From a virus, in the IMG/VR virus record IMGVR_UViG_3300021142_000171, positions 1 to 24,602 of that record: a stretch of 24,602 nucleotides of DNA; one strand, written 5' to 3'. Of this stretch, positions 1 to 24,602 are shown piece by piece; the stretch's first letter is position 1; every line of letters starts with the position of its first letter. Both the position numbers and the translations under genes were made by a program. The notes below the pieces were generated by a model. It had not been told where the DNA came from and did not search any database. It worked only from the letters and a program-made list of their open reading frames with translations.

Positions 1-80
1 TCCCATTATGCTCCTCTCCTGAGAACCTGATACCAGTATCTCACAGTGCGGCACAGAAGGCGATGGTAAAAACTCTAATA

Positions 81-126
81 GTTTCAGTGAGTTACAGTGA
101 GTTACAGTGAGTTACAGTGAGTTACA
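81..126. repeat. 10-bp tandem repeat, about 4.5 copies
   Basis: The unit GTTACAGTGA is repeated head to tail. The first copy (81-90) has one mismatch, three copies are perfect, and a partial copy ends at 126. It lies in the non-coding start of the window, in the leader of the left-pointing promoter at 250-278. Iterated short repeats like this can be initiator or repressor sites or simply a slipped repeat. No function is shown by the sequence. Confidence 0.9.
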
Positions 127-249
127 TTATATGCTACGCAGTATATACATACACGCACATGTAAGTCATTGATTTTTATAAATGACGCGCAGGGTCGGTG
201 TATCACCCCGTTCTGGAACTTCGAAACCGTTTCCCTACCCTATGAAACC

Positions 250-290
250 ATTATACTAAAACAGCACTGATAAGACGATAGAGAAAACTC
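250..290 (-). promoter_or_regulatory. Left-pointing early promoter
   Basis: Read on the - strand: GAGTTTTC, 4 nt, TCGTCT (-35), 17 nt, TATAAT (-10), then GGTTTCATAGGGTAGG. Spacing and flanks match the + strand early promoter family of this window; only the -35 hexamer is weak. It would transcribe leftwards through the tandem repeats and out of the window. No convincing - strand gene starts before position 1. Confidence 0.7.
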
Positions 291-386
291 TAAGAGAATC
301 AGACACTTGAAACATGCTCTGAGAGCCCATGAGAGCCCCTGAGTGGGGCTCAGACAGACCTGGATGGGTAGCATGGCCCTGGAGCA

Positions 387-439
387 CCTGGATGAGCCAG
401 GGACGCCTGGAGAGCCTGGACGAGCCAGGAGTGCCTGGA
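387..439. repeat. Two imperfect 25-bp direct repeats with inner palindromes
   Basis: Positions 387-411 and 415-439 are copies with three differences. Each contains CCTGG, 5 nt, CCAGG, which can form a short hairpin. Just upstream, 333-351 is a GAGCCCC/GGGGCTC hairpin. The stretch between the divergent promoters (about 291-523) has no gene and consists of these repeats. Confidence 0.8.
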
Positions 440-523
440 AGCTACAGGAAGCATTCGAAAGAGTCTTAGATGCTAAGAAAAGAACAGAATGGTAAGATAT
501 TGATAGAATTAGAGTTTTTTGAA

Positions 524-552
524 TTGAGAACCTGAGTGACTTTCGATAGAAT
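524..552 (+). promoter_or_regulatory. Early promoter
   Basis: TTGAGA (-35), 17 nt, TAGAAT (-10), preceded by AGAGTTTTTT and followed by GGTTACATAG, which is shared with the other early promoters. The only reading frame just downstream is 18 codons long, so the product may be a non-coding RNA. Confidence 0.75.
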
Positions 553-579
553 GGTTACATAGTCAATAAGGAATTAACG

Positions 580-636
580 ATGTATCTGCTCATGCGAAGC
601 GACAAGTCTCTTCTGAGGTCGAAGATTTCACTGTGA
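580..636 (+). CDS. Possible 18-aa leader peptide
   Basis: An ATG follows AAGGA with good spacing and lies 27 nt after the -10 box, the same leader length as in true early genes here. The frame has only 18 codons and ends inside the hairpin region. It could be a leader peptide or the degraded start of a gene. No family is recognised. Confidence 0.25.
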   Translation: MYLLMRSDKSLLRSKISL

Positions 637-668
637 CCTGCTACCAGTGACTTGTGAATGATCAGAAG
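610..668 (+). ncRNA. Nested hairpin downstream of early promoter
   Basis: An outer stem CTTCTGA/TCAGAAG (610-616 with 662-668) encloses an inner stem TCACTG/CAGTGA (628-633 with 645-650). A third small hairpin CTGG/CCAG lies at about 683-695. The region 637-746 has no gene. It would be transcribed from the promoter at 524, so it is a candidate short early RNA or structured leader. No known family is recognised. Confidence 0.35.
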
Positions 669-746
669 TGGAGGGTGACGATCTGGCCCTTCCAGGTAGA
701 AGTGACCGTCGAAGCTAACTGATTGAAAGAATTGAAGTTTTTGTGA

Positions 747-775
747 TTTAGTTTGTTGTCGAATATCTGTAGAAT
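747..775 (+). promoter_or_regulatory. Early promoter for the H1-like gene
   Basis: TTTAGT, 17 nt, TAGAAT, preceded by GAAGTTTTT with the family's 4-5 nt gap. It drives the basic protein gene at 807. Confidence 0.8.
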
Positions 776-806
776 GTATCTTGTGGGTTGAAAAAAGGAA
801 ATGAAC

Positions 807-1148
807 ATGAATGCGAAGGTTGTGAAGTTGACTGCGGATCAGGTTGCTCTTAAGGCTGCTCGCGATGTGCTTGCTGAGAAGCGGGCGCTGGTGAAGGCTC
901 TCAATATCAAGGTTAAGGAGCAGCGTCTGCGCGCGAAGGCTCAGACTGAGGATGACCGTGCTGCCCGTAAGGCTGCCCGTGAGGCGAAGCGTGATGACAT
1001 GCTGAAGGCTGTGGATGCTCGCATTGCCAAGATGGAGGCGAAGCTCGCGGCTCTCCGTGCGAAGGCTGTGGCTCCCAAGGCTCTGAAGCGTGCTGCTCGC
1101 AAGGCTGGCAAGGTGAAGCTGATACGGCGGGAGACGGTGAAGGCTTAA
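807..1148 (+). CDS. Highly basic Ala/Lys/Arg-rich histone H1-like protein
   Basis: This protein of about 113 residues is almost entirely Ala, Lys, Arg, Glu, Leu and Val. It looks helical or coiled-coil through the middle, with dense Lys/Arg pairs and a C-terminus resembling KAARKAGKVKL. Such low-complexity basic proteins usually bind DNA or RNA electrostatically. I infer a nucleoid or chromatin-like role early in infection but recognise no precise family. An ATG at 801 is also possible, but AAGGA at 796-800 is only correctly spaced from the ATG at 807. The gene is alone behind its own early promoter. A possible terminator hairpin follows at 1149-1190. Confidence 0.75.
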   Translation: MNAKVVKLTADQVALKAARDVLAEKRALVKALNIKVKEQRLRAKAQTEDDRAARKAAREAKRDDMLKAVDARIAKMEAKLAALRAKAVAPKALKRAARKAGKVKLIRRETVKA

Positions 1149-1190
1149 AGAACAGACCCCGCGAAAGCTTAGGCAAGTAGCGGGTTCTCT
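1149..1190 (+). terminator. Possible terminator hairpin
   Basis: AGAAC and CCCGC upstream can pair with GCGGG and GTTCT downstream in a bulged stem, followed by a weak T-rich run. It lies right after the H1-like gene's stop codon. Confidence 0.35.
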
Positions 1191-1249
1191 TAAAGGTTTC
1201 GTTTGATTCTGGGGATGCGCTATGACTGGCGAATTAAGGTGAAGGCATA

Positions 1250-1504
1250 ATGCTTACGAATGACATTAAGAAGGGTATGCGTATCAAGCTGGCGAATGGC
1301 TGGTACGGCACCATGATGGACAACGCCCGTGGCAATACTCGCATGGTCGAGGTAGAGGGTTACTTCACTGAGATTGGTAGCGTCTACTCTCATGACATTG
1401 AGTTTGTGTTAGATGATGAGCATTCTCAGCAGCGGTGGCGTAAGGTTGAGCACACTCCCGCTCAGTTGAAGCTTCGTAAGATGGGGATTCATGGCACGTA
1501 CTAG
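1250..1504 (+). CDS. Conserved small phage protein
   Basis: 84 residues, beginning MLTNDIKKGMRIKLANGWYG. The N-terminal half looks like a small beta-barrel: a turn around NGWYGTMMDN, then an EIGSVYSHDI strand. The C-terminus has VEHTPAQLKLRKMG. I believe I have seen this arrangement in other large phages, with no known function. The start follows AAGG with good spacing. The last 14 bases overlap the next gene, so the two are probably translated together. No promoter of the local family is visible directly upstream. Confidence 0.8.
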   Translation: MLTNDIKKGMRIKLANGWYGTMMDNARGNTRMVEVEGYFTEIGSVYSHDIEFVLDDEHSQQRWRKVEHTPAQLKLRKMGIHGTY

Positions 1505-1811
1505 AAAGATTCGCAATGATCGCTTCTACATCATTTACATGATGGAAGCGCCTGATGGCGAGTTCTACATTGGTCTGACATCACGTATTGGACAGGCAGT
1601 CCAGGGTACTCTTAAGACTCGCGTGCGTCGTCACTGGTCAAAGGCACGCACCGCAGGTAAGGATTGGTCCCTTCATGAAAAGATTCGTGAGTTTCCCGTT
1701 CAGAAGGAATGGAATTTCACTGTGATAGACGGCGTTCGCGGTCGTAAGGATGCCTACGCCCTGGAGCGTGAGTATATCATCGAGCAGCAGCCGTCTCTCA
1801 ATACTTTCTAG
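1491..1811 (+). CDS. Small GIY-YIG-like nuclease-fold protein
   Basis: 106 residues that look like one GIY-YIG domain. A YIIYMME strand and FYIGLT form the two signature strands. Arg-rich TRVRRHWSKA follows in place of the catalytic helix, then an ALEREYI segment with the acidic residue, and a terminal Asn-containing SLNTF. That matches the order Y, Y, R, E, N of the family. It has no DNA-binding extension such as NUMOD, so it may be a repair or host-DNA-degrading nuclease rather than a homing enzyme. It overlaps the preceding gene by 14 bases. Confidence 0.75.
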   Translation: MARTRKIRNDRFYIIYMMEAPDGEFYIGLTSRIGQAVQGTLKTRVRRHWSKARTAGKDWSLHEKIREFPVQKEWNFTVIDGVRGRKDAYALEREYIIEQQPSLNTF

Positions 1812-1820
1812 GAATAACAT

Positions 1821-2060
1821 ATGTCGAAGATTCTTCAGAATGCTGTGGATAATTTCATTGATCACATGCAGGGACGCGATGTCCCTGCATGTTTTACTGA
1901 AAAAGAGTTTAGGTCGTGGCTGGTCCATGAGTCTGAGATTAAGACTCAGCCATTGCGTGGGTTTATCTGTAGAGATTGCTCTGTAGTATATGCTGATCAG
2001 ATGCGAAAGGAAGGTCGCTGCTTTCAGAAGGGTATTATGATCGAAAAGGTGTTTGATTAA
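1821..2060 (+). CDS. Hypothetical protein with CxxC
   Basis: 79 residues, unrecognised. There is a helical N-terminus, then GFICRDCSVVYADQMRKEGRCF, in which two Cys and a later Cys could form part of a metal site. It starts 9 bases after the GIY-YIG-like gene, so it is the third gene of that unit. Its coding sequence contains a perfect 11-bp hairpin at 1865-1891 followed by TTTT, listed separately. Confidence 0.7.
   Translation: MSKILQNAVDNFIDHMQGRDVPACFTEKEFRSWLVHESEIKTQPLRGFICRDCSVVYADQMRKEGRCFQKGIMIEKVFD
1865..1891 (+). promoter_or_regulatory. Intragenic terminator-like hairpin
   Basis: CATGCAGGGAC, loop GCGAT, GTCCCTGCATG is a perfect 11-bp inverted repeat followed by TTTT. It sits inside the coding region of the gene at 1821, where chance and codon constraint make such a structure unexpected. 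It could attenuate transcription or bind a protein. Confidence 0.5.
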
Positions 2061-2104
2061 AACATCAATTTCCTAACTCATTGATTCTTTGAGAGTTTTC
2101 ATCG

Positions 2105-2133
2105 TTTAGTTTAGCTTTCGATACAAGTATAAT
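2105..2133 (+). promoter_or_regulatory. Early promoter
   Basis: TTTAGT, 17 nt, TATAAT, preceded by GAGAGTTTTC and by a TAACTCATTGATT motif upstream. Confidence 0.8.
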
Positions 2134-2157
2134 TGATTTATACAGTGAACGGACTTT

Positions 2158-2385
2158 CTGAAGCGCCTGGGCAAGAACACCAAAAACCCTCTCTTTCCGA
2201 AAATTCGAAAGGTAGAGTATGTCAAGGTTCTGAGTGATGATATCTGGGGGAGTACGGTTACTGACACTTGCTATGTCGTGACGATGGAAAAGCTGATCCC
2301 CTGGGCTGATGTTCCTCACAATCTGCGCGTAGAGCCACTGAAGGATCTTTGCGCGAGGTTCGCTGCCCATGAGTCCCTTGAGTAG
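2158..2385 (+). CDS. Hypothetical protein, possible CTG start
   Basis: This is an open frame of 75 codons reading LKRLGKNTKNPLFPKIRK and onward, with the codon preference of the neighbouring early genes. No ATG, GTG or TTG lies in frame between the upstream stop and the protein-like sequence. A CTG at 2158 sits 24 nt after the -10 box, close to the 25-31 nt leaders of the other early genes. It is preceded by ACGGAC, which also precedes the ATG at 3353. So this is either a CTG start or a gene with a mutated ATG. Function unknown. Confidence 0.5.
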   Translation: MKRLGKNTKNPLFPKIRKVEYVKVLSDDIWGSTVTDTCYVVTMEKLIPWADVPHNLRVEPLKDLCARFAAHESLE

Positions 2386-2389
2386 AGAC

Positions 2390-2467
2390 ATGGCTATAAG
2401 CCTCCTAAAACAAACACTTAGGGCTTCCGAGGCCGCTTCGTTTCCGAAGCACATGCTTCAATTATAA
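2390..2467 (+). CDS. Possible 25-aa ORF
   Basis: A short frame beginning MAISLLKQTLRASEA lies 4 bases after the preceding gene, in the same transcript. It runs into the GCTTC/GAAGC hairpin cluster, which may have disrupted a longer gene. Weak ribosome site. Confidence 0.25.
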   Translation: MAISLLKQTLRASEAASFPKHMLQL

Positions 2468-2505
2468 AGCATTCGCTTCAGATTTGAAGCGCACATTTGC
2501 GAAGC
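2421..2505. repeat. Cluster of GCTTC/GAAGC palindromes
   Basis: It contains GCTTCG-TTTC-CGAAGC (2435-2450), then GAAGC-ACAT-GCTTC, then GCTTCA-GATT-TGAAGC (2475-2490), then GCGAAGC (2499-2505). Several alternative hairpins with 4-nt loops can form. The cluster lies between the two short frames of this unit. Confidence 0.75.
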
Positions 2506-2519
2506 ATTTTCGCCCCGTC

Positions 2520-2618
2520 ATGGACGACATTGGTGCCAATGACTGTCATGAGGGTAACGTCATGTTTCGCCGTCGTGGTCGTGGCTTCCAGGTTGTCATC
2601 ACAGATCCAGTGGCCTAA
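2520..2618 (+). CDS. Possible small basic protein, perhaps a gene remnant
   Basis: 32 codons from ATG, reading MDDIGANDCHEGNVMFRRRG and ending ITDPVA. The frame is open upstream through a TTG at 2484 as far as 2409, without an obvious ribosome site. The downstream part looks like a real protein C-terminus. It may be the tail of a gene whose front was rearranged by the palindromes just upstream. Confidence 0.3.
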   Translation: MDDIGANDCHEGNVMFRRRGRGFQVVITDPVA

Positions 2619-2646
2619 GTCACTGAATGTTCTGGAGTTTTTACCA

Positions 2647-2675
2647 TTTAGTTTCTGAGTCTATAAGAGTAGAAT
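2647..2675 (+). promoter_or_regulatory. Early promoter
   Basis: GAGTTTTT, 4 nt, TTTAGT, 17 nt, TAGAAT, GGTTCTTATAGGA. Drives 2706-3276. Confidence 0.85.
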
Positions 2676-2705
2676 GGTTCTTATAGGATGAAAACAAAGA
2701 GATTT

Positions 2706-2918
2706 ATGAAGCAATATGATCAACGGCATGGTGGTCCCTTCGACAGAGGCGGGGCAGACTCATTTTATGGGCGCCCACGGGCGCCCCACTACTTCAAGGG
2801 TGGTTCCTATTCTTCGGAACAGGTGCCCTGCACCGTCATGACTACGGATGAGATCGAAGCCTATGAGGCTGGATACGATTACAACGAAGAGTCTGGTGCC
2901 AAAAAGGATTGGGGTTGA
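2706..2918 (+). CDS. Conserved small phage protein, HGGPFDRGGAD motif
   Basis: 70 residues, with a Gly/Arg/Tyr-rich N-terminal segment RHGGPFDRGGADSFYGR and an acidic C-terminus. I believe similar segments occur in small uncharacterised proteins of other large phages. An in-frame ATG at 2688 would lie only 12 nt after the -10 box and lacks a ribosome site. The ATG at 2706 gives a 30-nt leader, like its neighbours, so I prefer it. The next gene begins 1 base after its stop. Confidence 0.7.
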   Translation: MKQYDQRHGGPFDRGGADSFYGRPRAPHYFKGGSYSSEQVPCTVMTTDEIEAYEAGYDYNEESGAKKDWG

Positions 2919-2919
2919 T

Positions 2920-3276
2920 ATGAAGTATGTAATTGTAGCCAAGATGGTTAATAATTACACAGTTATTTCTGATCCTATGGAAGCCACAGAGAATGATATC
3001 AACACCATCATGGATGACATTACAGAGTTTAAGAAACTGAACCATATCCATGTTGTGGTAGATGGAGAGAACTGGTTTCTTAATCCAGACGCTGTTGTTG
3101 CTGTTTTCAAACGTACCGTGCAAAGTATTGAAATGTCTAATCATATGAATTATCGTCGTCGTAATCCTGTTGCGAAGTTTATGAATGCGGTGGCGCGTCC
3201 ACAGACTCACAGGGATCGAACTCAGTATAAGCGCAAGGCGAAGCACCGTCAACGCACTGATGATGTAAGTTACTGA
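2920..3276 (+). CDS. Hypothetical protein with basic C-terminus
   Basis: 118 residues from MKYVIVAKMVNNYTVI. The first two-thirds look like an alpha/beta domain. The last third is very basic (MNYRRRNP, YKRKAKHRQR), consistent with nucleic-acid binding. The start at 2920, right after the previous stop codon, is preferred to an upstream in-frame ATG at 2848 that would overlap the previous gene by 71 bases. Function unknown. Confidence 0.75.
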   Translation: MKYVIVAKMVNNYTVISDPMEATENDINTIMDDITEFKKLNHIHVVVDGENWFLNPDAVVAVFKRTVQSIEMSNHMNYRRRNPVAKFMNAVARPQTHRDRTQYKRKAKHRQRTDDVSY

Positions 3277-3296
3277 TTTCATTCAGATTTATTGAC

Positions 3297-3325
3297 TTCA
3301 GTTTCTGCTCTGATAGGACTATAAT
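3297..3325 (+). promoter_or_regulatory. Early promoter
   Basis: TTCAGT, 17 nt, TATAAT, GGTTACATAGAG. Upstream TAAGTTACTGATT resembles the motif that precedes the other promoters. Confidence 0.8.
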
Positions 3326-3352
3326 GGTTACATAGAGTGGAGAAACGGACAA

Positions 3353-3460
3353 ATGATCAAGATGATTAACAAGGCGGGAATGTGGTTTGAAAGCAACATT
3401 CTGCCGTTTATGGCTGGTGTTTTGTTTGCTCTTGCTGTTGTCTACGTGAGGTTTCTGTAA
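3353..3460 (+). CDS. 35-aa single-span membrane protein
   Basis: MIKMINKAGMWFESN followed by a hydrophobic segment LPFMAGVLFALAVVYV and a short basic end. This is the classic layout of a tiny inner-membrane protein. The start follows GGAGAAACGGA, 27 nt after the -10 box. Its stop codon overlaps the next start (TAATG). The role is unknown; small early membrane proteins of phages often alter the host envelope or inhibit host functions. Confidence 0.65.
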   Translation: MIKMINKAGMWFESNILPFMAGVLFALAVVYVRFL

Positions 3461-3627
3461 TGGATATTCGTATCACCATCTCCGTCGAGCTTGCTAACTC
3501 CCCCTATGAGATCTATGCCACCATGCTAGGCGAGGCTGCCTACAATGAATTGCTTGATTCAGAATACTCAAAGTACCTGGATGAGCAGGAAGAAATCTGG
3601 CTTGCCAAGCACGGAATGCTGGAGTAA
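3460..3627 (+). CDS. Hypothetical acidic protein, 55 aa
   Basis: MDIRITISVELANSPYEIYA followed by an acidic helical tail (YLDEQEEIWLAKHGMLE). It overlaps the preceding stop codon by one base, so translation is probably coupled. No family is recognised. Confidence 0.65.
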   Translation: MDIRITISVELANSPYEIYATMLGEAAYNELLDSEYSKYLDEQEEIWLAKHGMLE

Positions 3628-3632
3628 CACCA

Positions 3633-3849
3633 ATGAGCGATATGTACGACAGCGACGAGTTCACCCCATTGGCACTATGAGCGCCCAGCAAAGATCGACT
3701 GGAAAAAGCGATACAACGAAGTCGCCTCGCGCACCCCAACGGAGAAGTGCGAGATTCGCTACGCGAACGGTAGCGGACTGGTGCTGAACATTAACGGCGA
3801 GCCAGATGATTGCCAATGCACCAGATACAGGGACGGGGCGCGCAGCTAA
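3633..3849 (+). pseudogene. Small gene split by a +1 frameshift
   Basis: Frame 1 reads MSDMYDSDEFTPLAL and stops at TGA (3678-3680). Shifting by +1 near 3672-3678 opens HYERPAKIDWKKRYNEVASR and onward to a stop at 3847-3849. The second part is clearly protein-like and uses the same codons as its neighbours but has no start of its own. Joined, the protein would be about 71 residues. It may be a disrupted gene, a sequencing indel, or programmed frameshifting at CTA-TGA. The gene at 4363 shows the same situation. Confidence 0.5.
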
Positions 3850-3877
3850 GTCCCTGTAATTCCTAGAGTTTTTGTTG

Positions 3878-3906
3878 TTTAGTTTTCAGGCTCCTAGAGC
3901 TATAAT
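3878..3906 (+). promoter_or_regulatory. Early promoter
   Basis: GAGTTTTT, 4 nt, TTTAGT, 17 nt, TATAAT, GGTTACATAGGATAGG. One of the clearest members of the family. Confidence 0.9.
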
Positions 3907-3937
3907 GGTTACATAGGATAGGAAAACGGAGAGAGAA

Positions 3938-4210
3938 ATGAGCAACATGAGCGCGCTGAGTCAGGATATCGTTGAGCTTCTAGAGGAAGGTCTAGAGTGC
4001 GAGGCCATTGCCAAGCAACTTGGTTGCCCCCTGGCTTGGGTTCTGGATATTGCTGAAGCCAATAAGGATTGGGAAGCTCCCAATGACGAGGAAAACCATC
4101 TGCGCGAGGTGGAGAACGGTCTGGAGCTTTATGACGCTCAGTATGAGGAAGATTACCTGGATCGCATCCTGGAGGCTCAGGAATGGCATGACTTCGATCC
4201 CGCTTGCTGA
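3938..4210 (+). CDS. Acidic protein with possible helix-turn-helix
   Basis: 90 residues. Residues about 8-35 (DIVELLEEGLECEAIAKQLG and on to AWVLDIAEAN) fit a resolvase-like helix-turn-helix. The C-terminal half is strongly acidic. An acidic HTH protein might be a transcription regulator or an anti-repressor mimic. No family is recognised. It is a single-gene unit between its own early promoter and a strong terminator at 4247. Confidence 0.75.
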   Translation: MSNMSALSQDIVELLEEGLECEAIAKQLGCPLAWVLDIAEANKDWEAPNDEENHLREVENGLELYDAQYEEDYLDRILEAQEWHDFDPAC

Positions 4211-4246
4211 TTTGAGACTAACTATAGACTAGCACATTCGTTGCCC

Positions 4247-4273
4247 TGACCGCCATCTCGCGGTCATTTTTTT
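4247..4273 (+). terminator. Rho-independent terminator
   Basis: TGACCGC, loop CATCTC, GCGGTCA, then seven T. Ends the unit of the gene at 3938. Confidence 0.9.
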
Positions 4274-4308
4274 GTCCATAAGTCTATGATTTGTAATGAG
4301 TTTTGTTG

Positions 4309-4337
4309 TTTAGTTCTAAGTCTTATAGAGCTATAAT
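4309..4337 (+). promoter_or_regulatory. Early promoter
   Basis: TTTAGT, 17 nt, TATAAT, GTCTACATAGGATAAGG. GAGTTTT lies 4-5 nt upstream of the -35. Confidence 0.85.
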
Positions 4338-4362
4338 GTCTACATAGGATAAGGAAAAAGAA

Positions 4363-4570
4363 ATGAGCATTCCCACTGTATATCGCATTATCGCCCTTGA
4401 TTCCAACAAGGTGATTCAGTACCGTGTCAGCTTATGATGTTTCCGTGTTTATGTTGGGTCGCTACCTCAACGCCTACCTCATTGTAAAGACTGATGAACA
4501 GGGGTCGCGGGTTGTGAATGATCTTCCCACCCCTGGCGCTACTCTGGAAAAGCATTTAGCTCAGGCTTGA
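4363..4570 (+). pseudogene. Small gene split by a +1 frameshift
   Basis: Frame 1 reads MSIPTVYRIIALDSNKVIQY then RVSL and stops at TGA (4435-4437). Shifting +1 just before it gives YDVSVFMLGRYLNAYLIVKT and onward to a TGA at 4568. Joined, this is about 69 coherent residues. The downstream part has an internal ATG (4451) but no ribosome site. As in the gene at 3633, the stop follows a Leu codon ending in TA and the required shift is +1. Either recoding or loss of function fits. Confidence 0.5.
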
Positions 4571-4601
4571 TAAGTCATTCTATTGCTGAGAGTTTTTGGA
4601 C

Positions 4602-4630
4602 TTTAGTTTCCAGGCTCTCAGCGATATAAT
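4602..4630 (+). promoter_or_regulatory. Early promoter
   Basis: GAGTTTTT, 4 nt, TTTAGT, 17 nt, TATAAT, GGTTTCATAGGATAAGG. Drives the four overlapping genes 4659-5423. Confidence 0.9.
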
Positions 4631-4658
4631 GGTTTCATAGGATAAGGAAACAGCAAAC

Positions 4659-5018
4659 ATGGATACTTTTGTAAAGGTTTTTCATCGTGAGAACGATGGC
4701 TTTGTGCTGGTAGCCGCAGTGGCTTGCCATGTCTCTACTCATGAGGATCTGCCTCTGGAGTATGCGTTCTTTCGCACTCAGAATATTGAGGGCTCATGGT
4801 CAAAGCCTCGTCTGGTGTTTGACGACCACAGTGGTTACCACGATCACCTGGTGGAAAACCGTGACTTCAGCACTGACGTTCAGGTTATGGCACCTCTGCC
4901 CGTTCACAATGGTAAGGAATATGGTCATCGCTCCACGATGACGGGTGACCATATGGAAATGGATGGTCTGCGCTTTCGAGTCGGCTCCTTTGGATTCGAT
5001 GAGATCGAGGTCAAATGA
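4659..5018 (+). CDS. Hypothetical protein, first of a four-gene unit
   Basis: 119 residues, His- and Asp-rich in the middle (FDDHSGYHDHLVENRDF), with predicted beta strands at both ends. No known motif is recognised. It starts 28 nt after the -10 box with AAGGA. The stop overlaps the next start (ATGA), a sign of coupled translation. Confidence 0.75.
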   Translation: MDTFVKVFHRENDGFVLVAAVACHVSTHEDLPLEYAFFRTQNIEGSWSKPRLVFDDHSGYHDHLVENRDFSTDVQVMAPLPVHNGKEYGHRSTMTGDHMEMDGLRFRVGSFGFDEIEVK

Positions 5019-5218
5019 AGTACGGTAAAGAGATAATGACAATGCTAAATGAGGCATTGTATGAGAACCAGGGCAACAAGTCAAAAGACATGCGCTTCGA
5101 GCTGCGCTACTATCAGGGTCTGCTGATCACACTGATTGATCACAGTCCAGACAGTCAGAAGTACGTAGAGAGTCTGATACGGGCTATCAATCTGGATACT
5201 GTAAGGAAAAACACATGA
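5015..5218 (+). CDS. Hypothetical helical protein, 67 aa
   Basis: Mostly helical and charged (MKYGKEIMTMLNEALYENQG, RFELRYYQGLLITLIDH). It overlaps both the preceding gene and the following one by 4 bases (ATGA). No family is recognised. Confidence 0.7.
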   Translation: MKYGKEIMTMLNEALYENQGNKSKDMRFELRYYQGLLITLIDHSPDSQKYVESLIRAINLDTVRKNT

Positions 5219-5328
5219 TCTATCTGGCTCTGTATCTTGTCTATGCCTATCTGGTGGCACTCACCATTGCCTTTGGCATATCACTCATCCGCTTTCTGAT
5301 TTATTTTGTAATACTTGGTAGAAAGTAA
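5215..5328 (+). CDS. 37-aa hydrophobic membrane protein
   Basis: Almost the whole sequence is one long hydrophobic stretch (MIYLALYLVYAYLVALTIAF and on) ending in GRK. It is likely a tiny inner-membrane protein. Its start overlaps the previous stop (ATGA) and its stop overlaps the next start (TAATG). Confidence 0.7.
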   Translation: MIYLALYLVYAYLVALTIAFGISLIRFLIYFVILGRK

Positions 5329-5423
5329 TGAACACTGACGCACTGGAGCTAATGAGTATCATACCCGTAGGACTTTTGATAGTCTTGACGCTTCTCAGTA
5401 TCTGGGAGACGCAGCGAGGCTGA
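5328..5423 (+). CDS. 31-aa membrane protein
   Basis: MNTDALELMSIIPVGLLIVL followed by TLLSIWETQRG: a short acidic N-terminus, one membrane span and a polar end. Last gene of the coupled unit. Confidence 0.6.
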   Translation: MNTDALELMSIIPVGLLIVLTLLSIWETQRG

Positions 5424-5567
5424 CCAAGGCAGACAGGGTAGCAAAAAGGAATGGCAAAAAGATATCCCCAGGGGGTGGGGGCAGACAGTATAAAAACTGG
5501 GTCCCATATTTTGGGTGGGGAGTAGAAGCGGTTCTACTCTTAAGTACCTAAGTATTCGGCTAGTCTC

Positions 5568-5670
5568 TGAGACTCCCAGTCTAAAAAAATTCTGGGACTC
5601 CAAAAATCTCTATGGGACTCCTATAATTACTATGAGACTCCCAGTCTAAAAAAATTCTGGGACTCCAAAA
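5568..5670. repeat. Two perfect 38-bp direct repeats with hairpin
   Basis: Copies at 5568-5605 and 5633-5670 are identical. Each is a near-perfect hairpin: GACTCCCAG and CTGGGACTC pair with one mismatch around a TCTAAAAAAATT loop. Another GGGACTCC lies between them. The rest of the gene-free stretch 5424-5713 holds an A/G-rich run with GGGGGTGGGGG at 5471-5481 and no reading frame I trust. Confidence 0.9.
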
Positions 5671-5713
5671 TAATGCTACAACCCCCATTAGGGATTTCAC
5701 CTAGAATTAATGT

Positions 5714-5742
5714 TTGACAAGAGTTCATAACCTAAGTATAAT
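5714..5742 (+). promoter_or_regulatory. Consensus sigma70 promoter
   Basis: Perfect TTGACA, 17 nt, TATAAT. It differs from the GAGTTTTT/TTTAGT family and is the first promoter of the AT-rich part. Drives 5776-6332. Confidence 0.9.
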
Positions 5743-5775
5743 AGACAGTGTAGTCATTCAAGTGGTGTTAATAAA

Positions 5776-5925
5776 ATGCTTTCTCCATTAATAGTTGTTG
5801 CTCTTATAGCTTCTGTTATGAATATTGTTCTTGCTCTTCTTACTAAGAACTATAATGCTTTTGGTGGCTGGTTAGTTGCTAGTCTTTGTTTTTTGGATTC
5901 TATTATAACATCTTTACATATGTAA
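5776..5925 (+). CDS. 49-aa membrane protein
   Basis: MLSPLIVVALIASVMNIVLA and a second hydrophobic segment (GGWLVASLCFLDSIITSL), separated by KNYNAF, suggest two membrane spans. The ribosome site is weak. First gene after the consensus promoter. Function unknown. Confidence 0.6.
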   Translation: MLSPLIVVALIASVMNIVLALLTKNYNAFGGWLVASLCFLDSIITSLHM

Positions 5926-5940
5926 AAGGAACTCTTCTTT

Positions 5941-6138
5941 ATGTCTACTAGTGAAAATTCTAAAAAGATTGATGAATTTCTTACTGTACTAGATAACAGT
6001 CTTCTTCTTTGTTATAACTACGAAGAAATGTCATTGTTAGGTTGTACTATGCTGGCATCTGCTCGACGTATTCTTTTAAACTCTATTGGAAGAGAAGGTA
6101 CTGTTGCTATTATGGAAGAGGCTTTAAAGACTCTATGA
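5941..6138 (+). CDS. Hypothetical helical protein, 65 aa
   Basis: MSTSENSKKIDEFLTVLDNS followed by helical segments around YNYEEMSLLGCTMLASARRI. No motif is recognised. AAGGA lies about 11 nt upstream. Its stop overlaps the next start (ATGA). Confidence 0.7.
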   Translation: MSTSENSKKIDEFLTVLDNSLLLCYNYEEMSLLGCTMLASARRILLNSIGREGTVAIMEEALKTL

Positions 6139-6332
6139 ACAAGCTTGTTGTAATTCCTATGGGTACAAGTGTTTGTATTAATGAACTACCCACTAACAGA
6201 TGGTATTATAAGAGTATAGAGAATACTTTAAAGTTTGATTATAGCGAGTTGATTGAAGAGGGTAATATGCTTCTCTTTAAAAGAGAAAGAGATTTGATCT
6301 ACGTAGATCGTAATTCTATCAAGATCATGTAA
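6135..6332 (+). CDS. Hypothetical protein, 65 aa
   Basis: MNKLVVIPMGTSVCINELPT and a beta-rich, charged C-terminus (LLFKRERDLIYVDRNSIKIM). It overlaps the previous gene by 4 bases. The same frame is open upstream, but the overlapping ATGA start is preferred. No family is recognised. Confidence 0.7.
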   Translation: MNKLVVIPMGTSVCINELPTNRWYYKSIENTLKFDYSELIEEGNMLLFKRERDLIYVDRNSIKIM

Positions 6333-6360
6333 GTCATTGATATTTAATTGAAATTTTTAT

Positions 6361-6389
6361 TTGCTTTTATATGATGACTTCTGTAGAAT
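6361..6389 (+). promoter_or_regulatory. Promoter
   Basis: TTGCTT, 17 nt, TAGAAT, preceded by AAATTTTTA and a TAAGTCATTGAT motif like that of the early promoters. Confidence 0.75.
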
Positions 6390-6415
6390 GGTATACATGT
6401 TGATGAGGAATTGAA

Positions 6416-6643
6416 TTGAATTTGTTAAAGAAAACGATTAAGATGTTTGAGAAGCACGATGTCATGTTTTACTTCAATAAGTCACTCAAGCTATGGCAGG
6501 TAATGTTATATGATCATATCATTTATATTGAGCCTAAGAAGTTTGATGAATTAGATGAAAAAAGTTTTAGTCTTTTGGTTGCGAATTCAATCATGGAACA
6601 AGTTCAGGCAGGAAATCTAAATGGATTTGTTACACTTCATTGA
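6416..6643 (+). CDS. Hypothetical protein with TTG start
   Basis: 75 residues reading NLLKKTIKMFEKHDVMFYFN and on. The start is a TTG 5 nt after GAGGAA and about 26 nt after the -10 box; no ATG fits. It is alpha/beta in character with a short linker EPKKFDELDEKSF. No family is recognised. Confidence 0.7.
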   Translation: MNLLKKTIKMFEKHDVMFYFNKSLKLWQVMLYDHIIYIEPKKFDELDEKSFSLLVANSIMEQVQAGNLNGFVTLH

Positions 6644-6663
6644 AAATATTTAAGAATTTTTAC

Positions 6664-6693
6664 TTGATTTATATGTGACGTTGACTATATAAT
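6664..6693 (+). promoter_or_regulatory. Promoter for the structured leader
   Basis: TTGATT, 18 nt, TATAAT, preceded by AGAATTTTTA. It precedes the stretch 6694-6958, which contains hairpins and one short frame. Confidence 0.65.
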
Positions 6694-6734
6694 ATACTCA
6701 CTTTAGTTCTTATCTACTTTAAGAGTTATATTGA

Positions 6735-6830
6735 ATGCCACGGACACAGATATTAAAAATAGTAAAATTCCTTCCCGCACCAGGGGGAAGTAAATCTACT
6801 GGTATCTGTAGCCTTTGTCGCTCAGATTAG
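6735..6830 (+). CDS. Possible 31-aa protein
   Basis: MPRTQILKIVKFLPAPGGSK followed by STGICSLCRSD. There is a CxxC near the end and a basic N-terminus. AAGAG lies about 9 nt upstream. It is the only frame with any support in this leader. Confidence 0.3.
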   Translation: MPRTQILKIVKFLPAPGGSKSTGICSLCRSD

Positions 6831-6858
6831 CTCTCTAACAATTAGTGTATAAATTCTA

Positions 6859-6934
6859 GGGTGATTCGCCACCCCCACCATTCGTGTGGTAGGACCCATT
6901 AATCGGTCCCAAGTCGCACATTCCTCCTCGCGAC
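6859..6934 (+). ncRNA. Hairpin-rich leader with an anti-Shine-Dalgarno loop
   Basis: Four consecutive hairpins: GGGTG/CACCC (6859-6874), CCAC/GTGG (6875-6889), GGACC/GGTCC (6892-6909) and GTCGC/GCGAC (6913-6934). The last loop contains TTCCTCCTC, the anti-Shine-Dalgarno sequence. It could pair with GGAGG upstream of the HNH gene at 7039. No known RNA family is recognised. Confidence 0.4.
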
Positions 6935-6958
6935 GAAAAGAGCGAACTTATTTTTATT

Positions 6959-6997
6959 GGCGTGTAGCTCAAACGATTAACATCTTACGTTAATCAC
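6959..6997 (+). pseudogene. Truncated tRNA, Lys(CTT)-like 5' part
   Basis: GGCGTGT, then TAGCTCAA as in D-arms, then a 7-bp stem GATTAAC/GTTAATC around a loop ATCTTAC (anticodon CTT). The second half of the D-arm is deleted and no T-arm follows; a late promoter begins at 7001 instead. First of the half-tRNA/endonuclease modules. Confidence 0.5.
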
Positions 6998-7000
6998 TAT

Positions 7001-7008
7001 TATAAATA
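7001..7008 (+). promoter_or_regulatory. T4-type late promoter
   Basis: TATAAATA, 31 nt before the HNH start. Confidence 0.75.
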
Positions 7009-7038
7009 TAGTTGACATTATCAATAATGGAGGCTATA

Positions 7039-7422
7039 ATGGTAGGAACAAACGCACAACTAGTCAAAGATTGGCGTGTAAGAAATAAAGAGCGCATGGT
7101 AAAATGCATGGGTGGCAAGTGTCAAATATGTGGATATTCTAAATCAAATAGAGCTTTAGAATTTCATCATATTGAACCTGCAACAAAAAGTTTTGGATTT
7201 GGTGCTGTCAGAGGAAACAATAAAGGTTGGGATTCGACAGCAGCAGAACTAAAAAAATGTATATTGTTATGTTCTAACTGTCATATGGAAGTTGAGGATG
7301 GTATATCAATGATACCAGAATCGTATGCAAAATTTGATGATACTATAAATGAAGAAATTAAGGCATACAGAAAAGAATCTAGTGCCAAAAACGTAAAACG
7401 TTCCTCAGTAGCTCAGGGGTAG
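7039..7422 (+). CDS. HNH homing endonuclease
   Basis: 127 residues. The HNH core reads CQICGY, then RALEFHHIEP with the catalytic His pair, then KKCILLCSNCHMEVE, which holds the second zinc CxxC-type pair and last His. The start at ATG 7039 is 5 nt after GGAGG; in-frame starts at 7012 and 7027 are less well placed. The last 21 bases, including the TAG stop, lie inside the tRNA-Asn gene, so the C-terminus (SSVAQG) is encoded by the tRNA acceptor stem and D-arm. It is probably a free-standing homing endonuclease targeting tRNA DNA. Confidence 0.9.
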   Translation: MVGTNAQLVKDWRVRNKERMVKCMGGKCQICGYSKSNRALEFHHIEPATKSFGFGAVRGNNKGWDSTAAELKKCILLCSNCHMEVEDGISMIPESYAKFDDTINEEIKAYRKESSAKNVKRSSVAQG

Positions 7423-7476
7423 AGCGACGAGCTGTTAACTCGTTGGTCGGTGGTTCGATCCCATCCTGAGGAGCCA
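7402..7476 (+). tRNA. tRNA-Asn(GTT)
   Basis: Full cloverleaf with acceptor TCCTCAG/CTGAGGA and anticodon loop CTGTTAA. G73 and CCA are encoded. The 5' 21 nt overlap the HNH gene. Confidence 0.95.
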
Positions 7477-7480
7477 ATTC

Positions 7481-7554
7481 GGGCTGTTAGTTAAATGGGA
7501 TAACGGTAGCTTTGCAAGCTTCAATTGAGAGTTCGATTCTCTCACGGTCCACCA
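7481..7554 (+). tRNA. tRNA-Ala(TGC), first copy
   Basis: Acceptor GGGCTGT/ACGGTCC with two wobble pairs, anticodon loop TTTGCAA, one mismatch in the anticodon stem, T-loop TTCGATT, CCA encoded. More degenerate than the second Ala(TGC) at 7685. Confidence 0.85.
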
Positions 7555-7559
7555 TTTTC

Positions 7560-7645
7560 GGGTAGTGAGTAGCACAGGTGACTACAGCAGACTGTAAATC
7601 TGCCGTCTTATGACATACTTGGTTCGACTCCAAGACTACCCACCA
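7560..7645 (+). tRNA. tRNA-Tyr(GTA)
   Basis: Class II tRNA with a long variable arm. Acceptor GGGTAGT/ACTACCC, anticodon stem GCAGA/TCTGC with loop CTGTAAA, CCA encoded. Confidence 0.95.
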
Positions 7646-7671
7646 ATTTCATTTTACTTCTTATTTATTTT

Positions 7672-7689
7672 TTAGTTTAGCTTTGGGGG
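7672..7689. repeat. 18-bp direct repeat spanning a tRNA 5' end (copy 1)
   Basis: TTAGTTTAGCTTTGGGGG occurs here, before tRNA-Ala(TGC), and again at 9310-9327 before tRNA-Lys(TTT). Shared flanks like this suggest past recombination between tRNA genes. Confidence 0.9.
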
Positions 7690-7760
7690 ATTAGCTCATT
7701 TGGTAGAGCAATAGCTTTGCAAGCTATGGGTGAACGGTTCGAATCCGTTATCCTCCACCA
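7685..7760 (+). tRNA. tRNA-Ala(TGC), second copy
   Basis: Acceptor GGGGGAT/ATCCTCC, anticodon stem ATAGC/GCTAT with loop TTTGCAA, T-loop TTCGAAT, CCA encoded. Canonical. Confidence 0.95.
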
Positions 7761-7832
7761 AACAAACGTAGTTGTCTACGTAAAAGAAGCTGCTCCAGTC
7801 AGTTTCAAACGACAACAACTGGAATATTTTAT

Positions 7833-7907
7833 GGTCCCATCGTCTAGCGGTAAGGATTGGAGATTTTCACTCTCTCGACAGGGGTTCGATTCCCCTTGGG
7901 ACTACCA
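7833..7907 (+). tRNA. tRNA-Glu(TTC)
   Basis: Acceptor GGTCCCA/TGGGACT, anticodon loop TTTTCAC, T-stem AGGGG/CCCCT, CCA encoded. Confidence 0.95.
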
Positions 7908-7955
7908 TTTTTGATTCTAAATTTTACCTTTAATGGTAAGAAAAGTAAAAGGAGA

Positions 7956-7998
7956 TGGGGCAAGTCTATGACTTTATAAGCCTAGACCATATACCCCA
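7956..7998 (+). ncRNA. Two-tier hairpin after tRNA-Glu
   Basis: Outer stem TGGGG/CCCCA and inner stem GTCTA/TAGAC are separated by small internal loops. It lies in the gene-free gap 7908-8273 and may be a processing or termination signal after the first tRNA group. Confidence 0.4.
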
Positions 7999-8054
7999 CC
8001 TGCCATTCTTTTAAGACTAATGTAACTCATTGATTATACAAAAGAATTTTTGAT

Positions 8055-8083
8055 TTGACTATTACATAGTTCTTCCGTATAAT
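8055..8083 (+). promoter_or_regulatory. Promoter
   Basis: TTGACT, 17 nt, TATAAT, preceded by GAATTTTTGA and a TAACTCATTGATT motif. Confidence 0.8.
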
Positions 8084-8116
8084 GTATCGTATAGTTTGAA
8101 ATTACTTGAGGTATTT

Positions 8117-8182
8117 AAGGGGAGCTTAATCTCCTATAAGAATAAGCGTAGCGATACGCCCAAAGCAGTAACCCCCTTTTAC
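8117..8182 (+). ncRNA. Candidate structured leader RNA
   Basis: It contains GGAG-CTTAAT-CTCC (8121-8134), the stem GCGTA/TACGC closed by a GCGA tetraloop (8146-8159), and a possible alternative pairing of AAGGGG (8117-8122) with CCCCTT (8173-8178). It lies about 30 nt after a strong promoter and 90 nt before the lipoprotein gene. Unrecognised. Confidence 0.4.
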
Positions 8183-8237
8183 GGGTCTGCGCCTAATAAA
8201 TTATGGGGTAGAAAGCCCAAGTTTGACCCAATTCCAT

Positions 8238-8245
8238 GATAAATA
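8238..8245 (+). promoter_or_regulatory. Possible late promoter variant
   Basis: GATAAATA, 28 nt before the lipoprotein start. First base differs from TATAAATA. Confidence 0.45.
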
Positions 8246-8273
8246 CGTGGAACCAAAACACAAGGATTCCACT

Positions 8274-8405
8274 ATGAAAAAGAATGAAATTATTTCTATA
8301 ATTGCTGCTGCTCTGATTGTAGGCACGTTGATCGTACTCTCATCATGCGCAAAGTCTCCTGTAGAACTTCGTGATAATAAAACTACTATAGCAATTAATA
8401 ATTGA
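8274..8405 (+). CDS. Small lipoprotein, 43 aa
   Basis: A lipoprotein signal MKKNEIISIIAAALIVGTLI ends in the lipobox LSSC; the mature part is only about 18 residues (CAKSPVELRDN and on). It should be lipid-anchored in the envelope of a Gram-negative host. AAGGA lies 7 nt before the ATG. Small phage lipoproteins are often involved in superinfection exclusion or lysis, but nothing here decides between them. It lies between a promoter/structured leader and tRNA-Lys(CTT). Confidence 0.8.
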   Translation: MKKNEIISIIAAALIVGTLIVLSSCAKSPVELRDNKTTIAINN

Positions 8406-8411
8406 TTTATT

Positions 8412-8488
8412 GGGTTCTTAGCTCAACTGGCTAGAGCATTCGACTCTTACTCGACAGGTTCAGGGTTCGACTCCCTGAGAACCCACCA
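8412..8488 (+). tRNA. tRNA-Lys(CTT)
   Basis: Acceptor GGGTTCT/AGAACCC, anticodon loop CTCTTAC, T-stem CAGGG/CCCTG, CCA encoded. One weak outer pair in the anticodon stem. Confidence 0.93.
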
Positions 8489-8506
8489 AGTTAAAAGGAT
8501 AATCTT

Positions 8507-8836
8507 ATGAGTGAAGACCTTGATAAAATTTTAAATGAACTGAGTCAAACTCAAGCAGAGTACGAAAAGAAGTACGATGAAGAATGCGAGTCTTTTTGGA
8601 ATGGACTTTCTCAGGATGATAAACTAATGGCTTTTTATTCTGTTGTTAAGAGAGTTCATGAGAATGATGTGAAGGTTCGTGGAACTTATCGTTACGGTCT
8701 ATATCATATTTTTGGTTTTGGTCCCGTATCTTATGGTATTGGTATGATGTGTGGATACATGGATATTCATAATTTGATTTTTGATGGAATGGAGAAGAAT
8801 AAAGATTCTTCAGAGTTTGATTTTACGGGATCGTAG
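8507..8836 (+). CDS. Conserved hypothetical phage protein
   Basis: 109 residues. A charged helical N-terminus is followed by FWNGLSQDDKLMAFYSVVKR and a YRYGLYHIFGFGPVSYGIGM segment, then MDIHNLIFDGME. I think it belongs to an uncharacterised family of T4-like phages but cannot name it. AAAGGA precedes the ATG. The last codons and the TAG stop fall inside the truncated tRNA at 8827, so the present C-terminus may have been altered by that rearrangement. Confidence 0.8.
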   Translation: MSEDLDKILNELSQTQAEYEKKYDEECESFWNGLSQDDKLMAFYSVVKRVHENDVKVRGTYRYGLYHIFGFGPVSYGIGMMCGYMDIHNLIFDGMEKNKDSSEFDFTGS

Positions 8837-8852
8837 CTCAGTGGTAGAGCAG
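8827..8852 (+). pseudogene. Truncated tRNA, 5' acceptor and D-arm only
   Basis: GGGATCG, TA, then the complete D-arm GCTC-AGTGGTA-GAGC and A26. The sequence then turns into AT-rich DNA with a late promoter at 8861. No matching 3' half exists downstream. The amino acid cannot be told. Confidence 0.8.
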
Positions 8853-8860
8853 TATTATTT

Positions 8861-8868
8861 TATAAATA
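8861..8868 (+). promoter_or_regulatory. T4-type late promoter
   Basis: TATAAATA, 9 bases after the tRNA break and 25 bases before the HNH start. Confidence 0.8.
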
Positions 8869-8892
8869 GGTTTACCCATTAGGAGAAATACT

Positions 8893-9318
8893 ATGCCTGT
8901 TTATAAAACCTTTAATTGTATTAATTGTGGAAAATTGAATGAGAAGAAACCGAATACATCTGGCAAATATTGTGACAATAAATGTCAACAGGATTTTCAA
9001 TCCAAACAGATTCTTGAATCTTGGAAAAAAGATCACAAAAAAGGTATTGGTGCAAACTTTAGGTTAAAAACCCCAATTAGAAAATTTATATTTGATAAAT
9101 TTGATAATAAATGCTGTCAATGTGGTTGGTGTGAAGTGAATAAAAATTCTAATTGTATTCCTCTAGAAATAGACCATATTGATGGGGATTGTCTTAATAA
9201 TAAAGAAGAAAATTTAAGATTATTATGTCCTAATTGTTATTCACTCACTTCGACATATAAAGCTCTTAATAGAGGTAAAGGTAATAAAAGCAGGTTAAAA
9301 TATTATAAATTAGTTTAG
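8893..9318 (+). CDS. HNH homing endonuclease with N-terminal zinc finger
   Basis: 141 residues. The N-terminus has two Cys pairs (CINCGK and CDNKC), a probable small zinc finger for DNA binding. The HNH core follows: CCQCGW, LEIDHIDGDCLNN, NLRLLCPNCYSLT, with a basic tail. AGGAG lies 7 nt before the ATG. It is inserted between a broken tRNA and intact tRNA-Lys(TTT), which starts 5 bases after its stop. Its late promoter implies expression late in infection. Confidence 0.92.
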   Translation: MPVYKTFNCINCGKLNEKKPNTSGKYCDNKCQQDFQSKQILESWKKDHKKGIGANFRLKTPIRKFIFDKFDNKCCQCGWCEVNKNSNCIPLEIDHIDGDCLNNKEENLRLLCPNCYSLTSTYKALNRGKGNKSRLKYYKLV

Positions 9319-9327
9319 CTTTGGGGG
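9310..9327. repeat. 18-bp direct repeat (copy 2)
   Basis: Identical to 7672-7689; spans the end of the HNH gene and the first bases of tRNA-Lys(TTT). Confidence 0.9.
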
Positions 9328-9399
9328 TATAACTCAGTTGGCTAGAGTAACGGTCTTTTAAACCGTAAGTCCTGGGTTCGAATCCCAGTGCCCCCACCA
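9323..9399 (+). tRNA. tRNA-Lys(TTT)
   Basis: Acceptor GGGGGTA/TGCCCCC, anticodon stem ACGGT/ACCGT with loop CTTTTAA, T-loop TTCGAAT, CCA encoded. Confidence 0.96.
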
Positions 9400-9411
9400 A
9401 TTTTAAAAGTT

Positions 9412-9512
9412 GCGTCAGCGTAACAGGAGTAAGCATTGAGTGGTCGATTCCACTCCTTCTGATCAATGCCTCTGGTGAGGAATGGCTGAAAGATTAAGCG
9501 AGACGCGCCGTT
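9412..9512 (+). other. tRNA debris and hairpins
   Basis: GTTGCG-TCAG-CGTAAC hairpin (about 9414-9429), then GCATTGA/TCAATGC (about 9434-9470) enclosing GTGG-TCGATT-CCAC. From about 9474, GGTGAGG with a GGCTGAAAGATTAAGC-like D-arm resembles the 5' part of a Ser/Leu tRNA. No complete cloverleaf can be drawn. Probably decayed tRNA sequence; a functional RNA is not excluded. Confidence 0.45.
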
Positions 9513-9516
9513 TTAT

Positions 9517-9594
9517 CTGGGTGTAGCTCAGTTTGCGCAGAGTGCTTGCCCTGGAAGCAAGAGGTCGCTGGTTCAAATCCAGCCATCCAGACCA
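9517..9594 (+). tRNA. tRNA-Pro(TGG)-like with C33
   Basis: Acceptor CTGGGTG/CATCCAG with C1-G72 and A73, typical of tRNA-Pro. The anticodon stem CTTGC/GCAAG is perfect, but the loop CCTGGAA has C instead of the usual T at position 33. CCA is encoded. A canonical Pro(TGG) lies at 10358, so this copy may be redundant or drifting. Confidence 0.75.
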
Positions 9595-9603
9595 GATTTT
9601 TAT

Positions 9604-9697
9604 GCTCCTATAGTTTAATGGTAGAACAACGGCCTTATACTCCGTCTCGGCGCCAGATTAGCGCACAGTACAGGTTCGAATCCTGTTGGGAGCACCA
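9604..9697 (+). tRNA. tRNA-Ile(TAT) with an inserted variable-region hairpin
   Basis: Acceptor GCTCCTA/TGGGAGC, D-arm GTTT/GAAC, anticodon loop CTTATAC in a 4-bp stem, T-stem ACAGG/CCTGT, CCA encoded. Between the anticodon and T-arms are 24 nt instead of about 5, containing GCGC-CAGATTA-GCGC. Ile tRNAs are normally class I with a short variable loop. Confidence 0.75.
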
Positions 9698-9763
9698 CAT
9701 ATATACTAAGAAGTTTTCGTGATGTGATTGTGAAACTATGTTAGGTAACAAAGGTAAGAAAAT

Positions 9764-10339
9764 ATGAAGAATGTAATTTTGGCTCTTGTCGCTTCGGTTG
9801 CTCTTGCTGGTACAGCAGTTGCTGGTGAATACGCTGGTATTGATTACCAGAGTAAGCAGCGTTCTGGTGTAGATGAACAGCATGATGTTCTTGGTGTATC
9901 TGTTGGCGCAACTCTTGGGACTAAGCTTTATGCTGAAGGTCGTATGGAAGAAGAAATTGTCCATAATCCCTCAAAGCATGAAGGACTAGCTCAGGTTAAG
10001 TTGGGTTGGAATGTGCTTTCGTGGCATAAGCTAACTCCATATGTTGCTGGAGCAGTTGGTTATAAGAGCAAGGCTACAAGCAACTTCGACTATTATGTGG
10101 TTGAAGGTGGTCTTAAGTATCCTCTGTTTGCTAATCTAGATGTAAGTGCTGCTTCTCGATTGCGTTCACCATTTGGTGAGAGTTCAATGGGCGGAGCAGA
10201 TGCGTATCGCACAGTTGAAAACAGTCTTGGTGTCAAGTTCAAGTTGGACTCTAAGAATGCCGTAACTGCCAAGTACGCATATGAGCACGGTGATCGTGAT
10301 TATCATACTTGGGGTGTTGGATACGTTCATTCGTTCTAA
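9764..10339 (+). CDS. Outer-membrane beta-barrel protein (porin-like)
   Basis: 191 residues. The signal peptide MKNVILALVASVALAGTAVA has a likely cleavage site after AVA. The mature part alternates polar and hydrophobic residues (VLGVSVGATLGTKLYAEGRM, AQVKLGWNVLSW, YYVVEGGLKYPLF, GVKFKLDSKNAVTAKYAYEH) and ends in HSF. A terminal Phe is the usual signal for Bam-mediated insertion of outer-membrane barrels. About eight strands fit the length. A phage gene of this kind could mask or replace a receptor and block superinfection, or change permeability. It sits alone between tRNA-Ile and tRNA-Pro. Confidence 0.85.
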   Translation: MKNVILALVASVALAGTAVAGEYAGIDYQSKQRSGVDEQHDVLGVSVGATLGTKLYAEGRMEEEIVHNPSKHEGLAQVKLGWNVLSWHKLTPYVAGAVGYKSKATSNFDYYVVEGGLKYPLFANLDVSAASRLRSPFGESSMGGADAYRTVENSLGVKFKLDSKNAVTAKYAYEHGDRDYHTWGVGYVHSF

Positions 10340-10357
10340 GGTAAATAGTAGAAATTT

Positions 10358-10434
10358 CGGGGCATAGCTCAGTCTGGTAGAGCACCTGCTTTGGGAGCAG
10401 GGTGTCAAGTGTTCGAATCACTTTGTCCCGACCA
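10358..10434 (+). tRNA. tRNA-Pro(TGG)
   Basis: Acceptor CGGGGCA/TGTCCCG with C1-G72, anticodon stem CCTGC/GCAGG with loop TTTGGGA, A73, CCA encoded. Confidence 0.96.
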
Positions 10435-10450
10435 ACTTTAAGGAGTAAAT

Positions 10451-10561
10451 ATGTTAGAATTTCTAGCTGGAGTTGTTGTTGGAGCAGTAGTAACAGTTCT
10501 TGTTCCTGCTGTATATTCTTGGCTTAAAAAGCAGACCGACTCTGCGAAGAGTAAGCTGTAA
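10451..10561 (+). CDS. 36-aa single-span membrane protein
   Basis: MLEFLAGVVVGAVVTVLVPA followed by VYSWLKKQTDSAKSKL: one hydrophobic helix with small residues, then a basic amphipathic tail. AGGAG lies 5 nt before the ATG. No family is recognised. Confidence 0.7.
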   Translation: MLEFLAGVVVGAVVTVLVPAVYSWLKKQTDSAKSKL

Positions 10562-10600
10562 CAAAAACGGGGGTGAAGAAACAAAAACGGGGGTGAAGAA
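10561..10600. repeat. Perfect 20-bp tandem duplication
   Basis: ACAAAAACGGGGGTGAAGAA occurs twice head to tail. The second copy forms the 5' arm of the hairpin at 10590-10609, so the left arm of a terminator has been duplicated. Confidence 0.95.
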
Positions 10601-10612
10601 ATTCACCCCTTT
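10590..10612 (+). terminator. Terminator-like hairpin
   Basis: GGGGTGAA-GAAA-TTCACCCC is a perfect 8-bp stem with a GAAA tetraloop, followed by TTT. It sits between the small membrane protein gene and tRNA-Trp. The short T run makes termination weak, so it may instead be a processing site. Confidence 0.55.
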
Positions 10613-10614
10613 GT

Positions 10615-10688
10615 GCCCCGCTAGCATAGTGGTAATGTCGCAGTCTCCAAAACTGCTGATGGGGGTCCGATTCCCTCGCGGGGTGCCA
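10615..10688 (+). tRNA. tRNA-Trp(CCA)
   Basis: Acceptor GCCCCGC/GCGGGGT, anticodon stem GCAGT/ACTGC with loop CTCCAAA, G73, CCA encoded. Confidence 0.95.
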
Positions 10689-10701
10689 CCCGATTTTATA
10701 T

Positions 10702-10779
10702 GCCCCCATAGCTCAGTGGAATCAGAGCGCAACGCTACGGACGTTGATGTCGGAGGTTCAATTCCTTCTGGGGGTGCCA
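10702..10779 (+). tRNA. tRNA-Arg(ACG)
   Basis: Acceptor GCCCCCA/TGGGGGT, anticodon stem CAACG/CGTTG with loop CTACGGA, CCA encoded. A34 would normally be deaminated to inosine by the host TadA enzyme. Confidence 0.95.
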
Positions 10780-10789
10780 AAGTTTTATT

Positions 10790-10865
<76 letters not shown>

Positions 10866-10879
10866 TTTTATGGGATACC

Positions 10880-10894
10880 ACCTCCCTTAGAGGT
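10880..10894 (+). promoter_or_regulatory. Hairpin covering a ribosome-binding site
   Basis: ACCTC-CCTTA-GAGGT. The right arm is the Shine-Dalgarno sequence of the methyltransferase gene at 10899, so the fold would hide it. Confidence 0.4.
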
Positions 10895-10898
10895 TGTC

Positions 10899-11525
10899 AT
10901 GCATTCAAGCGCATTTGATATTGGAAAATTGTTTTTTGATACCTATATCGCAGGTGATCATCCTGTTAAAGTAATAGATGTCGGTTCTCAAAATATAAAC
11001 GGAACACTTAAGTCACATATTACTAAAAATGTAACTTCTTATGTTGGTGCGGATTTTGAAGCTGGTAATGGTGTAGATGTTGTTCTTGAGGATTCTTACA
11101 AATTTCCTTTTGAGAATAACACGTTTGATGCTCTAGTAACATCTTCTTGTTTTGAACATTCTGAAATGTTTTGGTTGACTTTTCTTGAGGGAATGCGAGT
11201 TCTAAAGCCAGATGGATTAATGTATATTAATGCTCCGTCGTCATGGCATTACCATCGTCATCCTTATGATTGTTGGAGATTCTTTCCAGACGCAGGAAAA
11301 GGTTTGGAAACTTGGGCAAGGTATAGTAAAATACAGGCTAGAGTTCTTGAAACATTTATTTTTAATCAGACAGATTGGGTTTGTGTCTTTATTAAAGATG
11401 AAAACTATATGGATCTTTTTCCAAATAGAATGTTAGATAGTTTGGTGTATAGAAAACAGTTTACAAAAGGTTTTAGATTTCCTGCCAGCGGCCCGTTTGA
11501 TGGTACATGGCAGAATCCAGTTTAA
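10899..11525 (+). CDS. Class I SAM-dependent methyltransferase (type 11-like)
   Basis: 208 residues. Motif I is VKVIDVGSQNINGTL (about residues 23-37). An acidic residue ends the next strand in YVGADFE (about 47-53). Then come DVVLEDSYKFPFENNTFDAL (about 59-78) and the motif IV-V region CFEHSEMFWLTFLEGMRVLK followed by PDG. This is the usual Methyltransf_11 order. The C-terminus, with HYHRHPYDCWRFFPD, is typical of sugar or small-molecule methyltransferases. The substrate is unknown; the nearby glycosyltransferase makes glycan or nucleotide-sugar modification plausible. The ribosome site lies in a small hairpin. Confidence 0.85.
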   Translation: MHSSAFDIGKLFFDTYIAGDHPVKVIDVGSQNINGTLKSHITKNVTSYVGADFEAGNGVDVVLEDSYKFPFENNTFDALVTSSCFEHSEMFWLTFLEGMRVLKPDGLMYINAPSSWHYHRHPYDCWRFFPDAGKGLETWARYSKIQARVLETFIFNQTDWVCVFIKDENYMDLFPNRMLDSLVYRKQFTKGFRFPASGPFDGTWQNPV

Positions 11526-11528
11526 TAT

Positions 11529-11603
11529 GCTCGGTTAGCTCAGAGGCAGAGCGTCGCGTTTACACCGCGAATGTCGGGGTTTCGAAATCCTCACCGAGTA
11601 CCA
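11529..11603 (+). tRNA. tRNA-Val(TAC), first copy
   Basis: Acceptor GCTCGGT/ACCGAGT, anticodon stem TCGCG/CGCGA with loop TTTACAC. The T-stem has one mismatch next to a TTCGAAA loop. CCA encoded. Confidence 0.9.
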
Positions 11604-11703
11604 AGTTGCCATTGAAAAGGGAGCCAAGAATAAAGGTTCTGGAAGAAAGTTGAGTCCGAATAAAAATGGCAGTTGGTTACTTGAAAAAGTAAAGTAAGTT
11701 TTT
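11604..11703 (+). other. Unassigned inter-tRNA stretch
   Basis: One frame is open to TAA at about 11697 and ends KNKGSGRKLSPNKNGSWLLE then KVK, but no start codon or ribosome site precedes it. It runs back into tRNA-Val. It looks like the tail of a lost gene. Confidence 0.35.
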
Positions 11704-11779
11704 GCTTGCATCATATAATGGCTGAATATGATTGCCCGATTGGCGATTCATCTAGGTTCGAATCCTAGTGCAAGCACCA
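11704..11779 (+). tRNA. Atypical tRNA, anticodon uncertain (GAT by position)
   Basis: Acceptor GCTTGCA/TGCAAGC and T-arm CTAGG-TTCGAAT-CCTAG are perfect and CCA is encoded. The D-stem is all A-T (ATAT/ATAT). The anticodon stem ATTGC/GCGAT has loop CCGATTG, with C33 and a possible C32-G38 pair. By position the anticodon is GAT (Ile), but the loop is not normal. It may be a decaying or recombined tRNA. Confidence 0.55.
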
Positions 11780-11782
11780 AGT

Positions 11783-11930
11783 TTTGATGTGGCTCGCGTA
11801 AACCTTAGCGGGTATGACGCTTTGTTGTGATGCTCTGAATGTATACTAATACTTTCATTCAGGCTACAGATTGGAAATTCCAGTAATGAGATATTTTTCA
11901 ATATTTCATTCAATAGTAAACCACATCAAA
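11783..11930 (+). ncRNA. Candidate structured RNA closed by a 10-bp stem
   Basis: TTTGATGTGG (11783-11792) is the exact reverse complement of CCACATCAAA (11921-11930). Inside are CTGAATG/CATTCAG around a 14-nt loop, TGGAA-A-TTCCA, and GAGATATT/AATATTTC with one bulge. There is no reading frame inside. It lies between the odd tRNA and tRNA-Asp. No known RNA family is recognised. Confidence 0.5.
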
Positions 11931-11940
11931 TTTATTTTTC

Positions 11941-12018
11941 GGCTCTGTAGCATAGCTGGCCTAATGCGCTTGCCTGTCACGCAAGAGATCACGGGTTCAA
12001 ATCCCGTCAGAGTCGCCA
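11941..12018 (+). tRNA. tRNA-Asp(GTC)
   Basis: Acceptor GGCTCTG/CAGAGTC, anticodon stem CTTGC/GCAAG with loop CTGTCAC, T-stem ACGGG/CCCGT, G73, CCA encoded. Confidence 0.96.
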
Positions 12019-12032
12019 ATTTTGGAGTAGTT

Positions 12033-12347
12033 ATGACGAAAAAGTTTACGTATGATGATTTACAGCCCAGAGTTGAGATGTTAATTGAAGCTCTGGAAAA
12101 TAAAGGGTCTTGTGCTAGCGGACTACCATATAACAATGGTGTAGTTGAATATGCTCAAGATTACAGAGATCTACTTGAAATTATTAGACAAAAACAAACT
12201 ACGGAAGAACTGCTTACTCAAGCGTTATCTCTTACTAAAATGATGACGCTCTATAAAGCTGGAAAGAATCAGCTAGATAGAATTCGTAAAATTGTTGAGG
12301 CACTTGATGAATGTATGCTTAAGGAGTTTAAAAAGTATAATATATAA
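12033..12347 (+). CDS. Hypothetical helical protein, 104 aa
   Basis: MTKKFTYDDLQPRVEMLIEA followed by long helices (LLEIIRQKQTTEELLTQALS, IRKIVEALDECMLKEFKK). It is probably all-alpha. GGAG lies 5 nt before the ATG. The frame is open upstream through tRNA-Asp, but that part is not coding. No family is recognised. First of a three-gene group with the ParB-like and glutaredoxin genes. Confidence 0.75.
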   Translation: MTKKFTYDDLQPRVEMLIEALENKGSCASGLPYNNGVVEYAQDYRDLLEIIRQKQTTEELLTQALSLTKMMTLYKAGKNQLDRIRKIVEALDECMLKEFKKYNI

Positions 12348-12370
12348 TGGTATCTTGAAGAGATTACAAA

Positions 12371-12922
12371 ATGAATTCATACAGAGACGCTCAACAATTA
12401 TTTTCAAATACTGACTATGAAATATCCCATTTTATTAAGCACTTGGGTATTAGAAAGTCTGAATCTGTTCTTAGAAAAGTACAATCAATTATAGAACAAT
12501 CCAGATTGGAAACTTTGAATAGTAACAATATTGGTTTGATTAAAAATCTGGTAAATGATATAATTGATAGTGAGACGTTCATCAAACTTGAACAAATTAG
12601 ACAGTGTTCAAATTATGCTAATGACCTCATTCCTATTATGAATGAAAGAGATATACAGCATAATGTAAGACGATATAATCCAATCAAGGATTTGGTGTTT
12701 CACTTTAAAAACGGAAGATATGATCCTCCTGTTCTTTTGATTACACCTAATGGTTTTTATGTTGTTTCTGGTAGAACAAGATTGATGATCGCTTGGGCTT
12801 TAAACAAACCTATTGCGGTCAAAGTTTTAAATAAAAAGAGTTTTAGAAAATTAATAGTTAAAGAATCTGAGGAGAACAATTATGTTGACGATTTACACCA
12901 AACCAGCATGTCCAGCATGTGA
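12371..12922 (+). CDS. ParB/sulfiredoxin-like domain protein
   Basis: 183 residues. The N-terminal part is helical. Residues about 96-150 read NPIKDLVFHFKNGRYDPPVL, then GFYVVSGRTRLMIAWALNKP, then IAVKVL. This pattern (strand, x-V-x-x-G-R-x-R, helix, strand) is that of ParB N-terminal/sulfiredoxin-fold domains, which bind nucleotides and in some members hydrolyse CTP or DNA. I see no helix-turn-helix partner. GAAGAGA precedes the ATG. The last 41 bases overlap the glutaredoxin gene, so the two are coupled. Confidence 0.7.
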   Translation: MNSYRDAQQLFSNTDYEISHFIKHLGIRKSESVLRKVQSIIEQSRLETLNSNNIGLIKNLVNDIIDSETFIKLEQIRQCSNYANDLIPIMNERDIQHNVRRYNPIKDLVFHFKNGRYDPPVLLITPNGFYVVSGRTRLMIAWALNKPIAVKVLNKKSFRKLIVKESEENNYVDDLHQTSMSSM

Positions 12923-13133
12923 GAGGGTCAAACATTATTTGACCACTAATAATATTCAGTTTGAAACTGTTGATATTACACAGGACGCTAACGCAAAGCA
13001 GTTTATGATAGAAAGTGGATATCGTATGGTTCCTCAGATTTTTAATGATGGTAAGATTTTTGTCGAAGGTGGTGCTATAGGATTGATGGCTTTAACACCA
13101 GCTCAGATAAAGAATATGTTGACTAATAAATAA
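12882..13133 (+). CDS. Glutaredoxin
   Basis: 83 residues, the full size of a small glutaredoxin. The active site CPAC is at about residues 9-12 after MLTIYTKP, the cis-proline is in MVPQIF (about residues 50-55), and the glycine pair is in FVEGGAIGL. It reduces disulfides with glutathione or thioredoxin reductase. In T4 the equivalent supports ribonucleotide reductase; no reductase gene is in this window. It starts inside the end of the ParB-like gene after GAGGAG, with good spacing. Confidence 0.92.
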   Translation: MLTIYTKPACPACERVKHYLTTNNIQFETVDITQDANAKQFMIESGYRMVPQIFNDGKIFVEGGAIGLMALTPAQIKNMLTNK

Positions 13134-13144
13134 TAAGGTATTAT

Positions 13145-13219
13145 GCGGGAATAGCTCAGTGGTAGAGCAACGCTTTTACACGGCGAAGGTCGGCGGTTCA
13201 ATCCCGTCATCGCGTACCA
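13145..13219 (+). tRNA. tRNA-Val(TAC), degenerate second copy
   Basis: D-arm GCTC/GAGC, anticodon loop TTTACAC and T-arm GGCGG-TTCAATC-CCGTC are clear. The acceptor GCGGGAA against ATCGCGT has two mismatches and one wobble, and the anticodon stem has one mismatch. CCA encoded. Possibly non-functional. Confidence 0.65.
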
Positions 13220-13224
13220 AGTTT

Positions 13225-13260
13225 GCCCGATTAGCTCAAAAGTAGAGCGCACGACTGATC
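13225..13260 (+). pseudogene. Truncated tRNA-Ile(GAT), broken at the anticodon
   Basis: Acceptor GCCCGAT, complete D-arm GCTC/GAGC, anticodon-stem 5' strand CACGA, then CTGATC, which ends just after the anticodon GAT. The 3' half is absent. A late promoter starts 7 bases later. The endonuclease that follows is succeeded by an intact but different tRNA-Ile(GAT) at 13883. Confidence 0.8.
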
Positions 13261-13266
13261 TATTTG

Positions 13267-13274
13267 TATAAATA
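13267..13274 (+). promoter_or_regulatory. T4-type late promoter
   Basis: TATAAATA, 27 bases before the endonuclease start. Confidence 0.8.
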
Positions 13275-13300
13275 AAATACTATACATCTGGAGAAGTTAA

Positions 13301-13903
13301 ATGTTAAATTGTAAATTTTGTCGTAAAGAATATAGCACTGCAACTGGAAAAGGCTTACATGAAGTTCAATGTAAATTGAACCCAGAAAGCAGAAATATCC
13401 AAAAGGGTAGATCTGCCTGGAATAAAGGACTAACCAAAGAAACAGATAGTAGAGTATTAAAAAATGCAAAATCTGTTCAAGAAACTTGGACTCCTCGTGG
13501 TGCTGTTTTATTGAGTTCAAAACAACTTTCTGATAAAGCCAAAGCACAAGGATTTGGCGGATACAGAGAAAATGCTGGTAGAAGTAAGAAATTCAAAGTT
13601 GTAGATTCTTTCGGCAAAGTAACAACATTACAAAGTTCATACGAACTAAGATGCTTTCAAATTTTACAAGAGCTAAACATATCTTGGATTAGACCAAAAG
13701 CATTAAAGTATGACGAGAGAAACTATTTCGCAGATTTTTATTTGACTGAATATGACATATATCTTGATCCGAAAAATAAGCATAAAGCAAAAATTGATAC
13801 AGATAAGATAAACAAGGTCATTCAACAAAACAATGTTAAATTGTATGTTCTATTAGAAGAACATTTAACAAAAGATTTCATTGCCTCTTTAGTTCAATGG
13901 TAG
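13301..13903 (+). CDS. Homing endonuclease, zinc finger plus PD-(D/E)XK-like core
   Basis: 200 residues. The N-terminus MLNCKFCRKEYSTATGKGLH and the Cys that follows look like a small zinc finger. GRSAWNKGLTKE resembles a NUMOD3-type DNA-binding repeat. The catalytic part has YELRCFQIL, then NYFADFYLTEYDIYLDPKNK, giving D-x(n)-D-P-K, the pattern of a PD-(D/E)XK or Vsr-like nuclease. GGAG lies 7 nt before the ATG. The last 21 bases (encoding ASLVQW and the stop) are inside tRNA-Ile(GAT). Confidence 0.82.
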   Translation: MLNCKFCRKEYSTATGKGLHEVQCKLNPESRNIQKGRSAWNKGLTKETDSRVLKNAKSVQETWTPRGAVLLSSKQLSDKAKAQGFGGYRENAGRSKKFKVVDSFGKVTTLQSSYELRCFQILQELNISWIRPKALKYDERNYFADFYLTEYDIYLDPKNKHKAKIDTDKINKVIQQNNVKLYVLLEEHLTKDFIASLVQW

Positions 13904-13956
13904 AACATAGTCCTGATAAGACTAAAACGGTGGATCGTAACCACCAAGAGGCACCA
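13883..13956 (+). tRNA. tRNA-Ile(GAT)
   Basis: Acceptor GCCTCTT/AAGAGGC, D-arm GTTC/GAAC, anticodon stem TAGTC/GACTA with loop CTGATAA, T-stem GGTGG/CCACC, CCA encoded. The T-loop is ATCGTAA: positions 54 and 58, normally T and A, are swapped to A and T. The 5' end overlaps the endonuclease gene. Confidence 0.9.
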
Positions 13957-13960
13957 ATTT

Positions 13961-14036
13961 GCCACTTTAGCTCAGTTGGTAGAGCACTTGCCTGAAGAGC
14001 AAGGTGTCCCCAGTTCGATTCTGGGAGGTGGTACCA
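13961..14036 (+). tRNA. tRNA-Phe(GAA), first copy
   Basis: Acceptor GCCACTT/AGGTGGT, anticodon stem CTTGC/GCAAG with loop CTGAAGA, T-stem CCCAG/CTGGG, CCA encoded. Shares 51 identical interior bases with the Phe tRNA at 15256. Confidence 0.95.
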
Positions 14037-14043
14037 AGTTTAT

Positions 14044-14100
14044 GACTCGTTAGCATAGTGGCGTAATGCACTCGGCTGTCGCCCGAGATATCATGGGTTC
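14044..14100 (+). pseudogene. Truncated tRNA-Asp(GTC), broken in the T-loop
   Basis: Acceptor GACTCGT, D-arm GCAT/ATGC, anticodon stem CTCGG/CCGAG with loop CTGTCGC, then ATGGG-TTC of the T-arm. The next bases continue a GIY-YIG gene instead of the rest of the T-loop. Only the last 16 or so bases of the tRNA body are missing. Confidence 0.9.
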
Positions 14101-14517
14101 TGGTAAAAGATTAAAAATAGCAATTAAAAAATATGGAATTGAAAATTTCACAAAAGAAATTTTGTATATATTTGACAATGAAGTTGATATGAGAAACAAA
14201 GAAAAAGAATTAGTTGTTATATCAGAAATGAGTTACAATTTGTGTGATGGTGGAAAGGGTGGGTTCGGATATATAAATCGTTCTGGTAAGGCTCTAAGAA
14301 CTGGAATGAAGCATTCAGAAGAATCTAAAAAGAAAATGGGTCATCCAGGAAAACCATCACCAGCAAAGGTAAGTTGTGGAGTCAAGAACAAAAAAATAGA
14401 CTTTCAGAGATTATGTCTAACGCATTAAGGGGTAAATCTAAAAGCGAAGAACATAAACGTAAAATTTCAGAGTCTGTTAAGCGTAAACATAAAGAAAGAA
14501 CTGCGGGTATGATGTAA
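14093..14517 (+). pseudogene. Decayed GIY-YIG homing endonuclease, 5'-truncated and frameshifted
   Basis: The surviving sequence begins MGSGKRLKIAIKKYGIENFT, the middle of a GIY-YIG domain; the GIY and YIG strands and catalytic Arg are gone. Next comes DMRNKEKELVVISEMSYNLC with the catalytic Glu and Asn, then NUMOD3-like repeats (TGMKHSEESKKKMGHPGK). A one-base deletion near 14368-14371 shifts the frame. The second frame continues LWSQEQKNRLSEIMSNALRG and KSKSEEHKRKISESVKRK to a TAA at 14515, inside tRNA-Gly. The upstream part is fused to tRNA-Asp through a shared ATGGGTTC. Confidence 0.88.
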
Positions 14518-14576
14518 TGGTAGCCTGGAACTTTGCCAAAGTTCGCGAACGAGTTCGATTCTCGTTACCCGCTCCA
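14503..14576 (+). tRNA. tRNA-Gly(GCC)
   Basis: Acceptor GCGGGTA/TACCCGC, anticodon stem GAACT/AGTTC with loop TTGCCAA, T-stem ACGAG/CTCGT, T73, CCA encoded. The 5' 15 bases overlap the GIY-YIG remnant. Confidence 0.93.
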
Positions 14577-14579
14577 CTG

Positions 14580-14621
14580 TAATGTACGATTCATATGGTG
14601 ATTTTAATGTACGATTCATAT
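14580..14621. repeat. 17-bp direct repeat at a gene start
   Basis: TAATGTACGATTCATAT at 14580-14596 and 14605-14621. It duplicates the first five codons (MYDSY) of the methyltransferase. The first copy leads to a short dead-end frame. Confidence 0.95.
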
Positions 14622-15188
14622 AGTAATTGGATTAACGTTTCAAAAACAAAAGATATCTCAAATCTTAAAAGTCTCATAACAGGTACTGAGCGTTGGGATT
14701 CTGACTATATTACAGATGATTGTAAAGCAATATTGAGTTCCTTTAAAGGAGCAGTGGTAGATTTTGGATGTGGTTTGGGTAGAAATGTTTCTATGTTGAA
14801 ATATTTCAACTGTAGAATAGTTGGATATGATATTCCAAACATGATTTCAAGATTGAAAAAAGTTGAATCCGCCGTGGCTAATTTATATGACGCATTATAC
14901 GATTCATTTGATTGTCTTTTGAAAAAGGAAGATCCGACAGTAATATATGAGAGTGTTGTGTTACAGCATATTGTAGATGGTAACTATATTAATATGTTAA
15001 ATTCAATAGCTGAAAAGCAGTCCGTTAAATTGTTTGTCAGTATAGCTAATTCTGGTGGATCCACTCGTCATATACCACATCTTTCAAATAGACCTTATTG
15101 GAAGCTGATACATAAAGAAGAAAACAATGTCACTTTCAATGTGACACATGATGTTTATGTTTTTGAGAAAATTGCTCCTATCGTCTAA
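14607..15188 (+). CDS. Class I SAM-dependent methyltransferase
   Basis: 193 residues. Motif I is GAVVDFGCGLGRNVSML (about residues 50-66). The acidic end of the next strand is in RIVGYDIPNM (about 70-79). Then come DPTVIYESVVLQHI (motif IV-like), VKLFVSIANSGGS and a C-terminal beta segment. The substrate is unknown. I prefer ATG 14607, 5 nt after GGTGA, to the in-frame ATG at 14595. The last 15 bases, encoding APIV and the TAA, lie inside tRNA-Glu(CTC). Confidence 0.83.
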   Translation: MYDSYSNWINVSKTKDISNLKSLITGTERWDSDYITDDCKAILSSFKGAVVDFGCGLGRNVSMLKYFNCRIVGYDIPNMISRLKKVESAVANLYDALYDSFDCLLKKEDPTVIYESVVLQHIVDGNYINMLNSIAEKQSVKLFVSIANSGGSTRHIPHLSNRPYWKLIHKEENNVTFNVTHDVYVFEKIAPIV

Positions 15189-15251
15189 AAAGGCAAGGAC
15201 CCCCGTTTCTCAAGTGGGATAATATCGGTTCGAATCCGATTAGGAGCGCCA
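15174..15251 (+). tRNA. tRNA-Glu(CTC)
   Basis: Acceptor GCTCCTA/TAGGAGC, Glu/Gln-type D-arm (GTCTA and AGGAC), anticodon stem CCCGT/GTGGG with wobble pairs and loop TTCTCAA, T-stem TCGG/CCGA, G73, CCA encoded. The 5' end overlaps the methyltransferase stop. Confidence 0.88.
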
Positions 15252-15255
15252 TTAT

Positions 15256-15331
15256 GCCGTTTTAGCTCAGTTGGTAGAGCACTTGCCTGAAGAGCAAGGT
15301 GTCCCCAGTTCAACTCTGGGAAACGGTACCA
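15256..15331 (+). tRNA. tRNA-Phe(GAA), second copy
   Basis: Acceptor GCCGTTT/AAACGGT, anticodon loop CTGAAGA. Bases 15261-15311 are identical to 13966-14016 in the first Phe tRNA, while the acceptor stem has changed on both sides with pairing kept. T-loop TTCAACT, CCA encoded. Confidence 0.93.
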
Positions 15332-15339
15332 ATTTCGAT

Positions 15340-15415
15340 GGTGACTGTAGATCAATGGTAGATCCCTGGATTGTGATTCCAGTCGTTGTGGGTTCGAGTC
15401 CCATCAGTCACCCCA
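15340..15415 (+). tRNA. tRNA-His(GTG)
   Basis: Acceptor GTGACTG/CAGTCAC with the extra G-1 (15340) facing C73, the hallmark of tRNA-His. Anticodon stem CTGGA/TCCAG with loop TTGTGAT, CCA encoded. Confidence 0.95.
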
Positions 15416-15433
15416 AATTTATTAGGGGTTTTT

Positions 15434-15580
15434 ATGGCAGCAAAGAATGATATTACTGGAGACAATATTCGCAGTAAGATAAGTAATCAGAAAGCTTACG
15501 GTGATGGTTGGGAACGTATCTTTGGTAAGAAGAAAGGTAAAAAGAAAAAGGTCTTAGAAACAAAAAGAACATTCAATTGA
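15434..15580 (+). CDS. Small basic hypothetical protein, 48 aa
   Basis: MAAKNDITGDNIRSKISNQK, then AYGDGWERIFGKKKGKKKKV and a basic end. The N-terminal DITGD...I.SK pattern reminds me of a small uncharacterised protein of T4-like phages. The Lys-rich tail suggests nucleic-acid contact. AGGGG lies 6 nt upstream. The TGA stop is formed by the first three bases of tRNA-Gln(CTG). Confidence 0.7.
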   Translation: MAAKNDITGDNIRSKISNQKAYGDGWERIFGKKKGKKKKVLETKRTFN

Positions 15581-15651
15581 GAGATCGTCTAACGGCAGGA
15601 CGCAAGACTCTGACTCTTGCTATCTAGGTTCGAATCCTAGTCTCTCAACCA
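15578..15651 (+). tRNA. tRNA-Gln(CTG)
   Basis: Acceptor TGAGAGA/TCTCTCA, anticodon stem CAAGA/TCTTG with loop CTCTGAC, T-stem CTAGG/CCTAG, CCA encoded. A truncated near-copy of its 5' end is at 16376. Confidence 0.93.
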
Positions 15652-15666
15652 TTTTATAGGATTGTT

Positions 15667-16374
15667 ATGGATATTAAAAATGTAAATCTGAACAAATACT
15701 GTCATAATGCTTTTGGCTATGTCGAAGGTTGGTGCGAATGGAAGTTATTTGAGGTGTTTGATTTTCTTGATTCATTACCAGTAAACAAGTCTGGTGGCAT
15801 CTGTGAGATTGGTGTTCATCATGGTAAGTTTTACATGATGTTGAATCAGTTAGTTGAAGAAAATGAAAAATCTTATGCCGTAGATGTATTTGAAAATCAG
15901 CACTTGAATATTGATTCATCTGGTCAAGGTAATAAAGATGCTTTTCTATATAATCTTGAATTGTATGATAAGTTCAATGGTACAAACACAATAGTTGTTA
16001 CGGCTGATTCTACTGATACTTCGATTAAGTTAAATAATATCATCAAGCCTGGAACTTTAAAGTTCTTTTCTATTGATGGTGGTCATACAGCAGAACATAC
16101 TATTAACGATCTTCATATAGCAAATGAGCTTATAAATAATGAAGGTATAGTGATCGTAGACGATATAAGTAATCACGGTTGGCTAGGAGTAATGGAAGGA
16201 GTGTGTAAGTATATTCAGACATATCCTACATTAGTTCCAGTTGCCGTTGGATTTAACAAAATGTTATTTGTAAAATTGTCTTTTAAAGAGTATTATTATA
16301 ATGCCTTTAACGGATTTGGTCTTAAAGACAAAGAATCTAAATTCTTTGGTCATAAGATAATTGTATTGAGTTAA
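15667..16374 (+). CDS. Class I SAM methyltransferase (Methyltransf_24-like)
   Basis: 235 residues. Motif I is GGICEIGVHHGKFYMML (about residues 42-58). SYAVDVFENQ carries the acidic ribose-binding position (about 69-78). The diagnostic segment is LKFFSIDGGHTAEHTINDLH followed by INNEGIVIVDDISNHGW. The D-G-x-H and V-D-D-x pattern marks the metal-assisted O-methyltransferase/Methyltransf_24 family, often acting on sugars. It is bracketed by tRNA-Gln(CTG) and a truncated copy of that tRNA, so it looks like cargo captured by a duplicated tRNA end. AGGA lies 5 nt before the ATG. Confidence 0.83.
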   Translation: MDIKNVNLNKYCHNAFGYVEGWCEWKLFEVFDFLDSLPVNKSGGICEIGVHHGKFYMMLNQLVEENEKSYAVDVFENQHLNIDSSGQGNKDAFLYNLELYDKFNGTNTIVVTADSTDTSIKLNNIIKPGTLKFFSIDGGHTAEHTINDLHIANELINNEGIVIVDDISNHGWLGVMEGVCKYIQTYPTLVPVAVGFNKMLFVKLSFKEYYYNAFNGFGLKDKESKFFGHKIIVLS

Positions 16375-16375
16375 T

Positions 16376-16399
16376 TGAGAGATCGTCTAAAGGCAGGAC
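16376..16399 (+). pseudogene. Truncated tRNA-Gln(CTG), 5' acceptor and D-arm
   Basis: It matches the first 24 bases of the tRNA-Gln at 15578 with a single C-to-A change in the D-loop, and the match extends a few bases upstream. It stops exactly after GGCAGGAC. The HNH gene starts 11 bases later, and the tRNA's own AGGA is the only ribosome-site candidate for it. Confidence 0.9.
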
Positions 16400-16409
16400 T
16401 AAATACAGC

Positions 16410-16964
16410 ATGGCAACAAGTAAAAATATTGATTCAACTCAACTTAAAGAACTACACGAGAATGGTCTTACCACTTCTGACATAGCAAAAACATTAGGCA
16501 TAGCAGCTTCTACAGTCGTTTACTGGAAAAAGAAATTAGATATCAAATTATCACCAAATAAACATGATTGGAAGAAAATACAGGAAGCGCATGACAACGG
16601 TGCATCTTATACCAAATTATATGAAATGTTTGGAGTATGTAAACGTTCATTACAAAATGCAAGGAATCGCGGAGATTTCAAAGTAAGACAAATACCAAAA
16701 GTACCTAAGGAACATCGTCGAGCAAAACAAAGAGAAAATTGGGCTAGGTATCATGCTAAAAAGAAATATAATACTCCGCACGACGAAGATCTCACAGCTA
16801 TAAAAGAATTTTATAAGAACTGTCCAGAGAGATATGAAGTAGATCATATCATACCAATTTCCAGAGGTGGTAAACATTCTATTTCTAACTTGCAATACTT
16901 AACAATATCTGAAAACAGGAGCAAAGGTAACAAAATTATTGAAGCCAAGCAAAGTAATGTATAA
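16410..16964 (+). CDS. HNH homing endonuclease with helix-turn-helix domain
   Basis: 184 residues. Residues about 9-45 (TQLKELHENGLTTSDIAKTL and on) form a resolvase-like helix-turn-helix, followed by a possible second one (about 50-85: WKKIQEAHDNGASYTKLYEM). The C-terminal HNH core reads PERYEVDHIIPISRGGKHSI, then SNLQYLTISENRSKGNK, with the catalytic His, Asn and last basic residues but no zinc Cys. ACTAAATAC just upstream is only a weak late-promoter match. It is inserted after a half tRNA-Gln(CTG) and followed 24 bases later by tRNA-Gln(TTG). Confidence 0.9.
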   Translation: MATSKNIDSTQLKELHENGLTTSDIAKTLGIAASTVVYWKKKLDIKLSPNKHDWKKIQEAHDNGASYTKLYEMFGVCKRSLQNARNRGDFKVRQIPKVPKEHRRAKQRENWARYHAKKKYNTPHDEDLTAIKEFYKNCPERYEVDHIIPISRGGKHSISNLQYLTISENRSKGNKIIEAKQSNV

Positions 16965-16988
16965 TTAATAATACTGAGACGATACAGA

Positions 16989-17062
16989 TCACCTGTAGTT
17001 TAATGGTAGAACGTTGGACTTTGAATCCAACTATCCTCGTTCGAGTCGAGGCGGGTGATCCA
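16989..17062 (+). tRNA. tRNA-Gln(TTG)
   Basis: Acceptor TCACCTG/CGGGTGA, D-arm GTTT/GAAC, anticodon stem TTGGA/TCCAA with loop CTTTGAA, T-stem CCTCG/CGAGG. CCA encoded after an unusual T73. Confidence 0.9.
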
Positions 17063-17071
17063 TGTCCCTCA

Positions 17072-17162
17072 GCCAATTGCCTCGTAGATAAATAATCCGA
17101 GAATGCAGTCTATAGCAGCTATGAGAATGCTCCCGCCGAAGCATTGAATATAGATAATTGGC
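17072..17162 (+). ncRNA. Possible structured RNA between tRNA-Gln and tRNA-Ser
   Basis: GCCAATT (17072-17078) can pair with AATTGGC (17156-17162), enclosing AATGC/GCATT and ATAGC-AGC-TAT hairpins and a direct repeat of GAATGC. GATAAATA at 17087 resembles a late promoter. No gene fits; the only frame is 14 codons. Confidence 0.3.
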
Positions 17163-17172
17163 ACAGATTTAA

Positions 17173-17263
17173 GGAAGCGTGGGTGAGTGGTTGTAAACCA
17201 ACAGTCTTGAAAACTGTCATACCTTTACGGGTATCGTGAGTTCGAATCTCACCGCTTCCGCCA
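17173..17263 (+). tRNA. tRNA-Ser(TGA)
   Basis: Class II. Acceptor GGAAGCG/CGCTTCC, anticodon loop CTTGAAA, long variable arm ATACC/GGTAT, T-stem GTGAG/CTCAC, G73, CCA encoded. Confidence 0.95.
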
Positions 17264-17269
17264 AATATA

Positions 17270-17383
17270 AGAATCCCTACGGGGATTGGTGGAGGCTACC
17301 TTAAATCGGTGGCCCTAGTCACTGAATGACTTAAAATGTCAGCGCAACGAGTTAGATGCTATATGCTGCGAAATCTGACTCGC
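17270..17383 (+). ncRNA. Candidate structured RNA, four hairpins in a row
   Basis: Hairpins are AATCCC-TACG-GGGATT (17272-17287), GGCTACC-TTAAATC-GGTGGCC (17294-17314), GTCA-CTGAA-TGAC (17318-17330), and CGAGTTAGAT/ATCTGACTCG with one G-U pair (17348-17382). They fill almost the whole gap between tRNA-Ser(TGA) and tRNA-Leu(TAG). There is no reading frame. It is not a tRNA or a tmRNA that I can recognise. Confidence 0.55.
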
Positions 17384-17389
17384 CTATTT

Positions 17390-17466
17390 GCCCTCGTAGC
17401 CCAATTGGCAGAGGCACATGCCTTAGAAGCATGTTAGTGTCAGTTCGAATCTGACCGAGGGCACCA
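17390..17466 (+). tRNA. tRNA with Leu anticodon (TAG) but short variable loop
   Basis: Acceptor GCCCTCG/CGAGGGC, anticodon stem CATGC/GCATG with loop CTTAGAA, T-stem GTCAG/CTGAC, CCA encoded. The variable region is only TTAGT, whereas bacterial Leu tRNAs are class II with a long arm. By anticodon it reads CUA. Confidence 0.88.
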
Positions 17467-17471
17467 ACTTT

Positions 17472-17549
17472 GCGCTTGTGGTGGAATTGGCATACACCTA
17501 TGTTTGAGGTACATAGCCCGTGCGGGTTCAAATCCCGCCAAGCGCACCA
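17472..17549 (+). tRNA. tRNA-Leu(GAG) with shortened variable arm
   Basis: Acceptor GCGCTTG/CAAGCGC and the Leu-type D-arm (GTGGAATTGGCATACACC) are clear. Anticodon stem TATGT/ACATA with loop TTGAGGT, T-stem GCGGG/CCCGC, CCA encoded. The variable region is only about 6 nt, as if the normal long arm had been deleted. Confidence 0.85.
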
Positions 17550-17554
17550 ATTTT

Positions 17555-17631
17555 GCTCTCGTAGCTTAATGGAAAAGAGCACCTCGATCCTACCGAGGTA
17601 GATATGGGTTCAACTCCCGTCGAGAGTGCCA
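17555..17631 (+). tRNA. tRNA-Arg(CCT)
   Basis: Acceptor GCTCTCG/CGAGAGT, anticodon stem CCTCG/CGAGG with loop ATCCTAC, T-stem ATGGG/CCCGT, G73, CCA encoded. Confidence 0.92.
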
Positions 17632-17640
17632 ATTCAGAAT

Positions 17641-17648
17641 TATAAATA
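17641..17648 (+). promoter_or_regulatory. T4-type late promoter
   Basis: TATAAATA, 34 bases before the start of the His-rich protein gene. Confidence 0.8.
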
Positions 17649-17681
17649 ACAGATAGTTCCATATAATTTTAAGGATGTGTC

Positions 17682-19127
17682 ATGTTAAACTTTCTCCAAT
17701 TTGTTTCAGAAGAAAAACATTTAGATTATGGTCATCAGAAACCATATGTCGGATATGGTCATTCAGCCAGAGATTTCTGGGAAACTTTAACGATGCCTTC
17801 TCATCCAGTTACAGATAGTATTAGAAAGGCAATGAAGCTTGATGAAGCATTTGATGTTACTGGAGAAGTAAAACCACATCAGGCACACATGCTACATCAG
17901 GCTCATAAAAACGAAGCTTTACATCATGAAAGTGCTGAAAATGAAAAAGCCAGAGGAAATGTTTTAGTAAAAATAAAGAAAGGTGCTGAAGCTGCTTTTC
18001 CTAAGAACGAATCTGAAGCAACAAGAAATATTAAGCACAAAGAAGCTGTAAAGGCATGGCACTCATTCAAAAGAGATTATGAGGCTGGAGAAAATAAGAA
18101 AAGAGAAATAGAGAATAAACACATTGATGCTCATGATGCTCATGCCGCAGAACACAATAAGACAGCAGCAAAGAAAGATAAGATTAAACCTCTTAAGAAA
18201 AGAAAGGCATTAGACTTACAGCACGGTTCAGAATTATTATCTGAAAACGGTAAGTATGATCCAGAGCATCATGTTGGCAAACATGCTTCTGGTAAAAAAG
18301 TAAAAATCAAAGGACTTGCTTTAGCTCCCCATACAATTGCTGGTGGTGTCAATGTATGTCCAAAAGCTTCCACCGCGTGTAAAAGAGATTGTCTAGCACT
18401 TCATGCTGGAATGAATCGTGGTGAAGAACGTAACTATCACCTGAAGGTAGCAAGATCGCAGTTCTTACAGAAGCATCCAGAACACGCAGTAAGAATGATC
18501 AGTAAAGAAATTGATAAGCATGTTGCGTCAGCTAAAAAGAAAGGATATGAACCCGCTGTTCGTTTGAATGCGAATTCTGATATTCCTATCGAACATGTAT
18601 TGGGTCACGGATATTGGAAGCGTCATGGAAAAGGCGGTTCACACGCTGCTGAACATTATGATTACACAAAGATTGCTGGTAGAATGTCCTCTCCATCAAA
18701 GAGAGAAGAACTAAAGAAAAAGGGATATCACTTAACACTTTCATCAACTGGAACTAACCACCATGAGAGTAATGATAAGGAAGTTTCAAAGCATCTTCAT
18801 AGTGGTGGAAATGCTGCTGTTGTCTTTAGAACAAGAGAAAGTGGTGATCTTCCACATACAGTAGTTACTCACCATCCTGATGGTAGTAAGACTGCTCATC
18901 CTGTTCATAGCGCAAATGAAAGAGATGATAGATATAACGATGAAGCACATCATCCACACGGAAGTAATGCTGCTCATGAAAAGTTCTTGAAAGACAATCC
19001 ACACATTAAGCGTGGTAAAGGTCAAGTTGCTGGTCTAACCTTTAAAGGTAATACTAACGATGAAATGAAGTCAACAGAATTTGCTGTGGACTCACATCAC
19101 GGTGTTGCTCATATCAAAGGTCATTAA
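17682..19127 (+). CDS. Large His/Lys-rich protein with gp88-like domain
   Basis: 481 residues. The N-terminus MLNFLQFVSEEKHLDYGHQK resembles the QF-x-EE start of several late proteins of T4-like marine phages. Residues about 60-190 are a charged His/Lys/Ala-rich helical linker. The recognisable domain (about 210-310) has NVCPKASTACKRDCLALHAG, MNRGEERNYHLKVARSQFLQ, and a PAVRLNANSDIPIE segment. This Cys-x-x-x-x-x-C-x-x-x-C and RLN-x-SD pattern is that of the gp88-like phage/plasmid family of unknown function, whose Cys may bind metal. The C-terminal 150 residues are His- and Gly-rich. The late promoter suggests a virion or assembly role. Confidence 0.75.
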   Translation: MLNFLQFVSEEKHLDYGHQKPYVGYGHSARDFWETLTMPSHPVTDSIRKAMKLDEAFDVTGEVKPHQAHMLHQAHKNEALHHESAENEKARGNVLVKIKKGAEAAFPKNESEATRNIKHKEAVKAWHSFKRDYEAGENKKREIENKHIDAHDAHAAEHNKTAAKKDKIKPLKKRKALDLQHGSELLSENGKYDPEHHVGKHASGKKVKIKGLALAPHTIAGGVNVCPKASTACKRDCLALHAGMNRGEERNYHLKVARSQFLQKHPEHAVRMISKEIDKHVASAKKKGYEPAVRLNANSDIPIEHVLGHGYWKRHGKGGSHAAEHYDYTKIAGRMSSPSKREELKKKGYHLTLSSTGTNHHESNDKEVSKHLHSGGNAAVVFRTRESGDLPHTVVTHHPDGSKTAHPVHSANERDDRYNDEAHHPHGSNAAHEKFLKDNPHIKRGKGQVAGLTFKGNTNDEMKSTEFAVDSHHGVAHIKGH

Positions 19128-19213
19128 TTTCTTTACATAACTTAATATAAATGACATAATTGTTCAACTAAATATTGGTGAACCCCATCACAAATATTAG
19201 TAAGGATAATTCA

Positions 19214-20293
19214 ATGTCTAAGATACTTTTCATTCTCAAGAAAAGAGAAATTACAAGCGAAGAGGACACAGCTCTTTCAACAGAAATCAGACCATATTTT
19301 AAATATTGTCTATCATCAGGATTAAGAAATTCTGCCTCATTCGTGAGTGAAATGCTTGTTGAGAATGGAATTGAATCAAAGCTAGTAGAGGTAATTGATA
19401 ACAATTGTATTGATAGAGAAGTAAATCTCTATAAGCCAACTCATGTTATCATTGAAGCTTTTTGGGTTGTTCCAGAAAAGTTTGATATACTTCAAAAACT
19501 TCATCCATCAGTCAAGTGGATTGTTCGTAATCACTCTGAGATACCATTCCTAGCTAATGAAGGAATCGCAACAGATTGGATATTGAAATATCTTTCATAC
19601 GACAATGTATATGTTGCTCCAAATAGCACAAGATGTTTTGATGATACCTTTAAGATGGCAAAGTCAGCTTATGGAGAAAAGGTAGCAAAGAAAAAAGTTC
19701 TGTATCTGCCTAACTTCTATAGAATTAAAGAAGAATTCGCAAAAAGAAAAGGTCTTAATGATAGAGTAATTAATGTTGGTTGTTTTGGAGCAATTCGCCC
19801 ATTAAAGAATCATCTGATTCAGGCTATTGCCGCAATCTCATACGCAGAAAGAAATGGTCTGTCTCTAAGATTTCATATCAATGTAGCTCGCCTAGAAGAT
19901 AAGGGCAATACTGTTCTTAATAGTCTTAGAGGATTATTCTCAAATCTTGATCCTAAGAAATTTGAGTTGGTTGAGCATGGTTGGTTATCTCATGATGATT
20001 TCTTGAAGCTTGTTGCTACGATGGATATCGGACTTCAAGTTAGCTTCACAGAATCATTCAATATTGTAACAGCAGATTTTGTTTCCAAAGGTATTCCAGT
20101 TGTTACATCAAAAGAAATTTTTTGGCTACCAGATCACTTCTATGCTCTGGAGACTAGCGCAGAAGATATCGCAAGTAGAATGGAAAAAGTTCTATTTGGT
20201 CACAAGTTTTTCAGAAAGTCTAAAATGGCATTGAATGCCTTGAAAAAGTACAACAAAGACGCTGTAAAAGTTTGGGTCAGCACATTTAAATAA
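19214..20293 (+). CDS. GT-B fold glycosyltransferase
   Basis: 359 residues. The N-terminal Rossmann domain begins MSKILFILKKREITSEEDTA. The linker contains YLPNFYRIKEEF. The C-terminal domain starts with VINVGCFGAIRPLKNHLIQA, a typical GT4 sugar-nucleotide segment, and has VATMDIGLQVSFTESFNIVT followed by ADFVSKGIPVVTS, the usual E-x-F-x-x-x-x-x-E-like donor site with S-F/N variation. It may transfer sugar to host surface glycans, virion proteins or modified DNA bases. AAGGA lies 7 nt before ATG 19214; an in-frame ATG at 19175 has no ribosome site. TATAAATG at 19146 and CTAAATATT at 19168 are possible late promoters. Confidence 0.82.
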   Translation: MSKILFILKKREITSEEDTALSTEIRPYFKYCLSSGLRNSASFVSEMLVENGIESKLVEVIDNNCIDREVNLYKPTHVIIEAFWVVPEKFDILQKLHPSVKWIVRNHSEIPFLANEGIATDWILKYLSYDNVYVAPNSTRCFDDTFKMAKSAYGEKVAKKKVLYLPNFYRIKEEFAKRKGLNDRVINVGCFGAIRPLKNHLIQAIAAISYAERNGLSLRFHINVARLEDKGNTVLNSLRGLFSNLDPKKFELVEHGWLSHDDFLKLVATMDIGLQVSFTESFNIVTADFVSKGIPVVTSKEIFWLPDHFYALETSAEDIASRMEKVLFGHKFFRKSKMALNALKKYNKDAVKVWVSTFK

Positions 20294-20342
20294 TAATTTG
20301 ACTATTAAACTTTAATAGTATATAATAGTCTTAATAGTGAAT

Positions 20343-20430
20343 GGAAGGTTGGCAGAGTGGTTATCGCAAGAGTTTGCTAAACTCTCGTTCCTAACGGGAC
20401 GCATAGGTTCGAATCCTATACCTTCCGCCA
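20343..20430 (+). tRNA. tRNA-Ser(GCT)
   Basis: Class II. Acceptor GGAAGGT/ACCTTCC, anticodon loop TTGCTAA, long variable arm (CGTTCC and GGGACG), G73, CCA encoded. Confidence 0.95.
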
Positions 20431-20441
20431 AATTAGATATG

Positions 20442-20524
20442 CCCGTGTGGTGGAATGGTATACGCATCTGACTCAAAATCAGACGCCGAAAGGCTTGGGG
20501 GTTCAAGTCCCTCCACGGGCACCA
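20442..20524 (+). tRNA. tRNA-Leu(CAA)
   Basis: Class II. Acceptor GCCCGTG/CACGGGC, anticodon stem TCTGA/TCAGA with loop CTCAAAA, variable arm GCC-GAAA-GGC, CCA encoded. The only Leu tRNA here with a normal long arm. Confidence 0.95.
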
Positions 20525-20529
20525 ATTAT

Positions 20530-20607
20530 GGCTGTGTAGTATAAATGGCTAGTACGCGATCCTCATAAGGTCGAATGGTGAGTGTTCGATTCACTCCACA
20601 GCTACCA
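20530..20607 (+). tRNA. tRNA-Met(CAT), or Ile2(CAT)
   Basis: Acceptor GGCTGTG/CACAGCT, anticodon stem CGATC/GGTCG with loop CTCATAA, T-stem GAGTG/CACTC, CCA encoded. It lacks the three G-C pairs of an initiator. A lysidine-modified Ile tRNA cannot be excluded, but Ile(TAT) at 9604 already covers AUA. Confidence 0.88.
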
Positions 20608-20623
20608 TTGATAGGAGTGTGTT

Positions 20624-21031
20624 ATGCGTAAAGAACTTGATGATCTCTTGTGCGAAAAGTATCCAAAGATTTTCGCAGAAAGAAACATGCCAATGAATCT
20701 CACTTGTATGTGTTGGGGATTTCAGCATAATGGTGGCTGGTTCAATATTATTGATACACTGTGTAATAGCATTCAGTGGTATCTTGATCAAGAGTGGAAT
20801 CTTCCAAAAGAAATTCCACAAGTTGTAGCTAAACAAGTGAAGGAAAAGTTTGGAACTCTTCGTTTTGATTATAGTGGTGGTGATGATCATATTTGGGGTA
20901 TGGTAAGAATGGCAGAATCAATGTCTGCTGTTACCTGCGAAATTTGTGGTTCACCTGGTAAACGAAGAGACGGTGCTTGGATTAGCACCCTTTGCGATAT
21001 TCACGCTAAACAGAATTTAAACAAAATTTAA
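20624..21031 (+). CDS. Conserved phage protein with C-terminal zinc site
   Basis: 135 residues. A central segment LTCMCWGFQHNGGWFNIIDT is followed by VAKQVKEKFGTLRFDYSGGD and a C-terminal SAVTCEICGSPGKRRDGAWI, ending LCDIHAKQ. The CxxC and CxxH pairs near the end make a likely zinc knuckle. I have seen this arrangement in many tailed phages as an uncharacterised protein. AGGAG lies 6 nt before the ATG. It sits between tRNA-Met and tRNA-Cys. Confidence 0.82.
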   Translation: MRKELDDLLCEKYPKIFAERNMPMNLTCMCWGFQHNGGWFNIIDTLCNSIQWYLDQEWNLPKEIPQVVAKQVKEKFGTLRFDYSGGDDHIWGMVRMAESMSAVTCEICGSPGKRRDGAWISTLCDIHAKQNLNKI

Positions 21032-21040
21032 ACAAATAAC

Positions 21041-21115
21041 GTTACGGTGTCCGAGCGGTTAGGAAGCTGTCTGCAAAATAGCTATACGCAGGTTCAAATC
21101 CTGTCCGTAACTCCA
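21041..21115 (+). tRNA. tRNA-Cys(GCA)
   Basis: Acceptor GTTACGG/CCGTAAC, anticodon stem GCTGT/ATAGC with loop CTGCAAA, T73 as expected for Cys, CCA encoded. Last tRNA of the window. Confidence 0.93.
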
Positions 21116-21140
21116 ATTTAATTTATACACTAATTGTCTC

Positions 21141-21148
21141 TATAAATA
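21141..21148 (+). promoter_or_regulatory. T4-type late promoter
   Basis: TATAAATA, 22 bases before the HNH gene's GTG start. Confidence 0.8.
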
Positions 21149-21169
21149 AATCCTAAAAGGGGATGTGTC

Positions 21170-21742
21170 GTGTCATTGGTATTAATTACAGATTCTGCTG
21201 GTATGCCAAAAGAGTGGGTCAACTACGATCTCGCTGCTTGTTACTATGCTAGAAAGAAAGTTTTGTGGAGCACTGGTGATAACATCAAAGTGCTACACGG
21301 TGGTATTTCTGCTGAAACTGGCGAACAGTCTATAATTGAGATTCAATCAATCATTGGTGTTAGTGGTAAGCTGTTTGACCATGAATGGTATATGCGTGAG
21401 ACACTTTTCGCAGAACGTTCAGTTCTATATGCTCGCGACAGATATCTTTGTGCTTACTGTGGTGATAACTTTGAAAACAAAAGTCTTACTATTGATCACG
21501 TTCATCCAAAGAGCCGTGGTGGTAAGAACACTTGGGTTAACTGTGTAACAGCATGTAAGCCATGTAACATGCGTAAGGGTAATAAGACTACAGAAGAGGC
21601 GAAAATGCATCTTCTTTATGTCCCATATGCGCCTAACGTGTTTGAGAAGATGATTCTTGAGAACAGAAAGATTCTCTCTGACCAGATGGACTTTCTTATG
21701 GCAAGAGTTCCGAAGATCAGCCGCCTACATCTTGCGGCCTAA
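21170..21742 (+). CDS. HNH nuclease, bacterial-type rather than homing
   Basis: 190 residues with a GTG start following AAAGGGG. The N-terminal half (VLITDSAGMPKEWVNYDLAA, CYYARKKVLW, IIEIQSIIGV) and the zinc HNH core (YLCAYCGDNF, LTIDHVHPKSRGGKNTW, VTACKPCNMRKGNKT) match the complete bacterial HNH family, including the conserved end in KILSDQMDFL. Both CxxC pairs and the catalytic His are present. It is not inserted in a tRNA and may process phage or host DNA, possibly in packaging or exclusion. A long hairpin follows its stop. Confidence 0.88.
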   Translation: MSLVLITDSAGMPKEWVNYDLAACYYARKKVLWSTGDNIKVLHGGISAETGEQSIIEIQSIIGVSGKLFDHEWYMRETLFAERSVLYARDRYLCAYCGDNFENKSLTIDHVHPKSRGGKNTWVNCVTACKPCNMRKGNKTTEEAKMHLLYVPYAPNVFEKMILENRKILSDQMDFLMARVPKISRLHLAA

Positions 21743-21746
21743 TAGG

Positions 21747-21818
21747 AGCTTCGTAGAGCGTTTTTCAGACCCACCCCCCAGTCCTACCTACCCCAGAAAC
21801 GGGGCGCTCTACGAGGCT
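21747..21818 (+). terminator. Long hairpin after the HNH gene
   Basis: A 14-bp stem with one G-U pair (21747-21760 with 21805-21818) encloses a C-rich 44-nt loop with its own CCCC-AGAAAC-GGGG hairpin. There is no T run after it, so simple termination is unlikely. It may stabilise the 3' end or be a structured RNA. Two GGGGCTTA/GGGGAT repeats follow. Confidence 0.5.
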
Positions 21819-21874
21819 TATAGGGGCTTACAGGGGATGTCGTAAGTGATTGATTTTATTGGTTAATTTTCTAT

Positions 21875-21902
21875 TTGCTTTTCATTGGAATTATAGTATA
21901 AT
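21875..21902 (+). promoter_or_regulatory. Promoter for the H1-like winged-helix gene
   Basis: TTGCTT, 16 nt, TATAAT, preceded by TAAGTGATTGATT as in the early promoters. Confidence 0.75.
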
Positions 21903-21961
21903 AGATACATGCCCCAATGTTTTGGTGGTATTAATTGTAACTTTATTATGAGGTATTTAAA

Positions 21962-22390
21962 ATGGCGAAGAACACTCAATTGTTCAATCTTTACAATATG
22001 CTTAAGGCGGCTGGTGATAAGGGTATCACCAAGGAACAGGCTGTCAAGCTCCTTGGAGTTAAGGAAAGTTCCGTTCCAGTCTATTTCTGTTATCTGAAGA
22101 AGCAGTTCAAGGCAGAACTTGAGACAGTCAGAAACGGTCGTTTTATCGTTGCCTACAAGCTTATGAATGCTGATAAGATTACTGTTCCACAGTATCGCAA
22201 GGCTGCTCGTAAGGCTACTAGCAAGGTCACGAAGGTAGTAGCTAAGAAGACTGCTAAGGTTGTTCCTACTAAGGCTACTAAGAAGCCACTTGTCAAGAAG
22301 AATGATACTGACCTTGACACCGATCTCATTATCAATGAGATCACTGATCGCGAGTTCCATGATATTAAGTCCACTCTTGGTCTTGACTAA
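21962..22390 (+). CDS. Winged-helix protein with Lys/Ala-rich H1-like tail
   Basis: 142 residues in three parts. Residues 1-70 look like a winged helix: a first helix MAKNTQLFNLYNMLKAAGDK, then GITKEQAVKLLGVKESSVPV as helix-turn-helix, then a strand-rich wing NGRFIVAYKL. Residues about 80-115 are a Lys/Ala/Thr/Val linker like a histone H1 tail (KAARKATSKVTKVVAKKTAK). The acidic C-terminus may fold back on the basic part. I infer a DNA-binding, possibly nucleoid-organising protein. GAGGT precedes the ATG. It has its own promoter and a perfect terminator. Confidence 0.82.
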   Translation: MAKNTQLFNLYNMLKAAGDKGITKEQAVKLLGVKESSVPVYFCYLKKQFKAELETVRNGRFIVAYKLMNADKITVPQYRKAARKATSKVTKVVAKKTAKVVPTKATKKPLVKKNDTDLDTDLIINEITDREFHDIKSTLGLD

Positions 22391-22409
22391 TAGATCCTAT
22401 TGTAACTAC

Positions 22410-22436
22410 GGGGGAGCCTGACCGCTCCCCCTTTTT
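22410..22436 (+). terminator. Rho-independent terminator
   Basis: GGGGGAGC-CTGACC-GCTCCCCC followed by TTTTT. Confidence 0.95.
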
Positions 22437-22449
22437 ATTTGGAATTATT

Positions 22450-23013
22450 ATGAATATCTTTTATCTTGATTCTGATCCTCGTAAGGATGCGGAATATCAT
22501 TGTGATAAACACGTAGTAAAAATGATTCTTGAATCTGCTCAATTAATGTCTTCCGCTCATAGATACTTGGATGGACAGATGATAATTGAAAAGAAAATGG
22601 TTCAGGGTTCACTCCCTGCTCGTTGGCGTAATACTAAAAAGTGGGTGTTGAATGATAACCGTGAAAACATACTTTACTCTGCTGGCTGGCAAAATCATCC
22701 CTCTGCTATCTGGACTAGAGCCAATATTGATCACTATCGCTTTCTTTACGATCTTTTTGTTTATTTGATAGAAGAGTACAAGTACCGATACAATGGCAAG
22801 TCTCATAAGTGTGAGACACTTCTACATCCGTTGTTTGCTTCTCCGTTTAATATCAACATTGAAGATCCTTGGGTTGATCCTCCTCAGTGTATGCCAGATG
22901 ATTGTAGAATCGAAGGCAATACGGTAACTGCTTATCGCAACTACTATATACACCATAAGAACCACTTTGCGAAGTGGACTCGTAGAAAAATTCCCGATTG
23001 GTGGACAACATAG
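22450..23013 (+). CDS. Conserved phage protein of unknown function
   Basis: 187 residues. The N-terminus MNIFYLDSDPRKDAEYHCDK continues HVVKMILESAQLMSSAHRYL. Next are NHPSAIWTRANIDHYRFLYD and a C-terminal PPQCMPDDCRIEGNTVTAYR, then NYYIHHKNHFAKWTRRKIPD. The pattern is well known to me from large phages as an uncharacterised conserved protein. The many conserved His, Asp and Cys residues suggest an enzyme or metal site. It starts 13 bases after the terminator and opens the unit ending in PhoH. Confidence 0.82.
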   Translation: MNIFYLDSDPRKDAEYHCDKHVVKMILESAQLMSSAHRYLDGQMIIEKKMVQGSLPARWRNTKKWVLNDNRENILYSAGWQNHPSAIWTRANIDHYRFLYDLFVYLIEEYKYRYNGKSHKCETLLHPLFASPFNINIEDPWVDPPQCMPDDCRIEGNTVTAYRNYYIHHKNHFAKWTRRKIPDWWTT

Positions 23014-23023
23014 AGGTACTGAA

Positions 23024-23443
23024 ATGAGCAAATACTGGGGTTATCATCTAATGCTTGATTGTTCGGATTGTGACAGAGAAAAGATCACAAGCAAAGAAAA
23101 TATCATAAACTTTACAAAAGAACTTGTTAAGATAATTGATATGAAAGCTTATGGTGATCCAATTGTTGTTCACTTCGCAGAACACGATCCTACTAAAGCT
23201 GGTTACAGTTTACTCCATTTAATTGAAACATCTAATATCGCTGGTCACTTTGTTGATTCTAGTGGTGATGCTTATTTGGATGTTTTCTCATGTAAGCCTT
23301 TTTCAAATTCAGATGTTATGGCTGTTGCTATAGAATTTTTTAATCCAAAGAATATCAATCATACATTTTTGACAAGAGACGCAACACTCAAGTCTGCTGA
23401 AGTCGAAGAATATTTCGATCCGATGGATATTACTCAGAGATAA
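23024..23443 (+). CDS. S-adenosylmethionine decarboxylase-like protein
   Basis: 139 residues. It begins MSKYWGYHLMLDCSDCDREK. The key segment is GYSLLHLIETSNIAGHFVDS followed by SGDAYLDVFSCKPF. This matches the processing-site region of prokaryotic AdoMet decarboxylases, where a Ser becomes the pyruvoyl cofactor, a His lies 5 residues on, and D-x-F-x-C carries the catalytic Cys. Here the residue before the Ser is Thr, not the usual Glu. The enzyme would make decarboxylated AdoMet for polyamines, useful for packing DNA. GAGGT lies 7 nt before the ATG. Confidence 0.72.
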   Translation: MSKYWGYHLMLDCSDCDREKITSKENIINFTKELVKIIDMKAYGDPIVVHFAEHDPTKAGYSLLHLIETSNIAGHFVDSSGDAYLDVFSCKPFSNSDVMAVAIEFFNPKNINHTFLTRDATLKSAEVEEYFDPMDITQR

Positions 23444-23451
23444 ATAGTATT

Positions 23452-23778
23452 ATGGAATATACTTTTAAAGTAAAAAAGACTGGAAAAATTGTCAGTCATG
23501 ATATCAAGATCTCTGAGTATGATGATTTCAAGAAAGCTCATCCAGAGCTAGAAAGATATCATGATACTCCACCATCTCTTCTTCATGACGCTCAATCAGT
23601 TAGAGGATTTAATTCTGGAACTAGCGAGGGATGGAAGGAAGTTCTATCCAAGGTGGCAGATAGTCACCCCGCTAGTCCTCTAGCTCAAGAGCGTAGTCGC
23701 AAATCTATCAAGGAAGTAAAAACCAGACAGATTATCGACAAGCATGTAAAGAAAGCACAAAAGGCTGGGCGAATATAA
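23452..23778 (+). CDS. FmdB-like conserved phage protein without zinc ribbon
   Basis: 108 residues. The C-terminal two-thirds, SGTSEGWKEVLSKVADSHPA then SPLAQERSRKSIKEVKTRQI and IDKHVKKA, resemble the C-terminal part of FmdB-like phage proteins. The usual N-terminal CxxC zinc ribbon is replaced by MEYTFKVKKTGKIVSHD. HPELERYHDTPPSLLHD lies in between. Function unknown. It starts 8 bases after the AdoMet decarboxylase-like gene. Confidence 0.72.
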   Translation: MEYTFKVKKTGKIVSHDIKISEYDDFKKAHPELERYHDTPPSLLHDAQSVRGFNSGTSEGWKEVLSKVADSHPASPLAQERSRKSIKEVKTRQIIDKHVKKAQKAGRI

Positions 23779-23786
23779 GGTGATTC

Positions 23787-24530
23787 GTGTCAAAAAGAAA
23801 AAACAATAATAATGAAGAAGAAATACTAATTGACAAAAAACAAACTGCTAAATTCAGAAGCACTGATCTGAAAGTTTTTGAACCACTGACAGATAATCAA
23901 CGTTTATTTTTCGAATCTTATGACAGAGGTGATTATTTCATAATGCTAACTGGTTCTGCTGGAACTGGTAAGTCTTTTATAGCAATGTATAAAGCTTTAC
24001 AAGAAGTTCTGGATCGTACCAATTCATTTCAGAGAGTTGTGATTGTGAGGTCTGCTGTTCAATCAAGAGATATGGGATTTACTCCAGGAACTGTTGAGGA
24101 GAAAATGTCTCTGTATGAACAACCTTACGTGCAGATATGTACACAATTCTTCGGTAGAAGAAACGCATATGAAGAATTAAAGGAACAACATAAGGTTGAG
24201 TTTATTTCAACCAGCTTCATTCGTGGAATGAGTTTTGATGATGCTATTATTATTGTGGATGAATGCCAAAACTTGAATTGGGAAGAATTATCGACTATAA
24301 TGACTAGAGTGGGATATCGTTCAAAGATATTATTCTGTGGTGACTATAGACAGACTGATTTACATCGTAAACAGAATGATAAGTCTGGTTTAGCTAAGTT
24401 CCATGCTATAGCCAAAAAGATGAGTTCCTTTACAAATATAGAATTTACTACAGATGATATTGTAAGAAGTAGTTTGGTTAAAGATTTCCTTGTGGCCGTT
24501 GATGAGTATGAAAAAAGTTTGAAGGATTGA
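23787..24530 (+). CDS. phoH: PhoH-like ATPase
   Basis: 247 residues. The Walker A motif GSAGTGKS is at about residues 56-63. RVVIVRSAVQSRDMGFTPGT is the PhoH-specific loop. The Walker B motif IIIVDECQN is at about 152-160, followed by TRVGYRSKILFCGDYRQTDL with the sensor and Q-T-D signature. The N-terminal 30 residues are charged and variable. PhoH-like proteins of phages are RNA/DNA-dependent ATPases of uncertain role, common in T4-like phages. It starts with GTG just after AAGGTGA. Confidence 0.95.
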   Translation: MSKRKNNNNEEEILIDKKQTAKFRSTDLKVFEPLTDNQRLFFESYDRGDYFIMLTGSAGTGKSFIAMYKALQEVLDRTNSFQRVVIVRSAVQSRDMGFTPGTVEEKMSLYEQPYVQICTQFFGRRNAYEELKEQHKVEFISTSFIRGMSFDDAIIIVDECQNLNWEELSTIMTRVGYRSKILFCGDYRQTDLHRKQNDKSGLAKFHAIAKKMSSFTNIEFTTDDIVRSSLVKDFLVAVDEYEKSLKD

Positions 24531-24531
24531 T

Positions 24532-24602
24532 ATGAAAACATTTAAGCATGAATTTGTGGACTTGCCAAAGATGAGCAAGGTGACTGATGAACAAACTGGT
24601 CA
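24532..24602 (+). CDS. Probable PD-(D/E)XK exonuclease, 5' end only
   Basis: The frame MKTFKHEFVDLPKMSKVTDE continues off the window. The start resembles the HxFVDLP N-terminus of the exonuclease that often follows phoH in marine T4-like phages. Only 23 codons are visible, so no catalytic residue can be checked. It begins 1 base after the phoH stop. Confidence 0.55.
   Translation, partial: MKTFKHEFVDLPKMSKVTDEQTG

What the first reader, a model, noticed from the sequence alone, without database searches (positions are those of the whole stretch)
6959..16964. Recurrent modules: half-tRNA, then late promoter, then homing endonuclease, then intact tRNA
Four times (6959, 8827, 13225, 16376) a tRNA 5' fragment stops abruptly and a nuclease gene follows within about 10-45 bases, ending just before or inside an intact tRNA. 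Three of the four carry TATAAATA right after the break. The nucleases differ (HNH with zinc, HNH with HTH, PD-(D/E)XK-like) and so do the break points: after the anticodon arm, after the D-arm, in the anticodon loop. No 3' halves exist, so these are not introns. It looks like a general capture mechanism in which the tRNA is sacrificed and a neighbouring tRNA of the same or similar type is kept.
Basis: partly seen in the sequence, partly recalled or inferred. Interest (0 to 1): 0.8.

Follow-up and report, generated by a model that had tools for sequence, protein, structure and literature searches.

The report
Nuclease genes carrying replacement phage tRNAs
In many bacterial viruses a selfish DNA-cutting gene sits inside a tRNA gene, broken at or near its anticodon, and is followed by a different, intact tRNA for the same codon, so the virus appears to be invaded and repaired in one step.

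Summary
The pattern is real and widespread, but the intact tRNA is not a spared neighbour. A scan of IMG/VR for half tRNAs followed by the late promoter TATAAATA gave 77 contigs; all have a broken tRNA and 62 carry a nuclease-like ORF there. Of 47 non-redundant modules (window and L005 included), 41 have an intact tRNA at the ORF end. Two two-sided allele pairs settle the anatomy: in L107/L106 (Thr-TGT) and in cultured kutterviruses ST-W77/PhaxI (Met-CAT), the native tRNA keeps its 5' part, its 3' part is replaced by a nuclease plus a different tRNA with the same anticodon, and homology resumes at the CCA end. A near-identical relative of the window (L005) shows the same at Ser-TGA, left side only. 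Apostate and AsFcp_1 carry clean anticodon insertions with both halves and no substitute. In the window, three of four halves are supported, 6959 is not, and a fifth, damaged module lies at 14044-14576. Best reading: free-standing homing nucleases that target tRNA anticodon arms and carry a recoded replacement tRNA, a natural home-and-rescue arrangement. Cleavage and rescue are inferred. T-even phages with the downstream Arg tRNA but no nuclease complicate the picture.

The parts
6959..7000 (+). possible decayed 5' tRNA half of module 1 (weak)
   Evidence: score 13, not above shuffles (maximum 17)
7001..7008 (+). late promoter TATAAATA of module 1
   Evidence: exact match
7039..7422 (+). HNH nuclease gene of module 1
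   Evidence: Pfam HNH 6e-6, phrog_35854 5e-35
7402..7476 (+). intact tRNA-Asn(GTT), presumed substitute; ORF end overlaps it by 21 bases
   Evidence: ARAGORN, Rfam 65 bits
8827..8860 (+). 5' tRNA half of module 2, break in a T-run consistent with the anticodon loop
   Evidence: score 21 against shuffle maximum 14
8861..8868 (+). late promoter TATAAATA of module 2
   Evidence: exact match
8893..9318 (+). zinc-binding HNH nuclease gene of module 2
   Evidence: phrog_10822 2e-17; HNH_3 4e-4, below the curated cut-off
9323..9399 (+). intact tRNA-Lys(TTT), presumed substitute
   Evidence: ARAGORN, Rfam 73 bits
13225..13260 (+). 5' half of tRNA-Ile(GAT), break just after the anticodon
   Evidence: sequence ..GACTGATC|; score 19 against shuffle maximum 13
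13267..13274 (+). late promoter TATAAATA of module 3
   Evidence: exact match
13301..13903 (+). zinc-finger + PD-(D/E)XK homing-type nuclease gene of module 3
   Evidence: family profile hits T7 endonuclease I 3.5e-7 and I-Bth0305I 1.5e-4; model pLDDT 83.5; I-Bth0305I Z 8.6
13883..13956 (+). intact tRNA-Ile(GAT), presumed substitute; ORF end overlaps it by 21 bases
14044..14100 (+). tRNA-Asp(GTC) 5' part, broken in the T-arm and fused to the nuclease remnant through ATGGGTTCTGG
   Evidence: Rfam 26.6 bits, below gathering; fusion site read from sequence
14066..14428 (+). degraded GIY-YIG nuclease gene of module 5
   Evidence: phrog_314 4e-25; about 14088-14500 is 74% identical to the intact Gly module of L084
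14503..14576 (+). tRNA-Gly(GCC), presumed substitute of module 5
   Evidence: same order in L084: Gly half, GIY-YIG, Gly(GCC)
16376..16399 (+). 5' half of a tRNA-Gln, break after the D-arm
   Evidence: 96% identical over 24 bases to Gln(CTG) 15578-15601; score 22 against shuffle maximum 13
16410..16964 (+). HTH-HNH nuclease gene of module 4
   Evidence: HTH_23 2.8e-8, HNH 2.9e-7
16989..17062 (+). intact tRNA-Gln(TTG), presumed substitute
17173..17263 (+). intact tRNA-Ser(TGA): in relative L005 this site holds a half, late promoter, nuclease and a different Ser(TGA)
   Evidence: L005 99.97% identical up to window 17192, then half, nuclease 6825-7436, Ser(TGA) 7441-7531

Best explanation
Each module is a free-standing homing-nuclease cassette made of a late promoter, a nuclease gene and a complete tRNA gene of the same specificity as the tRNA it breaks. 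SHOWN by sequence: the native tRNA gene is interrupted in or near its anticodon arm; in two allele pairs with both flanks its 3' part is exchanged for the nuclease plus a tRNA with the same anticodon and a different body; the nuclease ORF usually runs into that tRNA, often ending on the TAG of its positions 8-10. INFERRED: the nuclease cuts intact relatives of the broken tRNA gene in co-infecting phages; recombination-dependent repair copies the cassette in; the new tRNA restores decoding and, because its D-arm and stems are recoded, is not cut. Clean insertions that keep both halves look like the simpler state, without a substitute.
For: L107 (empty) versus L106 (filled): flanks match on both sides, break after U33 of Thr(TGT), homology back at GCACCA; the tRNA after the nuclease is another Thr(TGT). 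Ten of the 11 loci with a tRNA at this site have one intact Thr(TGT). ST-W77 versus PhaxI: flanks 99.1% and 98.8% identical, Met(CAT) broken, different Met(CAT) imported, homology resumes at CACCA. Window versus L005 at Ser(TGA), left side only. 47 non-redundant modules, 41 with an adjacent intact tRNA; in 29 of the 41 the ORF overlaps the tRNA. The half's best-matching isotype equals that of the following tRNA in 20 of 41; label shuffles mean 6.0, maximum 15 in 10,000. Nearest-relative nucleases share tRNA isotype in 18 of 39; shuffles mean 4.9, maximum 15. Following tRNAs lack the usual GCTCA D-stem: 4 of 29 have it against 78 of 117 for the same five isotypes, Fisher p 3.6e-7; stratified over nine isotypes odds ratio 0.19, chi2 17.2.
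Against: No cleavage, homing or tRNA function was measured. In T-even phages KIT01 and fPSFA the Arg(TCT) that follows the nuclease in IME341 (and segB in T4) is present without any nuclease, so there it may be older than the nuclease, or the nuclease was lost. L056/L068/L077 have a Thr half and nuclease but no tRNA; L063 and L042 do not fit cleanly. The anticodon of module tRNAs is unique in its contig in 39 of 41, but the baseline is already 89%, so uniqueness is no evidence of rescue. The scan pattern required a canonical D-arm in the half, which may bias the D-arm comparison. Half identity rests on similarity except in the allele pairs.
Confidence: 0.72

Rival explanations
1. The nuclease gene (with a half tRNA as its left flank or operator) lands just upstream of a cognate tRNA that was already there; the intact tRNA is a spared neighbour.
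For: KIT01 and fPSFA carry Ile then Arg(TCT) with no nuclease, while IME341 has a partial Arg half and nuclease between the same two tRNAs.
Against: In L107/L106 and ST-W77/PhaxI the empty relative has only one tRNA at the site, and it differs from the one after the nuclease. ORFs run into the tRNA in most modules.
Confidence: 0.15
2. The modules are domesticated: nucleases help phages acquire or amplify tRNAs that resist host anticodon nucleases, and the recoded tRNA is selected for that rather than as a repair of the nuclease's own damage.
For: SegB amplifies a tRNA-Tyr segment and lets T6 escape the Septu defence (PMC13096335). The substitute tRNAs are recoded.
Against: It does not predict that a tRNA of the same isotype is broken at the same spot, nor clean insertions without any new tRNA.
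Confidence: 0.1
3. The halves and nucleases are independent debris in crowded tRNA arrays, brought together by chance recombination.
For: tRNA arrays are recombination-rich; module 5 shows what looks like a microhomology deletion fusing Asp to a nuclease remnant.
Against: Recurrent order in 47 non-redundant modules, isotype agreement far above shuffles, and precise alleles in cultured phages.
Confidence: 0.03

Closest known systems
T4/T6 SegB, free-standing GIY-YIG homing endonuclease in the T-even tRNA cluster (PMC13096335; Brok-Volchanskaya 2008, cited there)
   Same: Nuclease gene in a tRNA array; in T4 a late-promoter-like site upstream and tRNA-Arg right after it; cuts tRNA-containing DNA; drives inheritance and amplification of tRNA genes.
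   Different: In T4 no half tRNA lies upstream of segB, and replacement of a broken tRNA by a same-specificity one was not described in the passages read.
Mobile endonuclease ORFs (mORFs) of fungal mitochondria carrying a foreign gene end, e.g. Allomyces atp6, Glomus atp6/atp9/cox2/nad3 (PMC3630166)
   Same: A free-standing nuclease breaks a gene and carries a diverged replacement for the displaced part.
   Different: Protein genes; only the C-terminal part is replaced, upstream of the nuclease. Here a whole tRNA gene lies downstream and the displaced 5' half stays upstream.
Group I intron homing endonucleases in tRNA anticodon loops
   Same: Anticodon-arm target, nuclease-driven spread (general knowledge).
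   Different: Nuclease ORF lies almost flush with the tRNA halves, no room for a ribozyme; no Rfam intron hit in the window.
Integrase attachment sites in tRNA genes
   Same: tRNA gene broken or duplicated in the anticodon region.
   Different: Those carry an integrase; 10 such contigs turned up in the scan and are separable.
Synthetic home-and-rescue / cleave-and-rescue gene drives (PMC7968924, listed)
   Same: Cut a needed gene and supply a recoded, uncut copy.
   Different: Engineered; here cutting and resistance are only inferred.

Membership tests
Free-standing phage homing endonuclease genes | nuclease domain of a known homing class (HNH, GIY-YIG, PD-(D/E)XK) | tested here: met
   Pfam/PHROG hits for the window genes and relatives; PD-(D/E)XK by profile and fold
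Free-standing phage homing endonuclease genes | present in some and absent in other relatives at the same site | tested here: met
   L106/L107, PhaxI/ST-W77, Apostate/Stupor, AsFcp_1/avDM12
Free-standing phage homing endonuclease genes | cuts the empty allele and is over-inherited in crosses | not testable with these tools
   needs enzyme assays and co-infections
Group I intron-encoded homing endonucleases | self-splicing intron around the ORF joining two exons | tested here: not met
   no intron family in the Rfam scan of the window, no 3' exon in the window
Integrase attachment sites | adjacent integrase | tested here: not met
   window modules hold HNH, GIY-YIG or PD-(D/E)XK genes
SegB-type tRNA-region elements | GIY-YIG SegB homologue next to a tRNA | tested here: inconclusive
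   only module 5 has a GIY-YIG remnant; not compared with a SegB profile

The most novel reading that the evidence does not exclude
A natural cleave-and-rescue drive in viruses: several unrelated nuclease families have converged on the anticodon arm of tRNA genes and each carries a recoded, cut-resistant tRNA that replaces the one it destroys, so that co-infection both spreads the nuclease and turns over the phage's tRNA set.
Probability: 0.45. Interest if true: 0.85.

Novelty: new variant of a known kind. Interest (0 to 1): 0.72.

Why it matters
It would explain why homing nucleases crowd phage tRNA arrays, why those arrays hold tRNA fragments and oddly built tRNAs, and how phage tRNA repertoires turn over. 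It also gives named allele pairs in cultured phages (PhaxI and ST-W77) with which the idea of a natural home-and-rescue element can be tested directly.

Tried and rejected
Intron: rejected for the window (no 3' exon, no ribozyme hit). Integrase attachment site: rejected for the window, although 10 pattern hits are such sites. A 5'-half-restoring cassette (a cassette-borne 5' half rebuilding the tRNA with the native 3' half): in most modules the upstream half's acceptor strand does not pair with the following tRNA's 3' strand; L025, L039 and L082 pair 7/7, so it is not excluded for those. Uniqueness of the anticodon as evidence of rescue: dropped, since the baseline is already 89%. A first all-against-all blast for empty sites was swamped by cross-matching tRNAs and was replaced by length-filtered hits and a neighbour-gene scan. 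Aeromonas phage avDM12-TAAL and a Lak phage, hit by the L005 nucleases, were fetched; the Lak locus was not analysed further. Literature: nine searches of an open-access library returned no paper whose listing, or the passages I read, described nuclease-carried replacement tRNAs; subscription papers are mostly missing from that library.
Full report
What the window is. A 24.6 kb virus record from IMG/VR, with 33 tRNAs found by ARAGORN and T4-type late promoter sequences. No near relative is in the named phage collection, but two contigs are nearly identical to it.

Check of the observation. Four nuclease genes lie just before or into intact tRNAs, as described. TATAAATA occurs six times in the window, three of them straight after the putative halves. 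Three halves score above every shuffle of the same segment; the one at 6959 does not. A fifth unit was missed: the 5' part of tRNA-Asp (14044-14100) is fused, through the shared string ATGGGTTCTGG, to a degraded GIY-YIG gene whose DNA is 74% identical to an intact module in L084 made of Gly half, GIY-YIG gene and Gly(GCC). I read this as a Gly module damaged by a later deletion.

The pattern elsewhere. A DNA pattern for a canonical D-arm followed within 30 bases by TATAAATA hit 77 viral contigs. None of the matched sites lies in an intact tRNA. Ten are attachment sites beside an integrase gene, three end before an ORF, two carry an ORF of unknown function, and 62 carry a nuclease-like ORF. After collapsing nucleases at 90% identity, and adding the window's four modules and two from L005, there are 47 modules, 41 with an intact tRNA at the ORF end. 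In 29 of these 41 the ORF overlaps the tRNA (three of them placed by eye because ARAGORN misses the tRNA); nine overlap by exactly 10 bases, and in eight of those the stop codon is the TAG at tRNA positions 8-10. Nuclease classes include HNH, GIY-YIG and PD-(D/E)XK. The class of the module 3 gene is supported by a structure model (mean pLDDT 83.5) whose C-terminal domain aligns with I-Bth0305I and Vsr at Z about 8.5; such Z values alone can mean a common arrangement, but the sequence profile agrees.

Alleles with and without. (1) The contig of L005 is 99.97% identical to the window over 5667-17192 and then diverges inside tRNA-Ser(TGA): the window has the intact gene, L005 has a half, a late promoter, a nuclease and a different Ser(TGA), followed by a Leu half, a nuclease and Leu(TAG). 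Its right flank is not homologous to the window, so this pair is one-sided. (2) The gene downstream of the L028/L055 site was used to fetch 80 loci. Eleven of these have a tRNA site directly upstream of it: ten with a single intact Thr(TGT), one (L106, the same contig as L055) with half, nuclease and another Thr(TGT), read by eye. L107 and L106 align base by base: the break falls after U33, and homology resumes at GCACCA. (3) In cultured kutterviruses, ST-W77 has an intact Met(CAT); PhaxI has its first 27 or so bases, a nuclease, a different Met(CAT) and about 60 further bases, with flanks 99.1% and 98.8% identical. (4) Apostate against Stupor and AsFcp_1 against avDM12-TAAL show clean insertions in the anticodon of a CAT tRNA with both halves kept and no substitute next to it; L037, L062 and L073 keep a 3' half too.

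Statistics. The best-matching isotype of the half equals that of the following tRNA in 20 of 41 modules, against a shuffle mean of 6.0 and maximum of 15 in 10,000. Nearest-relative nucleases share isotype in 18 of 39, shuffle mean 4.9 and maximum 15. The following tRNAs have the usual GCTCA D-stem less often than other tRNAs of the same isotypes: 4 of 29 against 78 of 117 for Asn, Ile, Thr, Val and Lys; stratified over nine isotypes the odds ratio is 0.19. The halves were selected for a canonical D-arm by the pattern, the following tRNAs were not; still, a bias is possible.

How it most likely works. Shown: location, junctions, same anticodon, changed tRNA body. Inferred: cutting of intact alleles, repair from the filled genome, function of the substitute and its resistance to cutting. 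The late promoter fits the known late expression of T4 homing nucleases, and the half just upstream could serve as an operator, as the homing-site-like operator of I-TevI does (PMC2988022); this is an idea only.

What does not fit. T-even phages KIT01 and fPSFA have the Arg(TCT) that follows the nuclease in IME341 and segB in T4, but no nuclease. Either the nuclease was lost there, leaving the substitute behind, or the tRNA came first and the nuclease landed beside it. A few modules have no following tRNA.

Novelty. Free-standing homing nucleases in phage tRNA arrays are known, SegB best of all, and fungal mitochondrial nucleases that bring a replacement gene end are known. A nuclease gene carrying a whole same-specificity tRNA to replace the one it breaks was not found in the papers searched; that search was limited to an open-access library.

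Noticed in passing
window 21041-21742: Intact tRNA-Cys, then TATAAATA at 21141, then a strong HNH gene (21170-21742): a nuclease after a whole tRNA, without a half.
   Followed up: no
window 1491-1811: A small GIY-YIG gene outside the tRNA array.
   Followed up: no
L031, L035, L047, L060, L066, L070, L071, L072, L087, L088: Half tRNA-Val next to what reads as a tyrosine integrase gene: probable attachment sites rather than nuclease modules.
   Followed up: partly
L091 oriented - strand 3380-4162: Gln-like half, GIY-YIG gene, then a tRNA with a Leu-like long variable arm but anticodon TTG (Gln).
   Followed up: no
L042 and L061, after the GIY-YIG gene: The following tRNA seems to carry about 40 extra bases in its anticodon arm.
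   Followed up: no
L097 (phage WFK) and L099 (Klebsiella phage Shark_ER15), upstream of the nuclease: No half tRNA, but GTGCTCTATCC next to the late promoter, which reads as the reverse complement of a tRNA D-arm; possible operator.
   Followed up: no
L186 (phage IME13) after the nuclease ORF: A tRNA-like sequence ending in CCA that ARAGORN does not report.
   Followed up: no
window 11704-11779: tRNA called Ile(GAT) with a poor anticodon arm and low Rfam score (43 bits); its identity is doubtful.
   Followed up: no
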